A stretch of 64,000 nucleotides of DNA from Bradyrhizobium sp. AZCC 1719. GTDB taxonomy: Bacteria > Pseudomonadota > Alphaproteobacteria > Rhizobiales > Xanthobacteraceae. The notes below the pieces were generated by a model. The model was not told the DNA's origin. It made no database searches and worked only from the letters and a program-made list of their open reading frames with translations. The position numbers and the translations under genes are program-made. Of this stretch, positions 1 through 64,000 are shown one piece after another; within the stretch, counting starts at the first letter, position 1, and each line of letters starts with the position of its first letter. The DNA lies in NCBI RefSeq assembly GCF_036924525.1, contig NZ_JAZHRU010000001.1, positions 6,477,001-6,541,000 of the forward strand. The letters are read 5' to 3'.

Positions 1-225
1 CTATGGCGCATCCTGGAGAGCAGCCCGATGCTCTACTATGTCTGCTTGTTCAATCCGTTCACGCATGCGGTGGAGCTGATACGTTTTGCGCTGTATGGGC
101 AAATGAACTGGATCGCGCTTGCGGTCGTCGGAGGCTGTACGATCGCCTTCATGATCGGCGCCATCCTCGCCTACGATCCATCGCGCGGCCTGATCCGCCG
201 CGGGCCGGCCGGAGGCGAGACATGA
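1..225 (+). CDS. ABC-2 type permease, C-terminal part (5' cut by window edge)
   Basis: The reading frame is open from the first base and ends with TGA at 223-225, so only about 74 C-terminal residues are visible. The text LYYVCLFNPFTHAVELIRFA followed by a hydrophobic segment (about IALAVVGGCTIAFMIGAIL) matches the end of ABC-2/NodJ-type export permeases, where a conserved NP-hTxhVExhR motif precedes the last membrane helix. Its stop overlaps the next start (ATGA). From context it is probably the permease of the alcohol-associated ABC exporter that accompanies PQQ dehydrogenase loci; the ATPase would lie upstream. Confidence 0.8.
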   Translation, partial: LWRILESSPMLYYVCLFNPFTHAVELIRFALYGQMNWIALAVVGGCTIAFMIGAILAYDPSRGLIRRGPAGGET

Positions 226-833
226 GATACCGGACCGCGATCTCCGTACTCCTTGCCGTTGCGGCCATGAGCGGGTACGGCCATGCCGCCGATCCACGCT
301 ATCCGGACTGGCCGTGCACGCAGGCCAAGGTACCCGAGATCTCCGTCGCCGCGGTGTGGGCAGGCCCGCCACTCGACGACGTCTCCAGCAAGTGGAAGGA
401 CGATGCCAAGGTCAGCGCGCTGATTGCAAAACTCGCGGCAAGGCGGACCCCGCTCGAGGAGGCGCAAAAGGCAATCACGGAGTATCTGAACAGTGCAGCC
501 GACAAGACCGCAAGCGGGAAACTGCTGTTTGCCGGCCTGTTTGAATCCCTCAATGCCCAACGCTCCCAGGTTATGAACGGCCTGGAGCGTGTCACCCGCA
601 AGCAGCGCGAGGCAGCGGACAAAATCCGCACCGACACGCTGGCCTTGCAGGCGCTGCAGGGCGAAACGCCGCCCAACCAGGCGAAGATCGACGAACTCGG
701 CAATCAGCTTGTCTGGCAGACGCGCATCTTCGAAGACCGGCGGAACGTCATCAAATTCGTCTGCGAGGTGCCGACGGCGATCGACCAGCGGCTGTTCGCT
801 CTCGGACGGACGATTCAGCAGGAGATCGAATAG
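222..833 (+). CDS. secreted hypothetical protein of the PQQ-alcohol locus
   Basis: This 203-residue protein starts at an ATG overlapping the permease stop by 4 nt, which argues for translational coupling. Residues 1-23 form a clear signal peptide (MRYRTAISVLLAVAAMSGYG, then HAA). The mature part begins with DPRYPDWPC and is mostly charged helix. It has one Cys near each end (PDWPC and KFVCEVP), which could form a disulfide in the periplasm. I recognise no catalytic motif. Proteins of this type sit beside the quinoprotein-associated ABC exporter in methylotroph and Bradyrhizobium clusters; function unknown. Confidence 0.8.
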   Translation: MRYRTAISVLLAVAAMSGYGHAADPRYPDWPCTQAKVPEISVAAVWAGPPLDDVSSKWKDDAKVSALIAKLAARRTPLEEAQKAITEYLNSAADKTASGKLLFAGLFESLNAQRSQVMNGLERVTRKQREAADKIRTDTLALQALQGETPPNQAKIDELGNQLVWQTRIFEDRRNVIKFVCEVPTAIDQRLFALGRTIQQEIE

Positions 834-836
834 TCG

Positions 837-1412
837 CTAACGCGGCGATGCGATCTCCTCGCCTGTCCGCGGCTCAGGTTGCGACTCCACCAGCGCCAGA
901 CCGGCCCGTTCCCAGCCATCGGTTCCGTCAGGGTACCATGCCACGTTGGAATAGCCGTAAGTGAGGATGCGCTTGGCCGCGTTCCATGACATCCAGCAAT
1001 CGGCAAGGCAGTAGACCACCACCAGCGCAGCATTGTTGCCTGCTGTCGCGCGGACAAGCCCGCGCTGCAGATAGTCTTCCGTTACAGCCGCGAGCTTGCC
1101 GTAGCCGGTGTCCGGCAGCCACACGCTACCGGGAATGTTGAGCCGCGGCTTGTCGCGCCAGATGGTGCCTTCTGGAAGATTTTGCGGCTTCGGCGCGCGA
1201 GGCATCACGTCGATGAATGCGCCGGCCTTGGCGCGCCAGATCGCCTCGGCCTCTGCGGTGGTCAGCACGCGTACACCGGCAAGGGTCGCGGGAACCGGCG
1301 TACGGTAGTCCTCCATGCGATACCCGTCGGGCTCGGGAGGCCTCTCCTGCGCGAGGGTCGAGACGATGAATGGGAATGCCGCAAGGATCAGGCCTGCGAG
1401 CGTTTCTCTCAT
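837..1412 (-). CDS. rhodanese-like protein, PQQ-dependent catabolism-associated C-x3-C-W family
   Basis: This 191-residue secreted protein has an N-terminal signal (MRETLAGLILAAFPFIVSTL, then AQ). Around residue 140 it carries VVYCLADCWMSWNAAKR, the signature of the family found next to PQQ alcohol dehydrogenases (the family behind TIGR03865). A rhodanese-like fold is suggested by FIDVMP near the start and by the Cys loop. The cysteines read C-L-A-D-C-W, so three residues separate them. The start overlaps the stop of the upstream solute-binding gene (ATGA at 1409-1412). A periplasmic redox or sulfur-handling role is inferred, not shown. Confidence 0.85.
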   Translation of the reverse strand: MRETLAGLILAAFPFIVSTLAQERPPEPDGYRMEDYRTPVPATLAGVRVLTTAEAEAIWRAKAGAFIDVMPRAPKPQNLPEGTIWRDKPRLNIPGSVWLPDTGYGKLAAVTEDYLQRGLVRATAGNNAALVVVYCLADCWMSWNAAKRILTYGYSNVAWYPDGTDGWERAGLALVESQPEPRTGEEIASPR

Positions 1413-2293
1413 GGCGTTTTGGTTGCCGTCTCCGCGCCGATCGGTCGGTCATTCTCGTCGAGCAAGGGAACGCCGAAGTCCAGCAGTATCTTGTTGACGG
1501 CCGGCTGGTTTTCCTGGATCAGGCGATTGAGCTGCCGCTTCCAGTTCTGGTCGGCCGCCCGCACTCCCATGCCGATACGGTACGCCAATCGAGGGCCTGT
1601 CTTTTCCTTCACGAGGGGCGTGACATGGAGCGGCGGGTCCGCCTTCTTCGCATAGAAGCCCGCCATCGGCCCCCAGAGAATGCCGGCGTCGATCTTACCG
1701 GACTTTAGGTCGGCTATCATGGCCTCCGCTGACGAATCCAAACGGGTATCGACCATCAACTGATACGGCTTGGCATTCGCCATCAGGCCGTTGACCGCCA
1801 TATTCGTGGCAGGCGGCGTTCCGGCCACGATGCCGATATGCTTGCCCTTGAGACGCTCGTCTTCCAGCGTTGTCACTTCGTCGAGGCCGCCGCCCTTCTT
1901 AGCAACCAGCGCGTAGGCGGTGCGGTAATAGGGATTGGTGCCCTGGACCAGGTCATCTCCCTGGGGGAAGCCCATGATGACATCGCAACGATGGGCGCCA
2001 AGCGTCATCCGGACGAAGCCCGTCGCCTGCGGGAAGTACATGTAGTCCAGCTTCTTGTTCAGCTTCTCGGCGAACAGTTCGGCGAGCTTGTTCTCGAATC
2101 CCTCGCCCTTGTCGTTGGAAAACGGCAAATTGTGCGGGTCGGCGCAGACGCGCAGCACCTTGGGATCGACGAGCTCGATCGACAGATCGCCGCCCTCCTT
2201 GATCTGCGCGCACGCAACATCGCGCCCGAAAAACACCGCGAGCACCACCAAGGTTGAAATCGCCAGCCAGCGCTTGTGTCTGGCACATGTCAT
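1409..2293 (-). CDS. quinoprotein dehydrogenase-associated solute-binding protein
   Basis: This 294-residue protein is a bacterial extracellular solute-binding protein (family 3 type). The frame stays open far upstream to 3592, but the real start is the ATG at 2291-2293, followed by a signal peptide (MTCARHKRWLAISTLVVLAV... ending at ACAQ). Key text: LRVCADPHNLPFSND, FENKLAELFAEKL, YRTAYALV and AGILWGP. The pattern LRVCADPNNLPFSN is typical of the putative binding proteins linked to PQQ methanol or ethanol dehydrogenases (compare XoxJ/MxaJ). It is co-transcribed with the rhodanese-like gene. It may act as a periplasmic chaperone or partner of the dehydrogenase rather than in uptake. Confidence 0.88.
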   Translation of the reverse strand: MTCARHKRWLAISTLVVLAVFFGRDVACAQIKEGGDLSIELVDPKVLRVCADPHNLPFSNDKGEGFENKLAELFAEKLNKKLDYMYFPQATGFVRMTLGAHRCDVIMGFPQGDDLVQGTNPYYRTAYALVAKKGGGLDEVTTLEDERLKGKHIGIVAGTPPATNMAVNGLMANAKPYQLMVDTRLDSSAEAMIADLKSGKIDAGILWGPMAGFYAKKADPPLHVTPLVKEKTGPRLAYRIGMGVRAADQNWKRQLNRLIQENQPAVNKILLDFGVPLLDENDRPIGAETATKTP

Positions 2294-2382
2294 CGAAAGC
2301 TGCAGCACTTCCGGCTCGCTATTGTTGCCAACTCGCAAAAGATATCGGCCACCTCGACGAACGAAGTTCCGTTGAAGCCGCA

Positions 2383-2407
2383 GACAAGCAAAAATGCTAT
2401 GCTTGTC
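2383..2407. promoter_or_regulatory. inverted repeat between divergent PQQ-accessory genes (candidate operator)
   Basis: GACAAGCA (2383-2390) and TGCTTGTC (2400-2407) are perfect 8-bp arms around a 9-bp spacer; an overlapping AGCA-aaaa-TGCT lies inside. The element sits in the 234-bp gap between the divergent genes starting at 2293 and 2528, about 90 and 120 nt from the two start codons. That is a plausible place for a regulator of both transcripts. The regulator is not identifiable from the window. Confidence 0.4.
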
Positions 2408-2527
2408 AATTGGGGCGCGCAACAGGAATAATCCTGGCGAACTCGCCGCCCGTGCTGCGATGCAAACGCAGCCGCAATGAAACGTTGAATTGCCGGCTGC
2501 GCTTCGTGGAGAGACGAAGGCCGAATT

Positions 2528-3454
2528 ATGGCTCATCCCGCATGGATCCTTGCCGCGCTCGCGATGATCGCGACGATCACAGCTTCTTTCGCGCAGCAAC
2601 AGGAGCTGCCCGTCAACTCCATTGCGGACGGCGTATTCGTACACAACGGCCAAACCGCGCAGATGACGCGCGAGAACGCGGGCGCGATCGCCAATGTCGG
2701 GTTCATCGTTGGCCAGGATGCCGTCGCGGTGATCGATACCGGCGGCAGCCTTCGCGAGGGACGGCAATTGCTGGCGGCGATTCGCGCCCGGACCGACAAG
2801 CCGATACGCTACGTCATCAATACGCACGGCCACCCCGATCACATCTTCGGTAACGGCGCTTTCGTGCAGGACGGAACGACGTTTGTCGGCCACGCGAACC
2901 TGCCGCGCGCGCTGGCGGCGCGCGGTCAATTCTATCTCGACGCATTTCGCCGCACGATGGGCGATCAATTGATCGACGAAATACGCATCGTGCCGCCGAC
3001 GCTGCTCGTCAGCGGCACGCTCCAGCTCGATCTCGGCGGACGAACTCTTGCCGTGCGGGCGTGGCCTGCCGCGCACAGCGATTGCGATCTCACGGTGATA
3101 GATGAAAGGACCGGCACCCTGTTCGCGGGCGACCTCGTGTTTCTCGCCCACACGCCCGTGCTGGACGGCAGCATCCGCGGCTGGCTGTCCGTCATCGGTG
3201 AGCTCGGCGCCTTGCCTGCGGAGCGTGTGGTTCCCGGTCACGGTCCCGTGAGCGGATGGCCGGCCGCCCTCGCCGACCAGCGTCGTTATCTCGAAACGCT
3301 GGCCTCCGATATACGCGGGCTCATCGCCCGCGGCGAACCGATAGGGGCAGCGGCGGGTACTGCAGCAAGCTCCGAGCGATCCCGGTGGGAATTGTTCGAC
3401 GACTTCAACGCCCGCAACGCAACCGCAGCATTCTCGGAAATTGAATGGGAATAG
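2528..3454 (+). CDS. MBL-fold hydrolase, quinoprotein relay system zinc metallohydrolase type
   Basis: This 308-residue protein has a signal peptide (about residues 1-22, cut near SFAQ). It carries the full metallo-beta-lactamase set: H100-x-H102-x-D104-H105 in NTHGHPDH, H183 in AAHSDCD, D202 in FAGDLVF and H238 in VPGHGP. Two bound metals are therefore expected. The combination of MBL protein and SoxYZ-like carrier beside PQQ-associated genes matches the predicted quinoprotein relay systems; substrate unknown. The next gene starts close to or inside its 3' end. An alternative label would be generic MBL hydrolase or glyoxalase II-like, but the context favours the relay family. Confidence 0.85.
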
Positions 3455-3510
3455 CGCGCGCATTGCCCTATATTGCGCGCGTTGCTTCCATCGGCGTGAA
3501 GGTCGTGACC

Positions 3511-4329
3511 ATGTCCGGATATCTGTTCCGCCTCTTCGGCGTCGTTGGCTTGCTACTCTGCGGCGCACCGATGGCGCTCGCGGCAGAGACAAGCGACCTC
3601 TGGCCCGGCCTGGTGCAGGACATCTTCAACAATCGTCCGATGAACGACGGAAGTGACGTGATCGGCATCGAAATGCCGTCGCGTGCCGAGGATGCCGCAA
3701 TCGTCCCGGTCACCTTGCGAACGAAGCTCTCGCCCGGCGATAGCCGGCAGGTGCTGAGCATTACGCTGGTCATCGACCAAAATCCCGCGCCGATGGCGGC
3801 GAAGTTCCAGCTTGGACCGGACGCCAACGTCTCGGAAATCGCCACCCGCGTCCGCGTCAACAATTACACCGATGTCCATGCGGTGGCCGAACTCAGCGAC
3901 GGCAAACTTTACATGACTAAAACCTATGTGAAGGCCTCCGGCGGTTGTTCGGCGCCTGCCGCCAAAAACGCCGACGAGGCCAAGGCCAGGCTGGGCCAGA
4001 TGCGCTATCGGCAGTTCGCGAAGGCCGGCGAAAGCCCGGCCAGTGGCGCGCGCGAAGCCCAGATCATGATCGGCCATCCCAACAATTCCGGCTTGCAGAT
4101 GGACCAGGTCACGCACCTGTATGTCCCGGCTTTCTTCGTCAATGAACTCCGGCTCTGGCAGGACGACAGCCTGGTGTTGACGATGGAAGGCGGCATTTCC
4201 ATTTCAGAAGACCCCAATATCAGGTTCACCTACGTCTCCAATGGCGCGAAACGTTTCCGCGCCGAGGCAAAGGACACCGAGGGGCACGTCTTCCAGCGCG
4301 AATGGAAGGTGGATGATTCGGGGACCTGA
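3511..4329 (+). CDS. quinoprotein dehydrogenase-associated SoxYZ-like carrier
   Basis: This 272-residue secreted protein has two domains. The N-terminal SoxY-like half contains VTLRTKLSPGDSRQVLSITLVID and ends in YVKASGGCSAPA; the cysteine of GGCSAP corresponds to the carrier Cys region of SoxY. The C-terminal SoxZ-like half includes AQIMIGHPNNSGLQMD and ISEDPNIRFTY. I place the start at 3511 because it has an AAGG about 8 nt upstream and gives a compact signal peptide. An in-frame ATG at 3445, overlapping the previous gene, would add 22 residues. A periplasmic sulfur or redox carrier working with the metallohydrolase is inferred. Confidence 0.85.
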   Translation: MSGYLFRLFGVVGLLLCGAPMALAAETSDLWPGLVQDIFNNRPMNDGSDVIGIEMPSRAEDAAIVPVTLRTKLSPGDSRQVLSITLVIDQNPAPMAAKFQLGPDANVSEIATRVRVNNYTDVHAVAELSDGKLYMTKTYVKASGGCSAPAAKNADEAKARLGQMRYRQFAKAGESPASGAREAQIMIGHPNNSGLQMDQVTHLYVPAFFVNELRLWQDDSLVLTMEGGISISEDPNIRFTYVSNGAKRFRAEAKDTEGHVFQREWKVDDSGT

Positions 4330-4360
4330 TTCGACTGTCAGGCGTCGGCCATTTCTCTCG

Positions 4361-4522
4361 TGCCCCGGACGCAGCGCAGCACCACAAGCGCGTTTACGCG
4401 CGTCTTCGACCCGCTATGGTGATGCGCTGCAGAGCCGGGGCCCATGTCAGCAGCGCGTACAATGTCGGCAATAGGTCCCGGCTCTGCGGAGCAGCGCTGT
4501 CGCGCTGCACCGCGTCCGGGAC
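4361..4522. repeat. long nested palindromic intergenic repeat
   Basis: Outer arms TGCCCCGGACGCAGCGCAGC (4361-4380) and the reverse complement near 4503-4522 match at about 17 of 20 positions. Inner arms around AGAGCCGGGGCCCA (4431-4444) and GGTCCCGGCTCT (4474-4485) nest inside, so the whole block can fold into one long hairpin. It fills the gap between two converging genes and has no credible coding potential. The text resembles multicopy palindromes common in Bradyrhizobium intergenic DNA. It may also end transcription from either side. Confidence 0.65.
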
Positions 4523-4571
4523 ACGGATGCTACTCTGCCCCTGGACGCGCTTTCGAAACGGCGGTCCGCCT

Positions 4572-4931
4572 TCAGAAGCAGCGCACCTCCGCTTCGGCCT
4601 GCGCTCGCCTAAGATCGTTGAGCGCGCTCGCCGCTTGTTCGGAGGTACGGAACGGGCCGCCCAGATCGCTCCGGACCTGCGACATGCTGAGCACGGTTTC
4701 GGCCGTGACATAGCGCTCGTAGGGCAAGAGTGAAGCCACGACGTCGACCGAACAGGAACATTGCTCGATCGCCTGCCGCGTCTCGCCATTCGCCTTGAGG
4801 CACCCGAAAACATATTCGACGCGCGCCGACGTCGGATAATCATTGATGTCCTGGGCGTGCGCGACCACCGCAATCGTCATCAGCGCTGTCAACGTGGCGA
4901 CAATACGTCGTACCCATCCGACAAGCGTCAT
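4572..4931 (-). CDS. secreted hypothetical protein with four cysteines
   Basis: This 119-residue protein has a signal peptide (GWVRRIVATLTALMTIAVVA, then HAQ) and a short mature domain. Cysteines occur in VFGCLKA, EQCSCSVD and the C-terminal VRCF, enough for two disulfides. The text ARVEYVFGCLKANGETRQAI and SLLPYERYV is typical of a small uncharacterised periplasmic family found with PQQ-alcohol genes. It stands alone on the minus strand between plus-strand genes of the same locus. Function unknown. Confidence 0.75.
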   Translation of the reverse strand: MTLVGWVRRIVATLTALMTIAVVAHAQDINDYPTSARVEYVFGCLKANGETRQAIEQCSCSVDVVASLLPYERYVTAETVLSMSQVRSDLGGPFRTSEQAASALNDLRRAQAEAEVRCF

Positions 4932-5017
4932 AGTCTTCCTCCCGCTGTTAACCGTGGAAGCTATGCTATGACTGGCCTGCTGAAAAGCAGACGTTCAAGG
5001 ATACGGCTCACGGCACC

Positions 5018-5992
5018 ATGACGCATTTTGTTCGCACGCTGCTTGCTACGATTGTCTTGGTCTCGCTCGGCACGTGCTGCAGCGCCGAGGCTTTACGCGT
5101 TGCGGTGCAGAAGACCGGAACATTCGCCTGGGAACTTGCAGTGATCCGCGCGCACGGCCTCGACAAGCAGGCCAACCTTTCAGTCCAGGTTCTCGAGCTG
5201 GCGAGCCCCGAGGCGGGCAAGATTGCGCTTCGTGCCGGGAATGCCGACATTGTGGTCACCGACTGGCTTTGGGTGTCGCGCGAACGCGGGCTTGGCGCCA
5301 AACTGACATTCTATCCCTATTCGAGCGCGCTCGGCGCCGTGGTGGTCCCTGCCTCATCACCGATCCAGACCTTGGCCGATCTTAAGGGCCGCAAGCTTGC
5401 CGTCGCGGGCGGGCCGATCGACAAGAACTGGCTGCTGCTTTTGGCATGGTTGAAACAGGGCGGCATCGACCTGAAGTCGGACGCGACAATCGCTTACGGC
5501 GCGCCGCCGCTGCTGGCAGCCAAGACGCTCAGCGGCGAAATGGATGCGACCGTGAACTACTGGAATTTCTGTGCGGCACTGGAAGCAAAGGGCTTCCGCC
5601 GCATCGCCGGCATCGAGGACCTGCTGCCGAAACTAGGCGCCAAAGGCCGCACCGCGATGCTCGGCTACGTCTTCGACGAAACATGGGCGAACGCAAACCA
5701 AGATAAAATTGCCCGCTTCATCGCCATGACCCGGGCGGCGAAGGAGATTCTGTCGACCTCGGATGCCGAGTGGGAGAAAATTGCGCCACTGACAGGCGCT
5801 CCAGACGCCGCAACGTTGCGCGCCTATCGTGATCGCTATCGAGAGGGAATTCCGCGACGTCCGATCGCCGACGAAGAAGCCGACGCACGCATTCTCTACC
5901 GCGTGCTGGCTGAAATCGGCGGTCGCGAACTTGTCGGGCCAGCGCCTGAACTGGATGCCGGAACATTCTATCACGCGATCCCGGGAGATTGA
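5018..5992 (+). CDS. ABC transporter substrate-binding protein (SsuA/TauA-like) of the PQQ locus
   Basis: This 324-residue protein has a signal peptide (about residues 1-24, ending CSAEA) and the NMT1/SsuA fold signature: LRVAVQKTGTFAWELAVI, then IALRAGNADIVVTDWLWVSR and LADLKGRKLAVAGGP. It is the first gene of a three-gene ABC importer (binding protein, permease, ATPase) with 1-nt spacing or overlaps. Relatives usually bind sulfonates, nitrate or thiamine precursors. The position among alcohol/PQQ genes suggests a ligand tied to that metabolism, but the sequence does not name it. Confidence 0.85.
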   Translation: MTHFVRTLLATIVLVSLGTCCSAEALRVAVQKTGTFAWELAVIRAHGLDKQANLSVQVLELASPEAGKIALRAGNADIVVTDWLWVSRERGLGAKLTFYPYSSALGAVVVPASSPIQTLADLKGRKLAVAGGPIDKNWLLLLAWLKQGGIDLKSDATIAYGAPPLLAAKTLSGEMDATVNYWNFCAALEAKGFRRIAGIEDLLPKLGAKGRTAMLGYVFDETWANANQDKIARFIAMTRAAKEILSTSDAEWEKIAPLTGAPDAATLRAYRDRYREGIPRRPIADEEADARILYRVLAEIGGRELVGPAPELDAGTFYHAIPGD

Positions 5993-5993
5993 G

Positions 5994-6731
5994 GTGGCAC
6001 GCCTGCTGTCATTCGCCATGTTCGTCGCAATCTGGTGGATCGCCTCGCTGTTTGCCGGTGACGCGAAGCTGCCGCCTCCGCCCGCCGTTCTCACGGCCAT
6101 GATCGCGGAAGCCAGGTCGGGCAACCTGTTCTTTCATCTTGGCGCGACATTGGCGCGCGTTACGCTCGCCTTCACGCTGGCGATGGCGCTGGGCGCGGCC
6201 ATCGGATACCTGATGGGCCGGGTACGGCTTGCCGATCGGCTTGGCGACCCCTGGCTGATCCTGCTGCTCAATCTGCCGGCGCTCGTGGTCATCGTGCTCG
6301 CCTATATCTGGGCCGGATTGACTGAAGTCGCTGCAATTGCGGCAATCGCCATCAACAAGCTCCCGACCGCCGTCGTGACGCTACGTGAGGGCACGCGTGC
6401 CCTCGACGCGGCGCTCGACGAAATGGCGACGGTGTTCGCGTTGCCCCGCTGGAGCAGGTTTCGACACGTCATTTTGCCGCAACTGTCGCCCTACATCGCA
6501 GCCGCGGCACGGTCAGGACTTTCCCTGGTCTGGAAGATCGTACTTGTTGCGGAATTGCTTGGACGTCCGAACGGTGTTGGTTTCGAGATTGGCGTGGCGT
6601 TCCAGCTATTCGACATTCCTTTGTTGCTTGCCTACTCGCTGAGCTTCGCCGCGGTCGTGCTCCTCATTGAAACCTTGTTGGTGCAGCCATTTGAGGCCCG
6701 GTCATCCCGGTGGCGTCCCCGTGCGGCTTGA
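5994..6731 (+). CDS. ABC transporter permease (SsuC/TauC-like)
   Basis: This is a 245-residue BPD-type permease with about six membrane helices. The EAA-like loop reads EMATVFALPRWSRFRHVILPQL, shared across the nitrate/sulfonate/taurine permeases. I take the GTG at 5994 as start: it follows the upstream stop by one base and has GGGAG seven bases before it. An upstream in-frame ATG at 5955 would lie inside the binding-protein gene. It partners with the binding protein before it and the ATPase that overlaps its end. Confidence 0.85.
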   Translation: MARLLSFAMFVAIWWIASLFAGDAKLPPPPAVLTAMIAEARSGNLFFHLGATLARVTLAFTLAMALGAAIGYLMGRVRLADRLGDPWLILLLNLPALVVIVLAYIWAGLTEVAAIAAIAINKLPTAVVTLREGTRALDAALDEMATVFALPRWSRFRHVILPQLSPYIAAAARSGLSLVWKIVLVAELLGRPNGVGFEIGVAFQLFDIPLLLAYSLSFAAVVLLIETLLVQPFEARSSRWRPRAA

Positions 6732-7449
6732 GGTCGAAATCGCCAGCAAGACGTTCAAGAGCGCGGCGGGCGAACAGCACGACGTGATCGCTGGCGTCGC
6801 CTTTGCGCTTAATGCAGGAGAGGTTGGTGTATTGGTCGGCCCATCCGGCTGCGGCAAGAGTACGATGCTTCGGATCCTCGCCGGCCTCGACCCCGACTTT
6901 CAAGGGCGCGTCTCGCGACCCGCCGGCGCGCGGATCGGCTTCGTATTCCAGGAGCCGCGGCTGTTGCCGTGGCGGTCGGTCGAGGAAAATGTGCGACTTG
7001 CCGCGCCTCTTGCCGATGAACCAAAGCTCTCAGCACTCTTCGAAATTCTGGAGCTGAAGGCACATCGCAACCATTTTCCCGGCGAGTTATCGCTCGGCCT
7101 CGCGCGGCGCGTTGCGCTTGCCCGCGCGTTCGCCGTCGAGCCGGAGTTGCTCATTCTCGACGAACCGCTCGCCTCGCTAGATGCCGCCCTTGCGAGCCGC
7201 CTGCGCGATGAGATCGCCATGTTGATGGACGGTCGCTCCGTGATAACGCTGCTGGTCACCCATGACGTAGACGATGCGGTTCGTCTCGGCGATCGCGTAA
7301 TCCTGCTGTCGCCGCGCCCGGCCCGGGTTCTCGCGGACCTGCCTATCCGCACGCCGCGAAGCGCACGCGGAGAGGTCGAGATCGCGGCAATCAAATCGGA
7401 AATCATGCGGCGGATTGATGGCTGTCCCACCAAGCAGGATGGGTCATAG
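6721..7449 (+). CDS. ABC transporter ATP-binding protein (SsuB/TauB-like)
   Basis: This 242-residue ATPase starts at a GTG (6721) that overlaps the permease stop by 11 nt. Walker A GPSGCGKST, Q-loop VFQEPRLLPW, Walker B LLILDEPLASLD and the H-loop VTHDVDDAV are all present. The family signature is altered: ELSLGLARRVALARA replaces the usual LSGGQxQR, so a Leu sits where the second Gly normally is. Such changes occur in some sulfonate-type ATPases and need not abolish function. It completes the importer 5018-7449. Confidence 0.88.
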   Translation: MRLEVEIASKTFKSAAGEQHDVIAGVAFALNAGEVGVLVGPSGCGKSTMLRILAGLDPDFQGRVSRPAGARIGFVFQEPRLLPWRSVEENVRLAAPLADEPKLSALFEILELKAHRNHFPGELSLGLARRVALARAFAVEPELLILDEPLASLDAALASRLRDEIAMLMDGRSVITLLVTHDVDDAVRLGDRVILLSPRPARVLADLPIRTPRSARGEVEIAAIKSEIMRRIDGCPTKQDGS

Positions 7450-7497
7450 GCAGTACCTTAGGCCGGTGCTAGGATGCGTGATCGGTTGGGGTTGACG

Positions 7498-8292
7498 ATG
7501 AAACGCTCGATCGGAACTGCAGCGCTCGGTCTTGCTCTTGTGGCGATGACGGCAACGGCCCAGGACATGATGCGTCATGTTGACCTGTCGTCGCCCGATA
7601 TGGTCTCGGCCGAATTGACCCGCGGCGAGGTCGAGGCCGCGCTCGCCGCAGCGACCATCGCCGCGCCCGCCGATTTCACCGGGAAGAGATTATCCGGCCT
7701 CGACCTGTCGGGACTCAACCTGTCCGGCGCAACTTTCCGCGCGGCCCGGCTCAACAAGACAAAGCTCGCCGGGGCCAGACTCGACGGGGCAATCCTCGAC
7801 CAGGCATGGCTAGTCGAAGCCGACCTGACCGGCGCAAGCCTCAGGAACGCAAATCTGTTCGCTTCGCAGATGGCTCGCGCCCGTCTCGACGGCGCCGATC
7901 TTTCGGGAGCACGCGTCGCTGCCGATCTCACCGGTGCGAGCCTCGTCGGCGCTTCGATCGCGGGCGCAAATCTCGGTGCCGACATGCGCAACCAATCGAT
8001 GGGTTTGATGCGCGCGGTGCTGAAATCGGCCAATCTGGAACGTCTGAACGCGCGCGGCGCCGATCTGTCTCGCGTCGATCTCGAATTTGCGGTGCTGAAG
8101 AGCGGCGACCTCACCGGCGCCTCTCTCAAGAATGCCCAACTGGGCGGAGCCGACCTGACCGGCATCACCGTCGTCGATACCGATTTCGACGGTGCCGATC
8201 TCGATACGGCCCGGTTGATCGCCCCGATCGGTCTCGATCGGGCAAGAAACTTCGATAAAATCAAAAATCGAGACCGTCTGATCAGGCAATGA
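7498..8292 (+). CDS. secreted pentapeptide-repeat protein
   Basis: This 264-residue protein has a signal peptide (MKRSIGTAALGLALVAMTAT, then AQ). From about residue 60 it runs through many A(D/N)Lxx pentapeptides such as ADLTGASLRNANL and GADLSGARV, predicting a right-handed quadrilateral beta-helix of roughly 35 pentapeptide units. I prefer the ATG at 7498; an upstream ATG at 7474 would give an unlikely signal sequence. It lies downstream of the ABC importer in the same direction. Secreted pentapeptide proteins recur in PQQ-alcohol loci; a binding or scaffold role is inferred. Confidence 0.8.
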   Translation: MKRSIGTAALGLALVAMTATAQDMMRHVDLSSPDMVSAELTRGEVEAALAAATIAAPADFTGKRLSGLDLSGLNLSGATFRAARLNKTKLAGARLDGAILDQAWLVEADLTGASLRNANLFASQMARARLDGADLSGARVAADLTGASLVGASIAGANLGADMRNQSMGLMRAVLKSANLERLNARGADLSRVDLEFAVLKSGDLTGASLKNAQLGGADLTGITVVDTDFDGADLDTARLIAPIGLDRARNFDKIKNRDRLIRQ

Positions 8293-8326
8293 CGGCTCCA
8301 GGCGCCCCACGACGAAAGGATGACCG

Positions 8327-8671
8327 ATGCGATGGATACTGGCTTTGGCGGCACTGCTGTCAACGAGCGCCAACGAGGTGGCCGCGCAGGGAAAAGGCAT
8401 CCGATTGTGGAATCTTACCACGGCGACCATTTCCGAGTTTCAGCTTTCCCCGCCCGGCAAGAACGATTGGGGTCCCAACCTCACCCTGAACGACAAGGAC
8501 AAAGAAGTCGACCACGACGAACGCCTGCGCATCACAGGCGTGGAGCCGGGGCGTTATGATGCCAAGGTCGGCTATCGCGGCTCAAGGCACTGCTTCGTTC
8601 GCGACGTCGAAATCAAGGCTGACGCCGTGTTTTCGATCGCGGACAAAGATCTAAAGGACTGTAACAAATAG
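8327..8671 (+). CDS. secreted hypothetical protein
   Basis: This 114-residue protein has a signal peptide (MRWILALAALLSTSANEVAA). The mature domain contains GIRLWNLTTATISEFQLSP and RITGVEPGRYDAKVGYRG. Two cysteines (RHCFVRD, KDCNK) may pair. The alternating hydrophobic pattern suggests a small beta-sandwich. It follows the pentapeptide-repeat gene by 34 nt and is probably in the same transcript. Not assigned to a named family. Confidence 0.75.
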   Translation: MRWILALAALLSTSANEVAAQGKGIRLWNLTTATISEFQLSPPGKNDWGPNLTLNDKDKEVDHDERLRITGVEPGRYDAKVGYRGSRHCFVRDVEIKADAVFSIADKDLKDCNK

Positions 8672-8689
8672 CCGCCGCTGGACGACCAT

Positions 8690-8926
8690 TCAGCCTGTCG
8701 ACCACACGGCGTCGCCGGATGCCTTTCGATTGGTGCCTGGATATTCGCAGCGCCATTTGACCGCGGTCCATTTCGGGTGTTCGCTAACCCACTGCGCGAT
8801 GTAGGGCTGCGCGTTCATGGCACATTGCTGCAACGAAGCATTTGAAGAAAAGACCAAATGGGTTTCCTCGCAAGTGGTGGGCGAGAGAACCGCACAAACG
8901 GTCACGACCAAATCTATTGGGGTCAT
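8690..8926 (-). CDS. conserved small secreted protein
   Basis: This 78-residue protein begins MTPIDLVVTVCAVLSPTTCE. I chose the ATG at 8926 because AAGGG lies nine bases upstream; an in-frame ATG at 8944 would add six residues. The N-terminus is a short hydrophobic export signal or anchor. Four cysteines are spaced across the protein (VTVC, TTCEE, QQCAMN, WRCEYPG). I recognise the pattern as a common rhizobial hypothetical (SNASLQQCAMNAQPYIAQW) without known function. Confidence 0.7.
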   Translation of the reverse strand: MTPIDLVVTVCAVLSPTTCEETHLVFSSNASLQQCAMNAQPYIAQWVSEHPKWTAVKWRCEYPGTNRKASGDAVWSTG

Positions 8927-9047
8927 ATCTGATATCCCTTGCATTGTTCCCGAACAGATTAACGCAAAGAGTTACGGCAATGGGCGGCCCGACGTTTCAC
9001 TACCTCGTGAAAAAGTCGGAACTCGGGGCCGCGGGCAGCCTCCAGCC

Positions 9048-9920
9048 CTAAAAGTTGACGCCAAATACCAGTCGCGCCTGGTGACGTTCGAAATTGACGA
9101 GATCAAGGCCGGCCGTCGAGCCCGCCGGACGCCCCCACGCTTGCAAGCTCCAGCTTGCGGTCAGCCGCGAGCTTTTCGACAACTGGAAATATGCGGTCGG
9201 ACCGACAAACAACGCTTGCCCTGTGAGTTTGTCCAGACTGATCCCCTCATATTTTCGCAGGTAACGCGCCTCTCCGCCTAGCAAGAAACCGGGATACAAC
9301 TGCGCCATGACCCCAAGCGCCGTGCCGGCGGTGGACTCCCGCTCCATCGCGCCACTGCCGATCAATCGTGTCCACTCTGGTTCGTAGATCAGGTTGAACG
9401 CGGCGACGACGCGATTCGGTACGAGCTCGCGATCGAACGCCAGCCTGAATTCAGTCCCGAAACTCCGGACCGCTTCAGCGGTCGTCTCCTCGACACGATG
9501 CGCGTGCGCTTCCGTCGCGAACGTAACTCCGAATGGTGCCGTTTCCCGATCGAGAAAGCGGTAGCGCAGATCGATCGACCCGCCCTGCCATGACAGCCGG
9601 CGCTGGTCGTCAAGGCCTGGCCCGCCACTGATCAGATGCGACGCAAACGTGCTTCCCACCTCGATTCGAAAATTCCGGACCGGCACAAATTCCAGTTCAA
9701 ACTCCTGGCCAACCGCCCGATAAGTACCCCCGTTCCTGCCGAAGCGCCCGGTCGTCTCGCTCTGAAACTCCCGTTCCCCGACATTGCCGACATTGGTGCC
9801 GATCATAAAGCCGAACAGATGCTCGGTATCGATGCCCTCGGCATAGCCACAAGCCGGCAGCAGCGCAGCAAAGGACACGACCGCCGCCTGGAAGGTCCTT
9901 GCACGCATAGACATTCGCAT
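9048..9920 (-). CDS. outer-membrane beta-barrel-like hypothetical protein
   Basis: This 290-residue protein has a signal peptide (RTFQAAVVSFAALLPACGYA) and a mature part of alternating beta strands ending in Phe (ARLVFGVNF), the usual C-terminal signal for outer-membrane insertion. Strand-like text includes FRIEVGSTFASHLI, SIDLRYRFLD and GEARYLRKYEG. The start is uncertain among three close ATGs (9920, 9914, 9908) and no strong ribosome site is visible. It lies 297 nt downstream of pqqA on the same strand; a link to PQQ chemistry is not shown. Confidence 0.7.
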   Translation of the reverse strand: MRMSMRARTFQAAVVSFAALLPACGYAEGIDTEHLFGFMIGTNVGNVGEREFQSETTGRFGRNGGTYRAVGQEFELEFVPVRNFRIEVGSTFASHLISGGPGLDDQRRLSWQGGSIDLRYRFLDRETAPFGVTFATEAHAHRVEETTAEAVRSFGTEFRLAFDRELVPNRVVAAFNLIYEPEWTRLIGSGAMERESTAGTALGVMAQLYPGFLLGGEARYLRKYEGISLDKLTGQALFVGPTAYFQLSKSSRLTASWSLQAWGRPAGSTAGLDLVNFERHQARLVFGVNF

Positions 9921-10159
9921 TCAGCGGGTCATGGGGTTGAACGGGTGATTCCCGGCGGTGCCGGCCGGGCATACCCTAGCATGATGCGGCGACCATCCGC
10001 GAGCCATGGGAAGACACGGAATGCAGGTGGAGCAGCGCAGAAACTGGACTGGATCGGCACCATCGACCGCCTACCGAAGATCCCGCTGGCTTTGGCAGGA
10101 TCCGCGGGCTCACTCGTGGTGCAAGCAATGGAGGACTGACTTCGTGGCAATTGAACAGC

Positions 10160-10201
10160 CTGCCCGGCCCACAGCAACATGCTGTTGCCGGAGCCGGGCA
10201 G
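10160..10201 (-). terminator. hairpin just downstream of pqqA
   Basis: CTGCCCGGC (10160-10168) pairs perfectly with GCCGGGCAG (10193-10201), and the loop holds a second stem (ACAGCA/TGCTGT). It begins 15 nt after the pqqA stop on the minus strand. There is no long U run after it, so it may be a processing or stability structure rather than a classical terminator. About 240 nt without a gene follow, up to the beta-barrel gene; I saw nothing else there. Confidence 0.5.
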
Positions 10202-10216
10202 ACCGCTTCGACGCGT

Positions 10217-10297
10217 CTATTTACGCGCCGCGCAGGCGTACATGTTGATTTCCATGCCCACCGACACTTCCACGATCTTCGGAGTTTTCCAACTCAT
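10217..10297 (-). CDS. pqqA: pyrroloquinoline quinone precursor peptide PqqA
   Basis: This is a 26-codon gene on the minus strand. The peptide starts MSWKTPKIVEVSVGMEINMY and ends ACAARK. E16 and Y20 (E-x3-Y) are the glutamate and tyrosine that PqqE joins and that become the PQQ skeleton. The flanking MSWKTPKIVEV and GMEINMYACA text is the canonical PqqA pattern of alphaproteobacteria. GGGAGA lies five bases before the ATG. No pqqB, C, D or E follows; the next minus gene is a beta-barrel protein. This is thus a stand-alone pqqA, near PQQ-alcohol accessory genes but apart from the biosynthetic operon. Confidence 0.93.
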   Translation of the reverse strand: MSWKTPKIVEVSVGMEINMYACAARK

Positions 10298-10429
10298 CAG
10301 GGTCTCCCAAGCAGTGCTGGCACGACATTCGTGCCCGGACGAAAACTAGGGTCACCGTGAACAGAGCGCAAGTACGGAAGGTCGAAGGTCGCACTATGCG
10401 CACCATCTCCGAAGGAAGAAGTTCGCTCC

Positions 10430-10508
10430 TGGACAAACCTACTTCCCTCTTGGACAAACCTGCGGATGAGGGCGCCGCATCGACGCATGCACCGCGAGGG
10501 TTCGTCCA
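10430..10508. promoter_or_regulatory. repeated TGGACAAACCT sites upstream of pqqA
   Basis: TGGACAAACCT occurs at 10430-10440 and again at 10451-10461, exactly 21 bp (two helical turns) apart. A related inverted copy, AGGGTTCGTCCA, lies at 10497-10508. The cluster is 133-211 nt upstream of the pqqA start. Helically phased repeats in a promoter region suggest activator or repressor binding. Apart from these sites I see nothing coding in 10298-10588. Confidence 0.4.
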
Positions 10509-10588
10509 ATCACAGTTCGAACGACCTTCTATTGTGCATCCGCGCTTGTCTGCCGAACCAGTATGGCGACCAGGATCGATACGTAGCT

Positions 10589-10915
10589 TCAGCAGTCCTT
10601 GTCTGCCTCTGTGACCTTGTCGCCCTTGGCGCCTTCAGCCTGCTGTGCCGCCGTCGGTTCGCCTTGCATCTGCCGCTGCGTATCTTGTGAAGATGCAGCA
10701 GTGTCTCCCGCCGCTCGATTCATCTTATCGGTCGGCGGATGTTGATCGGTGCTGCCAGCCATACCCGTTGTCTGGCTGTCGCCCATCTTGGCCGGTCCGG
10801 AGCCAGCATCCTTCAGGTTGGCCGCGCGTCCCGTCTCGCAAGGACCCGCAAGTGCTGCGCCGGTGCTCAAGACCAGGATCGAGCAACCAGCCAGAATGAG
10901 CCGTTTCATTTTCAT
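10589..10915 (-). CDS. secreted low-complexity hypothetical protein
   Basis: This 108-residue protein has a signal peptide (MKMKRLILAGCSILVLSTGA, then ALAGP). The mature part is polar and probably disordered, rich in Asp, Gln, Thr and Ala (GDSQTTGMAGSTDQHPPTDK). It has one Cys just after the cleavage site (GPCETG) and one as last residue (ADKDC). The start at 10915 has AGGAGAG upstream. Similar exported Ala/Gln-rich proteins are common in Bradyrhizobium; function unknown. Confidence 0.65.
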   Translation of the reverse strand: MKMKRLILAGCSILVLSTGAALAGPCETGRAANLKDAGSGPAKMGDSQTTGMAGSTDQHPPTDKMNRAAGDTAASSQDTQRQMQGEPTAAQQAEGAKGDKVTEADKDC

Positions 10916-11052
10916 CTGTCTCTCCTTCCTTTTCTTGTGAAGCGCGCGCAACACGATGAGAGGCAACCGACCCGCTGTCCGCAGGTTCCGGGTGGCTACG
11001 CGAATATCGACACGTTTAATCTGACGCGTGCGTTACTAGTGAGGACAATCCG

Positions 11053-11316
11053 ATGGAACCGATTCACAGAGGGTTGATCAGTTTTCTTTTCGCGCTGTGC
11101 TTTGCATCGGCGGTGCTTGCGCAGGAAAGGCAGCCTGGCCAAACCGCACCGAATACGGAAACCGCCCTGCCCGCTGACGGGTCATCGCTGACCGGAAAAG
11201 AGCGCCTGGGAAAAAAGTGGATGGACGAGCAACGGATCGACAATTGCAACGTGCCCATCGACAAGCGCGGCAGCAAGCCGCGATCCATGACCTGCCCGCA
11301 TGTTCCGGCAGGATGA
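11053..11316 (+). CDS. small secreted hypothetical protein
   Basis: This 87-residue protein has a signal peptide (about residues 1-23, LISFLFALCFASAVLAQ). A short polar mature part contains GKERLGKKWMDEQRIDNCNV and ends in SMTCPHVPAG. The two cysteines could form a disulfide. It stands alone between the PQQ and phosphonate regions and converges with the phn operon. No function recognised. Confidence 0.65.
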   Translation: MEPIHRGLISFLFALCFASAVLAQERQPGQTAPNTETALPADGSSLTGKERLGKKWMDEQRIDNCNVPIDKRGSKPRSMTCPHVPAG

Positions 11317-11337
11317 TCAGCGGCGACGATCAGCGCA

Positions 11338-11949
11338 TCACCACATCGTCTGCCGCGCGCGCTCTGGCCATTCCCGATCGTATTTCTCGCCACCGACGGC
11401 GTTGTCGCTCATTCCGGCAAGGATCTGGCCGGGCGTCGGCAAGCTTCTCGGGTCGACGCGCTTGTCGGGATTCCAGAGATCGGAACGCACGATGGCGCGC
11501 GCGCACTGGAAGTAAACCTCCTCGACTGTCATGACGATGACGGTGCGCGGCGCCTTGCCTTCCATCTTGAACGACGCGAGCAGTTCCGGATCGGCGGAGA
11601 CGTGGGCGCGACCGTTGATGCGCAGCGTGCTGCCGGATCCGGGGATGAGAAACAGGAGCGCCACCCGCGGATCGCGCACGATATTACGCAGCGAATCGCA
11701 ACGGTTGTTGCCGCGGCGATCCGGCATCATCAGCGTTTTCTCATCGCGGATGCGAACGAAGCCCGGCAGGTCGCCGCGCGGCGAGCAGTCCAGCCCCTCG
11801 GGTCCGCAGGTCGCGAGCGCTGCGAACGGCGATTTGTCCATCAACGCCCGATAGGCTGGCGTGACGCGGTCGGCGACTTTGACCGTCGAGGCATCGTTGG
11901 GAAAGCCGTAGATGGCCTCGAGCTGCTCGATGGTAGCGATAACAGTCAC
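11338..11949 (-). CDS. PPOX-class FMN-binding protein at the end of the phn operon
   Basis: This 203-residue protein belongs to the pyridoxamine 5'-phosphate oxidase-like split-barrel family (DR_2398-type). Motifs: SPFAALATCGPEGLDCSPRG, RRGNNRCDSLRNIV and FLIPGSGSTLRINGRA. The frame continues far upstream, but the GTG at 11949 is the natural start: it lies one base after the phnN stop and has GGGAG seven bases before it. It is therefore the last gene of phnGHIJKLMN. A flavin-dependent reductase or oxidase acting on an unknown compound is likely; a role in phosphonate use is only suggested by linkage. Confidence 0.82.
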   Translation of the reverse strand: MTVIATIEQLEAIYGFPNDASTVKVADRVTPAYRALMDKSPFAALATCGPEGLDCSPRGDLPGFVRIRDEKTLMMPDRRGNNRCDSLRNIVRDPRVALLFLIPGSGSTLRINGRAHVSADPELLASFKMEGKAPRTVIVMTVEEVYFQCARAIVRSDLWNPDKRVDPRSLPTPGQILAGMSDNAVGGEKYDREWPERARQTMW

Positions 11950-11950
11950 T

Positions 11951-12562
11951 TTAGCTCTCCCGTCGATCGTCCCATTTCTCGCCCTTGATGACGCGGACGA
12001 GCTGGCGGGCATGGTATTCGGCGCTGCCGGTATTGACGATGGTGACGTCGGGCGCGGCCGCCGCATCCTCCACCGTGCGACCCAAGCGGGCTTCGAGCCT
12101 GCCGTCGCTGCTCCGCCGCCGCATCGCCAGCCGCTCGGCCAAAACGTTTGGCGGGGCCGTGATCGAGACCACCACCACGTCGGCATAGGCGCGGCGCATC
12201 GCGCCGATCACGGTGCGCGATACGTTGGCAACGATGGTTCGCCCGGCGCGGATTTCGTCGTCGATCGCGCACGACAGTGCATAGCAGTGGCCGTGGGCTT
12301 CCCAATGCATGGCGTATTCGCCACGCGCCAGCGCCTCCCGGAACGTTCTGGAGCTGACCTGTTCGTTTTCTTCCGACGCCGACGCCTCGCGCGTAATCAC
12401 GCGACGTGGAAACACAATTTTGCTGTCATCGGTGCAGGTGGCCTTGGCGAGGCCGAGCAGCGTGTCTTTGCCGGCGCCGCTTGGGCCAACCACCAGGATC
12501 AAACGGCCCGGCCCGATTGCGACGGCCTGGCCTGGCGCTGTGGTTGTCAAGATTTCGGTCAT
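11951..12562 (-). CDS. phnN: ribose 1,5-bisphosphate phosphokinase PhnN
   Basis: This 203-residue protein has the guanylate-kinase-like P-loop GPSGAGKDT near residue 27 and the following text RRVITREASASEENEQV, characteristic of PhnN. The family phosphorylates ribose 1,5-bisphosphate to PRPP, the last step that returns the ribose carrier of the C-P lyase pathway. It overlaps the phnM stop by 4 nt and is followed directly by the PPOX gene. Confidence 0.93.
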   Translation of the reverse strand: MTEILTTTAPGQAVAIGPGRLILVVGPSGAGKDTLLGLAKATCTDDSKIVFPRRVITREASASEENEQVSSRTFREALARGEYAMHWEAHGHCYALSCAIDDEIRAGRTIVANVSRTVIGAMRRAYADVVVVSITAPPNVLAERLAMRRRSSDGRLEARLGRTVEDAAAAPDVTIVNTGSAEYHARQLVRVIKGEKWDDRRES

Positions 12563-13713
12563 GCCACGCGCCGCCCTTCCCGCCAGACGCTGCGCACCAC
12601 CGGAATGTTGCGGGCGACATGCACCCGGATGACATCGGCCCGCTTGCCGGCTGCGATCTCGCCACGGTCCGCAAGGCCCACGGCCTCGGCTGGTGTCTTG
12701 GTGACGGTGCGGACGGCGGAGGCCAGATCAATCGCCGGCACATGCTGCGGCAATTGCAGGGCTGCCATCAAAAGACTCGAAGGGATGTAGTCGGACGACA
12801 GGATGTCCAACAGTCCCTCGCGGGCGAGATCGATGGCGGCGATGTTGCCGGAATGCGAACCGCCGCGGACCACGTTCGGCGCGCCCATCAGGATGCCGAT
12901 GCCGGCCTGATGCAGGCCGCGCGCGGCTTCCATTGTGGTCGGAAACTCAGCGACCGAAACGCGATCCTGGATCGCATCGGCGACATTTTCCTCGGTCGTG
13001 TCGTCGTGGCTGGCGAGCGGGATTTCATATCGATGCGCAAGCGCCACGATTTCGCGCAGATTGGTCGCGGCATAGGCCTTCTGATAGGCAAAGCGCTTCT
13101 CGAACAGTGCATCGAGCTCGGCGTCGGTCTTGCCGCCGCCCTTGCCGCGGTAATAGTCGCGGAGCTTGACCTCGTCGCGAAACTGGCGTTGGCCCGGCGT
13201 GTGGTCCATCAGCGACATCAGCCGCACGTCTGGCCGATCGATCAGCTCCCTGGCCTCCTCGACCACGCTGGGCATCGGGATTTCGCAGCGCAGATGCAGG
13301 AAGTGGTCGGCACGCAGCAGGTTCGCCTCGCGCGCGGATGTGATCGCCTCCGCCAGCACGCCTGCCCTGCCGTCAACCTCCTCGGCGCCGTCCTCGCGCC
13401 AGACCCGGAGCGAATCCAGAACCGTGGTGATGCCCGAGGTTGCCAACTGTCCGTCGTAGGAAACCACCGCCGCGATTGGATCCCAGAACACCTTCGGGCG
13501 CGGCACATAGTGCATTTCGAGATGGTCGGTGTGGAGCTCGATCAGGCCTGGCATGATCAGGTCGCCGCCGGCATCCTCGCTGCCGGACGGCGCAGTGCCC
13601 TCGCCGTATTCAGCAATACGGCCATCTGCGAAAGCGACCCAACCGTGCTCGATCACGCGATCGGCCAGTACAAGGCGCGCGTTGCCGAGGATGGTTTCGT
13701 GCTTCGAAGTCAT
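12559..13713 (-). CDS. phnM: alpha-D-ribose 1-methylphosphonate 5-triphosphate diphosphatase PhnM
   Basis: This 384-residue amidohydrolase-superfamily enzyme carries MPGLIELHTDHLEMHYVPRP (metal-binding HTDH), the PhnM-specific SLMDHTPGQRQF, ASHDDTT and [14 protein letters not shown]. The family releases pyrophosphate from the ribose-phosphonate triphosphate made by PhnGHIL. The ATG at 13713 has AAGGAAG upstream; an in-frame ATG at 13743 is not needed. This is the canonical PhnM of the operon; a divergent second copy lies at 24628. Confidence 0.93.
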   Translation of the reverse strand: MTSKHETILGNARLVLADRVIEHGWVAFADGRIAEYGEGTAPSGSEDAGGDLIMPGLIELHTDHLEMHYVPRPKVFWDPIAAVVSYDGQLATSGITTVLDSLRVWREDGAEEVDGRAGVLAEAITSAREANLLRADHFLHLRCEIPMPSVVEEARELIDRPDVRLMSLMDHTPGQRQFRDEVKLRDYYRGKGGGKTDAELDALFEKRFAYQKAYAATNLREIVALAHRYEIPLASHDDTTEENVADAIQDRVSVAEFPTTMEAARGLHQAGIGILMGAPNVVRGGSHSGNIAAIDLAREGLLDILSSDYIPSSLLMAALQLPQHVPAIDLASAVRTVTKTPAEAVGLADRGEIAAGKRADVIRVHVARNIPVVRSVWREGRRVA

Positions 13714-13726
13714 CTCACATCTTCCT

Positions 13727-14437
13727 TCATGCCGCGGCGGCAAACGATGTCACGTCGACGATGCGGTCGGCGATCAGATGGCGAATTTCATCGTCATGGA
13801 CGATCGCCACCATCGCGACGCGCTGTCGCTTCTTCTGTTCGATCAACTCAACGACAACGGTGCGATTGGCCGCATCGAGCGAGGCGGTCGGCTCGTCCAG
13901 CAGCAGAATCGGCAGCTCGGAAATGAAGCCACGCGCGATATTGACGCGCTGCTGCTCGCCACCGGAGAACGTCGATGGCGGCAGCGCCCACAGGCGCTCG
14001 GGAATGTTGAGGCGACGCAGCAGCGCGCCCGCCTTCTCGCGGGCTTCCGCGCGTGCAATTCCGTTCGCAATCAGCGGCTCCGCCACCACATCGATGGTAG
14101 CGACCCGCGGCACCGCCCGCAAGAACTGGCTGACATAGCCGATTGTCGAGCGGCGCACGCTAAGCACCTGCCGCGGCTCGGCCGTGGCAAGGTCGATCAC
14201 CGTGCCTTGATGCCGGATGCCGATCCGGCCGCCATCACAGCGGTAATTTCCAAAGATCATTTTCAGGATCGAGGATTTGCCGGCGCCGGAAGGGCCCGAC
14301 AGCACCACGCATTCACCCGGCTCGACCTGAAACGAGACGCCGCGCACCACGGGCAGCTCGACGCCGCCCTGCAGATGCATGGTAAAGGTCTTTTCGGCGC
14401 TGGTGATGTCGATCATCGCAGTCATTGGCGTGCTCAT
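13727..14437 (-). CDS. phnL: C-P lyase system ATP-binding protein PhnL
   Basis: This 236-residue ABC-type ATPase has Walker A GPSGAGKSS, signature FSGGEQQRVNIARG and Walker B ILLLDEPTASLD. PhnL belongs to the C-P lyase complex and is implicated, with PhnGHI, in loading the phosphonate onto ribose triphosphate; it is not a transport ATPase. Its start overlaps the phnK stop by 4 nt, and phnM follows after 13 nt. Confidence 0.93.
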   Translation of the reverse strand: MSTPMTAMIDITSAEKTFTMHLQGGVELPVVRGVSFQVEPGECVVLSGPSGAGKSSILKMIFGNYRCDGGRIGIRHQGTVIDLATAEPRQVLSVRRSTIGYVSQFLRAVPRVATIDVVAEPLIANGIARAEAREKAGALLRRLNIPERLWALPPSTFSGGEQQRVNIARGFISELPILLLDEPTASLDAANRTVVVELIEQKKRQRVAMVAIVHDDEIRHLIADRIVDVTSFAAAA

Positions 14438-15234
14438 GCCGGCAAAATCGAGGAAACGAGCAATTGGGTATAGGGCTCGCGGGGATCGTCGAGCACCTGG
14501 TCGGTCAGGCCGGTTTCGATGACGCGACCACCCTTCATCACCATCACGCGGTGCGACAACAGCCGCGCCACGGCGAGGTCATGGGTGACGACGATGGCGG
14601 CAAGGCCGAGCTCGCTGACGAGATTGCGCATCAGATCGAGTAGCCGCGCCTGCACCGACACGTCGAGCCCGCCGGTCGGCTCGTCCATGAACACCAGCCG
14701 CGGTTCGGTGACCAGGTTGCGCGCGATCTGCAACCGCTGCCGCATGCCGCCGGAATAGGTGCGCGGCGCGTCGTCGATACGCGCTGTATCGATCTCGACG
14801 CGCTCCAGCCAGGACGAGGCGGTATCGCGGATGCGGCCGTAATGATTCCAGCCCACCGCCATCAGCCTTTCGCCGACATTGGCGCCGGCGGAGACCGCCA
14901 TCCGCAGGCCCTGCGCGGCGTCCTGGTGCACATAGCCCCAATCCGTACGGAACAAGAAGCGGCGCTCGGCCTCCCCAAGGCTGGCGAGATCGCGCAACAC
15001 GCCATCCCGCATCCGATATGACACCCGCCCGGCGCTCGGCGCGAGCTGCGCGGACAATAGTTGCAGCAGCGTAGACTTGCCCGAGCCGGACTCGCCGACG
15101 ATAGCCAGCACCTCGCCGGGATAGAGCGCAAAGGATACGTCGCGGCAGGCGGTCAACCGGCCGTAATTCTTGCCGACATGTTCGGCGACCAACAGCGGCT
15201 GGTCGTCCTGCATGGGGTCTTGCGGCTCAGCCAT
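14434..15234 (-). CDS. phnK: C-P lyase system ATP-binding protein PhnK
   Basis: This 266-residue ABC-type ATPase has Walker A GESGSGKST, the text DWGYVHQDAAQGLRM typical of PhnK, signature YSGGMRQRLQIARN and Walker B LVFMDEPTGGLD. In the known complex PhnK docks on the PhnGHIJ core near PhnJ. It overlaps phnJ by 8 nt and phnL by 4 nt. Confidence 0.93.
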   Translation of the reverse strand: MAEPQDPMQDDQPLLVAEHVGKNYGRLTACRDVSFALYPGEVLAIVGESGSGKSTLLQLLSAQLAPSAGRVSYRMRDGVLRDLASLGEAERRFLFRTDWGYVHQDAAQGLRMAVSAGANVGERLMAVGWNHYGRIRDTASSWLERVEIDTARIDDAPRTYSGGMRQRLQIARNLVTEPRLVFMDEPTGGLDVSVQARLLDLMRNLVSELGLAAIVVTHDLAVARLLSHRVMVMKGGRVIETGLTDQVLDDPREPYTQLLVSSILPA

Positions 15235-16111
15235 GCGCCCTCTCCTTGTGCGGCGCCGCGCTCTCGCTGCCGCGATGGCCGGCCAACTGGCGAGACTCGC
15301 AATAATCGGTATCCGAGCAGACGAACATCCGGCCGCCCTTATCGTCGGTGACGATCTCGTCGAGATAGGAATCGCCGGCGCCGCACAGCGCGCAAGGCGC
15401 GTCGAACCGGTAGCGCGCGAACGGGTGATCCTCGAAGTCGAGCGATACCACGTCCGTGTGAGGCGGGATCGCGTAGATGCGCTTTTCGCGCCCTGCGCCG
15501 AACAGTTGCAGCGCTGGGCAATTGTCCATCTTCGGATTGTCGAATTTCGGCGTCGGCGACGGATCCATCACATAGCGCGCATTCACCTTCACCGGATAGG
15601 CGTAGGAGGTCGCGATATGGCCGAAGCGCGCGATGTCTTCGTACAGCTTGACGTGCATCAGGCCATATTCGCCTAGCGCATGCATGCGCCGCGTCTCGGT
15701 CTCGCGCGGCTCCAGGAACCGCAGCGGCTCGGGGATCGGCACCTGATAGACCAGCACCTGCCCGGCATGCAGCGGTGCTTCGGGAATCCGGTGCCGGGTC
15801 TGAATGACGGTGGCATCCGACGTAGCGGTCGTCGTTGCGACGCCCGCGGTCTTGCCGAAGAATTTCCGGATCGAGATCGCGTTGGTGGTGTCGTCCGAAC
15901 CCTGGTCGATCACCTTCAGCACGTCGTCGGGCCCGAGGATCGCCGCCGTCACCTGCACGCCGCCGGTGCCCCAGCCATAGGGCATTGGCATCTCGCGGCT
16001 GGCGAACGGCACCTGATAGCCGGGAATAGCGATCGCCTTCAGGATCGCGCGGCGGATCATCCGCTTTGTTTGTTCGTCGAGATAGGCGAAATTGTAAGCT
16101 GGCGCGTTCAT
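15227..16111 (-). CDS. phnJ: alpha-D-ribose 1-methylphosphonate 5-phosphate C-P lyase PhnJ
   Basis: This 294-residue protein is the radical-SAM catalytic subunit that cuts the carbon-phosphorus bond. It retains the four cysteines of the family in the spacing C-x2-C-x21-C-x5-C (CALC ... FVCSDTDYC), plus the glycine of AIPGYQVPF (residue 31) expected to carry the glycyl radical. Length is close to the E. coli enzyme (about 281). It overlaps phnI by 4 nt and phnK by 8 nt. Its product is a ribose 1,2-cyclic phosphate 5-phosphate that needs a phosphodiesterase; no phnP is present. Confidence 0.96.
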   Translation of the reverse strand: MNAPAYNFAYLDEQTKRMIRRAILKAIAIPGYQVPFASREMPMPYGWGTGGVQVTAAILGPDDVLKVIDQGSDDTTNAISIRKFFGKTAGVATTTATSDATVIQTRHRIPEAPLHAGQVLVYQVPIPEPLRFLEPRETETRRMHALGEYGLMHVKLYEDIARFGHIATSYAYPVKVNARYVMDPSPTPKFDNPKMDNCPALQLFGAGREKRIYAIPPHTDVVSLDFEDHPFARYRFDAPCALCGAGDSYLDEIVTDDKGGRMFVCSDTDYCESRQLAGHRGSESAAPHKERAHG

Positions 16112-17211
16112 TCCGCGGCCTCCTGCATGTCCGGCGCCTCATTGGCCTCGGTGAACTCCTTGCGCAGCTTGCGCAACAGACCGAGCTCAGACTGAAAGTC
16201 GACGTAGTGCGGCAGCTTGAGATGCTCGACGAAGCCGGTCGCCTGAACATTGTCCGAGTGCGACATCACGAATTCCTCGTCCTGGGCCGGAGCGATCACT
16301 TCCTCGCCCAGCTCGCGGGCGCGCAGGCTGCGATCGACCAACGCCATCGACATGGTCTTGCGCTCGCTTTGCCCGAAGGCAAGGCCATAGCCGCGCGTAA
16401 AGCACGGCGCTTCCGTCGCCGATCCCTTGAACTGGTTGACCATCTGGCACTCGGTCAGCTCAATTGAGCCGAGCGGGACGGCAAAGCCCGCATCCTCGGC
16501 GAAGAACTCCACCTCCACCTCGCCGAAGCGGATTTCGCCGGCAAAGGGATGATTGCGGCCATAGCCGCGCTGTGAGGAATAGCCGAGCGCCAGCAGGAAT
16601 CCCTCGTCGGCACGCGCAAGATTTTGCAGCCGCAGATCGCGGTCGGCCGGAAAACTCAGCGGCTCGCGCGTGAGATCGCCGACCGGCGCGTCGGCATCCG
16701 CTGCCGGCGAAGGTTCGATCAAGCCATCGCGACCGAGAATGTCGGTGACGCGTGGCGTTGCCGCCTGCGTTGCTTCCGACGTCGCCGGCTGCTCCGGCAC
16801 AAAGCCGTCCGCAAGCTGCGGGTCCAGCAAGCGATGGGTGTAATCGAAAGTCGGCCCCAGGATCTGGCCACCCGGAATATCCTTGAACGTCGAGGAGACA
16901 CGCCGGCGGACCTGCATCTCGCCGGTGTTGACCGGCTCGGTCGCGCCAAAACGAGGCAGCGTGGCGCGGAAGGCACGGACCAGGAAGATCGCCTCGATCA
17001 GGTCGCCGCGCGCCTGCTTGATGGCGAGTGCCGCCAGCTCGCGGTCGTAGAGCGAGCCTTCGGTCATGACGCGGTCGACGCCGAGCGAGAGCTGCTCGGC
17101 AATTTGCTCCAGCGAGAGTTCGGGCACATCACGGTCGCCACGCCGCTCGTGCGCCAGCAGGCGATGGGCGTTCTCAATGGCGCGTTCGCCTCCTTTGACG
17201 GCTACATACAT
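16108..17211 (-). CDS. phnI: C-P lyase core subunit PhnI
   Basis: This 367-residue protein begins MYVAVKGGERAIENAHRLLA, an almost invariant PhnI start, and contains GSLYDRELAALAIKQARGD and VSSTFKDIPGGQILGPTFDY. PhnI is the nucleosidase-like core subunit that attacks the purine nucleotide during phosphonate activation. It follows phnH by 3 nt and overlaps phnJ by 4 nt. Confidence 0.95.
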   Translation of the reverse strand: MYVAVKGGERAIENAHRLLAHERRGDRDVPELSLEQIAEQLSLGVDRVMTEGSLYDRELAALAIKQARGDLIEAIFLVRAFRATLPRFGATEPVNTGEMQVRRRVSSTFKDIPGGQILGPTFDYTHRLLDPQLADGFVPEQPATSEATQAATPRVTDILGRDGLIEPSPAADADAPVGDLTREPLSFPADRDLRLQNLARADEGFLLALGYSSQRGYGRNHPFAGEIRFGEVEVEFFAEDAGFAVPLGSIELTECQMVNQFKGSATEAPCFTRGYGLAFGQSERKTMSMALVDRSLRARELGEEVIAPAQDEEFVMSHSDNVQATGFVEHLKLPHYVDFQSELGLLRKLRKEFTEANEAPDMQEAAE

Positions 17212-17214
17212 GGG

Positions 17215-17823
17215 CTACGCTCCGCTTGCGACCAGCCGCGTGGTTCGGGGGATCGCGACAATCAAGTCGTCATGGACCAGCACGACATCGATGCCGCGCG
17301 GGAACAGGGCTTCGTTGATGGTGAGCCGCTGAAAGAGGTCGCGCGGCTGGAGCATCGCCTGCAGCAGCGCTGTACCGTCGATGCCCGGCCCCCTCATCTC
17401 GAAGGTGGGTCCCTGCGTCAGGCTCTCGGCCTGCAAGATCAGCGTCGTCGACCTGTCAGGATATTCGTTGCTGCCGAACGCGAAGCGATCGAGCGCCGGC
17501 AGGTTCTTGGCGTCGCCGACCAGGGCGAAGCTGGCGATCGATGAATCCGCGACCACCGGCGCGCTGGTATGGAACTTGAGCCACTTCGCCACATCAGGCG
17601 TGGCCGACATCGCGGCATCGAGCCAGATCGGCGTATCGTGATCGAACAACGTCAGCGCGATCGCCGCCGCGCCGCGCATCGTCCCGGCCGGCGCGCCGAC
17701 AGCCGCCGTGACCCGTTGCACGCTGCCGGGACGCGCCATCGCATCCATCACGGAGCGGAAGGTCGACTGCGCCGACAATACCTTGTCGGCAAAGCCTGCA
17801 GGCAATTCTGCAACCGTCGTCAT
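17215..17823 (-). CDS. phnH: C-P lyase core subunit PhnH
   Basis: This 202-residue protein carries the PhnH pattern FRSVMDAMARPGSVQRV near residue 21, followed by ALTLFDHDTPIW and STTLILQAESL, and ends in IPRTTRLV. PhnH is a structural core subunit of the PhnGHIJ complex. It lies between phnG (4 nt gap) and phnI (3 nt gap). Confidence 0.94.
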   Translation of the reverse strand: MTTVAELPAGFADKVLSAQSTFRSVMDAMARPGSVQRVTAAVGAPAGTMRGAAAIALTLFDHDTPIWLDAAMSATPDVAKWLKFHTSAPVVADSSIASFALVGDAKNLPALDRFAFGSNEYPDRSTTLILQAESLTQGPTFEMRGPGIDGTALLQAMLQPRDLFQRLTINEALFPRGIDVVLVHDDLIVAIPRTTRLVASGA

Positions 17824-17827
17824 CGCA

Positions 17828-18289
17828 TCACCCCTCGCCGCGCACCATGGTGTAGAACTCGACCCGCGTCGCCGCAGCCTCTGCCGCCTTGCGGCTGCGA
17901 TCGGCGATCATGGCGGCGCGCAAAGGCCCGATCACCTTGGTCTCGACCTCACCCGAAAGCTCCGTCGACTGCACCATGGCATCGCATAGCGCGATCATCT
18001 GCGCCTTCTGCCTGTCGCGGCCGAGCACGTAGCCGAAGCCGATCTCGCCGGTCGCAAGACGCACCGCCGCGCGCGACACCGTGGCCTCGCCGAGATTGAA
18101 CGGCGCACCGTCGCCGCCGATGCGGCCGCGCACCATCACGAGGCCATTCTCAGGCTCGCGCAGGTTTTCGTGCGCGGGTACCGCGATCGCCGCAAGATGG
18201 CCCGCAATGTCGCCAGCCTCGGAATGCGCCAGCACCGCCATCGCGTCCTTGCGCTGCGCTTCTCTGCTGTTCCGCCCGGTCAATCCCAT
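17828..18289 (-). CDS. phnG: C-P lyase core subunit PhnG
   Basis: This 153-residue first gene of the lyase operon begins MGLTGRNSREAQRKDAMAVL and contains MVRGRIGGDGAPFNLGEATV and GEIGFGYVLGRDRQKA, the PhnG core. The frame is open to 18331, but that upstream ATG falls inside the palindromic operator, so the ATG at 18289 is the likely start. The length agrees with E. coli PhnG (about 150). Confidence 0.94.
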   Translation of the reverse strand: MGLTGRNSREAQRKDAMAVLAHSEAGDIAGHLAAIAVPAHENLREPENGLVMVRGRIGGDGAPFNLGEATVSRAAVRLATGEIGFGYVLGRDRQKAQMIALCDAMVQSTELSGEVETKVIGPLRAAMIADRSRKAAEAAATRVEFYTMVRGEG

Positions 18290-18306
18290 GAGCAACCTTG
18301 CCTGAA

Positions 18307-18336
18307 TCAAGTTGTCTATGATAATAGACAACTTGA
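18307..18336. promoter_or_regulatory. perfect 13-bp inverted repeat, likely PhnF operator
   Basis: TCAAGTTGTCTAT (18307-18319) and ATAGACAACTTGA (18324-18336) are perfect arms around a 4-bp spacer. The repeat lies between phnG (minus) and phnF (plus), 18-47 nt upstream of phnG, where it would block the core promoter. GntR/HutC-family regulators bind dyads of this type (GTNTA...TANAC) and phnF is adjacent, so PhnF is the natural candidate. Binding itself is inferred. Confidence 0.75.
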
Positions 18337-18348
18337 TAGCGGAACGCC

Positions 18349-18366
18349 ATGACTGTTTCGTGACAA
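18349..18366 (-). promoter_or_regulatory. putative Pho box upstream of phnG
   Basis: On the minus strand this reads TTGTCACGAAACAGTCAT, with the two GTCA half-sites 11 bp apart. By my count it matches the PhoB consensus CTGTCATAWAWCTGTCAY at 14 of 18 positions. It ends 60 nt before the phnG start, upstream of the PhnF-type palindrome. This layout predicts PhoB activation plus local repression of phnGHIJKLMN. Confidence 0.65.
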
Positions 18367-18393
18367 ACGGATAATTTCTGGTATCACCACGCC

Positions 18394-19119
18394 ATGAGCC
18401 TGCAGGAGAGTTCCGGCGTCGCCTTGTGGCGGCAGGTTGCCGACGGTATTGAGCGCGGCATTGCCGACGGCCGCTTTGCTGCGGGCGAAAAGCTGCCGGG
18501 CGAGATCGAGATCGCCGATACCTATCGGGTCAACCGCCACACCGTGCGGCGTGCCCTGGCTGCGCTTGCCGAACGCGGCCTGGTGCGCGCCGAACGCGGC
18601 AGCGGCACCTATGTCGAGGCGCAACGCCTCGCCTATCCCTTGCGCTCGCGGACGCGATTTTCCGAAATCGTCGGCGCCGGCGGCCGCGAGCCGCGCGGCC
18701 AATTGATAGATGCCTCCGAAGAGCCCGCGACGCGCGAACTGGCCCGTGAGCTTGGACTGAAGACCGGTGCGCCCCTGATCCGGATCGAATCGGTGCGGCT
18801 CGCTGACCGCACGCCGATCTGCGTCAGCACCAATTGGCTTTCCGCCGATCGCTTCCCGGGCGCCGGAGCGGTCTTCGCCAACGCACGCTCAATGACCAAA
18901 CTGCTGGCGCATTACGGCGTTCGCGATTACCGCCGCGCCTCAACCCGCGTCACCGCCGGGATTGTGGACGCCCCCGACGCGGCAAGGCTCGATCTCGCGC
19001 TCGGGCGCCCCGTTCTCGTGGTCGACAGTACCGATGTCGATACCGACGGCAAACCGCTGGTAACCAAACGCGCGCGCTTCGCCGCGGAGCGTGTCGAGTT
19101 TCTGGTAGAGAGCAGCTAA
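18394..19119 (+). CDS. phnF: phosphonate regulator PhnF (GntR/HutC family)
   Basis: This 241-residue regulator has an N-terminal winged helix-turn-helix (WRQVADGIERGIADGRFAAG then YRVNRHTVRRALAALAERGL) and a C-terminal UTRA domain (FSEIVGAGGREPRG ... TKRARFAAERVEFLVE). It is divergent from phnG across the dyad at 18307-18336, a classic arrangement for a local repressor. Its stop lies 4 nt from the convergent phnE end. Confidence 0.9.
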   Translation: MSLQESSGVALWRQVADGIERGIADGRFAAGEKLPGEIEIADTYRVNRHTVRRALAALAERGLVRAERGSGTYVEAQRLAYPLRSRTRFSEIVGAGGREPRGQLIDASEEPATRELARELGLKTGAPLIRIESVRLADRTPICVSTNWLSADRFPGAGAVFANARSMTKLLAHYGVRDYRRASTRVTAGIVDAPDAARLDLALGRPVLVVDSTDVDTDGKPLVTKRARFAAERVEFLVESS

Positions 19120-19123
19120 CGAG

Positions 19124-19984
19124 TTACCCGACGGCGCGTCGCCCGATGATCGCGAAGCGGAGACGCGATGAAATGGCGTCAATGATCGCCACAGTGATCA
19201 GGATCATGATGATCAGAAAAGCAACGCGATCCCAGTTCTGCTGGCTGATCTCGTTGGAAAGATAAAGACCAATCCCGCCTGCCCCAACGATGCCGATCAC
19301 CGTCGCGGAACGCGTATTTGACTCGAAGTAATAAAGCACCTGGCTCAGGATCACCGGAAGCACCTGAGGGACGATGCCAAATCGTATTTTATGAAGGCTC
19401 GACCCGCCGGCCGCGGTTATACCGTCGACGGGTTTGGTGTCAGCCGTTTCGATCGCCTCGGAGAACAGTTTGCCGAAGGTTCCGAGATCAGACATGGCGA
19501 TCGCCAGGATCCCGGCAAAGGGACCGAGCCCCACCACGTTGATGAAGATGAGCGCCCAGATCAGCGTGTCGACTCCGCGGATCGTGTCGAGCGCACGACG
19601 TGAAAGAAAATGAATGATGCGTTGGCCGACGACATTCCGGGCCGCAACGAATGCCACGGGATAGGCAACAATCGCCGCCAGGAGGGTTCCCAGAAAGGCG
19701 ATGGCAAGCGTTTCCGCCAGGCCCTTCAGATAGAGGTGAAGCAGGCTACCGGGGTTCGGCGGAAACATCAGGCCGACGATCACACCAAGGCGGCCGATCC
19801 CGGTCGCCAGCTTTTCGAACGAGAAGCCGAGCCATATCATGCCGAAGATAAACAGCCCGACGAGCGCAGCAACCACTGACAGGGTCTGCATTCGTTTCAG
19901 AAGCGATGGCCTGAAGATCTCCGGATAGGTCTGGACAAGGCGGGTCCGATCGGTCTCGGTGAGGCTCGAAAGGTTCGACATCAC
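19124..19984 (-). CDS. phnE: phosphonate ABC transporter permease PhnE (second copy)
   Basis: This 286-residue permease has about six membrane helices. The coupling loop reads EAIETADTKPVDGITAAGGS and the text includes LDTIRGVDTLIWALIFINVV, both PhnE features. Its start overlaps the preceding phnE stop by 4 nt, so the two permeases are probably made together and may form a heterodimer. It ends the phnCDDEE operon, converging with phnF. Confidence 0.92.
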   Translation of the reverse strand: MMSNLSSLTETDRTRLVQTYPEIFRPSLLKRMQTLSVVAALVGLFIFGMIWLGFSFEKLATGIGRLGVIVGLMFPPNPGSLLHLYLKGLAETLAIAFLGTLLAAIVAYPVAFVAARNVVGQRIIHFLSRRALDTIRGVDTLIWALIFINVVGLGPFAGILAIAMSDLGTFGKLFSEAIETADTKPVDGITAAGGSSLHKIRFGIVPQVLPVILSQVLYYFESNTRSATVIGIVGAGGIGLYLSNEISQQNWDRVAFLIIMILITVAIIDAISSRLRFAIIGRRAVG

Positions 19985-20865
19985 GCACGCCCTTCCATGC
20001 CAATGAGACGGAAGCGCAGACGCTCGGTCAAGAGATCGATTGCAAAAACGGTTACAATGATCATCAACAGGATCGCGCTGACATCGGAATAGTAGAATTG
20101 TCGAATCGAGCTCAGCAACTCCTTGCCAATACCGCCGGCGCCGACAAACCCCATGACAGAGGCCCCGCGCACGTTGATCTCGAAGCGCAACAGCGTATAG
20201 CTCACGAAATTCGACAACACCTGCGGCAGGACCGCGAAGCGAACCTGTTCAAACCAGTTCGCGCCTCCCGCCTTGACGCCGTCGATCGGGTTCATGTCGA
20301 TATTCTCGACGACCTCGGCAAACTGCTTGCCTAGTGCGCCGACGGTATGGATCGCAATCGCCAGGACGCCTGGCACCGGGCCGAGGCCCAGCGCATACAC
20401 AAACAGCAGCGCAAACACGATGTCGGGAACGGTTCGACAAAATTCAAGCGAGCGCCGCACCAGCGTCCGTGCGACCACGCTCTTGACGAGGTTGGCGCTA
20501 GCGAAAAAGCAAAGACAAAATCCGATTCCCGCACCGAGGAACGTGCCGACATAGGCGACCAGAAGCGTCTCGCCCAATAGCGCGAGCCAGCCGTCCCAGT
20601 TCCAGAACCACTCTGCGAGGTCAGTGGTGAGATTGGCGGGCCGCAGCTTCGGCAGAATATCGTAAAGGTAGCTCCAAAACCTTGGCAGCCCTTCCGCGAA
20701 TTTGTGCAGATTGACCTCGCCACCCCAGGCGGCAAGCGCCGCACAGAGCGCGACCGCAATTGCAAGGAGCCAGGAGCGGCGGCGCTTCGCAGCCGTTGCC
20801 GCAGCATATTGCTGCAGGAGCACCGCGGCTCGTGGCTCCGAAATGCGATAAAGATGACTGCTCAA
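19981..20865 (-). CDS. phnE: phosphonate ABC transporter permease PhnE (first copy)
   Basis: This 294-residue BPD-type permease has a polar N-terminus and about six helices. It contains FCRTVPDIVFALLFVYALGL and VVENIDMNPIDGVKAGGANW, the PhnE coupling region, with QVLSNFVSYTLLRFEINVR after it. It follows the second phnD by about 100 nt and overlaps the other phnE by 4 nt. Confidence 0.92.
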   Translation of the reverse strand: MSSHLYRISEPRAAVLLQQYAAATAAKRRRSWLLAIAVALCAALAAWGGEVNLHKFAEGLPRFWSYLYDILPKLRPANLTTDLAEWFWNWDGWLALLGETLLVAYVGTFLGAGIGFCLCFFASANLVKSVVARTLVRRSLEFCRTVPDIVFALLFVYALGLGPVPGVLAIAIHTVGALGKQFAEVVENIDMNPIDGVKAGGANWFEQVRFAVLPQVLSNFVSYTLLRFEINVRGASVMGFVGAGGIGKELLSSIRQFYYSDVSAILLMIIVTVFAIDLLTERLRFRLIGMEGRA

Positions 20866-20963
20866 CGAGCTAACTCTTCCGGGCGATGCGCCCTGAGGAT
20901 GAAACGATTTTCGCGGATCGGTGGCGAACGCCTCCGATCCGCTACGAATACGATGGTTTCGAG

Positions 20964-21902
20964 CTATGAAGCCTTTTTCTTGCGCTGCTCATCAAGCCAA
21001 AGGTTCATCTTGACCGACTCTTCGTAGTCCTTGGCGGTCACCTCTACGAAACCCAAATCCTTGCCATCCGAAAGCTTTGCGAATGCATCCTTATCTTTCT
21101 GGGGCGCCTCGACGAACGCCTTGGCGATTGCCTTTTTCAAGTCTTCCGGCATGTCGGCAAGATATGCGAACGGTGAACCGGGCAAGAGCGGCGACTTCCA
21201 TGCGATGCGGAAATCAGCCTTGGTCATCGGCGATCCGTCTGCTTTCTTCACCATGCCCTTGTTCAGCATACGGGTGAGGTTCGAATCGTCCTCCGAATTC
21301 CACCAGTTCACGGCGGCATCCACGGTGCCGGCGGCGAGTGCCAGCACTGCGTTTTCGTGACTTCCGGTCGTTTGCCCGACCTTGAAATACTTGTCGATCG
21401 GGAAGCCCTGCTGCGTCAGGAAGAAGTTGGGCGCCTTGAAACCGGACGTCGATTCGACATCGACGAAGCCCAGCGTCGTTCCTTTCAGATCCTCGATCGA
21501 TTTGTACTTGCTGTCAGCACGGACATACATAACCGAATAGTAGCCGATCGAGCCATCGCTGTTCTTTGTCGTCACGAACGGCACGACCTTGCCGCCCGAG
21601 ACGGTATTTGCGCGCGCATACGAGCCCGGCCCATAGAAGCCGATATGAATTTGCTTGTTCTTCTGCCCCTCGATCACCGCGGTGTAGTCGCTTGCCACGC
21701 GCAACGTAACCTTCACGCCCAACTCCTTCGAAAGGTAATTTGCGAAGGGCGTGTAACGTTCAAGCGTCCCGGTCGCGTTTTCTGCGGGAACCAGCGCCAT
21801 CACCAGTTCGGGGTACTTCTCTTTCCACGACTGGGCGAAGGCGGGCGTTGCAACGATAGCCAGGCCGGACGCCAACAACAGCAATGCACGTCGGTTCAAC
21901 AT
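20964..21902 (-). CDS. phnD: phosphonate-binding protein PhnD (downstream paralogue)
   Basis: This 312-residue periplasmic binding protein starts with MLNRRALLLLASGLAIVATP and a signal cut near AFAQ. The ligand region has ALVPAENATGTLERYTPF, HIGFYGPGSYARA and DVESTSGFKAPNFFL. It is closely related by eye to the next gene upstream (roughly 70 percent identical), so the pair looks like a tandem duplication. Both keep the binding-site text around YGPGSYARA and GSHENA. Differences such as FYGPG versus QYGPG could tune ligand range. Confidence 0.92.
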   Translation of the reverse strand: MLNRRALLLLASGLAIVATPAFAQSWKEKYPELVMALVPAENATGTLERYTPFANYLSKELGVKVTLRVASDYTAVIEGQKNKQIHIGFYGPGSYARANTVSGGKVVPFVTTKNSDGSIGYYSVMYVRADSKYKSIEDLKGTTLGFVDVESTSGFKAPNFFLTQQGFPIDKYFKVGQTTGSHENAVLALAAGTVDAAVNWWNSEDDSNLTRMLNKGMVKKADGSPMTKADFRIAWKSPLLPGSPFAYLADMPEDLKKAIAKAFVEAPQKDKDAFAKLSDGKDLGFVEVTAKDYEESVKMNLWLDEQRKKKAS

Positions 21903-21962
21903 TTCTCTCTCCTCTGATTTTCTGAAATGGCCGCAAGCTGAAAGACGACGACCCGAACAAGA

Positions 21963-22901
21963 TCAGTTTGTAGGTTTGCGTTTGCGTTGCTCATCAAGCC
22001 ACAGGTTCATCTTGACCGACTCGACGTAGTCTTCCTTCGAAACGCGCGCAAAATTCTCAACCTTGCCGTCGGTCAATGCGTCGAAGGCAGCCTTGTTCTT
22101 TTTGGGCGCAGCCAGGAAGGCCTGAATGATCGCGGACTTGAGGTCCTCGGGCATGTCAGCAAGCAGCGCAAAGGGTGACCCCGGCAGCAGCGGTGATTTC
22201 CAGATGACGCGGAAATCGGCCTTCGTCATCGGCGTGCCGTCGGGCTTCTTGAGCATGCCCTTGGTGAGCATTCGGACCAGATTCGAGTCGTCCTCGCCGT
22301 TCCACCAGTTGGCCGCCGCGTCGACCGTTCCGTTCGCCAACGCGAAGATAGCGTTTTCGTGGCTGCCGGTTGGCTGAGCCAACTTGAAATGCTTTTCGAT
22401 TGGGAAGCCCTGGTCGGCCAAAAAGAAAGTCGGAGCTTTGGAACCGGAAGTCGATTCGACATCGACCAGCCCCAACGTCCTTCCTTTGAGATCATCGATG
22501 GATTTGTATGGGCTGTCGGCGCGCACATAGATCACGGAGTAGTATCCAATCACGCCACCCGAACTGCGCAGGGTCGCGAACGGGACAACGTTGCCGCCAG
22601 ATACGGTGTTGGCTCGCGCATAGGAGCCGGGCCCATACTGGCCGATATGGATTTGCCGGGTCTTCTGGCCCTCGATCACCGCCGTATAGTCGTTGGCGAC
22701 ACGCAACGTGACTTTCACGCCGAGTTCATCCGTTAGATACTCAGCAAAAGGTCCAACGCGCGCCAGGACCCCGGTTGCGTTCTCGGCCGGCACCAACGCC
22801 ATCACCAATTCGGGATACTTCGCTTTCCATTCCTGCGCCGAAGCCACGGAAGCTATTGCGGCCAGCGCAGCGGCGAGAACAAACCGACGATTGAACATCA
22901 T
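21963..22901 (-). CDS. phnD: phosphonate-binding protein PhnD (upstream paralogue)
   Basis: This 312-residue periplasmic binding protein has a signal peptide (MMFNRRFVLAAALAAIASVA, then SAQ). It has ALVPAENATGVLARVGPF, HIGQYGPGSYARA and DVESTSGSKAPTFFL. It follows phnC by 60 nt and precedes its paralogue by 60 nt; the same C-terminal VKMNLWLDEQRK appears in both. The start could be either of two adjacent ATGs (22901 or 22898). Confidence 0.92.
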   Translation of the reverse strand: MMFNRRFVLAAALAAIASVASAQEWKAKYPELVMALVPAENATGVLARVGPFAEYLTDELGVKVTLRVANDYTAVIEGQKTRQIHIGQYGPGSYARANTVSGGNVVPFATLRSSGGVIGYYSVIYVRADSPYKSIDDLKGRTLGLVDVESTSGSKAPTFFLADQGFPIEKHFKLAQPTGSHENAIFALANGTVDAAANWWNGEDDSNLVRMLTKGMLKKPDGTPMTKADFRVIWKSPLLPGSPFALLADMPEDLKSAIIQAFLAAPKKNKAAFDALTDGKVENFARVSKEDYVESVKMNLWLDEQRKRKPTN

Positions 22902-22961
22902 GAGCTGGTCCTATTACGAGTTCGAGGTCACATGGATCGACGGTCGAAACGGATGCCAGCT

Positions 22962-23777
22962 TCAGGCCGCAGCAGCGGTGCCGAGTTCCGGAACGGCTAC
23001 TCCATCGGGCGCCGGCGCAGGCTCGATGCCCATGACGTCATTGGCTTCGAGGTCATAGAGCTCGCGCGCGATGCGGTCGGTCAACGTCTCCGGCGCGCCG
23101 TCGAACACCACCCGCCCGGCCGCCATGCCGATCAGGCGATCGCAATAGGTCCGCGCCAGGTCGAGCGAATGCAGGTTGCAGATCACGGTGATGCCGAAAT
23201 GCTTGTTGATGCGCAGCAGCGCGTCCATCACGATCCGCGTGTTGCGGGGATCAAGCGAGGCGATCGGCTCATCGGCGAGAATGATGTCGGGCTCCTGCAC
23301 CAGTGCGCGCGCGATCGCCACGCGCTGCTGCTGGCCGCCGGAAAGCTGGTCGGCACGCTGGGCGGCGATCGCCGCCATATCGAACTGCTCCAGTGCCGAC
23401 ATTGCCAGCGCCCTGTCTTCTTCGGGCCAAAGCTGGGTCAGCGAGCGCCAGGACGGAATTTCAGCCAGTCGCCCCATCAGTACATTGGTGAGGACATCGA
23501 GCCGGCCGACCAGATTGAACTGCTGGAAGATCATCGCGGAGCGCGCGCGCCATTGCCGCAAATCCTTGCCGCGCAGCGCGGTCACGTCGACGCCTTCGAA
23601 CAGGATGCGTCCCTCGGAAGGCTCGGCGAGGCGGTTGATCATCCGCAGCAGCGTCGACTTGCCGGCGCCGGAGCGGCCGATCACGCCGACGAAGCTGCCG
23701 GGCTGGATCGAAAATGACGCATTGTCCACCGCGGCCTTGGTGCCAAACCGGCACGTCAAACCCTCTACCACCAGCAT
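22962..23777 (-). CDS. phnC: phosphonate ABC transporter ATP-binding protein PhnC
   Basis: This 271-residue ATPase has Walker [10 protein letters not shown], signature [15 protein letters not shown] and Walker [14 protein letters not shown]. The PhnC text [20 protein letters not shown] follows. It is the first gene of the phnC-phnD-phnD-phnE-phnE import operon, and a Pho box lies 47-64 nt upstream of its start. Confidence 0.94.
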
Positions 23778-23823
23778 GCACTGCTCCAGAATTCCGATCG
23801 TGAAGCATCGCTAGCGGCTCGAT

Positions 23824-23841
23824 CTTACAGTTGTGTGACAC
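23824..23841 (-). promoter_or_regulatory. putative Pho box upstream of phnC
   Basis: The minus strand reads GTGTCACACAACTGTAAG. TGTCA and CTGTAA half-sites are 11 bp apart and about 14 of 18 positions fit the PhoB consensus. It lies 47 nt before the phnC start, a typical activator distance. The second half-site is imperfect (GTAA for GTCA), so this is the weakest of the three Pho elements. Confidence 0.5.
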
Positions 23842-23881
23842 GAGTGCTGCGCTGCGGCGTTCGTCCACAGCAGCGGCTGGC

Positions 23882-23910
23882 GTCATGTGTCCGTCATGAT
23901 CCTGTCATCA
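23882..23910 (+). promoter_or_regulatory. triple GTCAT array at 11-bp spacing (extended Pho box)
   Basis: GTCAT recurs at 23882-23886, 23893-23897 and 23904-23908, each 11 bp from the next. The last two read CCGTCATGATCCTGTCATC, close to the PhoB consensus on the plus strand. The array ends about 55 nt before the acyltransferase start at 23966. Three half-sites allow more than one PhoB dimer register. It is divergent from the phnC Pho box in the same 188-bp gap. Confidence 0.65.
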
Positions 23911-23965
23911 AGCGCATCGAAGACGAGCGGGTGCCCCTTTCCCCGATTGTTGATGGACGTTACCG

Positions 23966-24631
23966 ATGGCCGGCAAGATGCTTTCCACTGAACCATTGGT
24001 CGACCCCACCGCGTCAGTGCGCGACTGCCAGCTTGGCGCCTACACCGAGGTCGGCGCCCGGACCATTCTGCTCGAAGTCACGATGGCCGATTATTCCTAC
24101 GTCGTGAACGACTCGCAGATCACCTATACGACGATCGGGAAATTCTGTTCGATCGCGGCGATGACGCGCATCAACCCGGGCAATCATCCGATGCACCGGG
24201 CCTCGCAGGCGCATTTCACCTACCGCGCCTCCAGCTACTTTTCGGGCGAGAGCGACGATGCCGAGTTTTTTGCGTGGCGCCGCAAGCATCACGTCCATAT
24301 CGGCCATGACGCCTGGATCGGCCACGGCGCGGTTATTCTGCCTGGCCGATCGATCGGCACCGGCGCGGTGGTCGCGGCCGGCGCCATCGTGACCAAGGAT
24401 GTCCCCGCCTATACGAACGTTGCAGGCAATCCGGCACGGCCGATCAAGCGGCGTTTTCCGGAATCCATTGCCGGGCGGCTTGCGGAACTCGCGTGGTGGG
24501 ATTGGGGCCATGAGACGCTGCGCCACGCCCTGCCCGATTTCCGCAAGCTCGATGTAGAGGGCTTTCTCGAAAAGTACGAAGCCGCCGCAGCAGCTACTCG
24601 CCGTCCATTCAACCAGAGTGCCGCATCGTGA
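23966..24631 (+). CDS. hexapeptide-repeat acyltransferase of phosphonate metabolism
   Basis: This 221-residue left-handed beta-helix transferase has imperfect hexapeptides from about residue 20 ([19 protein letters not shown]) and the CoA/active-site stretch [19 protein letters not shown] followed by [20 protein letters not shown] and VAGNPARPI. It matches the phosphonate-linked branch (TIGR03308-like). It opens a Pho-box-driven operon with the second phnM and the DUF1045 gene, joined by 4-nt overlaps. Acetylation of an aminoalkylphosphonate or pathway intermediate, as PhnO does in E. coli, is a reasonable guess. Confidence 0.85.
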
Positions 24632-25821
24632 CCGAACTGTTCATCGAAGGTGGCCGGGCCCTGCTCGGCCACGAAATCGTCGAAACCTCATTGCGGATCG
24701 CTGGCCGCGAGATCGCAGCCGTAGGTGCGTACAGCAACCACAGCATCGGCGGCGTCAATGCCGATGGCCTCCTGGTATTGCCGGGCATTGTCGATCTGCA
24801 TGGCGATGCCTTCGAGCGGCAGATGATGCCGCGCCCCGGGGTCGACTTCCCGATCGATGTGGCGCTTGTTGACAGCGACCGGCAGGCGATCAGCAACGGG
24901 ATCACGACCGTCTACCATGCCACGACCTGGTCGTGGGAGCCCGGCCTGCGCAGCGCCGACAATGCCAGGCGCTTGCTGGAGGCGATCGAGCAGATGCGGC
25001 CGCAGCTCGCCGCCGACACTCGCTTCCACTTGCGTCACGAGACCTACAATCTCGACGCAGAAAGCGAAATCATCGACTGGCTGTCGGAAGGACGCGTCGA
25101 CCTGTTCGCCTTCAACGACCATATGGACTCGACGGTCGCCAGCCTCGCCAAGCCGCAAAAGCGCAGCCGAATGGTCGAGCGCACAGGCCTCAGCAATGAG
25201 GCGTTCGATCGCCTGGTGGAACGTGTGGTCTCCCGCGGCCACGACGTGCCGGCTTCGATCGCCCGGCTGGCGCAGGCAGCGCGCGCGGCGGGTGTCCGGA
25301 TGCTCTCGCATGACGACGAGAGCCCGGCGATGCGGCAGGCCTTTCGTGCGCAGGGCGTTGCAATCGCCGAATTTCCGGTCAACGAGGAAACCGCACGCGA
25401 TGCTGCCGAGGCCGGTGACTTCATCGTGTTTGGCGCGCCCAATGTGGTGCGCGGCGGCAGCCATACCGGCTGGACCAGGGCCTCCGACATGATCGCCAAG
25501 GGCCTCTGTTCGGTGCTTGCGTCGGACTATTATTATCCGGCGCCGCTATTGGCGGCATTCCGGCTTGCGACCGACGCCGTTCTGCCGCTGGCCGCGGCAT
25601 GGCAATTGATCTCAGCGGCACCGGCGCGCGCCGCCGGCCTCGCCGATCGCGGCACGCTCGCCGCGGGGCAGCGTGCCGACATCCTTCTCGTCGATGACAC
25701 GGTGCCGCTGCGGCCGCGGGTAGTCGCAGTCATTGCCGCGGGGCATCTCGTACATCTGACGGAGGCGAACCGTCTCGTCCATTCGTCCACAGCACCACGC
25801 AAGGCGGTTGCAGCCGCGTGA
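24628..25821 (+). CDS. phnM: second, divergent PhnM-like amidohydrolase
   Basis: This 397-residue amidohydrolase has the metal-binding text [20 protein letters not shown], then [29 protein letters not shown] and [11 protein letters not shown]. It differs from the operon PhnM at 12559: HTDH is replaced by HGDA and the SLMDHTPGQRQF block by [10 protein letters not shown]. It therefore looks like a separate subfamily, usually named PhnM or ribose-methylphosphonate triphosphate diphosphatase. It overlaps both neighbours by 4 nt. Confidence 0.85.
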
Positions 25822-26531
25822 AGCGGCCCTATTCTGGCGCAATGGCAAATTACCCCCGTTACGCAATCTATTATACCGCCACGCCCGGCGGCGCGCTCGA
25901 CCGGTTCGGCGGCTCGCTGCTCGGCTACGACACCCAGAGCGGCGAAGACCTGCCCTTTCCGGACGGACTCCCATCGGACTGGCGCGAGCTGACGCGCGAT
26001 CCGCGCAAATACGGCTTTCACGCCACGTTGAAGGCGCCGATGGCGCTGGCCGACGGCAAGGCCGAGGCGCAGCTTGCTGCGGCCTGCGAATTATTCGCCG
26101 ATCTGGCCCGGCCAGTGCCCGTGATCCAACCGGTCGTCGATTCGATCAGCGGTTTCATTGCGGTCATTCCCGCCGAACCGTCGGCAGATCTCGACCTGCT
26201 TGCCGCCCAGGCGACCAGGGCATTCGATCCGTTCCGCGCTCCCCTCAGCCCGGAAGATCGCGCGCGGCGAAGTCCGGAGGCGCTGACGCCACGGCAGCGC
26301 GACTATCTCGACCGCTGGGGCTACCCTTACGTCTTCGAAGAATTTCGCTTCCACATGACGCTGACGGGACGGCTTCCCGCCGAACGGCGCGAGCCGGTTG
26401 TGGCAATGCTACGCAGCAGGTTTTCGACAACCGGCATCGGCCCGCTCGCGATCGACGCCATCGCGCTGTGCCGTCAGGACAATCCGAATTCGCACTTTCG
26501 GGTCATCGGTCGCTGGCAATTGCGCGACTAG
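25818..26531 (+). CDS. DUF1045 / 2H phosphoesterase-like phosphonate metabolism protein
   Basis: This 237-residue protein starts with a GTG overlapping the phnM stop by 4 nt; an internal ATG at 25842 is possible. Two H-x-T motifs, HATLKAP (about residue 74) and HMTLTG (about residue 179), form the catalytic pair of the 2H phosphoesterases, which open cyclic phosphates. It matches the putative phosphonate metabolism family (TIGR03223/DUF1045). As PhnJ yields a 1,2-cyclic phosphate and phnP is missing, this protein is a candidate substitute. Confidence 0.85.
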   Translation: MKRPYSGAMANYPRYAIYYTATPGGALDRFGGSLLGYDTQSGEDLPFPDGLPSDWRELTRDPRKYGFHATLKAPMALADGKAEAQLAAACELFADLARPVPVIQPVVDSISGFIAVIPAEPSADLDLLAAQATRAFDPFRAPLSPEDRARRSPEALTPRQRDYLDRWGYPYVFEEFRFHMTLTGRLPAERREPVVAMLRSRFSTTGIGPLAIDAIALCRQDNPNSHFRVIGRWQLRD

Positions 26532-26634
26532 AGCCCTTTCGGTTCTGATTGAATCAGAACCGGGCTCTAGATTCTTGTTTTGACGCGTTTTCTTGACGCG
26601 AACCGGTGTCCACTTCGCTGGAAAACGCTCTGAC
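26528..26634. repeat. palindromic intergenic repeat between converging operons
   Basis: CTAGAGCCC and GGGCTCTAG (26528-26536 and 26562-26570) flank an inner dyad GGTTCTGATT-GAATCAGAACC, giving one long hairpin that begins in the DUF1045 stop codon. A second block rich in TTTTGACGCGTTTTCTTGACG follows to about 26634. Both parts resemble multicopy intergenic repeats of Bradyrhizobium. Here the hairpin probably also terminates the plus-strand phn operon. Confidence 0.65.
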
Positions 26635-26645
26635 GCCCACACCGC

Positions 26646-28145
26646 TCATTCCGCCAGCGCCTCTTTCCGCGTTCTCAGAATTGCCGGCGAAAGCATTGCC
26701 AGCAACAAGGCGGCGACGACTGCGAGGATGACCGCGCTGATCGGCCGCGACAGAAAGACGGTGAAATCGCCGTCCGCGATCAACATCGCGCGCCGGAAGT
26801 TTTCCTCCAATTGCGGACCGAGCACGAGGCCGAGCAGGAGCGGCGCGGGCTCGACGCCGATCTTGATGAAGAAATAGCCGATCAAGGCGCAACCCATCAT
26901 CAGCCAGACATTGAACAGGCTGTTGGCGATCCCGTAAGTGCCGATGCAGCAGAACAGCACGATGGCGGGAAACAGCAGGCGGTAGGGAATCTTCAGCATC
27001 GAGACCCACAGGCCAACGAGCGGCAGGTTGATGATCAGCAGCATCAGGTTGCCGACCCACATGCTGGCGATGACGCCCCAGACCAGCTTGGGCTGCTCGG
27101 TCATGATCTGCGGGCCGGGCTGGATGCCCTGCATCATCAGCGCGCCGATCATCAGCGCCATCAGGGCGTTGGCGGGAATGCCGAGCGTCAGCAGCGGAAT
27201 GAAGCTGGTCTGGGCGCCGGCATTGTTGGCGGCCTCCGGACCGGCAACGCCCTCGATGGCGCCCTTGCCGAAGCGCGAGGGATCGCGGGCGAGCTTCTTC
27301 TCCAGCGCGTAGGAGGAGAACGGCGGAAGCGCGGCACCGCCGCCGGGCAACACCCCCAGCACAGAGCCCAGCGCCGTGCCGCGCACCACGGCCGGAAAAG
27401 CCGCCCGCAAATCCTGCCAGCTCGGGATAAGGCTGCGGATCGACTGGCTGACGACGCGGCGCTCGGCGGGTCTCTCCAGATTGGCGATGATTTCACCCAG
27501 CCCGAACAGGCCCATCGCGATCGGCACGAAATCAAGACCATCCGATAGAGCGGCGATGCCGAAGGTCATGCGCGCGACGCCCGAGGAGACATCGATCCCG
27601 ACGAGGCCGAGCAACAGCCCCAGCAGCACCATTGCCAGCGATTTGGCGACCGAGCCATGCGCGAGCACGACCGCGGCAATCAGGCCGAGCACGAGGAGAC
27701 TGAAATATTCAACCGCGGTGAATTTGAGCGCCAGCACCGACAACGGCACGCTGAGTACCGCGATCACGATCGTCGCCATCGTGCCGGCAAAGAACGAGGC
27801 AATCGCGGCAATGGCGAGCGCGGTTCCGGCCCTGCCCTGCTTGGCCATCTCGTGACCGTCGATACAGGTGACGACCGACGACGTCTCGCCCGGCACATTG
27901 ACCAGGATGGCGGTGGTCGAACCGCCATATTGCGCGCCGTAAAAGATGCCAGCCAGCATGATCATGGCGCTCGCAGGCGACAGACCGAAGGTGAAGGGCA
28001 ACAGCAACGCCACCGTTGGAATCGGACCGATGCCGGGCAGCACGCCGATCGCGGTCCCGATGACCACGCCGATCAGGCAGAAAATCAAATTGTTGAGTTG
28101 AAGGGCCGTCGAAAGCCCCATCAGCAGATTGTCAAAGAGTTCCAT
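26646..28145 (-). CDS. tctA: tripartite tricarboxylate transporter large membrane subunit TctA
   Basis: This 499-residue membrane protein has about 11-12 helices. It carries the TctA hallmarks GVLPGIGPIPTVALLLPFTF, IFYGAQYGGSTTAILVNVPG (the ligand-channel motif) and LGVLPGGGAALPPFSSYALE. It pairs with TctB and TctC to import carboxylates using an ion gradient. The gene order on the minus strand is tctC-tctB-tctA with short gaps. Confidence 0.93.
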   Translation of the reverse strand: MELFDNLLMGLSTALQLNNLIFCLIGVVIGTAIGVLPGIGPIPTVALLLPFTFGLSPASAMIMLAGIFYGAQYGGSTTAILVNVPGETSSVVTCIDGHEMAKQGRAGTALAIAAIASFFAGTMATIVIAVLSVPLSVLALKFTAVEYFSLLVLGLIAAVVLAHGSVAKSLAMVLLGLLLGLVGIDVSSGVARMTFGIAALSDGLDFVPIAMGLFGLGEIIANLERPAERRVVSQSIRSLIPSWQDLRAAFPAVVRGTALGSVLGVLPGGGAALPPFSSYALEKKLARDPSRFGKGAIEGVAGPEAANNAGAQTSFIPLLTLGIPANALMALMIGALMMQGIQPGPQIMTEQPKLVWGVIASMWVGNLMLLIINLPLVGLWVSMLKIPYRLLFPAIVLFCCIGTYGIANSLFNVWLMMGCALIGYFFIKIGVEPAPLLLGLVLGPQLEENFRRAMLIADGDFTVFLSRPISAVILAVVAALLLAMLSPAILRTRKEALAE

Positions 28146-28172
28146 ATGCGTCTGCCTGCGAAGCGTGCCGCC

Positions 28173-28622
28173 CTAGCGGGGCCAGATCGGGATCGGCAAG
28201 CCCAGCAACTTGACGAACAGAAGAACGGCGGCGCCCGAAAGCACGATGGCAAACGCCACGGTCTCGACAAGCCGGCCTTCTCGCGTGGCGAAGCTGGCGA
28301 GCATCACGGCGGCGACGGAGGCGACCGCGAGGCCCAACCGCTCCGCCGTCAGCGCGAAGACGCCGACAGAAGCCAGAATCGCCAGGAGCGGCCGCAACTG
28401 AACGGGTGCGATGCCGCGACCCGCGCGCCAGAGCCCACGCCCAGTAAAGAAGACGCCGAACGCCATCAGCGCGAGTGCGACGACGCGGGGCATGTAGCCG
28501 GGCCCCATATCCGCGGCATGACCGACCGTCAGATTGCGCGTGGCGACGAGCGTACCCGTCGCCACCGCCAGGAGGAACAGGCCAAACAGCAGGTCCTGCA
28601 GGTCGGTCCGGGAACGCGTCAT
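28173..28622 (-). CDS. tctB: tripartite tricarboxylate transporter small membrane subunit TctB
   Basis: This 149-residue protein has four predicted membrane helices (DLLFGLFLLAVATGTLVATR at the start; LVETVAFAIVLSGAAVLLFV near the end) and the TctB motif GHAADMGPGYMPRVVALALM. The open frame extends upstream to 28739, but MTRSRTD at 28622 gives the right family length and lies 10 nt after the tctC stop. Confidence 0.88.
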   Translation of the reverse strand: MTRSRTDLQDLLFGLFLLAVATGTLVATRNLTVGHAADMGPGYMPRVVALALMAFGVFFTGRGLWRAGRGIAPVQLRPLLAILASVGVFALTAERLGLAVASVAAVMLASFATREGRLVETVAFAIVLSGAAVLLFVKLLGLPIPIWPR

Positions 28623-28632
28623 CGGCCCGCCC

Positions 28633-29613
28633 TTAGCTGCCCTTGATGCCGGCCTCGCGAATGATCGTGCCCCAGCGCGTCGTCGCGTCCTTGAGCCAGT
28701 TGCGGAATTCCTCCGGCGATTGGCCGCGCACCACGCCACCCTGCTCGGCGATCTTCTGCTGAATCTCGGGCAGCTCCAGGATCTTGCGGATTTCGGCGTT
28801 CAATCGCGCGACCATGGCGGGCGGCGTCCCACCCGTGGTCAGGATGCCCTGCCAGGTCCCGGCGTCGCCGCCGGGCAGCCCGGCCTCCTTGAAAGTCGGC
28901 AGATCGGGAGCCGAGGCAATCCGCTGCTCGCCGGTGACAGCAAGTCCGACAAGCTGCTTGTTTGTTACAAAGGGCATCGTCGCCGCAGCGCCGTTGATGA
29001 TCACGCCGCTCTCCCCGGACACGACGGCGCGCGAGGCGGCGGCCCCGCCCTTGTAGGGAACATTCTTCCACTGAATTCCGAGCTCCTTCGCCATCACCAC
29101 GGCGGTGATATGATTGGCACCGCCGACGCCGGAATTGGCGACGGTCAGCTTGTTCGGATTGGCCTTGGCGTATTCGATCAGCTCCTTGGACGTCTTCGCC
29201 GGGACCGATTCATGGACGGCCAGGACGTAGGGGCCGAACATCACCATGGAAATGGGCGCAAGATCCTTCTGAACGTCGAAAGTGAGATCGGAGAACAGGC
29301 TGGGCGCCGTTGCCAGCGATCCGACATCCATCAGCAACAGGGTGTGGCCGTCGGGCTGCGCCTTGGCGACGGCGTCGGCCCCGAGATTGCCGGCTGCGCC
29401 CGGCTTGTTCTCGACCACGACCGACTGACCGATGGCGGCGGATAGTTTTGGGCTGATCAGGCGCGCCAAAATATCCGAGGTGCCGCCGGGAGCGAACGGC
29501 ACGATCAGCCGCACGGGCCGCTCAAAATTCTGAGCGCCGGCTCCGCTTGGCGCCAAGGCACACACTGTAAGGACAGCGGCGGCAATCGCCCGGGCGAGAG
29601 ATGGCATAGACAT
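28633..29613 (-). CDS. tctC: tripartite tricarboxylate transporter binding protein TctC
   Basis: This 326-residue periplasmic binding protein has a signal peptide (about residues 1-27, cut near GAGAQ). Motifs: RLIVPFAPGGTSDILARLI, VENKPGAAGNLGADAVAKA, PDGHTLL and NSGVGGANHI, all typical of Bug/TctC proteins. GGAGG lies eight bases before the chosen ATG. The divergent LysR regulator and nearby kdgD suggest a sugar-acid or dicarboxylate ligand; the specific one is unknown. Confidence 0.9.
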   Translation of the reverse strand: MSMPSLARAIAAAVLTVCALAPSGAGAQNFERPVRLIVPFAPGGTSDILARLISPKLSAAIGQSVVVENKPGAAGNLGADAVAKAQPDGHTLLLMDVGSLATAPSLFSDLTFDVQKDLAPISMVMFGPYVLAVHESVPAKTSKELIEYAKANPNKLTVANSGVGGANHITAVVMAKELGIQWKNVPYKGGAAASRAVVSGESGVIINGAAATMPFVTNKQLVGLAVTGEQRIASAPDLPTFKEAGLPGGDAGTWQGILTTGGTPPAMVARLNAEIRKILELPEIQQKIAEQGGVVRGQSPEEFRNWLKDATTRWGTIIREAGIKGS

Positions 29614-29845
29614 CGGTCGTTCCTCCGTTTCAAAGCGCAATTCAGCGCGATCCCGCCGTTTGGCAGGCTGCAGACCTTCGAGGCAGCGTTGGGGAGGAAT
29701 GATAGGTCATGGGCAGGGTGGCCTATGAATTAGTCTGCGGATAGGTCGATACCTTTTTTGGATGGATCGGCCGCGCATCAGCCGGTAGAAGTCGGACATC
29801 CGGCCGGTCACCGGCCCTTCGTCTCAGGTTGAAAATACAGATTTC
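29614..29845. promoter_or_regulatory. tctC-lysR divergent promoter region
   Basis: These 232 bases separate the divergent tctC and LysR genes. The only structure I see is an imperfect dyad ATAGGTCA...TGGCCTAT at 29702-29726, about 120 nt before the LysR start. LysR regulators often bind such dyads between divergent genes. No ORF in the gap looks real. Confidence 0.35.
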
Positions 29846-30772
29846 ATGTTTGAGTTGAGCCAGTTGCGCTGCTTCGTTGCAGTTGCGGAAGAACTGCATT
29901 TCGGGCGCGCGGCGCTGCGGCTGAACATGACGCAGCCGCCGCTCAGCCGTCAGATCCAGATTCTCGAACGCGTCCTTGACGTGACACTGCTGGAGCGCAG
30001 CAACCGAGCCGTCCGGCTGACGCCGGCGGGGCAGCGTTTTCTGGTCGATGCGCGGCACCTCCTCAAGCTCGCGGAAAGCGCGGCCGTGCTGGCCCGGCGG
30101 ATGGCAAGCGGCAAGGCCGGATCGATCAATATCGGCTTCACGGCCACATCCGCCTACAGCTACGTGCCGGCGCTGGTCGCGGCCTGCCGGCGTGAACTTC
30201 CCGATATCGAGATCTCGCTGAAGGAAATGGTCTCCAGCGATCAGCTCAAGCGGCTCGATTCCGGCGAGATCGATATCGGCTTGCTCCGCCCGCCGATACC
30301 GCGCGGTGGTCTTGACGCCTTCCGCGTGACGGCGGAACCGCTGGTCGCGGCACTGCCGAGCGACCATCCGCTGGCTCGGGCGGAGGAGTTACGCCTGGAG
30401 GATCTGGCAAGCGAGCCCTTCATTATGTACGAGCCCTATGAAGCCCGCTATTTCCACGATCTCCTGGTCGAGCTGTTCTCACGCGCAAATCTAGTGCCGA
30501 ATTACGCGCAGCATCTTGCGCAGATCCATTCGATCCTCGCCATGGTGCATTCGGGTGTCGGCGTGGCGTTAGTCCCCGAGACCGCGGCCAATCTGCGCTT
30601 CAGCGGCGTCGTGCTGCGGTCCGTACTGATGCCGTGGCAGCGGCCGGCTGAATTGTTCTTTGTCCGGCGCAGCGACAATGACAATCCGCTTCTCCCTGTC
30701 ATTGCCGGCATTGCCCGAGACCTTGCCGGCCAACCCGGCTCGATCCAATCAATGGATCGATCGATACAGTGA
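29846..30772 (+). CDS. LysR-family transcriptional regulator
   Basis: This 308-residue regulator has the N-terminal LysR helix-turn-helix (FELSQLRCFVAVAEELHFGR, then LNMTQPPLSRQIQILE) and a C-terminal effector domain of the BenM/CatM-like group (SINIGFTATSAYSYVPALV, GVGVALVPETAANLR). It is divergent from tctCBA and 64 nt upstream of kdgD on the same strand. It may respond to the transported acid and control both units. Confidence 0.88.
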   Translation: MFELSQLRCFVAVAEELHFGRAALRLNMTQPPLSRQIQILERVLDVTLLERSNRAVRLTPAGQRFLVDARHLLKLAESAAVLARRMASGKAGSINIGFTATSAYSYVPALVAACRRELPDIEISLKEMVSSDQLKRLDSGEIDIGLLRPPIPRGGLDAFRVTAEPLVAALPSDHPLARAEELRLEDLASEPFIMYEPYEARYFHDLLVELFSRANLVPNYAQHLAQIHSILAMVHSGVGVALVPETAANLRFSGVVLRSVLMPWQRPAELFFVRRSDNDNPLLPVIAGIARDLAGQPGSIQSMDRSIQ

Positions 30773-30836
30773 TTGGGTCTCCGTCCGTGGGCATCTTGCA
30801 TTAATCCTTTGGCGTAAGCTGCTGAAGGATTAGAGC

Positions 30837-31787
30837 ATGAGCAGGATGACCCCCAAGGAGATGGCCAGCCGGATCGGCGATGGCCTGCTGTCGTTCCCCG
30901 TCACACCATTTCGGGCCGACAACACGTTCAACGAGACCCGCTACCGCTCCAATCTCGACTGGCTGTGCGGGTATGAGGTGGCGGGTCTGTTTGCCGCCGG
31001 CGGCACCGGCGAATTCTTCTCGCTGAGCCCGGCCGAGGTCGCGAAGGTCGTGGCAACGGCTGTGGACGAGACCAAGGGACGCGTGCCGGTGCTCGCCGGG
31101 ATCGGCCATGGCACCGCGATGGCGACGCAACTTGCCCTTGGGGTCGAGGCGGCCGGCGCCGACGGCTTGCTGCTGCTGCCGCCCTATCTGGTCTTTTCGG
31201 AACAGGAAGGACTGGCTGCCCATATCGAAGCGGTGTGCAACGCGACCAAGCTCGGTGTCATCGTCTACAACCGCGATAATGCGATCCTGAACGAGGATAC
31301 CCTCGAGGGACTGTGCCAGCGCTGCCCCAACCTGGTCGGCTATAAAGATGGTATCGGCGACATCGAGCTGATGACCCGCATCCACCTGCGCATGGGCGAC
31401 CGGCTGACCTATATCGGTGGATTGCCGACGGCCGAGACTTTTGCACTGCCTTATCTGGAAATGGGCGTAACCACTTATTCCTCCGCGGTATTCAACTTCG
31501 TCCCGGAGTTCTCGACCAAGTTCTACGCGGCCGTGCGGCGCCGCGACCGCGAGACGGTGCAGGCGGGGCTGCGCGATTTCATCCTCCCCCTGATCGCGAT
31601 CCGCAATCGCAAACGCGGCTATGCCGTCTCGATCATCAAGGCCGGCATGAAGGTGATCGGCCGTGACAGCGGCCATGTCCGTTCGCCACTGACGGACCTG
31701 ACGCCCGCCGAGATCGAGGAAGTGGCGGCACTCGTCGCGCGTCTCAAGACCAGCGAGTTCGCGAAGCGGGAGCTGGCGGCCGCTTAG
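30837..31787 (+). CDS. kdgD: 5-dehydro-4-deoxyglucarate dehydratase
   Basis: This 316-residue enzyme is of the DapA/NAL aldolase fold. It carries [39 protein letters not shown], the Schiff-base lysine in [13 protein letters not shown] (K181) and [17 protein letters not shown], matching KdgD closely. It converts 5-dehydro-4-deoxy-D-glucarate to 2-oxoglutarate semialdehyde with loss of CO2 and water. The substrate is the product of GarD (44648). A related reaction on L-2-keto-3-deoxyarabonate is less likely from the motifs. Confidence 0.9.
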
Positions 31788-31812
31788 TCCCGCTGCGTCA
31801 CACCCGTTCAAA

Positions 31813-31914
31813 CCCTCATCCTGAGGAGCCCGCAGAGCGGGCGTCTCGAAGGATGTAGGCCACAGACGGGGCCTCATGGTTCGAGATGCGCTTCGCGCTC
31901 GTCACCATGAGGGG
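31813..31914. repeat. palindromic intergenic repeat
   Basis: CCTCATGGT (31872-31880) pairs with ACCATGAGG (31904-31912), and GCCCGC-AGA-GCGGGC forms a smaller stem near 31828-31842. CATCCTGAGGAG and CTCGAAGGATG add further pairing. The text closely resembles a multicopy palindrome of Bradyrhizobium and Rhodopseudomonas. It separates the converging kdgD and mmsB genes. Confidence 0.65.
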
Positions 31915-31946
31915 CTTATGACGCAGTTGACCTAGCCGCCACTACC

Positions 31947-33128
31947 CTATCGTCGCTGGTTGTAGACGTCCAGGCAGACGGCGCCGAGCAGCACCAGGCC
32001 CTTGATCACCTGCTGATAGTCGATGCCGATGCCGAGGATCGACATGCCGTTGTTCATGACACCCATGATCATGGCGCCGATCACGGCGCCACCGACCTTG
32101 CCCACGCCGCCATAGGCGGACGCGCCGCCGATGAAACAGGCCGCGATGACGTCGAGCTCGAAGCCGGCGCCGGCCTTCGGCGTCGCCGTATTGAGCCGCG
32201 CGGCAAATACGAGACCCGCGAGAGCCGCCAGCACCCCCATGTTGACAAAGGTCAGAAACGTCAGCCGTTCGGTCTTGATGCCGGACAGGCTGGCGGCCCT
32301 GGCGTTGCCGCCGATGGCATAGATGTGGCGGCCGATCACGGTGCGGGTGGTGACGAAGCCATAGAGCGCGATCAGCGCCGTCATGATCACCAGTACATTG
32401 GGAAGGCCGCGGTGCGAGGCGATCAGGCCGGCGAAGAACACGATCACGGCGAACAGCACCGCGCTCTTGGCGACGAAGAAACCAAACGGCTCGACCTCAA
32501 TGCCGTGCGAGGCCTGGCGCGCCCGGCTCTTGGCGCTGGTATAGACCAGGGCCACCGCCAATACCGCACCGATCAACAGCGACGTCGGATAAAGCGTGCC
32601 GGCGCCGGGAAACAGTTCGGGGATGAAGCCCGAGGACAGTTTCTGGAAAGTCGGCGGAAATGGCCCGACCGACTGACCCGCCAGGATGGCAAGCGCAAGC
32701 CCCTTGAACACCAGCATGCCGGCCAGCGTCACGATAAAGGACGGGATCTTGAAGTAGGCAACCCAATAGCCTTGCGCGGCGCCGATCAGGGCGCCCACCA
32801 GCAGGCAGGCGATGAAGGCCAGCGGATAGGCGACGTGATAGCGCACCATCAGCACGGCTGCGACGGCGCCGACAAAGCCCGCCACCGAGCCGACCGACAG
32901 GTCGATGTGACCGGTGACGATGATCAAGAGCATGCCGAGCGCCATGATCACGATGTAGCTGTTCTGCAGCACCAGATTGGTCAGGTTCAGCGGCTGCAGC
33001 AGCGTGCCGTCGGTCATGACCTGGAAGAACAGCATGATCGCAAACAGCGACAGCAGCATGCCGTAGTTGCGCAAATTGTTCTTGATGAAGCCGGCGTGCC
33101 CGGGCAGCGCAACCGTCTTGTCGGTCAT
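31947..33128 (-). CDS. mmsB: multiple-monosaccharide ABC transporter permease (MmsB/GguB)
   Basis: This 393-residue permease is of the ribose/xylose type with about ten helices. It has IIVTGHIDLSVGSVAGFVGA, FKIPSFIVTLAGMLVFKGLA and GVMNNGMSILGIGIDYQQVI, typical of the XylH/GguB branch. Its start overlaps the mmsA stop by 4 nt. Together with MmsA and ChvE it forms a complete importer. Confidence 0.9.
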   Translation of the reverse strand: MTDKTVALPGHAGFIKNNLRNYGMLLSLFAIMLFFQVMTDGTLLQPLNLTNLVLQNSYIVIMALGMLLIIVTGHIDLSVGSVAGFVGAVAAVLMVRYHVAYPLAFIACLLVGALIGAAQGYWVAYFKIPSFIVTLAGMLVFKGLALAILAGQSVGPFPPTFQKLSSGFIPELFPGAGTLYPTSLLIGAVLAVALVYTSAKSRARQASHGIEVEPFGFFVAKSAVLFAVIVFFAGLIASHRGLPNVLVIMTALIALYGFVTTRTVIGRHIYAIGGNARAASLSGIKTERLTFLTFVNMGVLAALAGLVFAARLNTATPKAGAGFELDVIAACFIGGASAYGGVGKVGGAVIGAMIMGVMNNGMSILGIGIDYQQVIKGLVLLGAVCLDVYNQRR

Positions 33129-34687
33129 GGCCGCAAGTCTCCCTGAAGTACCTTCTTGTGGATTTCCTTGTTGCGCATGATGGCGCGCATGATCCTTTCC
33201 TGGGTGGCTTCCGCAGCGGCGAATTCTCCGACGAAGGCGCCGTCATTCATCACGCAGATGCGGTCGCAAACCCCGAGCAGCTCCGGCATTTCCGACGAGA
33301 TCATCACCACGCCCTTGCCCGCCTCGGCAAGCTCGTTGATGATACAATAGATTTCGTACTTTGCCCCGACATCGATGCCGCGCGTAGGCTCGTCGAGGAT
33401 TAATACTTTCGGATCGGTCATCAGCCATTTCGATAGTACGACCTTCTGCTGATTGCCGCCGGAGAGCTGCCCGGTCTCCTGATAGACGTCGGAACAGCGA
33501 ATCCGCATCCGGTTGCGGTATTCGCTCGCGACACGCAGCTCGGCCATGTCATCGATCCTGCCCTGGCGCGCCACCCGGCTCAGGCTCGCCAGCGTGATGT
33601 TCTTGCGGACATCGGCATCCAGGATCAGGCCGAGCTCCTTGCGATCCTCGGTGACGTAAGCAAGGCCGGCGTCGATCGCCGCAGCCACGCTTGACAGGTT
33701 GACCTCCCTTCCGTCGAGCCAGACACGCCCGCTGATCCGCTCGCCCCAGGCTCGGCCGAACAGGCTCATGGCGAATTCGGTACGGCCGGCGCCCATCAGC
33801 CCGGCGATCCCGACCACCTCGCCGCGCCGGACTTCGAAATCGACGCCCTTGATAGCCCTGCGGTCCCTGTGCAGCGGGTGATGCACCGTCCAGTCCTGCA
33901 CCGCGAAGACCGGTGCGCCGATGGTGGCGGTGCGTTGCGGAAAGCGATGCGCCAGGTCGCGATTGACCATGCTTTTGATGATCCGGTCCTCCTCCACCGG
34001 CTCGGCCCGGCAATCGATACTGTCGACGGTGCGACCGTCGCGCAGCACCGTGATCCGGTCGGCGACGCGCGCTACCTCCGACAATTTATGCGAGATCAGG
34101 ATCGAAGCGATGCCCTGGGCGCGGAAGGCAAGCAGACGGTCCAGCAATGCAGCGCTGTCGTTCTCGTTCAGGCTGGCGGTCGGCTCGTCGAGGATCAGCA
34201 GTCGCACCCTCTTGGACAAGGCCTTGGCGATCTCCACCAGTTGCTGCTTGCCGACGCCGAGGTCCGTCACCAGCGTATCGGGCATCTCTGTGAGGCCGAC
34301 CTGGGCCAGCAGTTCCTGGGTGCGGCGATAAACCGTGTCGCGGTCGATCACACCGAGCCGTGAGGGCGGATGCGACAGGAAGATGTTCTCCGCGATCGAC
34401 ATCAGCGGAATTAGCGCCAGCTCCTGATGGATGATGATGATGCCGAGAGCCTCGGAATCATTGACGTCGCGAAAGCGTCGCTCCTCGCCGTCGAATATGA
34501 TGCTGCCTTCGTAATCGCCATGGGGATAAACGCCGCTGAGGACCTTCATCAGGGTCGACTTGCCGGCGCCATTCTCGCCGACCAGCGCATGGATCTGCCC
34601 CGTCTCTACCGTGAAGTTGACGTCGCGCAGGGCCTGCACGCCGGCAAAGCTCTTGCTTACGCCGCGCATTTCGAGAATTGCGGTCAT
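33125..34687 (-). CDS. mmsA: multiple-monosaccharide ABC transporter ATP-binding protein (MmsA/GguA)
   Basis: This 520-residue tandem ATPase contains two ABC domains. The first has Walker A GENGAGKST and LLILDEPTASLNE; the second has the degenerate Walker A region (GLMGAGRTE), signature LSGGNQQKVVLSKWL and LILDEPTRGIDV. This is the normal RbsA-type arrangement with one weak site. It follows chvE by 75 nt and overlaps mmsB by 4 nt. Confidence 0.92.
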   Translation of the reverse strand: MTAILEMRGVSKSFAGVQALRDVNFTVETGQIHALVGENGAGKSTLMKVLSGVYPHGDYEGSIIFDGEERRFRDVNDSEALGIIIIHQELALIPLMSIAENIFLSHPPSRLGVIDRDTVYRRTQELLAQVGLTEMPDTLVTDLGVGKQQLVEIAKALSKRVRLLILDEPTASLNENDSAALLDRLLAFRAQGIASILISHKLSEVARVADRITVLRDGRTVDSIDCRAEPVEEDRIIKSMVNRDLAHRFPQRTATIGAPVFAVQDWTVHHPLHRDRRAIKGVDFEVRRGEVVGIAGLMGAGRTEFAMSLFGRAWGERISGRVWLDGREVNLSSVAAAIDAGLAYVTEDRKELGLILDADVRKNITLASLSRVARQGRIDDMAELRVASEYRNRMRIRCSDVYQETGQLSGGNQQKVVLSKWLMTDPKVLILDEPTRGIDVGAKYEIYCIINELAEAGKGVVMISSEMPELLGVCDRICVMNDGAFVGEFAAAEATQERIMRAIMRNKEIHKKVLQGDLRP

Positions 34688-34762
34688 CGCACCATCACGT
34701 CCTTATCTGCGGTCGGATGCAGGCAAGTGGCGGCGCCGGCGATGACCGGCGCTGCCCTCCCT

Positions 34763-35836
34763 TTAGTCGATCTGCGATTTCTTGTAGTAGCCGCTGTCGA
34801 TCAGCACCTTCTCCCAGTTGCTCTTGTCGACGACGACGGGCTTCAGGAGATAGGACGGCACCACCTTGACGCCGTTGTTGTAGGTCTTGGTATCGTTGAC
34901 GGTGACTTCCTTGCCGCTGAGGGCCGCGTCCACCATGTCGGCAGTGACGCGGGCGAGATCGCGGGTGTCCTTGAAGATGGTCGAATATTGCTCGCCGCGC
35001 AGCATCGACTTGATCGACGGCACCTCGGCATCCTGGCCACTGACGATCGGCATCGGCATGTTGCCGCTGCCGTAGCCGACGCCCTTCAGCGACGAGAGAA
35101 TGCCGATGGAAAGGCCGTCATAGGGCGAGAGCACTGCATCGACCCGCTTGCGGCCGTAGAACGCGCTCAGGAGGTTATCCATCCGCGCCTGGGCGGTGGC
35201 GCCGTCCCAGCGCAGCGTCGAGACCTTGTCCATGCCCTTCTGACCGCTGCCAATGACCAGCTTGCCGCTATCGATATAGGGCTGCAGCACTGACATCGAG
35301 CCGTTGTAGAAGAAGTAGGCGTTGTTGTCGTCCGGCGAGCCGCCAAACAGTTCGATGTTGAACGGGCCCTTGCCTTCCTTCAGTCCCAGCTTCTGCTCGA
35401 TCGATTGGGCCTGCAGCACACCGACCTGGAAATTGTCGAAGGTGGCGTAGTAATCGACATTTGGCGTGTCGCGGATCAGGCGGTCATAAGCGATCACGCT
35501 GATCCCCTTGGCCTTGGCTTGCTTCAGCACGTCGGACAGTGTGGTGCCGTCGATCGCCGCGATCACCAGCACCTTGGCGCCCTTGGTCACCATATTCTCG
35601 ACCTGCGAGAGCTGGTTCGGAATGTCGTCCTCGGCATATTGCAGGTCGGTGCCGTAGCCGCGCTCTTTAAGGATCTTGACGATGTTGTTGCCATCGTCGA
35701 TCCAGCGCGCCGACGATTTGGTTGGCATCGCGATGCCGACGGTCCCCTTGCTTTGCGCAAACGCGCCGGTCACCGCCGTCGTGGCCATGGTCGCTGCCAG
35801 CGCCAAGGCCGACAATGTGGTTTTCAGACTAATCAT
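34763..35836 (-). CDS. chvE: sugar-binding periplasmic protein ChvE
   Basis: This 357-residue binding protein has a signal peptide (about residues 1-27, ending TGAFAQ). The mature text [39 protein letters not shown] and [13 protein letters not shown] matches ChvE, which binds galactose, arabinose, glucose and some acidic sugars. In Agrobacterium ChvE also signals to VirA; no such sensor is near. It starts the chvE-mmsA-mmsB unit. Confidence 0.93.
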
Positions 35837-35951
35837 GCTTCTCTCCCTTGATCACCGAGGATCTGTGATTCCTGGATTGTCGGACCGCTGGCTGCGGTTT
35901 CTTGAAACTCAGTCGCTCCCGCGCGTTTGTGCCGCGCCTCGTCTTCCTCCA

Positions 35952-36854
35952 TCAAGCCGTTGCAAGTTTGACGTCCGGTTCAGGGCGGCCACGCGCTGCA
36001 ACGTCGAGCACGAAGGTGCGGCCATGATCAGGATCGGCGCGTTTCGCGTCCTCCCCCATTCCCTGCCAGGCCGAGGTAACGAGCAGGCGCGAAAGATCCT
36101 GCCCGATGAAAGCGGGACAGCTCGATTGCCGTGCCGGAACGCCGAGGCTGCGCAGATGCTCGCCTTGCGGACTGTAGACGTCAACGCAGCCGCCACCCCA
36201 GCGCGCGTTCCAGATCAGCCCGTCGGCATCGACCACCGCACCGTCGATGCCGCCGCCGCCTCGCCTGGCGATCAACGGGGCGGGCGCGCCGCGCGGCAGG
36301 CCGGTCGCCGCATCGAGCTCGACGCGGACCAGCACGTTCTCCCCGGTGTCTGCGAAATAGCCGATGGTTCCATCCGCCGAGAAGCAGATCGCGTTGGGAA
36401 TCGTGATGTGATCATAAAGGCGCGATAGCTCGCCGCCATGCAGCGCATAGATGGCGCCCAGTCCGCGCTCGGCCTGGCGGCCCATGGTGCCGATCCAGAA
36501 GGTGCCGGACGGGTGCACCCGTGCATCGTTCGAACGCGTCGCGGCATTGTCGGCTTCCAGCGGACGGTACAGCGTCATCCGTCCCTCCGCGGTATCGCGG
36601 ATATAGAGGCCGTCATCAGCGACGAGCAACTGCCGATGCGCGTCGATCCGCCCAAGCGCGCTGCCCATCACGCCGAGGGAATGGATCGTGGTCCGCCCGG
36701 TATCGAGCTGCGCCTCGAACAGCCGGCGCCCGATGATATCGAACCACCAGGCGGTATCGGTGGCGATGTCGTAGGTCGGCCCCTCGCCAAGATGGCACCG
36801 CTCGCTGCAGAGAACGGTCGTCGGCACCTCTTCCTTCTTGCAACCACCAATCAT
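35952..36854 (-). CDS. SMP-30/gluconolactonase family sugar lactonase
   Basis: This 300-residue six-bladed propeller has LGEGPTYDIATDTAWWFDII at the N-terminus (metal-binding Glu in GEGP), RSNDARVHPSGTFWIGTMG, IPNAICFSADG and GGIDGAVVDADGLIWNARWG, all regucalcin/lactonase landmarks. It probably opens the aldonolactone made by the adjacent dehydrogenase. Its start overlaps the epimerase stop by 4 nt. It is the last gene of the run that begins with ytfQ. Confidence 0.88.
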   Translation of the reverse strand: MIGGCKKEEVPTTVLCSERCHLGEGPTYDIATDTAWWFDIIGRRLFEAQLDTGRTTIHSLGVMGSALGRIDAHRQLLVADDGLYIRDTAEGRMTLYRPLEADNAATRSNDARVHPSGTFWIGTMGRQAERGLGAIYALHGGELSRLYDHITIPNAICFSADGTIGYFADTGENVLVRVELDAATGLPRGAPAPLIARRGGGGIDGAVVDADGLIWNARWGGGCVDVYSPQGEHLRSLGVPARQSSCPAFIGQDLSRLLVTSAWQGMGEDAKRADPDHGRTFVLDVAARGRPEPDVKLATA

Positions 36855-37990
36855 CGCCCGCTCTCCCCGGGCAACTCTACCACGGATTGTGTCCCGATTG
36901 CGCCTTGGATCGCATGCGTGAAGCGATACAGCGTGGAGTGGCGATAGACCTCGCCCGGCGAAAGCCGCGCCGTCGGGAAGTCCGGCCGGTTGGGCGTATT
37001 AGGCCAGGCGTGCGGCTCCAGGCAAATGGCGTCGGACTGGCGGTAGAGACGGCCGCCCTTTCCGGCGGTGGTGCCGTCCAGGAAGTTTCCGGAATAGACC
37101 TGCAGGCCTGGCTGGTTGGTGAACAGTTCGAGCACGCGGCCCGATATTGGCGCGGCCAGCCGCGCAGCGAAGCGAGGCTCGCCACCCACCGGCGCAAGAC
37201 AGAAATTGTGATCGTAACCGCGTCCCACGCGCAATTGCGGATGGTCGTTGCGGATGCGCGCGCCGACCTCGATGCCGGCACGGAAGTCGAACGGCGTGCC
37301 CGCGACCTCGCTGGGCGGCTGCGGCAGCGGGATCGCAGCGGCGTCAATGGCGAGGAAATGATCCGCCGCCACGGTGAGGTGATGATCGAGAATGTCGCGG
37401 CCCGAGCGCGCACCGGAAAGATTGAAGAAACTGTGGTTGGTGAGATTGACGACGGTGGGGCGATCGGTCCGCGCCGTCATCTCGAGCAATAGTTCCATTG
37501 GCCCGACAAGACGCCAGGTCACCTCCACATCCAGCTTGCCAGGATACCCCTCCTCGCGATCGGCGCTGGTATAGGCGAGCGCCACGGCCGGACGATCTCC
37601 ATCATCGATCCGGACGATGCGCCAGTTACGGCGATCGAAGCCCTCCAGCCCACCATGCAACGCATTGGCCCCGTTATTGGCCGCGAGTTGCACCTTGGCG
37701 CCATCGAGCACAAAGCGCGCACCGGCGATGCGGTTGGCATAGCGCCCGACGGTCGCACCGAAGAACTGGCGACGAGCGAGATATCCCTCGAACGCGTCGT
37801 GGCCAAGCACGACGTCGTCGCGACGTCCGGCGGCATCCGGCACCAGCAACGCCTGCAAGCTCGCGCCATAGGTGATGATGCGCGCCTCCAATCCGTCTGC
37901 GCCTTGCAGGACGATGCGCTCGACTTCGCTGCCGTCAGGCAGGACACCGAAGCGGGAGCGCTCCACGCGAGGGATGGACGGCGTGTTCAT
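36851..37990 (-). CDS. galM: aldose 1-epimerase
   Basis: This 379-residue beta-sandwich mutarotase has GATVGRYANRIAGARFVLDG, NGANALHGGLEGFDRRNW (catalytic-site His), NLTNHSFFNLSG and GRGYDHNFCL, and ends with the catalytic Glu region LEPHAWPNTPN. It interconverts anomers of the incoming sugar so that the dehydrogenase gets its preferred form. It overlaps neighbours on both sides by 4 nt. Confidence 0.9.
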   Translation of the reverse strand: MNTPSIPRVERSRFGVLPDGSEVERIVLQGADGLEARIITYGASLQALLVPDAAGRRDDVVLGHDAFEGYLARRQFFGATVGRYANRIAGARFVLDGAKVQLAANNGANALHGGLEGFDRRNWRIVRIDDGDRPAVALAYTSADREEGYPGKLDVEVTWRLVGPMELLLEMTARTDRPTVVNLTNHSFFNLSGARSGRDILDHHLTVAADHFLAIDAAAIPLPQPPSEVAGTPFDFRAGIEVGARIRNDHPQLRVGRGYDHNFCLAPVGGEPRFAARLAAPISGRVLELFTNQPGLQVYSGNFLDGTTAGKGGRLYRQSDAICLEPHAWPNTPNRPDFPTARLSPGEVYRHSTLYRFTHAIQGAIGTQSVVELPGESGR

Positions 37991-38919
37991 GTCTCGTCCT
38001 CGAATGGCTCAACCGTGCGGCGTCGCCCCAGCAGAAACGCGTCGGCGACGAGTTGCAGCGGCGCAAGATCGACGTCGCTGTCGCCGGTTGCGGCGAGTTC
38101 GCGAAAGCGGCGATAGAGCCCGGCATACTCGGCCTCAGCGGCATCGACGAGCTCGATGCCCCCTGCCCTCAACCTCGCGCCACCCAAGGAAAGTGTGACC
38201 GGGCCGCCGTCGGTATCGAGATCAATGTCCCAGCTCTGCGGACCGGTCTGGCGGAAGTCGAACTCGGCCGTGATCTTCAGCCCCTGCGCGTCACTGAGTG
38301 CAAGGGTCGCGGCGATCGGCGCGTCGCGATTGGCGGGGAACGCGAGATCGGCCGAGGTCACAAACAATGGCTGCGGCAAAATCCGCGTTAAAATCGAAAG
38401 CGCGTTGATGCCGGGGTCGAACACGCCGAGCCCGCCCGGCTCAAAGATCCAGACCTGTCCGGGATGCCAGACCCGCACATCTTCCTTCCAGGTAATTTTG
38501 ACAGCCGTGACCTTCCGGCCGGCCAGCAGTTGCCGCGCAGGCTCGACAGCCGGAGCGAAGCGCGAGTGCCATGTGGCGAACAGCGTGCGTCGCGCGGTCC
38601 TGGCAGCGATCACGAGCGGATTGATCTCAGCCACCGTGGCGCCGGGCGGCTTTTCCAGCATCACGTGCTTGCCGGCGGCAAGCGCCATCGTCGCCTGCGC
38701 CTGGCGAACCTGCGGCGGAGTGCACAGCGCCACTGCGTCGATCGGTGGACCGTCGCGCAGGAGTTCATCGAGCGTCGCCGCATGCGACACGCCGGGAAGC
38801 GAGGCATTGCGGCTCGCGACGGCAACCAGCTCCACGCCGTCGGTCGCAGCGATCGCCGGCACGTGCTGGTCGCGCGCGATCTTGCCGAAACCGACGATGG
38901 CGACGCGAAGCGGGTTCAT
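37987..38919 (-). CDS. Gfo/Idh/MocA dehydrogenase, L-arabinose/D-galactose 1-dehydrogenase type
   Basis: This 310-residue oxidoreductase has a Rossmann start (RVAIVGFGKIARDQHVPAIA) and LEKPPGATVAEINPL with the catalytic Lys of EKP. The stretch TWHSRFAPAVEPARQLL, VKITWKEDVRVWHPGQVW and EPGGLGVFDPGINALSI closely matches the Azospirillum L-arabinose 1-dehydrogenase and galactose 1-dehydrogenases. It oxidises the sugar to its lactone with NAD(P). Its neighbours are the epimerase and lactonase, giving a complete start of an oxidative aldose route. Confidence 0.88.
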   Translation of the reverse strand: MNPLRVAIVGFGKIARDQHVPAIAATDGVELVAVASRNASLPGVSHAATLDELLRDGPPIDAVALCTPPQVRQAQATMALAAGKHVMLEKPPGATVAEINPLVIAARTARRTLFATWHSRFAPAVEPARQLLAGRKVTAVKITWKEDVRVWHPGQVWIFEPGGLGVFDPGINALSILTRILPQPLFVTSADLAFPANRDAPIAATLALSDAQGLKITAEFDFRQTGPQSWDIDLDTDGGPVTLSLGGARLRAGGIELVDAAEAEYAGLYRRFRELAATGDSDVDLAPLQLVADAFLLGRRRTVEPFEDET

Positions 38920-39695
38920 GATTGCTCTCCAGGTTCGACCACCGTGGAGACCGCAGGCGCGGCGCCGGACGATGGCGAAACGTCCTCATGACGGCGCAAT
39001 CCATTGTGGATCACCTCGATCATGGCCGCGGTGGCTGCCTCCGCGTCGCCGCTGGCGATCGCATCGACGATGCGCTGATGCCACAGCAGCACGGTCTCGC
39101 GGTCCTGCGTTTCAACCGGGGCGCTGAGCAGGAACGAAGCGCGCAACGCCGCCTCGATGACGTTGCCGATCGAGCGCATGAACAAATTGCCGGAGGCATT
39201 GGCGACGGCGAGATGCAGGGCAAGATCTCCGTCGGCAAAACCGACGGAGTCGGAAGCCTCACGCCGCATCCGCTCCATGCTCCGATTGAGTTCGGCGATG
39301 TCGGCCTCCGAGCGGCGGCTGGCGGCGAGCGCAGCCGCCCGCGGTTCAACCGCAAGCCGGATTTCGGCGAGATCGTTGAGAAAACGCCGGTCGATGCCGG
39401 CATCAAGATGCCAGGCCAGCACGTCGGCATCGAACATGTTCCAGGCGCCGCGCTCGCGCACCACGGTGCCGACCCGCGCCTTGGTGGTGAGCAGGCCCTT
39501 GGCAACCAGGGTTTTGACGCTCTCGCGCAACACCGGCCGCGACACGCCGAACATCGCCGTGAGTTCGGCGTCGCCCGGAAGGCGGACGCCTTCGGCGTAA
39601 CGGCCGGCGATGATGTCGACGCCGATGCTGCGGGCGACCTCGGCGTGGTTAGAATGCGCGCGCCGCGTCGGGATGACGACAAGCCGGGAGGTCAT
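38916..39695 (-). CDS. FadR-family (GntR/FCD) transcriptional regulator
   Basis: This 259-residue regulator has a GntR winged helix (SIGVDIIAGRYAEGVRLPGD, FGVSRPVLRESVKTLVAKGL) and an all-helical FCD effector domain (DADVLAWHLDAGIDRRFLND, LHLAVANASGNLFMRSIG). It sits inside the sugar operon between yjfF and the dehydrogenase with 4-nt overlaps, so it is made with the genes it most likely controls. The TAGTCA dyad at 44449-44467 is a candidate site. Confidence 0.88.
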   Translation of the reverse strand: MTSRLVVIPTRRAHSNHAEVARSIGVDIIAGRYAEGVRLPGDAELTAMFGVSRPVLRESVKTLVAKGLLTTKARVGTVVRERGAWNMFDADVLAWHLDAGIDRRFLNDLAEIRLAVEPRAAALAASRRSEADIAELNRSMERMRREASDSVGFADGDLALHLAVANASGNLFMRSIGNVIEAALRASFLLSAPVETQDRETVLLWHQRIVDAIASGDAEAATAAMIEVIHNGLRRHEDVSPSSGAAPAVSTVVEPGEQS

Positions 39696-40675
39696 GATTT
39701 GAGAACTCCTGCCTTACGGGGGCCGGCGCGGCGGGCGATGCCGAGCATGGCCTGCTGCAGGGCGATGAAAGCGAAAAGCAGGATACCGGTCACGATCTTG
39801 GTCCACCAGCTCGACAAGGTTCCATCAAAATTGATGTAGGTCTGGATCAGGCCCTGGATCAGCACGCCGAGCAACGTGCCGACCACCGAGCCCTGCCCGC
39901 CGGTCAGCAAGGTGCCGCCGATCACCACGGCCGCGATCGAATCGAGTTCGACGCCGACCGCGGACAAGGAGTAGCCCGCCGCAGTGTAGAAGGAGAACAC
40001 AATGCCGGCGAGCCCCGCAAGCACGCTCGACAGCATGTAGATGCGCACCGTCATCGATCCGACCGGTATGCCCATCAGTGCGGTCGTCGCGCGGCTGCCG
40101 CCGAGCGCATAGACGTTGGCCCCGAAGCGGGTGAAATGCAGCAGCACGGCGCCCGCCGCGACCACCGCGAGCATGATCAGGGCAATGGCGGTGAGCCGGC
40201 CTCCCCCGGGCAGCCGCAGCGCGAAATCCGATACCGTCGAATAGAGCGGCGCGCTGATCGGCGTCGATTCCGTCGACATCAGAAAGCTGGCGCCGCGGGC
40301 GAGGAACATGCCGGCCAGCGTGACGATGAAGGGCGGCATGTCGAAGACGTGGATGATGGCGCCCATGGCCGCGCCAAACGCGGCGCATAGCAAGAGGATC
40401 GCCGCGAAGGCGACCAGCGGCGGCACGCCGAGGCGCTCGATCGCCAGCGCGACGAAGACGGTGGTAAAGCCGATCACCGAGCCGACCGACAGGTCGATGC
40501 CGCCCGAAATGATCACGAAGGTCATGCCGGTAGCGACAATGCCGAGAAAGGCATTGTCGGTCAGCAGATTGGCCGCCACGCGGGTGGAAGCGAAATTGGG
40601 GAATTGCGCCGTGCAGAGCGCAAATCCGACGACAAAAACGATGGCCGTTATCGCGATCGGCGGCAGCCGCCTCAT
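39692..40675 (-). CDS. yjfF: galactofuranose-type ABC transporter permease YjfF
   Basis: This 327-residue RbsC-like permease has about eight to ten helices. It has IISGGIDLSVGSVIGFTTVF, DMPPFIVTLAGMFLARGASF and GGTLLTGGQGSVVGTLLGVL, features of YjfF. It overlaps ytfT and the regulator by 4 nt. With YtfT it forms the two-permease core of the importer. Confidence 0.9.
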   Translation of the reverse strand: MRRLPPIAITAIVFVVGFALCTAQFPNFASTRVAANLLTDNAFLGIVATGMTFVIISGGIDLSVGSVIGFTTVFVALAIERLGVPPLVAFAAILLLCAAFGAAMGAIIHVFDMPPFIVTLAGMFLARGASFLMSTESTPISAPLYSTVSDFALRLPGGGRLTAIALIMLAVVAAGAVLLHFTRFGANVYALGGSRATTALMGIPVGSMTVRIYMLSSVLAGLAGIVFSFYTAAGYSLSAVGVELDSIAAVVIGGTLLTGGQGSVVGTLLGVLIQGLIQTYINFDGTLSSWWTKIVTGILLFAFIALQQAMLGIARRAGPRKAGVLKS

Positions 40676-41682
40676 TGTCGCGCCCTCCCCAGCACGGCCC
40701 CGGCGCTGGCGAAGCGCGGCGACTGCAGCAGCAGGACGATCAACACGACAGCCGCCTTGACCAGGAGATTGAACTCCGGCGGATAGCCCGACAGCAAAAT
40801 GCCGGTGTTCATGGCCTGGATGATTAACGCGCCGACCATCGCCAGCACGAGGCTAAAGCGTCCGCCGAACAGCGAAGTGCCGCCGATCACGACGGCCAGA
40901 ATGGCATCGAGTTCGAGCCAGAGCCCGGCATTGTTGGCGTCCGCGCCCATGATGTCGGCGGCGGCGATAACGCCGGCGAGCGCCGCGCACAGGCCGCACC
41001 AGACATAGACCGCGAGGATCATGGTGCGGGTGCCGATCCCCGCCAGTTCGCTCGCCCTTGCGTTGCCGCCGGTCGCCTCGATCAACAGGCCGAGCGCCGA
41101 GCCGCGGACCACCGCGCCGGTGACAACCAGCATGCCGAGAACGACCACGACCGGCGTCGGCACGCCGAACACAGCGCCGTTACCGAGCCAGACCAGGTCG
41201 GACGCGGTGAAGGTGACGATCCGGCCCTCGGTAATGAGCTGCGCAACGCCGCGGCCCGCCACCATCAGGATCAGAGTGGCGACGATCGGCTGGATGCCGA
41301 GCACCGCAACAAGGAAGCCGTTCCACAACCCGCACAGCAACCCGGCGCCGAGCGCGGCGGCAAGCGCCAGCGGCAATCCGTAGGCGTCGGCCAGGCTCGC
41401 GGCAATGGCGCCAGCAATCGCCATGACCGCCCCCACCGACAGATCGATGCCCCGCGTGGCGATGACCAGCACCATGCCGAGCGCAAGCAGCGCGACCGGC
41501 GCGCCGCGGTTCAAGACGTCGATCAGGCTGCCGAACAGGCGTCCATCCTGCATCCGCAGATCGAAGAATTGCGGCGAGACCGCGCGGTCGATCGCAAGGA
41601 TCACCAGCAAGGCGACAATCTGAGCGAGGCCACGGCTTTGCAGCAGTCTTTGCATCATGGTTGGCATCATGGTTGGCATCAT
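40672..41682 (-). CDS. ytfT: galactofuranose-type ABC transporter permease YtfT
   Basis: This 336-residue RbsC-like permease has IATRGIDLSVGAVMAIAGAI, LGIQPIVATLILMVAGRGVA and IGGTSLFGGRFSLVLAMVGA. The N-terminus reads MMPTMMPTMMQRLL because a 12-bp unit (ATCATGGTTGGC on the plus strand) is repeated at 41654-41677 with a third degraded copy. Several ATGs could therefore start translation; the first overlaps the ytfR stop (ATGA) and is preferred. Confidence 0.9.
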   Translation of the reverse strand: MMPTMMPTMMQRLLQSRGLAQIVALLVILAIDRAVSPQFFDLRMQDGRLFGSLIDVLNRGAPVALLALGMVLVIATRGIDLSVGAVMAIAGAIAASLADAYGLPLALAAALGAGLLCGLWNGFLVAVLGIQPIVATLILMVAGRGVAQLITEGRIVTFTASDLVWLGNGAVFGVPTPVVVVLGMLVVTGAVVRGSALGLLIEATGGNARASELAGIGTRTMILAVYVWCGLCAALAGVIAAADIMGADANNAGLWLELDAILAVVIGGTSLFGGRFSLVLAMVGALIIQAMNTGILLSGYPPEFNLLVKAAVVLIVLLLQSPRFASAGAVLGRARQ

Positions 41683-43223
41683 GCTTGCCCGGCTTCCGCG
41701 CCAATGGTGCTGCTAGCGGCAATCGCCGAAAGAATATTGGAGATGTCGATGGCCTCCCCTTCCAGCTCGTCGATGTGGCTGCGATCGCGCAGCACGATCA
41801 CCCGGTCGGAATAGGTCACGATCTCGTCGAGCTCGGAAGAAATCACCAGGAGCGCCAGGCCGTCGTCGCACAGTTCGCGGATCAGGCGGATGATCTCGGC
41901 ATGCGCACCGACATCGATGCCGCGGGTCGGCTCGTCCAGCACCAGAACGCGCGGCGCCGTGGCGAGCCAGCGGGCGAGCAGCACCTTCTGCTGGTTGCCG
42001 CCGGACAATAGCCCGATCGGCCGCTCCGGCTCCGGCGGGCGAATGTCGAGCAGGCGGATGAACCGCGTCGCGATCTCGTCCTGTTCGGAACGAGACAGCG
42101 GTTTTGCGAGGCCGCGCTTGGCCTGCAGCGCCAGCACGATGTTTTCGCGCACGGTCAGGTCAGCAATGATGCCCTCGGTCTTGCGCTCTTCGGGGCAATA
42201 GCCGAAGCCATGGGCAACCGCATCGCGCGGCGATTGCAGCCGGACCGGCTTGCCGTCGACAGTGGCGCTGCCGCTGTCGGCGCGCTCGGCGCCAAACACC
42301 AGCCGCGCGGTTTCGGTGCGCCCCGATCCGAGCAGGCCGGCCAGGCCAACCACCTCGCCGCGGCGAAGCTCGAGATCGAACGGCGCAACGTAGCCGGCCT
42401 TGCCGTAGCCCTCGAAGCGCGCGCAGAGCTCCCCCGCCTGCCGTATTTGCGCTGCCGCGCGCTCACTCGTCGTCTCGGCGAGTTCGCGGCCGAGCATCAT
42501 GCGGATCAACTCGATCCGCGGCAGTTCGGCAGTTTTCCGCTCGCCGATCAACCGGCCGTTGCGCAGGACCGTGATGCGGTCGCAGATCTCATAGACCTGA
42601 TCGAGGAAATGCGTGACGAAGACGACGCCGATCCCGCGCGTGGCCAGCTTGCGCATCACCGCGAACAGGATCTCGACTTCGTGGCGATCGAGGCTCGCGG
42701 TCGGCTCGTCGAGGATCAGCACGCGCGCCGACTGGTCGACGGCGCGGGCGATCGCCGTGATGTGCTGCACCGCGACCGAATAAGTTCCGAGCGGCTCGGC
42801 GACGTCGATATGCAGATCGAACTCGGCCAGCAGCGCGGTGGCGTTCCGGCGCATCTCGGCCTCGCGCACCAGACCGAACCGCGTCGGCTGCCTGCCGAGA
42901 TAGAGGTTTTGCGCCACCGACAGGTTCAGGAGCAGATTGACCTCCTGATAGACGGTCGCAATCCCCGCATCGACCGCTGCCTTGGCCGAGCGCAGCGCAA
43001 CCTCGGTGCCACTGAGCCTGACAATGCCGGCATCGCGCGGGAAGACACCGGTCACCGCCTTGATCAGCGTCGACTTACCTGCGCCGTTCTCGCCGAGCAG
43101 CGCGTGGATTTCACCGGCCCGCAAGGTGAAATCCACCTCCTGCAGAGCCCGCAGCGTGCCAAAACTCTTGCTCAGGCCCCGCACTTCCAGCAGAGCCGTG
43201 CCCGGGTCGGAAACTGCATTCAT
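41679..43223 (-). CDS. ytfR: galactofuranose-type ABC transporter ATP-binding protein YtfR
   Basis: This 514-residue tandem ATPase has first-domain Walker A GENGAGKST and LILDEPTASLDRHE, and second-domain LLSGGNQQKVLLARWLAT plus LVLDEPTRGIDVGAH with the usual degenerate second P-loop (GLLGSGRTE). I place the start at MNAVSDPG (43223); the frame is open to 43283. It follows the binding protein by 136 nt and overlaps ytfT by 4 nt. Confidence 0.91.
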   Translation of the reverse strand: MNAVSDPGTALLEVRGLSKSFGTLRALQEVDFTLRAGEIHALLGENGAGKSTLIKAVTGVFPRDAGIVRLSGTEVALRSAKAAVDAGIATVYQEVNLLLNLSVAQNLYLGRQPTRFGLVREAEMRRNATALLAEFDLHIDVAEPLGTYSVAVQHITAIARAVDQSARVLILDEPTASLDRHEVEILFAVMRKLATRGIGVVFVTHFLDQVYEICDRITVLRNGRLIGERKTAELPRIELIRMMLGRELAETTSERAAAQIRQAGELCARFEGYGKAGYVAPFDLELRRGEVVGLAGLLGSGRTETARLVFGAERADSGSATVDGKPVRLQSPRDAVAHGFGYCPEERKTEGIIADLTVRENIVLALQAKRGLAKPLSRSEQDEIATRFIRLLDIRPPEPERPIGLLSGGNQQKVLLARWLATAPRVLVLDEPTRGIDVGAHAEIIRLIRELCDDGLALLVISSELDEIVTYSDRVIVLRDRSHIDELEGEAIDISNILSAIAASSTIGAEAGQA

Positions 43224-43359
43224 GCCGGCATTACTCCCACCGACGTTCGCGTCGAACGCGAACGCCTGGCATGTGCGCCTCATGAGGCGGATTCGTCGAG
43301 AAGGCTTTTGCCGCCGGGACCGGGGCTGGCTTGGGACCCGGCGGCATAGCGTCGGCCGA

Positions 43360-44334
43360 TCAGTAGCCGAGGCCTTTCTTGCTGTCGTAGATCTTCTGCG
43401 GATCGTCGGCCGCCGTGTAGAGCTTCGATTCTGTCTGGATCCAGTTCGGCGGCACCGTTCCCTTCGCCTTGTAGGCCATGATGGCGTCGAGCGCCGGGCC
43501 TGCCATGTTCGGCGTCAGCTCCACGGTGGCATTGGCCTCGCCGGCCGCGATGGCCTTGAAGATATCAGGCACCGCATCGATCGAGACCGTCAGGATGTCC
43601 TTGCCGGGCTTGAGGCCGGCCTCCTTCATCGCCTGGATCGCGCCGACCATCATGTCGTCGTTGTGCGCATAGACCGCGCAGATATTCTTGCCGCTGCCTT
43701 CGGCCTTGATGAAGCTTTCCATCACCTCCTTGCCCTTGGCGCGGGTGAAGTCGCCGGTCTGGCTGCGCACCACCTTGAGGTTGGCGTTCTTGGCGACGAC
43801 GCTGTCAAAACCCTTCTTGCGGTTGGTCGCGACGCTCGCGCCGACCGTGCCCTGCAGTTCGACGACGTTGCATGCTTTCCCGGCTACCGTCTTCGCCAGC
43901 CATTCGCCGGCGACCGCACCTTCATGCACGCTGTCCGAGGTGACGGCAGTGAGATACAGCTCCTTGCCCGACGGATCGATGTCGCGGTCGAGCAGCACGA
44001 CCGGAATCTTGGCTTCCTTCGCCTCCTTCAACACCGCATCCCAGCCGCTCGACACGACCGGCGCGAGGAAGATCGCGTCCACGCCCTGGGCGATGAAGGA
44101 ACGGATCGCCTTGATCTGGTTCTCCTGCTTCTGCTGGGCGTCGGCGATCTTGAGCGTGACCTTGCGCTTGGCTGCCTCCGATTTGGAGACCGAAGTCTCC
44201 GCCGCCCGCCAGCCCGATTCGGATCCGATCTGGGAGAAGCCGACGGTCAATTCAGCGGCGGTTGCCGGGAGCGAGAGGGTGATGGCGGCCAGAGCGGTGG
44301 CCGCAAGGAGGGCTTTGGAGGTCATGAGGCGCAT
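43360..44334 (-). CDS. ytfQ: galactofuranose-type sugar-binding protein YtfQ
   Basis: This 324-residue periplasmic binding protein has a signal peptide (SKALLAATALAAITLSLPAT, then AAE). The mature start LTVGFSQIGSESGWRAAETS, with DAIFLAPVVSSGWDAVLKEA and YAHNDDMMVGAIQAMKEAGL, is characteristic of YtfQ, known in E. coli to bind galactofuranose and related sugars. It heads the ytfQ-ytfR-ytfT-yjfF operon that runs on into catabolic genes. Confidence 0.92.
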   Translation of the reverse strand: MRLMTSKALLAATALAAITLSLPATAAELTVGFSQIGSESGWRAAETSVSKSEAAKRKVTLKIADAQQKQENQIKAIRSFIAQGVDAIFLAPVVSSGWDAVLKEAKEAKIPVVLLDRDIDPSGKELYLTAVTSDSVHEGAVAGEWLAKTVAGKACNVVELQGTVGASVATNRKKGFDSVVAKNANLKVVRSQTGDFTRAKGKEVMESFIKAEGSGKNICAVYAHNDDMMVGAIQAMKEAGLKPGKDILTVSIDAVPDIFKAIAAGEANATVELTPNMAGPALDAIMAYKAKGTVPPNWIQTESKLYTAADDPQKIYDSKKGLGY

Positions 44335-44448
44335 TCTCCCAAAAATGTTGTCAGGGTGCCTGGCATCACCGAAATCCGGTATCTAAGCACCTTTAGCGCT
44401 GTCCATGGCGGCAGCGCGGGAAATATTTCACGGAAGATTAGCGCTGAC

Positions 44449-44467
44449 TAGTCATATTATTTGACTA
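44449..44467. promoter_or_regulatory. TAGTCA-N7-TGACTA dyad, candidate FadR-type operator
   Basis: TAGTCA (44449-44454) and TGACTA (44462-44467) are perfect 6-bp arms with an AT-only 7-bp spacer. The dyad is AT-rich in GC-rich DNA and lies in the 313-bp gap between divergent ytfQ (115 nt away) and garD (181 nt away). GntR/FadR regulators bind short dyads of this size, and one is encoded in the operon. I see nothing else in 44335-44647. Confidence 0.5.
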
Positions 44468-44647
44468 TTTGGTTCCAAACCCGCGCCCCGTCAGCCGAGC
44501 ATTTGCTTCCCACAGGAGGCAGGTGCCCTCACCGCCCGGCGTTTTGCCCGGCGGCTGCTTGATCACGCGCGCGGTTTGACCTTGATTGCCTCACTCACAC
44601 AGCGCAGCTACGCGTTGTCTGATACCGCCCGCGAACAAGGATTCGAT

Positions 44648-46183
44648 ATGCAGCCCGTCACCGCGAAACCGCTCTACATCCGCATGCACGCGGACGATAA
44701 TGTCGCGATCGTCGCGAACCGCGGAGGTCTGCATCCGGGCGCTGAGTTCTCGTGCGGTTTGCGGCTGATCGAACAAATCCCGCAAGGCCACAAGGTTGCC
44801 CTCGCCGATATCGGAGAAGGCGAAGCCATTCGCCGCTACGGCGAGGTCATCGGCCATGCCGCAGCGCCGATCGCCAAAGGTAGCTGGGTCAAGGAATCGC
44901 TGGTGCAAATGCCCGACGCGCCCTCGTTCGATAATCTGCCAAGACCGAACGGCGGCGCGATCAGGCTGCCGCCGCTGGAAGGCTACACGTTCGAAGGCTA
45001 TCGCAATGCCGACGGTTCGGTCGGCACCCGCAACATCCTCGCGATCTCGACCAGCGTGCAATGCGTCGCCGGCACGGTCGAATTCGCACTGGAGCGGATT
45101 CGCAAGGAGCTATTGCCGAAATATCCCAACGTCGACGACGTCGTTGCGGTCACGCATGCCTATGGCTGCGGCGTTGCGATCAACGCACCGGGCGCCGCGG
45201 TCCCGATCCGCACGCTGCAGAACCTGGCGCGCAATCCCAATTTCGGCGGCGAGGTGATGATCGTTGGCCTCGGCTGCGAGAAGCTGCAGCCCGAACTGCT
45301 GTTGCCCGAGGGCATGAGCGCCGATGACGAAATCATGCGCATGCAGGACGAAGGCCTCACAGGCTTCGGCGAGATCGTCGAGGATATCGTGCAGATGGCC
45401 GATGCGCGCCTCAAGATTTTGAACCAGCGCCGCCGTGAAACCTGCCCGGCTTCGGCGCTGGTGGTCGGCATGCAATGCGGCGGCAGCGATGCCTTCTCGG
45501 GTGTCACTGCCAATCCTGCACTGGGTTTTGCTGCGGATTTGCTGGTGCGCGCCGGCGCCACTGTGATGTTCTCTGAAGTGACGGAGGTGCGCGACGCGAT
45601 CCATCTTTTGACGCCGCGCGCGGCGACCCAGGACGTTGCCGACGCGCTGGTGCGCGAGATGGCCTGGTATGACCGCTATCTCGCCGGCGGCGAAGCCGAC
45701 CGCAGCGCCAACACCACGCCGGGCAACAAGAAGGGAGGCCTCTCCAACATCGTCGAGAAGGCGATGGGCTCTGTGATCAAGTCCGGCACCAGCCCGATCG
45801 CGGGCGTGCTGGCGCCGGGCGAACGCGCCAGCCAAAAAGGGCTGATTTTTGCGGCGACTCCGGCAAGCGATTTTGTCTGCGGTACGTTGCAATTGGCCTC
45901 CGGCATGACGCTGCATGTCTTCACCACCGGCCGCGGCACGCCCTATGGACTTGCCGCCGTGCCGGTTATCAAGGTCTCGACCCGCAGCGAGCTGAAGCAA
46001 CGCTGGCACGACTTGATCGACGTCGACGCCGGCAGCATTGCAACCGGCGATGCGACGATCGAGGACGTCGGCTGGGAGATATTCCGCCTGATCCTCGACG
46101 TGGCGAGCGGCCGCGAGACCTGGGCCGAACACTGGAAGCTGACCAACGCGCTCGCGCTGTTCAATCCCGGTCCGGTGACCTGA
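44648..46183 (+). CDS. garD: galactarate dehydratase (UxaA/GarD family)
   Basis: This 511-residue protein has an N-terminal SAF domain ([20 protein letters not shown]) and the large UxaA/GarD domain with [59 protein letters not shown] and [20 protein letters not shown]. Length is close to E. coli GarD (523). It dehydrates galactarate to 5-dehydro-4-deoxyglucarate, the substrate of KdgD at 30837. AAGGA lies six bases before the chosen ATG; an in-frame upstream start at 44576 is less likely. Altronate dehydratase is the main alternative. Confidence 0.85.
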
Positions 46184-46238
46184 CCGGGAGCAAGATACCT
46201 GAACTGCGGCCGCCGCGAGATACGGTGGCCGTAAGCGG

Positions 46239-46694
46239 CTAAGCCGCCATCAGCCTTTCGATATCGGGTATCGGATGGGAAGTTAGTTGCTTCGGAATCT
46301 CGCCCACGACCCGCTCTGCCACTTCGGCATGAAAGGCCTGTCGAAGGTTGCCCAGAACTTTCGCCGGTGCGACCACAACCAATTTGTCGAAATGATTGCC
46401 ATGGGCCAGCCGATAGAGCGCGTCGGCAATGGTACCAGCGAAGCGCTCTTCGGCGATATAATGCCAGTCGGCTTGCTCCATTGCGCTTCGGGCTGCGCCG
46501 ACGCTCTGGACGGACCGCCCGGGGCGATCGGTTCCCTGTTCGCGCGTCGCCGGATTTTCCTGCTCGAGCACGTGCTCGACTTCCAGATTGAGCTGCTGCG
46601 GGGTGCCTTTGTTACGGAGAAAGAGGGCCTTTTGGCCATCGCCGATGAGAACAAGTGCGTTGTGAGAAATGCGGGGTTTCGCTTCAGAGGTCAT
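46239..46694 (-). CDS. host attachment family protein
   Basis: This 151-residue soluble protein begins ISHNALVLIGDGQKALFLRN and contains HYIAEERFAGTIADALYRLA, DKLVVVAPAKVLGNLRQAF and KQLTSHPIPDIERLM, the pattern of the host-attachment family (PF10116), related in fold to eRF1 domain-like proteins. Despite the name, the family is widespread in free-living bacteria and its biochemical role is unclear. It stands alone on the minus strand. Confidence 0.85.
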   Translation of the reverse strand: MTSEAKPRISHNALVLIGDGQKALFLRNKGTPQQLNLEVEHVLEQENPATREQGTDRPGRSVQSVGAARSAMEQADWHYIAEERFAGTIADALYRLAHGNHFDKLVVVAPAKVLGNLRQAFHAEVAERVVGEIPKQLTSHPIPDIERLMAA

Positions 46695-46837
46695 ATTCGG
46701 TGCTCCATGTGGCCCAACGCGCGAATTTCTGGCTGGTTGCGTCTACCGGAACTTTCTCCTCCATTGACTTAGCTCCCGGAACCAAAGTGGGTGCGACGCT
46801 TTGTGCCCGCGGGCAGCATTCGAACGAGGAGGAACTT

Positions 46838-47170
46838 ATGAGGAAGATCGCAATCGGCCTTCTGGCCGGCACGGGTCTGCTCCTGACAGGCAGTGCAAAT
46901 GCGTCTGACATCTACACCGACAGCGAATACAAAAACTCCGACCTGATACAGCAGGTCCGCATGGTCTGTGACGATAGCGGACGCTGTTATCGCACCCGCG
47001 GCAGCAGCCGCGTCATCGTCCGCGATTCATACGCCTATGCACCACGCGAGCGATATATCGAGCGTCGATACTATCGCGACCGCGATTGGGACGACGGGCC
47101 GCGAGCCGGCGTTGGCTTCCGGGCACCTGGCGTAAGCGTGGGCGTCGGCGTGGACAGCAACCGCTGGTAG
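46838..47170 (+). CDS. small secreted hypothetical protein, Tyr/Arg- and Gly-rich
   Basis: This 110-residue protein has a signal peptide (MRKIAIGLLAGTGLLLTGSA, then NAS). A very strong ribosome site AGGAGG lies five bases before the ATG. The mature part has two cysteines (MVCDDSGRCYRTRG), a Tyr/Arg-rich middle (RERYIERRYYRDRDW) and a Gly/Val tail (GVGFRAPGVSVGVGVDSNRW). It may be cell-surface or periplasmic; function unknown. Confidence 0.7.
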   Translation: MRKIAIGLLAGTGLLLTGSANASDIYTDSEYKNSDLIQQVRMVCDDSGRCYRTRGSSRVIVRDSYAYAPRERYIERRYYRDRDWDDGPRAGVGFRAPGVSVGVGVDSNRW

Positions 47171-47299
47171 GACAATCGAGGAGAGACTTCGGGCTCGTCT
47201 GAGGTCTCTCCACCAGTGTCGGATTATTTCATTGCCCACTGGAACAGCGATCCGACGTGCCTGTTAGCGGGTGAAGAACCGGCAAGCGGAGAGACTCAC

Positions 47300-47731
47300 A
47301 TGAAAGTTTCCGATGCGATGACACCCGAGGTTCAACTCTGCACTCCCGATGACACGTTAAGAGACGCCTCGCAGGCCATGGCGGCGCTCGGTGTCGGGTT
47401 GCTCCCGGTAACGGACAATGAACGCCTGGTCGGCATGATTTCCGACCGCGATATCGCGATCCGCGGGATCGGCATGGGCCGGGGCCCGGAGGCGCGGGTC
47501 GGCGACGTGATGACGGCCGACGTCAAGTACTGTTACGAAGACCAGGATCTCGACGAGGTGTGCGCCAACATGGGTGACATCCAGGTCCGTCGCCTGCCCG
47601 TGCTCAATCGCGACAAGCGGCTCGTCGGCATCATTGCGCTGGGCGACATCGCGCTGGTGCAAAGCGGCAATGGGACGGGTGCGGCGTTGAGCCGAATTTC
47701 ACGTCCCGGCGGGCAGCATGCGCAGGTTTGA
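47300..47731 (+). CDS. CBS-domain-pair protein
   Basis: This 143-residue protein is almost entirely two CBS motifs. The first is MKVSDAMTPEVQLCTPDDTL ... LPVTDNERLVGMISDRDIAI and the second VGDVMTADVKYCYEDQDLDE ... LPVLNRDKRLVGIIALGDIA. Such stand-alone Bateman modules bind adenosine nucleotides and act as energy or redox sensors. The ATG at 47300 has GGAGAG seven bases upstream; the frame is open from 47216. Confidence 0.88.
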   Translation: MKVSDAMTPEVQLCTPDDTLRDASQAMAALGVGLLPVTDNERLVGMISDRDIAIRGIGMGRGPEARVGDVMTADVKYCYEDQDLDEVCANMGDIQVRRLPVLNRDKRLVGIIALGDIALVQSGNGTGAALSRISRPGGQHAQV

Positions 47732-47856
47732 TCTGCGGAAAAGCCGGTAGAAACGTCCCCGTTCATTTTGCGCGGGATGACAGGAACCCTGGTCAACCGC
47801 TCGCCGTTCTAATGGTCGTCCTGCGGACGGGGGCGCCGAAGGAGCGGCGTAGACCG

Positions 47857-48012
47857 ATGACACGAAAGCCAACGTTCCCCCGAAGCCGAAAAATGTCGCC
47901 GTCCCGAAATCCCGAGCGCTATCGGCCTCGTGCGCTCGACGATTTCGGGGATGAATTGCTTGACGATTGGATGGTAGCGTATCCCGCCGCTGATCTGGCC
48001 CGATCGGACTAA
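47857..48012 (+). CDS. possible small hypothetical protein
   Basis: This 51-codon frame is Arg/Pro-rich at the start (RKPTFPRSRKMSPSRNPERY) and acidic at the end (DDFGDELLDDWMVAYPAADL). The nearest GGAG is 13 bases from the ATG, which is far. Its stop overlaps the stop of the convergent DUF6496 gene. The biased but non-repetitive composition gives weak support. Confidence 0.35.
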   Translation: MTRKPTFPRSRKMSPSRNPERYRPRALDDFGDELLDDWMVAYPAADLARSD

Positions 48013-48218
48013 GACTTCTTCTTCGAACGCTTCTTGGGCACCTTGGCGCCCCTTTTCCGGGCTTCGGACAGGCCGATTGCGATCGCCTGTTTCCTGCTCT
48101 TTACCTTCTTGCCGGATCGACCGCTCTTCAGCGTGCCGGCTTTGCGCTTCTTCATGGCGCGGCCTACCTTCTTTGCCGCGCCCTTTGAGTATTTGCGCTT
48201 CTTCGCTTTCTTCGCCAT
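48009..48218 (-). CDS. DUF6496-type Lys/Arg-rich small basic protein
   Basis: This 69-residue, strongly basic protein starts MAKKAKKRKYSKGAAKKVGR and ends KRGAKVPKKRSKKKS. It contains KSRKQAIAIGLSEARKRGAK, the motif of DUF6496 proteins. The composition recalls histone H1-like tails, so nucleic-acid binding is plausible. An upstream in-frame ATG at 48248 is less likely. Confidence 0.8.
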   Translation of the reverse strand: MAKKAKKRKYSKGAAKKVGRAMKKRKAGTLKSGRSGKKVKSRKQAIAIGLSEARKRGAKVPKKRSKKKS

Positions 48219-48424
48219 CTCTGCTAGTCCGCAACAGCTCCGTATCAATCAGCGATACTCCCTATGGTTCCTTTGCACCTCGCTTTCGATCCCGGCGGTT
48301 CGGCCGCCTTTCGCACTGCAGGAAATTCTCCTGCGTTTCGCTCCGCGTCGCAGCAAGGACATATGTCAGGGATCAGACAGACGACAGCTCGTCGGGGGGT
48401 TAGTCTCGCGACGAGGTAAGCCAG

Positions 48425-48637
48425 ATGTTCGCCGCCCTCTTACCCATCGAATGTCCGCGTTGCGTCAGATGTCTGACTCGAATGCGATTGGCCAACGTTG
48501 TCTTGGGTGCCGACCGTTCCGAAAAGCGAACCTTCGAATGCGCAAAATGTAACGCTACCGAAATCAGGTTCGTTGCAGATCCGCTCGATTCAAAAGAACT
48601 CAACCGCCTGACAGACAACATCAGGCCACCGGCATGA
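48425..48637 (+). CDS. small zinc-ribbon-like protein
   Basis: This 70-residue protein contains CPRCVRC near residue 10 and CAKC near residue 40, a likely zinc ribbon, with GADRSEKRTFECAKCNATEI between and after. It ends DSKELNRLTDNIRPPA. The pattern is common in short rhizobial hypotheticals. No partner gene is evident. Confidence 0.7.
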   Translation: MFAALLPIECPRCVRCLTRMRLANVVLGADRSEKRTFECAKCNATEIRFVADPLDSKELNRLTDNIRPPA

Positions 48638-48731
48638 ACCTGACGCGAATTGCGATGCAGATCGGAATCTCCTGCGCACGTGTGGCCTTCAGCGCCGTCG
48701 GCCCCTTCATCAGACATATGGCTTGACTTGG

Positions 48732-49043
48732 ATGACGTTGCTGCCCGCGATTTTTACCCTGGATATCGGCGGAAGACCCACCCTCGCTTTCGAAGCCAAG
48801 AACTTGCGGGAATCCCAGCAGCTTTGTCACGAGCATTGGCTGCGTCAGGACATCGCCGGCTTGACCTCGAACGGTGCACCTCTCTGGGATGGCAAGGCGC
48901 GGCTCCGGGCCCGACGCTCGACCGAGAACGAAATTGCCCTGTACCGGGAAGCTGCGCGGGATGCCGCGCAGCCGCGGGAAGACCTGCTGCTGGCCTTTCT
49001 CGTGGAGCTGGACGACCTCGAAGAGGCGCCGGACCACGCCTGA
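48732..49043 (+). CDS. conserved hypothetical protein
   Basis: This 103-residue soluble protein begins MTLLPAIFTLDIGGRPTLAF and contains EAKNLRESQQLCHEHWLRQD and YREAARDAAQPREDLLLAFL, with an acidic C-terminus. A TTG at 48723 could also start it. I recognise it only as a recurrent rhizobial hypothetical. Confidence 0.6.
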   Translation: MTLLPAIFTLDIGGRPTLAFEAKNLRESQQLCHEHWLRQDIAGLTSNGAPLWDGKARLRARRSTENEIALYREAARDAAQPREDLLLAFLVELDDLEEAPDHA

Positions 49044-49194
49044 TGCTCACTCAGGTCGCGTTGTCGAGAAATGGCTGCAGCCACGCCGCTGCAGTCACCT
49101 CTGCCGCATGTCTGGTTGCTCACACTGATCCGATGCCGGAACAACTCAGCATCGCCGATCATTCTCATCATCAACCGATACGGAGGACTTTGGA

Positions 49195-49281
49195 ATGAAA
49201 GCGCTGGCGTGGCATGGCAATAGCGACGCTTGCCGCGAGCACGAGAAGGACGGCTTCATCAAGGTCGTCGTGAAGCCGTGA
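49195..49281 (+). pseudogene. in-frame remnant of a zinc-dependent alcohol dehydrogenase
   Basis: A GGAGG eight bases upstream leads into a 28-codon frame. It begins MKALAWHGNSDA, the usual first residues of glutathione-independent formaldehyde/alcohol dehydrogenases, and ends KDGFIKVVVKP, which matches their last residues. The roughly 360 residues expected between are missing, and the two ends are joined in frame around CREHE. It thus looks like a large internal deletion that left start, stop and ribosome site. DUF72 starts 4 nt later. Family assignment is from memory of MKALxWHG / DGxIKVVxKP. Confidence 0.6.
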
Positions 49282-49285
49282 TGCC

Positions 49286-50008
49286 ATGCCGCGGGTCCTG
49301 ATCGGCACGTCGGGTTGGCACTACGATTCCTGGCGCGGGCCGTTCTTTCCCGAGGGACTGCCGCTCAAGGAGCAATTGCAATTTTATGCCGATCAATTCC
49401 CGACCACCGAACTGAACGGGGTGTTTTACCGGACGCCGACGCCGGAAGCGGTAAAGGGCTGGCACGCGCAGACGGGGAGCAATTTCGTATTCGCCTGGAA
49501 GGCATCCAAATTCATCACGCATTGGAAGCGGCTCTCGGAGAATTCGGTCAACAGCCTCGAACTGCTCGAAAGCCGCCTCTCCCTGCTCGGCAGGAAGGCA
49601 GGACCGGTGCTGTTTCAGCTACCACCGAATTTCCAGGCCAACACCGACCGGCTTGCCTCGTTCTTCAAGCTGCTCTCGAAGAAGCGCCGGTACAGCTTCG
49701 AATTCAGACATCCGAGCTGGTACGAGCCCAGGATCATCCGGCTGCTGCGCGAGCAAAACGTCTCGCTTTGCATTTCCGACCATCATGACGCACCGGCGCC
49801 GTGGAAGCGCACCGCCGATTTCGTATACGTCCGCGGGCATGGGCCCGGCGGCCGCTATAGAGACCATTATGGCGAGGCCGCCCTTGCCGGTTGGGCCCGT
49901 CGCATCAGGGCCTGGAAACGGCAGGGCTGCGACGTGTTCGTCTATTTCGATAATGACCAGAAGAGCGCCGCGCCGGCCGATGCCCGACGCCTGATCGAGC
50001 TAATGTGA
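49286..50008 (+). CDS. DUF72 domain-containing protein
   Basis: This 240-residue protein is of the YecE/DUF72 TIM-barrel-like family. Motifs: VLIGTSGWHYDSWRGPFFPE, YADQFPTTELNGVFYRTPT, FAWKASKFITHWKRL, LFQLPPNFQ, YSFEFRHPSWY and VYVRGHGPGGRYRDHY, ending in DVFVYFDNDQKSAAPADARR. The biochemical role of the family is not established. It begins just after the dehydrogenase remnant and may have inherited that gene's promoter. Confidence 0.9.
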   Translation: MPRVLIGTSGWHYDSWRGPFFPEGLPLKEQLQFYADQFPTTELNGVFYRTPTPEAVKGWHAQTGSNFVFAWKASKFITHWKRLSENSVNSLELLESRLSLLGRKAGPVLFQLPPNFQANTDRLASFFKLLSKKRRYSFEFRHPSWYEPRIIRLLREQNVSLCISDHHDAPAPWKRTADFVYVRGHGPGGRYRDHYGEAALAGWARRIRAWKRQGCDVFVYFDNDQKSAAPADARRLIELM

Positions 50009-50108
50009 CACGCCTGACGGCGTGAACCACGACGCATCTTGGCTCGCCTTGCGACGATCTGACATCGGGAGATGCTCGGACGCGGCGGATTCCGATACAA
50101 ACACGCCA

Positions 50109-50357
50109 TCAGGCCGACGCTAGCACCGGATGTTCGGACTGCTGCCGCCTGAATTGCTGATAGGCCGCGATTGCCTTGTTGGCCAGCATCAACCGCCGCC
50201 GCTCGCCACGCCGCACCATCAGTTCTATCGTGTCGCTGAGAAAGCGGCCGGCCACCATCGCATCACCCAGCTCTCCCGTACGCTCGAGATAGTCCCAGGC
50301 GATTTCAATCGAACTCTCTATCAATAGGGGCAGCGGTTCCGTCATCTTCGCGTCCAA
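50109..50357 (-). CDS. conserved hypothetical protein
   Basis: This 82-residue, mostly helical protein reads PLLIESSIEIAWDYLERTGE then AGRFLSDTIELMVRRGERRR and KAIAAYQQFRRQQ. Two starts are possible (50357 or 50345). Sequences of this type are frequent short rhizobial hypotheticals. Single gene, no operon partner evident. Confidence 0.65.
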   Translation of the reverse strand: MDAKMTEPLPLLIESSIEIAWDYLERTGELGDAMVAGRFLSDTIELMVRRGERRRLMLANKAIAAYQQFRRQQSEHPVLASA

Positions 50358-50429
50358 CCATTTTTTGAAAGAACGCCCGTCGACAATCTCCGTTCCTGCA
50401 GTAGCGGATGGCAGCCTGTGCGGAAACGC

Positions 50430-50618
50430 TCACGGTCCTCCGGCAACAGCTCCCGCAATCACCATCGTCAGATCGTCCAGATCGATCTTTCCCTTGACGA
50501 CGAGGCCTTCGGAGTCATCGATGCTGAGCGCCCGCGGATCATTCGCCGCCTGCCGTTTCAGTTCAGCAACGATTGCTTCCTTCAATTTCTCTTCAAGCAT
50601 TGCTGCGTCTCGATTCAT
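50430..50618 (-). CDS. small hypothetical protein
   Basis: This 62-residue, acidic protein has an N-terminal amphipathic helix (EEKLKEAIVAELKRQAANDP) and a C-terminal segment KIDLDDLTMVIAGAVAGGP. No family recognised. It lies 14 nt downstream of the next minus-strand gene, so the two may be co-transcribed. Confidence 0.6.
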   Translation of the reverse strand: MNRDAAMLEEKLKEAIVAELKRQAANDPRALSIDDSEGLVVKGKIDLDDLTMVIAGAVAGGP

Positions 50619-50632
50619 CCGGCAGCGCCGGG

Positions 50633-50788
50633 CTAATGGGTGTTGGTCTCATGCCACTTTTCCAAGTCTACTTTCGACGACGACCGCTGCTCCTTCTCCG
50701 GCTTCTCTTTCCACGGCTTGTCAGTCTGCTTGTGCGATCCCCAGTCGGTCTGCTGGCGCGGATCATCGGTGGGCTTTTCCTTGCTCAT
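50633..50788 (-). CDS. small hydrophilic hypothetical protein
   Basis: This 51-residue protein starts MSKEKPTDDPRQQTDWGSHK and is almost free of hydrophobic residues, so it is probably disordered, recalling stress-related hydrophilins. GGAGGTG lies seven bases before the ATG at 50788; the frame is open to 50821. Function unknown. Confidence 0.65.
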   Translation of the reverse strand: MSKEKPTDDPRQQTDWGSHKQTDKPWKEKPEKEQRSSSKVDLEKWHETNTH

Positions 50789-50910
50789 TTGGACACCTCC
50801 AGAATTGGAAGCGGAATGCACGGGATTTAGTTCCGATAAATCGGTGGATCAGGGTTCCAACGTCTAGAATCGTACAGACAGGCGATGTTCCCGCCTCCTA
50901 ATCTTTCCGA

Positions 50911-51105
50911 ATGGACAAGAAAAAGGTCGAAGATCGGCCCCAGCGGGACCTGCATTCCGAAGCGCTGGCGGCGCTGGAGAAGGCGCGGGCCATGCCTCAT
51001 GGTCCTGCACGAAGCGAAGCTTTGAAGCGCGCAGGTCTTCTACAGAACGCGGCCGACATGCAGGGACTGACATTTGCCAAGCGTGGACGTCCCCCGAAAA
51101 CCTGA
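50911..51105 (+). CDS. small conserved hypothetical protein
   Basis: This 64-residue basic protein has LHSEALAALEKARAMPHGPA, EALKRAGLLQNAADM and the tail FAKRGRPPKT, an AT-hook-like RGRP motif. The pattern recurs in many short Bradyrhizobium proteins. Function unknown; the RGRP tail hints at DNA contact. Confidence 0.65.
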   Translation: MDKKKVEDRPQRDLHSEALAALEKARAMPHGPARSEALKRAGLLQNAADMQGLTFAKRGRPPKT

Positions 51106-51229
51106 CCGTCCCCTGCAGGATGTCCCCGGAGCCCGGCACAGCGCGCGTAACGCCCTGCCAAAGCGGTCACGCGATCGGAACCCGGCAACCGTCTCGACGT
51201 TGGCCTTGCGAACAGCAAGGGAGGCTCCG

Positions 51230-51457
51230 ATGGGATTGGCCGAATACATGATCGTCTCCGAGCCGGACGGCTGGACGGTCCTCCATGACGGGAATGCGCA
51301 GAATAGATATGACACGAAGGAAGCAGCCTTCGAGGCGGCCGTCGCCGCCGCGTCGCTGGCGATGCGCCAAGGGCACGAGATTCATATTAGCGTCCCCGGT
51401 CGCGACGGCGGTTACAAGACCCCACTCGGCGCCGAGGACGCGCAAGGCGTGCTGTGA
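51230..51457 (+). CDS. small DUF2188-like hypothetical protein
   Basis: This 75-residue protein reads MGLAEYMIVSEPDGWTVLHD, YDTKEAAFEAAVAAASLAMR and GHEIHISVPGRDGGYKTP, a beta-alpha-beta layout resembling DUF2188. GGGAGG lies six bases before the ATG. The open frame reaches back to 51074, but no start there is better. Confidence 0.65.
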   Translation: MGLAEYMIVSEPDGWTVLHDGNAQNRYDTKEAAFEAAVAAASLAMRQGHEIHISVPGRDGGYKTPLGAEDAQGVL

Positions 51458-51511
51458 TGCCCGCAATCCAGCGAAGTCGGATGTAGATCGTCGTAGTCGG
51501 ATGTGGAGTCA

Positions 51512-51580
51512 TAACCCGGATGAGCGAAGCGTCATCCGGGTGTCTCGGGCACCTGTCTGTCGCTTCGCTCATCCGGGTTA
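51512..51580. repeat. REP-like palindrome with perfect 20-bp arms
   Basis: TAACCCGGATGAGCGAAGCG (51512-51531) is the exact reverse complement of 51561-51580, with a 29-nt loop. The arm text CCCGGATGAGCGAAGCG is typical of REP-like multicopy elements in Bradyrhizobium. It lies between converging small genes and may stop transcription in both directions. Confidence 0.75.
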
Positions 51581-51618
51581 CGAAGATGCTCCCTTAGAGA
51601 ATCGAATTTTTCCCGGCC

Positions 51619-51768
51619 TCAGCCCTGGTTCTCCCGATACCGCTGCTTCACGATTTCATCGCCGGCCTGCGTCGCGGCCCTGTTGCGATAACGATAGCTC
51701 AGCGTCCCATAGATCAGCGCGGTAAGAAGCACGAACGCTCCGATAAAGTAGACTGCTTCGAGTCCCAT
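51619..51768 (-). CDS. tiny single-span membrane protein
   Basis: This 49-codon gene starts MGLEAVYFIGAFVLLTALIY and goes on GTLSYRYRNRAATQAGDEIV before a basic tail ending RENQG. It has one N-terminal membrane helix followed by a cytoplasmic charged tail. GGGAGA lies five bases before the ATG. Function unknown. Confidence 0.7.
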   Translation of the reverse strand: MGLEAVYFIGAFVLLTALIYGTLSYRYRNRAATQAGDEIVKQRYRENQG

Positions 51769-51798
51769 CACGTTCTCCCAAAATCTTGTTGTGTGCGA

Positions 51799-52143
51799 CT
51801 ACGCTTTTACTTCGTCGCGGCCATGCACTTGCGCGGGCGGCGCGGTCGCCTCCACAGCCGTAAATGGTTCGAGAATGCGATAGCTGTGTTCGGCATGCGC
51901 AGGCACCAGCCACGAGTCGCCCGGCTCCAACTTTATTGTCTGGCCCTCGATAACAAGTTCAGCACGTCCATTCACGACATAGCCCACCGTTTCGTAATCT
52001 CTCGGCCGGGATATGTCGGTGTGCGGCTGTTCGTTTTCCCATAAGCGCATCGAGAGGTGTTTGCCGGAAACGAGATAGGTTTGACCCATCGTTCCCTTGG
52101 GTGCGGTTTTGCTGGATACCTTCTTGACGGTGCTGTCGCTCAT
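51799..52143 (-). CDS. cupin-domain protein
   Basis: This 114-residue single-domain cupin has YETVGYVVNGRAELVIEGQT and LEPGDSWLVPAHAEHSYRIL, which cover cupin motifs 1 and 2; the HSY His is a likely metal ligand. GGAGCGG lies before the ATG at 52143; a second ATG at 52155 is possible. Substrate unknown. Confidence 0.8.
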   Translation of the reverse strand: MSDSTVKKVSSKTAPKGTMGQTYLVSGKHLSMRLWENEQPHTDISRPRDYETVGYVVNGRAELVIEGQTIKLEPGDSWLVPAHAEHSYRILEPFTAVEATAPPAQVHGRDEVKA

Positions 52144-52677
52144 CTGCCGCTCCATCTCGCTTCACCTGGAGTCAATTGGGCGTGGCACTGCCGGTTCCAT
52201 TTAATGCTTCAATTTAACGGCGCCTCCTGACCGGACGCAGGAGGAACCTGATTCTCCGGTCCGCGTTTCTGAAGATCGATGGAAGTCGGGGAGGATTTTG
52301 TGGACGACTTCAGGGACATTCAACACGGCGTCAACGATCCCGTTGGTGGCCTCGACGTCAAGCGACGGTTCAAGGACAATCAGACTGAGCACGAACGCGC
52401 CCAATCCGCGGCGGACGTTCGCTCTATCGCCGTTGCCGCTCCGGACGAAAAGTTCTTGCCGGAAGCCTTGAGGCGCCGACCAACGGGTCCGCTCAACCCG
52501 CGAACCGGCCGTCGTCCTGCTCCGTGAGCAGGACGCGCGTTTTGTTACGCGCATGGGAACCGGCCCGATCGTCAAAAACAAGATCGTGATAGGTGACGCA
52601 GACCACATTCGCGCGTGACCGTTGGCCGTAATGCAGTGGTGCAAGCCACACTGCATATCGAGCCAACGGAGTTTTCC
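52144..52677. other. stretch without a firm gene
   Basis: I find no convincing gene here. A plus-strand frame at 52279-52527 (82 codons, starting MEVGEDFVDDFRDIQHGVND) has reasonable composition but no good ribosome site. A longer minus-strand frame (52201-52656) has poor codon composition. The rest is unremarkable. Confidence 0.4.
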
Positions 52678-52902
52678 ATGAAGCGTCTGTTGATTTCCGG
52701 ATTCGTGGCAGTCGCCCTGCTCGCTGTCGCAACCACGATGCGCTCGTACTCAATTTCCAATGAACGTTCTACCGTAACCACCGGCGTGGCATTGTCGAAG
52801 AAATCTCCGGCCTCGGCGGGCGTAACCAGGCTTCCGATCGAGGAGTTCGAGGATATGTCGCTGGTCTTTTCGGCGCCTGCGAAACATACGAAGCCGGAAT
52901 AG
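52678..52902 (+). CDS. small exported or membrane-anchored hypothetical protein
   Basis: This 74-residue protein begins MKRLLISGFVAVALLAVATT, a signal peptide or anchor, followed by a short polar tail with TRLPIEEFEDMSLVFSAP. CGGAG lies seven bases before the ATG. It converges with the formate dehydrogenase cluster. Function unknown. Confidence 0.6.
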   Translation: MKRLLISGFVAVALLAVATTMRSYSISNERSTVTTGVALSKKSPASAGVTRLPIEEFEDMSLVFSAPAKHTKPE

Positions 52903-52920
52903 CCGCTACGCCGCGCCGCT

Positions 52921-54255
52921 CTATCGCCTGGTCGCCCGCTCGAGGAATTGCACCAGCGCGGCGCGGTCCTGCTCCGAGCCGATGCGCTGCTCCGGCATCT
53001 TGGTGCCGGGCGTGTAGGCCTGCGGCCCGACTTCGAACAGTTTGGAAACCGTCTCCGGCGTCCAGACGATATCGAGGCGCTTGAGCGCTTCGGAAAAATT
53101 ATATCCGGGCGCGGTTGCAATTCGTCGGCCAAAGATGCCGGCGAGCGTGGGGCCTGCGCGGTTGACCTGATCGGCACCAAGCGTATGGCAGGCCACACAG
53201 GCGCGAAAGACCTCCGCGCCGCGATCGCCGGCATAGGCGGCGAGCGGATCTCCTGCCGTTTCCACGAGAAGCGGATCGACCGGCTCGCCCGTTGCGGCGT
53301 TCCAGCGCCGGATGATGTTGTCAGCGCCGCCCGTGAGCAGCGTGCGGCTGTCGGGTGCGAATACGACCGACCAGACCGGAAGGCCCGGGCCGACCAGCGT
53401 GCGCGCGAGCGTACGCGCCTTGCGGTCGATCACCGCGACCGTGCCGCCGATGCCCGCGGCGGCCACATGCGCGCCATCAGGTGAAATCGCAATCGAGATC
53501 ACCGGCCTTGGCCCTGCCGCAACCTCGCCGGCGCGCGCGCCGCCGGCGGTCAGGAAGTAAACCTTGCCGTCGGCACCGCCGACCGCGATTTCACCGTCAC
53601 GGCCTACGGCCACGGCGTTGAGCGGTGTCGGCATCGGAACGACGGTCGGCGGCTGCGCACCCGACAGCGGCCAGATGCGGACGCTGAGGTCGTAGCTGAC
53701 GCTGACCAGCGTGCGGCCATCGGCCGTAAACGCCACGCCGTTGACGTTCTGCGTATGCTCATCGAGCACGCGCGGCGTGCCGCCTCCGAGCGGCCAGAGC
53801 CGCACCGTGTGATCCCACGAGGCCGACGCGAGCGTCGCGCCATCAGGCGATACGGCGAGCGCCACGATCGGCGCCGTGTGGCCTTCGAGCACCGCGTCGG
53901 GCTCTGCCTTGCCAAAGGTCCATATGGCGATGCGACCGTCAGCGCCGGCGGTCGCTGCGCGTCCGTCCCCGAGCAGCGCGACCGCGTTGATCGCGTCGGA
54001 ATGGAAACGAAGCACCTGCTCGGCGGCATTGCGCGTCATCGACCAGCGGATCGCGGTTGAATCGAAACTGCCGGAGATCGCGCTTTGGCCATCGGCCGAG
54101 ATCGCCAGCGCCCGAACCGGCCCGCCATGCCCGCGCAGTTGCGCGACGGCGGCCGTTGCGCCGATCGGCAACGCGATCAGCACGGCCGCAAGCGCCAGAA
54201 GCGCCGACCGGCCTGCCTTGCGACGTGAAGCTTTCGCCGAATCGCTGGATGCCAT
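52921..54255 (-). CDS. WD40-repeat protein fused to cytochrome c
   Basis: This 444-residue secreted protein has an N-terminal signal (SALLALAAVLIALPIGATAA). About seven WD40 blades follow (VRALAISADGQSAISGSFDS; VALAVSPDGATLASASWDHT; SVVFAPDSRTLLTGGADNII). From about residue 345 there is a class I cytochrome c domain with heme site CVACHT and a likely distal Met in TPGTKMPEQ. It is the last gene downstream of the formate dehydrogenase genes. An electron-transfer or assembly role in the periplasm is inferred. Confidence 0.88.
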   Translation of the reverse strand: MASSDSAKASRRKAGRSALLALAAVLIALPIGATAAVAQLRGHGGPVRALAISADGQSAISGSFDSTAIRWSMTRNAAEQVLRFHSDAINAVALLGDGRAATAGADGRIAIWTFGKAEPDAVLEGHTAPIVALAVSPDGATLASASWDHTVRLWPLGGGTPRVLDEHTQNVNGVAFTADGRTLVSVSYDLSVRIWPLSGAQPPTVVPMPTPLNAVAVGRDGEIAVGGADGKVYFLTAGGARAGEVAAGPRPVISIAISPDGAHVAAAGIGGTVAVIDRKARTLARTLVGPGLPVWSVVFAPDSRTLLTGGADNIIRRWNAATGEPVDPLLVETAGDPLAAYAGDRGAEVFRACVACHTLGADQVNRAGPTLAGIFGRRIATAPGYNFSEALKRLDIVWTPETVSKLFEVGPQAYTPGTKMPEQRIGSEQDRAALVQFLERATRR

Positions 54256-54267
54256 TCCTGCCGGCCC

Positions 54268-54654
54268 TCAGCGTACGCCCGGCCTGTCGCGGTCGAGCCC
54301 CTTGGCCTGCAGATCGTCGAGGTAGTCCTGAAAGCGCCGCTCGGCATTCTCACCGAGATTGCGCAAAAATGCCCAGGAGTAGATGCCGGTCGCGTGCATG
54401 TCGTCGAACCCTATTCTGACGGCATAGTTGCCGACAGGATCGACCGAAAGAATGGTGACATTGCGTTTGCCGCCGACGGTCTTGCGCTCGGCCTCGGAAT
54501 GCCCCTGCACTTCGGCCGACGGGCTGGTCACCCGAAGCAATTCGGCGGAGAGATCGAATGTGCGCCCATCGTCAAAGGCAACGCGCAACGTGCGGCGATC
54601 CTTCGGCAGGCGAATTTCAACCGGCCACGCCAGCGTGACGTCAGGCACGCCCAC
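54268..54654 (-). CDS. DUF971 domain-containing protein
   Basis: This 128-residue protein has WPVEIRLPKDRRTLRVAFDD, FDLSAELLRVTSPSAEVQGH and NYAVRIGFDDMHATGIYSWA, the DUF971 fold shared with the N-terminal domain of gamma-butyrobetaine hydroxylases and some Fe-S assembly-linked proteins. The position next to FDH suggests cofactor assembly or a metal-related role. Confidence 0.85.
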   Translation of the reverse strand: MGVPDVTLAWPVEIRLPKDRRTLRVAFDDGRTFDLSAELLRVTSPSAEVQGHSEAERKTVGGKRNVTILSVDPVGNYAVRIGFDDMHATGIYSWAFLRNLGENAERRFQDYLDDLQAKGLDRDRPGVR

Positions 54655-54662
54655 CGCCGGCG

Positions 54663-54818
54663 TCAGCCCGGTCCGATCAGATTATGGCCGGGATCGCTGA
54701 CCCTGGCGCCCGTGGTCGTAAAGGCGACGGAGCTCGACTGCTGAATGTTGTTGAGCACCATCGCGACGCCGACAGCAGCGACGATGGCGAACGCCAGAGC
54801 CGCAATAAAGGATCTCAT
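54663..54818 (-). CDS. tiny membrane protein of the formate dehydrogenase locus
   Basis: This 51-codon gene starts MRSFIAALAFAIVAAVGVAM, one membrane helix, then VLNNIQQSSSVAFTTTGARV and ends DPGHNLIGPG. GAGGAAG precedes the ATG. It lies between the FDH cytochrome b gene (34 nt) and DUF971 (8 nt), in the same direction, so it is probably part of the operon. It could be a small accessory subunit. Confidence 0.75.
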   Translation of the reverse strand: MRSFIAALAFAIVAAVGVAMVLNNIQQSSSVAFTTTGARVSDPGHNLIGPG

Positions 54819-54852
54819 GTCACTTCCTCACGTTTTGCTTGCCCTGACCGGA

Positions 54853-55887
54853 CTATTCGGCCGGTACTGCGCGGGCCGTGCTATCCGATGGAGCTTCGCC
54901 CTTTGCCTGCTGTTCCTTGACCCAGATCGCGTGATGCTCCTTGGCCCAGTTGAGATCGACCTCACCGGTTCCCATTGCATCAAACGCCCCCTCCATGCCG
55001 ATCGAGCCGATATAGATGTGCGCCAGCATGGCGGCGATGAAGAGCATGGCGATCACGGCGTGGATCACGGTCCAGAACTGGAGCGCCGTGACGTTACCCG
55101 GCAGATACGGGAATAGCAGGAACCAGCCTGACACCGACATCAGCACGCCGCCGATGATCACGATCCAGAAAATTCCCTTTTGACCGGCATTGAAGCGCTT
55201 GGCTGGCGTGTGGTGCCCTCCCTTTGAGAAAAGACCGCCACCCTGCTTGATCCACTCAATGTCCAGCTTTCCAGGGATATTATCCTTGATCCAGATCACG
55301 AACATGATCGCAAGACCCAGCATGAATGGGAATGCCAGGTAGTTGTGCGCGAGCTTGGCCCAGGCCGACATCGCCGCAAACGCGTCCGGGCCGAACAGCG
55401 GCAGGACCAGGGTGCGTCCGAAGCTGACGTTCAGACCCGAGAGCGCCAGGATGATGAAACAGCTTGCCGTCAGCCAGTGGATGAAGCGTTCGAAGCTGGC
55501 AAACCGCAGCATCGTCTTGCCCGAAAACCCGTCCTCGACGCGAATTCGGCCGCGCACCATCAGGAAGATCGCGAGCGCAGCCAGCATTCCGAGAATGGAG
55601 ATGCCGCCGATCCAGGGCAGCTTGCTGCGCTGGAAGTCGCGCCAGTCGCGCCCCGCAGGCTGGATCAGATTGGCCGCAGTTCTGTCGGGGATCGATACGC
55701 GCCCGGTGATCTTGTCGCCTTCCTTCAGCGCGTTCAGAAGCTTCTCTTCCTGAACGGCCTCGGCGGTCGGCTTGAAGGAAATCTGTGCGGCCGCGGGATG
55801 CGCGAATACGAACAACAGCGCGAGCGCGGCAAGCAGCGGCTTGAGAACCGCGAATTTGAGATTTGAAAGAGAGCCTGGCATTTGCAC
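54853..55887 (-). CDS. formate dehydrogenase gamma subunit (cytochrome b556)
   Basis: This 344-residue membrane protein has an N-terminal export signal (LLAALALLFVFAHPAAAQIS), one helix near residue 95 and then the FdoI/FdnI core with helices carrying heme-ligand histidines (RFASFERFIHWLTASCFIIL, AKLAHNYLAFPFMLGL, VIHAVIAMLFIAAMLAHIYI). It passes electrons from the Fe-S subunit to quinone. It is longer than E. coli FdoI (about 211) because of the N-terminal extension typical of rhizobial FDH3. Confidence 0.9.
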   Translation of the reverse strand: MQMPGSLSNLKFAVLKPLLAALALLFVFAHPAAAQISFKPTAEAVQEEKLLNALKEGDKITGRVSIPDRTAANLIQPAGRDWRDFQRSKLPWIGGISILGMLAALAIFLMVRGRIRVEDGFSGKTMLRFASFERFIHWLTASCFIILALSGLNVSFGRTLVLPLFGPDAFAAMSAWAKLAHNYLAFPFMLGLAIMFVIWIKDNIPGKLDIEWIKQGGGLFSKGGHHTPAKRFNAGQKGIFWIVIIGGVLMSVSGWFLLFPYLPGNVTALQFWTVIHAVIAMLFIAAMLAHIYIGSIGMEGAFDAMGTGEVDLNWAKEHHAIWVKEQQAKGEAPSDSTARAVPAE

Positions 55888-55949
55888 AACGCCTTTCGGT
55901 TATCGGAATTACCCTGATGCCGCCGCGCCGAAGCGCGGCGGCCGTTGCA

Positions 55950-56546
55950 TCAGCCGGTCGGTGAATCGCTGTAGGCGGTCTTCCAGCCCCACATGCCGGA
56001 GCCATAGCCGCGCTTCATCACCCGCTCCTTGTAGATCTCGGCGATGATCGCGCCGTCCCCGGCAAGCAGTGATTTGGTCGAGCACATCTCGGCACAAATC
56101 GGCAGCTTGCCTTCGGCCAGGCGGTTGGCGCCGTATTTGGCGTATTCGGCCGGCGTGGAGTCGGCTTCCGGTCCGCCCGCGCAATAGGTGCACTTGTCCA
56201 TCTTGCCGCGCGAACCGAAGTTGCCGACCTTCGGATATTGCGGCGCGCCGAACGGACAGGCGTAGAAGCAGTAGCCGCACCCGATGCACAGATCCTTGGA
56301 GTGCAGCACGACGCCGTCGGCCGTGGTGTAGAAGCACGACACCGGGCAGACCGCGGCGCACGGCGCATCCGTGCAATGCATGCAGGCCATGGAGACCGAG
56401 CGTTCGCCGGGCTTGCCGTCATTGATGGTGACGACGCGACGGCGATTGATGCCCCACGGCACTTCATGTTCGTTCTTGCAGGCCGTCACGCAGGCATTGC
56501 ACTCGATGCAACGGTCGGCATCACAAAGAAATTTGACGCGAGCCAT
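55950..56546 (-). CDS. fdh3B: formate dehydrogenase FDH3 beta subunit (4Fe-4S)
   Basis: This 198-residue iron-sulfur protein has four cysteine clusters: CIECNACVTACKNEHE, CMHCTDAPCAAVCP, CIGCGYCFYACPFG and CTYC ... CAEMC. This is the HybA/FdnH-type electron wire between the Mo subunit and cytochrome b. It is shorter than E. coli FdnH (294) and lacks the C-terminal membrane anchor, as usual for FDH3. Confidence 0.93.
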   Translation of the reverse strand: MARVKFLCDADRCIECNACVTACKNEHEVPWGINRRRVVTINDGKPGERSVSMACMHCTDAPCAAVCPVSCFYTTADGVVLHSKDLCIGCGYCFYACPFGAPQYPKVGNFGSRGKMDKCTYCAGGPEADSTPAEYAKYGANRLAEGKLPICAEMCSTKSLLAGDGAIIAEIYKERVMKRGYGSGMWGWKTAYSDSPTG

Positions 56547-56560
56547 GATCTATTCTCCTC

Positions 56561-59527
56561 TCACGCCGCTTGGATCTGGCACAGGGTCACCTTGCCCTCG
56601 TGCATGCCGGTGACCGGGTCGTAGCCGTAGGACGTGATCGTGTTGACGCTTTCGCCGAGCACGATCGGGTCTGAGCCCTTCGGATATTTGCCGCGTTGGT
56701 CGACGCCCTGGAACCAGCCGGAGAAGTGGAATGGCATGAAAGCCACCCCCTTGCCGACGCGGTCGGTGACCAGCGCCTTGACGCGGGCCTTCGAGCTGTT
56801 TTCCGGACCGTAAACCCAAACCCAGCCGCCATCCTTGATGCCGCGCTCGGCGGCATCCGAGGTGTTGACCTCCACGAACATGTCCTGCTGCAATTCCGCG
56901 AGCCATTTGTTGGATCGGGTTTCTTCGCCGCCGCCTTCGTATTCAACGAGGCGTCCCGAAGTCAGGATGATCGGGAATTGCTTGGCGAGCCCCTTCTCCA
57001 CCGCGGCCTTCTGGATCGAGAAGCCCACATTGGCCATGCGGAACTGACGCCCGTCCGGACGCGTCGGATATTTCGCGACGAGATCGGGCCGCGCCGTGTA
57101 GATCGGCTCGCGATGCACCGGCACGGGATCCGGCAGATTCCACGCCACCGCGCGGGCCTTGCCGTTACCATACGCCATCACGCCATGCTCCAGCGTGACG
57201 CGAATGATGCCGCCCGACAGATCGACCGCCCAGCCGACGCCGTCAGGATTGTTGCCGCCGATCTTGTTGATGGTCGCAAGCTCGTCCGCGGTCAGGTCCT
57301 TGTCCCAACCGAGCTTCTTGAGCACGCCATAGGTGAACTCGGGATAGCCGTCGGTGAGCTCCGACCCCTTGCTGTAGGAGCCTTCGGACAACAGGTTGAC
57401 CTTCTTCACCGAGCCGTCCGGCTGCTTCTCCTCGTAGACCACGCCGAAGCGCGCGCGGAACGTGCCGCCGCCATCCTTGGCGTGCAGGTTGGTGTTGTAG
57501 AGCGTATGCGTGCCCGGATGCCGGATCTGCGGCGTGCCCCAGCACGGCCACGGCAGGCCGTAATAGTCGCCGCCGATCTCCGGCTCGTCGGCCTTGGCGC
57601 GCAGGGTCACCAGGTCGAACTTGCCCTGGTTCTTCATGTGCGCCTTCAGCCGCTCCGGCGACTGGCCGGAATAGCCGGTCGAGAAGCCGCCGCGGTTGAT
57701 TTCGCGGAGCAGGTCTTCGGCAGACGGATGATTGTTTTCCACCTTGATGTTCTTGAACATCGGATCCGCGAAGCCGAGCTTCTTGGAGAGCAGGTAGATG
57801 ATCTCGTAGTCGTCCTTCGATTCGAAGATCGGCTTGACGATCTGCTCGCCCCACTGCAGCGAACGGTTGGACGCCGTGCGCGAGCCGGAAGTTTCGAACT
57901 GGGTGCAGGCCGGCAGCAGGTAGGTGCCGTTCTTGCGCTCGGAGATGGCGGCAAAGGTTGTCGGATGCGGATCGGCGACCACGAGCAGCTCGAGCTTCTC
58001 GAGACCCTTCACCATTTCCGTCATGCGCGGCACGGTATTGCCGCCGTGCCCCATGATGACCACGCCCTTCACGGCGTCGCGCTGATCGACGTCATCAGGG
58101 TTGGAGAGCGTCGCATCGAACCAGCGGGTCCACGGGATGCCCGGCAGCTCCATGTTCTGCTTGCGGGTGCGCGCCGGACGGCCCGCCTTCGCCGGGACTT
58201 CGTCGAAGCGCGACTGCAGGTAGTCGTATTCGACCTCCCAGACCCGCGCCCAGTGCTTCCAGGCACCTTCGACCAGCCCGTAATAGAGCGGCAGCGTCAC
58301 GATATCGAGGCCGATATCTGTCGCGCCCTGCACGTTGCAATGGCCGCGGAAGATGTTGGCGCCACTGCCGAAGCCGCCGACATTGCCCGTCGCCAGCAGC
58401 AGGTTGCAGTAGGCGCGGACGTTGGCGGTGCCGACCGTGTGCTGCGTGCCGCCCATGCACCAGACGAAGGCCGACGGCTTCTGCTTGGCGAAGGTCTCGG
58501 CGACCTTCTTCAACTGCTCGCCCGGAATGCCGGTGACGCGCTCGACCTCTTCCGGCGTCCACTTCGCGACTTCGGCGCGGATCTGGTCCATGCCGTACAC
58601 GCGCTGCTTGATGAATTCCTTATCTTCCCAGCCATTGTTGAAGATGTGGTGCAACATGCCCCAGATGACCGCGATGTCGGTGCCGCCGCGGAAGCGGACA
58701 TATTCGGTGGCATGCGCCGCGGTGCGGGTGAAGCGCGGATCGAGCACGAACACGTTGGCGCGGTTCAGCTCCTTGCCGGAAAGGATGTGCTGCAACGAAA
58801 CCGGGTGGGCTTCGGCGGCGTTCGATCCCATGAAGACGATGGTCTTCGAGTTGCGCATGTCGTTGTAGGAATTCGTCATCGCGCCGTAGCCCCAGGTATT
58901 GGCGACGCCGGCGACGGTGGTCGAATGACAGATGCGGGCCTGGTGGTCGATCGAATTGGTGCCCCAGAACGCCGCGAACTTGCGGAACAGATAGCCGCCC
59001 TCGTTTGAGAACTTCGCAGAGCCGAGCAGATAGACCGAATCGGCGCCCGACTTGGCACGGATCTCGAGCATCTTGTCGCCGATCTCGTTGATGGCCTGGT
59101 CCCACGAGATCTTCTGCCACTCGCCATTGACCAGCTTCATCGGATATTTCAGCCGGCGGTCGCCATGGACGAGTTCGCGCACGGCTGCGCCCTTGGCGCA
59201 ATGCGAGCCGCGGTTGATCGGGCTGTCCCACGCCGGCTCCTGGCCGACCCAGACGCCGTTCTGCACTTCGGCGATCACGGTGCAACCGACCGAGCAATGC
59301 GTGCAGATGTTCTTTCTGATTTCGGTCGGCGCGCCGACCTTCTCAGGCCCCGCCTGCGCCTTGCGCACCGAGCCGAGCGGCATCAGGCCGATCGCGGCGC
59401 CCGCGCCGGCCGCCAAACCGGACCGCCGCAGAAACGTACGGCGGTCGAGAACTCCCGACGCGAGGCCGGCGGCGATACCCTGCAAACGCGCCTTGCCCGC
59501 GGATCCGTCTCTTCGCTTCATCAACAT
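56561..59527 (-). CDS. fdhA: formate dehydrogenase catalytic subunit (Mo/W-bisMGD)
   Basis: This 988-residue periplasm-directed oxidoreductase has a twin-arginine signal (DRRTFLRRSGLAAGAGAAIG). A 4Fe-4S site C-x2-C-x3-C follows (NICTHCSVGC ... GSHCAKG). The metal-ligand position is Cys in DHQARICHSTTVAGV, where E. coli FdnG has selenocysteine. MGSNAAEAHPVSLQHIL and GGFGSGANIFRGHCNVQGAT follow. The start at 59527 (MLMKRR) follows the TAT-target gene by 13 nt; the frame is open to 59656. Confidence 0.94.
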   Translation of the reverse strand: MLMKRRDGSAGKARLQGIAAGLASGVLDRRTFLRRSGLAAGAGAAIGLMPLGSVRKAQAGPEKVGAPTEIRKNICTHCSVGCTVIAEVQNGVWVGQEPAWDSPINRGSHCAKGAAVRELVHGDRRLKYPMKLVNGEWQKISWDQAINEIGDKMLEIRAKSGADSVYLLGSAKFSNEGGYLFRKFAAFWGTNSIDHQARICHSTTVAGVANTWGYGAMTNSYNDMRNSKTIVFMGSNAAEAHPVSLQHILSGKELNRANVFVLDPRFTRTAAHATEYVRFRGGTDIAVIWGMLHHIFNNGWEDKEFIKQRVYGMDQIRAEVAKWTPEEVERVTGIPGEQLKKVAETFAKQKPSAFVWCMGGTQHTVGTANVRAYCNLLLATGNVGGFGSGANIFRGHCNVQGATDIGLDIVTLPLYYGLVEGAWKHWARVWEVEYDYLQSRFDEVPAKAGRPARTRKQNMELPGIPWTRWFDATLSNPDDVDQRDAVKGVVIMGHGGNTVPRMTEMVKGLEKLELLVVADPHPTTFAAISERKNGTYLLPACTQFETSGSRTASNRSLQWGEQIVKPIFESKDDYEIIYLLSKKLGFADPMFKNIKVENNHPSAEDLLREINRGGFSTGYSGQSPERLKAHMKNQGKFDLVTLRAKADEPEIGGDYYGLPWPCWGTPQIRHPGTHTLYNTNLHAKDGGGTFRARFGVVYEEKQPDGSVKKVNLLSEGSYSKGSELTDGYPEFTYGVLKKLGWDKDLTADELATINKIGGNNPDGVGWAVDLSGGIIRVTLEHGVMAYGNGKARAVAWNLPDPVPVHREPIYTARPDLVAKYPTRPDGRQFRMANVGFSIQKAAVEKGLAKQFPIILTSGRLVEYEGGGEETRSNKWLAELQQDMFVEVNTSDAAERGIKDGGWVWVYGPENSSKARVKALVTDRVGKGVAFMPFHFSGWFQGVDQRGKYPKGSDPIVLGESVNTITSYGYDPVTGMHEGKVTLCQIQAA

Positions 59528-59540
59528 GTGCGTGGTCCCA

Positions 59541-59750
59541 TCAGTAGCGGTTGACGCGATAGAAATTCTTGACGTGATCGCTTTCCTTGTAGCGCGCCTT
59601 GACGCGCTCGGCCTGCGACTCGTCCGCAGCCGCCTCGCTGCCCGCAAGCGGCACAACGGCTGCTGCAGCGACCGCCGAACCGCCCATCAGAAACAGGCTG
59701 CGCCGATCCACTCCAGTGGTCCGTGACTTACCGTCAGATGGCTTGCTCAT
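59541..59750 (-). CDS. formate dehydrogenase region TAT-target protein
   Basis: This 69-residue protein has a twin-arginine leader (GVDRRSLFLMGGSAVAAAAV) and a short charged mature part ending ARYKESDHVKNFYRVNRY. Proteins with this layout sit just upstream of FDH catalytic genes (TIGR02811-like). A role in export or assembly of the FDH complex is assumed, not proven. It lies 13 nt before fdhA and 34 nt after the TorD-like gene. Confidence 0.88.
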   Translation of the reverse strand: MSKPSDGKSRTTGVDRRSLFLMGGSAVAAAAVVPLAGSEAAADESQAERVKARYKESDHVKNFYRVNRY

Positions 59751-59784
59751 TGCGTTCTCCCCTTGTCACGTTGCCTCTTCGCCG

Positions 59785-60573
59785 TCACTCGGACAGCGTG
59801 AAGGCCTCAGATTCCAATTCCATGAAGACACGGCCGGTGCGGCCGACGGCGCGGTAGAAGCGCGCCGATTGCAACATTTCCAGATCGGCGAACATCCGCG
59901 CCGCCCACGGCTTGAGATGACGCTCGAAAAAGCGCGCCTGCTCGGCGAACTCGGCTTCGAAGTCGCCGCGTGCGAGGCCCGCCATGACCTCGAGCAGGAT
60001 AGCGATATGGTCTTCCGGCTCCCGCGAGGTGCCCGCGCGCTCGATTCCGAGCGCACGCAGATCCTCGCGCACCCGCGCCAGCGGACGCTCGTGAAGAAAG
60101 CCGGTCAGATAGTAGGAGGCATAGGGCAGCAGTTCGCCGCGGCCGAGCCCGATGAAGAGATCGAAGAACTCCTTGCTGACGGCGCGATCATCCGTCGCCG
60201 CAGCGGCAGATGCGAGTTCGACATGCGCCATGCCGAGATCGGATCCGTCGCCCTTCAGCGTTGCAACCCGTTGCAGCGTTTCCGCATCCGGCGCCTTGCC
60301 GAGCAGCAACGACAACAGCCCGTATTCCGCGGCACGCAGTTGATCGATCTCGTCGATTTCGGATTTCGATGTCACCTGATCCTCGGACGATCCGTAGAGA
60401 TCGGGACGCAGAGCGAAACGGTCCACCTGCGTCAGCGTCTCGACCGCGAGAACCCGCTCGGCGGGAATACGCGACCATGCGGAAACGGAAGGCTGCGCAA
60501 TGCCGAGCCCTCGCGCCAGCGACCCGACGCCGCCTGCTGCCTTGATTGCTAGTTCCAGCCCGGCATCACGCAT
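59785..60573 (-). CDS. TorD-family chaperone with N-terminal helix-turn-helix
   Basis: This 262-residue two-domain protein starts at MRDAGLELAIKAAGG. Residues 1-60 hold a YdaS/Cro-like helix-turn-helix (VGSLARGLGIAQPSVSAWSR, IPAERVLAVETLTQVDRFAL). The remainder is an all-helical TorD/DmsD-type maturation domain (LRAAEYGLLSLLLGKAPDAE, ELLPYASYYLTGFLHERPLA, EPEDHIAILLEVMAGL with the EPxDH motif). It is first in the FDH operon and likely inserts cofactor into FdhA; the added DNA-binding domain suggests self-regulation. Confidence 0.88.
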   Translation of the reverse strand: MRDAGLELAIKAAGGVGSLARGLGIAQPSVSAWSRIPAERVLAVETLTQVDRFALRPDLYGSSEDQVTSKSEIDEIDQLRAAEYGLLSLLLGKAPDAETLQRVATLKGDGSDLGMAHVELASAAAATDDRAVSKEFFDLFIGLGRGELLPYASYYLTGFLHERPLARVREDLRALGIERAGTSREPEDHIAILLEVMAGLARGDFEAEFAEQARFFERHLKPWAARMFADLEMLQSARFYRAVGRTGRVFMELESEAFTLSE

Positions 60574-60600
60574 GGTGCTACCGAATTCTCCCCGCCCGCC

Positions 60601-60648
60601 TGTGTGCCTCTTATTCAGGCACACACTTTAGAACTGGAATTATTCCAG
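60601..60648. promoter_or_regulatory. two palindromes upstream of the torD-fdh operon
   Basis: TGTGTGCCT (60601-60609) and AGGCACACA (60617-60625) are perfect 9-bp arms 28 nt from the TorD start. CTGGAATTATTCCAG (60634-60648) is a near-perfect 15-bp palindrome 9 nt further up. Both fit operator sites at the core promoter of the FDH operon. The helix-turn-helix of the first gene product is a candidate binder. Confidence 0.5.
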
Positions 60649-60663
60649 GGAGAAAATTAGTAG

Positions 60664-60680
60664 CATAGGCCTCGCCTATG
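60664..60680 (-). terminator. short hairpin after DUF3306
   Basis: CATAGGC (60664-60670) and GCCTATG (60674-60680) pair perfectly across a 3-nt loop. On the minus strand the hairpin begins 17 nt after the DUF3306 stop and is followed by CTACTAATTTTCT. A weak intrinsic terminator separating the accessory genes from the torD-fdh operon is plausible. Confidence 0.4.
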
Positions 60681-60696
60681 TCCGCAATACTTTTGT

Positions 60697-61401
60697 CTAA
60701 ACGATTGGTTTTGCTGTGCCATGACGTCGCAGCGGCTGCTGCGGTGCAGCAGGTCTCGTCGACCCGGGCTCGTGGGTCGACGCGGGTTCCTCGACATGGT
60801 TTTTCGCCTTTGCAGCGCCTTCCATTTCCGCTGCCGCTCCCTCAGACCGTCTCAGAGACCCCTCCGGGAGGTCCTTCTGCGGTTTGGCTGGCAGGTCGCT
60901 TTCGAACGGGTCCACCGCAGAACCTGCCACCTCGGTTCCGGAATTTGCGTCGGAACTGGTTGTTTCGGCCCTGGGTTCGCCCATGATTTGCGCGACCAGC
61001 CGCGCCACGTCGACGCCTGCGCCGAGCTCGCCGCCGCCGGGCACTCCGCCCGGCGTGTTCCAGTCATAGGCATATTCGAGCGCCGGGCTGACATAGTTGC
61101 GAATCGCGGGATCCAGCGCCCAGGATTTTCGCAAAGCCGCATTCCGCAGATGTTCGGGAACGCCTTTGCGAAGGAAGGCGGTAATATCGCTGGTCTCCGT
61201 CAGTTCCTCGAGGTTTGGCAGCGTCGAAAGATCGAACTCCGGCACAACCTCTTCGGGCTGCGCTGAAGGTGGAGCTGACGAATCGCCGCTTTCGGCAGCC
61301 GGCGTATCCCGCTTCGGCTCGGTCTGCTTGGCTTCCTGCTTGCGCTGCGACCATCGCGCCAGAAAGCCCTTGTCCCGATCGGCTTCGTCCGGCCCACTCA
61401 T
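60697..61401 (-). CDS. DUF3306 domain-containing protein
   Basis: This 234-residue protein starts at MSGPDEADRDKGFLARWSQR, with FLARWSQRKQEA the usual DUF3306 opening. A core FDLSTLPNLEELTETSDITA and LRKSWALDPAIRNYV follows, then a long polar tail. It overlaps the DUF3305 stop by 4 nt. The DUF3305-DUF3306 pair is typical of FDH3 loci; role unknown. Confidence 0.87.
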   Translation of the reverse strand: MSGPDEADRDKGFLARWSQRKQEAKQTEPKRDTPAAESGDSSAPPSAQPEEVVPEFDLSTLPNLEELTETSDITAFLRKGVPEHLRNAALRKSWALDPAIRNYVSPALEYAYDWNTPGGVPGGGELGAGVDVARLVAQIMGEPRAETTSSDANSGTEVAGSAVDPFESDLPAKPQKDLPEGSLRRSEGAAAEMEGAAKAKNHVEEPASTHEPGSTRPAAPQQPLRRHGTAKPIV

Positions 61402-61916
61402 TTGCGACCCATCTTCTCGTCCGGCCCGCCGCCCGGCACGCGCGGCCGATCGCCGCTGGCGCGATCCCGCTTGCGCTTGTGAAACACGCGCTCGACATGG
61501 AATCGATCGACGAAGGCGGCAATCCATGACGCGATCTCAGGCGGCATCGGCACGGTGCCGATCACGTCGCAGCCGCTTTCGAACATCGCCTCCCCTTCGG
61601 TCGGGTCGGCGGTCACTTTCGTCAGCTCAAGCTCAGGGCCACCGTCCTGGCGCCGCAACGCGACCCAGATTCGCGGCTCGCCGTCGGCAAGGTTGTCGCG
61701 ATAATTCGCCGTCTCCGAGCTGAACAGATCGATGCTGGCCGAGCCCGCGTAATAAATCGTCGCATCGGCTTCGGTGGACAGCGCAGTCCAGGGTGCGGTC
61801 GCGGGTACCTCATCCAGGATCATTGCCGGCGACCACAACTGGTCGATCCAGGGATTGTCGATCGAACGGCGCCGCACCACCACGCCGACCTCGCGGGATG
61901 CTTCCGTCATCGCCAT
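61398..61916 (-). CDS. DUF3305 domain-containing protein
   Basis: This 172-residue protein contains VGVVVRRRSIDNPWIDQLWS, YYAGSASIDLFSSETANYRD and PRIWVALRRQ, the DUF3305 pattern. GGAGG lies seven bases before the ATG at 61916; the frame extends to 61949. It follows the DUF6352 gene by 22 nt and overlaps DUF3306 by 4 nt. A role in FDH maturation is inferred from linkage. Confidence 0.87.
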   Translation of the reverse strand: MAMTEASREVGVVVRRRSIDNPWIDQLWSPAMILDEVPATAPWTALSTEADATIYYAGSASIDLFSSETANYRDNLADGEPRIWVALRRQDGGPELELTKVTADPTEGEAMFESGCDVIGTVPMPPEIASWIAAFVDRFHVERVFHKRKRDRASGDRPRVPGGGPDEKMGRK

Positions 61917-61938
61917 GTCCCATCCTCCATTCGGTGGA

Positions 61939-62961
61939 TCATGTGGCATTCGCGGCCGCGGCCAGCGGCAACCCCGCGACCAGATTTTGCGGCTTTAGTC
62001 TCACAACCTTGTCCGCGCCCATGGCGAGGATGAGGTAGACCGGCTTGTCGCCAACCCTCTCGTCCACCAGCCGCGTATCTTCGAATCTCAGGCGCATCAG
62101 CGCTACGATGCGTTCGGCAATACCGCCCTCCAGCCGCTCGCCGCGCCACAGCGCATTGCCGATCCGCGTCGCCTCGCTGTCGAGGCCGATGAACCAGCGC
62201 CAGTCGCGATCCTCGATCGCGGCGATGGTTTCGACGCTGACGGCGATGCCGAGCAGATGAGCGATCCACCGCTCGATGACACGGCAAAGCCCGGCCCGCG
62301 CTTTCTTGTTGCCGCCGATGTTCATCACCATCGCATGCGCATCCGACCGCGACCAGTAGGTCCAGGCGTTTTCGTCGTCCATGACGTCCATCTCGCCGAA
62401 CGACTTCGGCTGCTGCAGCATGGCCGTGAGCGGCGATGAATGCAGGTCGTGCTGGGCATGCTGCTCCGCTTCGATGACTTCCGCATCGGCCAGCAGCAAC
62501 GTGCCTTCGTGAACGGCGGCCAGTTGGCCGCGATAGAACAGCTCCGCGGCACGCAACATATAAGGGTCGTTGCAGCCTTCGAGCGCGTTGCGCAGGATCA
62601 GGTGGCACAATTGCGACAGAAAGATCGGCGGCAGATCGCCGGCCCCCTTGCGGGCGAGCGCGACATAGACCGCCTCCAGCGACGGCGCCGCCATCAGCCG
62701 GTCGCGGAAATTCATCATGAAGGACCAGTTTTCGCGCGCATCGGCATCGGCGAGCGCGGCGATATCTGCGTTCGAGACCGGGCGCAGCGGATCGGCCATC
62801 AGACTCGCATGCAGATGGCGCTCGGCCTCGCAGGCATCGGCCGGCGGCATCAATTCGGGCCGCGCCAGATAGGCCATGATGAGTTCGGGCGTCGCGACCA
62901 GTCCGCCGTGATCGGCGCGGCGCGTGAGATGATGGCCTGAGGCGACCCAAAATTCTCTCAT
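61939..62961 (-). CDS. DUF6352 family protein
   Basis: This 340-residue protein begins MREFWVASGHHLTRRADHGG, a characteristic opening. It continues with NWSFMMNFRDRLMAAPSLEA, RAAELFYRGQLAAVHEGTLL and DENAWTYWSRSDAHAMVMNI. I recognise it as the FDH-linked family now called DUF6352. It overlaps the upstream DUF6505 gene by 4 nt. Biochemical role unknown. Confidence 0.85.
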   Translation of the reverse strand: MREFWVASGHHLTRRADHGGLVATPELIMAYLARPELMPPADACEAERHLHASLMADPLRPVSNADIAALADADARENWSFMMNFRDRLMAAPSLEAVYVALARKGAGDLPPIFLSQLCHLILRNALEGCNDPYMLRAAELFYRGQLAAVHEGTLLLADAEVIEAEQHAQHDLHSSPLTAMLQQPKSFGEMDVMDDENAWTYWSRSDAHAMVMNIGGNKKARAGLCRVIERWIAHLLGIAVSVETIAAIEDRDWRWFIGLDSEATRIGNALWRGERLEGGIAERIVALMRLRFEDTRLVDERVGDKPVYLILAMGADKVVRLKPQNLVAGLPLAAAANAT

Positions 62962-63533
62962 GTACGATCCGTCGTCCTGGCGTCGGTCCTGATCAGCCCG
63001 AGAAGATCGACCTCTTCGGCAGGTTCAACATCGCCTTCGACTTCATGGAAGGTAAAGGCGCTGGCATGGGCGTGCAACCGGTCGGCATCCGCGGCAGCCG
63101 GGCGGGCTTTAAGGGTACGAAAGCGTTCGCGGATTTCGCCGTTTTCGATGCTGCGCTGAACGGCAAGCAGCGTCTGCGGCGGATGTTCGCACAAGGAAGC
63201 TGCGAACGCGATCTCTTCCTCGGCGGCAAGACGCGCGGCATCCGCATCGGGCGCCCCGAATTTCTCCAGCAACTGGCTTGCAAGCCGCCCGATCATCGCC
63301 TCCCGTTCCGCTTCGCTCGCTTCGGTGACGACGGCAAGGGTCGACCATCCGAGACTGTCGATCCCGAGAAAGCCGGAACGCAGCGCCACACGCTGCTTTT
63401 GGCCGAGCGTGGCTGGATCCCGGTTCCAAAAAACGAACGCGCCGGAAACCGCCCATTCCCCGGGTTCCGCCGCCCGTTCGAAGACGAAGGTATCTGACGG
63501 GTCCAGCCTGATGGTTCGCGGAAATTTCAGCAT
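62958..63533 (-). CDS. DUF6505 family protein
   Basis: This 191-residue protein starts MLKFPRTIRLDPSDTFVFER and contains GEWAVSGAFVFWNRDPATLG and SGFLGIDSLGWSTLAVVTEA. The frame is open to 63605 but the ATG at 63533 follows the lipoate-ligase stop by 7 nt. The family occurs with DUF6352 in FDH loci. Function unknown. Confidence 0.82.
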   Translation of the reverse strand: MLKFPRTIRLDPSDTFVFERAAEPGEWAVSGAFVFWNRDPATLGQKQRVALRSGFLGIDSLGWSTLAVVTEASEAEREAMIGRLASQLLEKFGAPDADAARLAAEEEIAFAASLCEHPPQTLLAVQRSIENGEIRERFRTLKARPAAADADRLHAHASAFTFHEVEGDVEPAEEVDLLGLIRTDARTTDRT

Positions 63534-63540
63534 GTCCGCC

Positions 63541-64000
63541 TCATCCGAATTTCGGACCGCGCGCCTGCGGATCATACCAACTGGCTCTTGCCAGCGCATC
63601 CACAAGACTGCTCCGCTCCGGCGCTCCGCCGCCGGCCGGCATGCTGACCAGAAGATCGCCGTTAACGTCGATGCCCCGGCGCTCGCCGGCCTTCCTCTTG
63701 GGAAGCCGCTCCAGATAATCCCGCGCGATCGCCTCGAAGCCGCGCTCTTTCCAGCTATCGAACGCGGTCATCAGGTGCCTGGTGAAGCTTTCGATGATCG
63801 CATCGGTATCGACCATCTCGAAACCTTCGCTCAGCAGGGACACGCCCGAGGCCGCCTGCACTTCCGGAACATGCGCCATGGCGGCCGCGCGCAGGATCAC
63901 GCCGAAAACGAGCCACGACGGTGTGTCGTCTTCGGTGCATTCAACGGGCCAGCCGAGCCGCCCGCCGCCAAGTAATCCCGCGTCAAACCGGATCGCGTCG
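63541..64000 (-). CDS. biotin/lipoate ligase-like protein, C-terminal part (5' cut by window edge)
   Basis: The frame is open to the window end; about 152 C-terminal residues are visible. FDAGLLGGGRLGWPVE, TPSWLVFGVILRAA and ESFTRHLMTAFDSWKERGFE match the biotin/lipoate A/B ligase branch carrying a DUF4444-type tail (KRKAGERRGIDVNGDLLVSM). It probably starts upstream of the window. Linkage with DUF6505 and DUF6352 is typical of FDH3 loci; the acceptor protein is unknown. Confidence 0.75.
   Translation of the reverse strand, partial: DAIRFDAGLLGGGRLGWPVECTEDDTPSWLVFGVILRAAAMAHVPEVQAASGVSLLSEGFEMVDTDAIIESFTRHLMTAFDSWKERGFEAIARDYLERLPKRKAGERRGIDVNGDLLVSMPAGGGAPERSSLVDALARASWYDPQARGPKFG

Follow-up and report, generated by a model that had tools for sequence, protein, structure and literature searches.

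An orphan pqqA in a Bradyrhizobium quinoprotein cluster shares an operator-like site with xoxF and may belong to a very small AraC-type regulon

Introduction

Why should a single pqqA gene stand alone among quinoprotein accessory genes when the enzymes that process its product are encoded elsewhere in the chromosome? An earlier note on this DNA from Bradyrhizobium sp. AZCC 1719 had proposed that supply of the precursor peptide could be adjusted in step with alcohol oxidation instead of with the biosynthetic enzymes. Here, the locus is compared with the remainder of the genome, with other genomes of the genus and with genomes of the family. The reading favoured, to which we assign a probability of roughly 0.7 from comparative sequence evidence, is that the orphan pqqA is a member of a very small AraC-type xoxF regulon and would raise precursor supply when XoxF is made.

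The orphan pqqA and the distant PQQ operon

The window, meaning the whole stretch of 64,000 nt that was analysed, is C1:6477001–6541000 of a genome assembled as a single 7.2 Mb contig. Its minus strand at 10217–10297 translates to MSWKTPKIVEVSVGMEINMYACAARK followed by a stop codon. The product scores 45.3 bits against TIGR02107, the PqqA equivalog (cut-off 20), and contains the Glu-x3-Tyr crosslink pair as E16 and Y20; both the translation and the score bear out the 26-codon PqqA that the earlier note had described. The ribosome site claimed for it was also found, as GGGAG ending 6 nt 5' of the ATG. The score and the synteny in relatives rule out a pseudogene or a chance reading frame.

The gene does stand alone. 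The next conserved frame on the same strand is that of the uncharacterised protein at 9048–9920, and an adjoining pqqBCDE is ruled out by the local frames and by a genome-wide search for pqqA. That search, which the earlier note had suggested because there might be several copies, gave two matches, both above the TIGR02107 cut-off. The other copy lies at C1:3146912–3146989 (about 3.14 Mb), encodes MAWKAPKIAEVSVGMEINMYMCATRK and is followed by pqqB, pqqC, pqqD and pqqE, forming a complete pqqABCDE operon 3.3 Mb from the window copy. In the operon (locus L004), pqqB, pqqC and pqqE score above curated cut-offs, and pqqD was also identified. As the full pathway, with a pqqA of its own, is encoded elsewhere in the genome, the window copy is an orphan.

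Across a sample of 195 genomes from the genus, 191 have a pqqA match and 185 have two or more, with a maximum of five in one genome. The rarity of a stand-alone pqqA that the earlier note implied is thus not upheld: two or more matches are normal in the genus, and extra, separate pqqA genes have been published for other methylotrophs. Forty pqqA loci of up to 20 kb, hand-picked from the listed genus matches, were inspected for their neighbours. Eight of these hand-picked loci are pqqBCE operons. Among the 32 non-operon loci, 26 place pqqA among quinoprotein accessory genes. In five more the sole such neighbour is a PQQ-dehydrogenase homologue, accompanied in two cases by a weak MoxJ-like match, and a single locus, L065, is left without any reference gene nearby. 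The recurrence of the orphan in the accessory cluster of relatives indicates that it is a syntenic part of the cluster rather than a peculiarity of a single strain.

The quinoprotein cluster and xoxF

Quinoprotein accessory genes adjoin the orphan, as the earlier note had it, and four of them score above NCBIfam cut-offs (Table 1). The permease and ATPase of the neighbouring ABC transporter were assigned by similarity, under NCBIfam cut-offs; from its position, the transporter may have a role in lanthanide uptake. The uncharacterised protein encoded downstream of pqqA has no match in Pfam or NCBIfam and recurs in many relatives' loci. The small protein encoded upstream likewise has no family match in either collection.

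Table 1. Features around the orphan pqqA, in window coordinates
Feature	Position	Strand	Basis or remarks
PQQ-dependent catabolism-associated CXXCW motif protein	837..1412	-	TIGR03865, 240 bits (cut-off 128)
MoxJ-like quinoprotein-associated substrate-binding protein	1409..2275	-	TIGR03871, 312 bits (cut-off 212)
Quinoprotein relay system zinc metallohydrolase 2	2528..3454	+	TIGR04559, 407 bits (cut-off 280)
Quinoprotein dehydrogenase-associated SoxYZ-like carrier	3445..4329	+	TIGR04557, 282 bits (cut-off 140)
ABC transporter (NMT1-like binding protein, permease, ATPase)	5018..7449	+	Pfam NMT1 above cut-off
Uncharacterised protein downstream of pqqA, in syntenic block	9048..9920	-	49–91% identical where present in relatives
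Strong 3' hairpin after the stop, without T-run	~10154..10207	-	-48.1 kcal/mol, z -6.4 against dinucleotide shuffles
Orphan pqqA, 26 codons and stop	10217..10297	-	Translation, TIGR02107, synteny in relatives
Ribosome-binding site GGGAG	10304..10308	-	Consensus across orphans TTGGGAG
Short leader hairpin GGCACGA-N3-TCGTGCC	10319..10335	-	Paired changes in relatives
Promoter-like elements TTGCGC-N17-TAGTTT	10343..10371	-	Consensus of 72 orphan upstream regions; putative promoter role
Tandem operator-like site, two 15-bp half-sites TTGYYCNNNAGNGAA, 6-bp gap, period 21	10422..10457	-	Sequence and genus pattern scan
Small uncharacterised protein upstream of pqqA	10589..10966	- (as pqqA)	Occurs in some relatives' loci

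To the left of the window, genes for a beta-propeller protein, a PQQ-system substrate-binding protein and an S-formylglutathione hydrolase score above cut-offs, while a response regulator (NarL/LuxR-like), a sensor kinase and a TonB receptor are recognized by similarity under cut-offs. Beyond the response regulator, sensor kinase and TonB receptor genes, also outside the window, sits xoxF. A relative of its product at locus L068 scores 785 bits as a methanol/ethanol dehydrogenase (TIGR03075, cut-off 480). The strain's own XoxF has 600 residues and contains the motif WDYDG, which we take to hold the lanthanide-binding aspartate. An additional aspartate is described as predicting lanthanide dependency (PMC12628762).

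In another part of the window there are phosphonate transport genes. Two PhnD phosphonate-binding protein genes lie in tandem at 20964–22901, both above the family cut-off, and a PhnE permease gene lies at 19124–19984 on the same strand as the PhnD pair. These transport genes are flanked by two different genes for PhnM-type diphosphatases, at 12559–13743 (minus strand) and 24628–25821 (plus strand), each with a different best-fitting curated subtype.

A tandem operator-like site common to orphan pqqA and xoxF

Phased repeats had been claimed upstream of the gene, and they are real. Two direct half-sites, TTGTCCAAGAGGGAA (10443–10457) and TTGTCCAGGAGCGAA (10422–10436), recur on the minus strand with a period of 21 bp, 125–160 bp upstream of the orphan pqqA. 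Half-sites like TTTGTCCAAGAGAGAA are found at the equivalent position in relatives; the promoters of operonic pqqA copies differ. The literal repeat AGGTTTGTCCA-N10-AGGTTTGTCCA was rejected as a motif, being unique in the genome because it is merely the form that a degenerate site takes in this strain. Half-sites taken singly were also rejected as a search pattern, since they are too common (27 matches vs 11 for the reversed control). The pattern adopted has the form 15+6+15 and was built to cover the pqqA and xoxF sites. It was fitted to loci already seen, some of which recur in the scans, so that its recovery of known sites is partly by construction; its scarcity elsewhere is not.

In this strain's genome, the pattern has two perfect matches, one upstream of the orphan pqqA and the other between xoxF and an araC-type gene transcribed away from it, and a single further match at three mismatches. 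The reversed control pattern has 0 matches in the same genome. There is no further gap-6 tandem site within two mismatches in the genome, so that neither the TonB receptor nor the ABC transporter has one. The site is direct relative to pqqA and inverted relative to xoxF, and control of the two promoters may therefore differ in sign and in strength.

The gap-6 pattern was then applied, at two mismatches or fewer, to 60 genomes of the genus, and every match locus was retrieved. It gives 100 matches in 50 of the 60 genomes, with ten genomes lacking any match, and the reversed pattern gives 0 across the same 60. Forty-nine matches lie upstream of an orphan pqqA, 49 at xoxF/araC and two elsewhere. 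The first base of the site is 156–171 bp from the pqqA ATG in 48 loci and 141 bp from it in one. One of the 49 pqqA-site loci, L155, has a weak (38%) xoxF-like match on the opposite side. No pqqB is present in any of the loci retrieved around the genus matches, and the tandem site occurs in 0 of 20 operonic pqqA copies. A site that is common to the orphan pqqA and to xoxF/araC, and is found at none of these operonic copies, is comparative evidence in support of the earlier proposal that precursor supply may be tuned with alcohol oxidation and not with the biosynthetic enzymes.

The two exceptional genus sites both fall within the quinoprotein cluster, as judged from reading frames. In G012 (locus L188, near 2036) the extra tandem site precedes the response-regulator gene by about 180 bp; in G032 (locus L192, near 2036) it adjoins a MoxJ-like gene.

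A second collection, of 80 named loci, was gathered through relatives of araC; 73 of these are from Bradyrhizobium. A tandem site lies upstream of araC in 79 of the 80, with a gap of 6 (period 21) in 52 and a gap of 7 (period 22) in 27, L319 being the sole locus without one. Orphan pqqA genes within the named flanks (n=37) comprise 22 with a gap-6 site, four with a gap-5 site and 11 without a site. At the orphan pqqA of L037/L041 (the same locus), L077 and L078, the tandem site is replaced by another conserved upstream block, GATGATTGAGGCGGAA..., which is possibly the operator of another regulator. Three genomes (L151, L158 and L159, equal to L056, L060 and L066) have a compact module, in which a few kb contain pqqA, araC, both sites and an xoxF-like gene that is more diverged in sequence (72–76% identical).

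Promoter, leader and 3' hairpin

Between the operator-like site and the gene, the promoter-like elements are kept among operator-bearing orphans as CTTGcgC ... CCTAGgTT; a sigma-70 scan called no promoter at 10343..10371. The short leader hairpin lies between these elements and the ribosome site, and the extraction pattern used to recover this arrangement fitted 52 of 117 orphans. Leader stems of at least 6 are found in 83 of 117 orphans vs 38 of 117 shuffled sequences, a moderate enrichment. The hairpin was rejected as an orphan-specific feature, as operonic copies are similar (17 of 20 vs 8 of 20 shuffled).

A hairpin had also been claimed downstream of pqqA, and it is real: the RNA fold of 10140–10225 has the energy and z-score given in Table 1. 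In the 90 nt after the stop codon, z is below -2 in 106 of 112 pooled orphans and in 12 of 20 operonic copies, against simple base shuffles. The pooled orphan figures (n=112 and n=117) are biased rates, many of the loci having been chosen because they carry the operator. A standard terminator is rejected, as the hairpin lacks a T-run, the terminator scan is silent and a T-run is present in merely 29 of 112 orphans. Rfam gives no match within window positions 8600–11400. Taken from sequence, these features suggest that the orphan pqqA message may be short, stable and monocistronic.

A candidate AraC-family regulator

The gene divergent from xoxF encodes, in the relative at L068, a 322-residue AraC-family protein with AraC_binding_2 and HTH_18 domains. 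HTH_18 scores 70.3 bits in the L068 protein and 73.5 bits in the C-terminal fragment encoded by this strain. Against the FeaR equivalog (NF007243), the AraC-family protein gives full-length matches of 169.0 and 166.5 bits, under the cut-off of 199.

In this strain araC lies outside the window, at L005:1552–2573 (C1 about 6466551–6467572), and a 60-bp in-frame tandem duplication, together with a frame change, has split it into two frames; its operator sites are undamaged. In a close relative, G109, the gene is intact and 98% identical over residues 70–322, and of the 56 genus orthologs this strain's is the only one without a match from residue 1. The split means that regulation may be lost or altered in this strain, or that the assembly is wrong.

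The 56 orthologs come from 56 of the 60 genus genomes. Forty-nine genomes have both araC and a gap-6 match, seven have araC only, one has a match only and three have neither. The match-only genome is G035, which is 80% complete; it has the pqqA site, and an araC ortholog was not found in it. The seven araC-only genomes seemed to be counter-examples, but at least six of them carry a site with a 7-bp gap at xoxF/araC (G004 as read directly, and G003, G037, G042, G044 and G049 through named loci taken to be equivalent); G010 is the seventh.

Among 149 genomes of the family, the site is found in 18 of 19 with an araC ortholog vs 3 of 130 without (Fisher p 3.5e-19, uncorrected for kinship, with 7 of the 18 belonging to this genus). 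The exception with araC is G274, whose araC match is 47% identical and which lacks the site. The three genomes that have a site but yielded no araC ortholog are G286, which has the pqqA site, G247, in which the site is beside a 29%-identical AraC-like match, and G257, in which a two-mismatch match is seemingly unrelated. The family scan gave 30 matches, 27 of which were classified by script as 17 at xoxF or araC, seven at pqqA and three at neither (L214, L237 and L239); L237 is upstream of an xoxF-like frame. In two genomes (L213 and L222) the site is beside araC where the divergent neighbour is not xoxF. That the site tracks araC through the family, and stays with it even in the absence of a divergent xoxF, makes AraC the likelier protein to read it.

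Proposed mechanism and alternatives

These observations suggest a mechanism in which the FeaR-like AraC-family protein, encoded divergently from xoxF, would bind a pair of direct 15-bp half-sites spaced by roughly two turns of the helix. Such a pair lies between xoxF and araC, and another precedes the orphan pqqA. Once a putative inducer acts, presumably through activation rather than repression, XoxF apoenzyme and extra PqqA would be produced together. The extra peptide would pass to PqqD/PqqE from the distant pqqABCDE operon, which would be transcribed from its own promoter lacking the operator. One PqqA is consumed for every PQQ made, whereas the biosynthetic enzymes turn over, which would explain why it is the peptide that is supplied in this way. 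Precursor supply, a cheap step, would then track demand for holoenzyme, with a predicted gain in PQQ.

A stronger version, which we hold only tentatively and at somewhat less than even odds, is that Bradyrhizobium has essentially a two-operator regulon, in which a new AraC-type regulator couples XoxF to PqqA synthesis and bypasses the PQQ operon. Control of PQQ supply would then fall on the peptide and not on the enzymes, and the regulator would represent a novel class of sensor, responding to methanol, to formaldehyde, to lanthanide or to the need for PQQ.

The orphan pqqA could be co-regulated with xoxF and yet have its operator read by a different regulator, for example the response regulator of the cluster. 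Between xoxF and the accessory genes there are indeed genes for a sensor kinase and for a response regulator of NarL/LuxR type, both identified by similarity under curated cut-offs; the extra site of G012 lies upstream of the response-regulator gene; and the two-component system PedS2/PedR2 is presented as crucial to the rare-earth switch of Pseudomonas putida. This is unlikely, as the site adjoins araC in nearly all of the named loci (themselves gathered through araC) and stays with araC at L213 and L222. The layout argues in the same direction. Activators of the AraC/XylS type typically recognize two direct half-sites of about 15 bp with a 21-bp period, which is the arrangement seen here.

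The presence in the genus of genomes with up to five pqqA, some without the site, would suit another explanation, in which the orphan is a mere dosage duplicate placed in the cluster and the upstream repeats are irrelevant to it. PqqA availability is stated to be rate-determining in Methylovorus sp. MP688 (PMC11317620), so dosage alone could pay. Such an explanation is quite improbable given the near-constant distance from site to ATG in 49 of 60 genomes and the near confinement of the site otherwise to xoxF/araC. As the orphan is near the ABC transporter as well as the XoxF accessory genes, its product, or the PQQ made from it, might instead serve lanthanide acquisition rather than the loading of the enzyme. 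We regard this as very unlikely: the peptide is a standard PqqA and the operator points to xoxF, no gap-6 site within two mismatches being present at either the TonB receptor or the transporter.

If the orphan pqqA is indeed controlled with xoxF by the AraC-type protein, it would show how a cell balances an apoenzyme against a peptide-derived cofactor, and would put forward a candidate of the AraC type as regulator of lanthanide-dependent methanol oxidation in a widespread genus of soil bacteria. The published accounts covered here offer no explanation for the lanthanide response of orphan pqqA genes in methylotrophs. With a 36-bp operator common to the orphan pqqA and xoxF, beside a candidate regulator, the question becomes directly testable in culturable rhizobia.

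Comparison with known systems

A free-standing pqqA has already been published in methylotrophs; what looks new is the operator wiring of the orphan to xoxF. The nearest described parallels are pqqA2 and pqqA3 of Methylorubrum extorquens AM1, extra copies that the authors also term orphan and whose transcripts respond to neodymium, being up fourfold with NdCl3 vs Nd2O3, whereas most PQQ biosynthesis genes are not (PMC11317620). The parts of that account covered describe no operator or regulator for these copies; the window pqqA lies in the XoxF cluster and has an operator in common with xoxF. In Beijerinckiaceae RH AL1, all three pqqA copies are reported to go down with neodymium (PMC10848612), which is at odds with the simple view that pqqA goes up with lanthanides.

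Multiple pqqA genes, five copies in each case, are described for Methylovorus sp. MP688 (cited in PMC11317620) and for the PQQ-producing strain of PMC9851590, in which three of the five are separate on the genome and expression levels differ between copies. The window pqqA differs from these, as they are described, in the operator that it has in common with xoxF. For M. aquaticum 22A, pqqA1A2 are described as following methanol, and pqqBCDE as up only with methanol and calcium (PMC5784242). The cases of AM1, RH AL1, the strain of PMC9851590 and 22A establish that orphan or extra pqqA genes with regulation of their own are already known.

For Bradyrhizobium itself, XoxF-linked, lanthanide-dependent growth on methanol was described in 2025, with xoxF up about 60-fold on methanol (PMC12628762). 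RNA-seq of Bradyrhizobium sp. USDA 3456 in the same account, comparing methanol and La with succinate and La, is reported without upregulation of PQQ biosynthesis genes (PMC12628762). This counts against the co-regulation with xoxF favoured here; an orphan pqqA goes unmentioned in the parts of that account covered. The word AraC is missing from its main text. A literature search of partial coverage found neither a published xoxF-linked operator on an orphan pqqA nor an AraC-type xoxF regulator.

FeaR is the AraC-family activator of the Escherichia coli amine oxidase genes tynA/feaB, and acts at two direct half-sites. The candidate regulator resembles it in full-length similarity and in the two direct half-sites next to its gene; it differs in scoring below the 199-bit cut-off and in being divergent from xoxF. 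PedS2/PedR2 and MxaY provide the other likeness, that of lanthanide-responsive control of genes for PQQ-dependent dehydrogenases. MxaY belongs to the two-component type, as does PedS2/PedR2, whereas the candidate regulator in Bradyrhizobium is of the AraC type.
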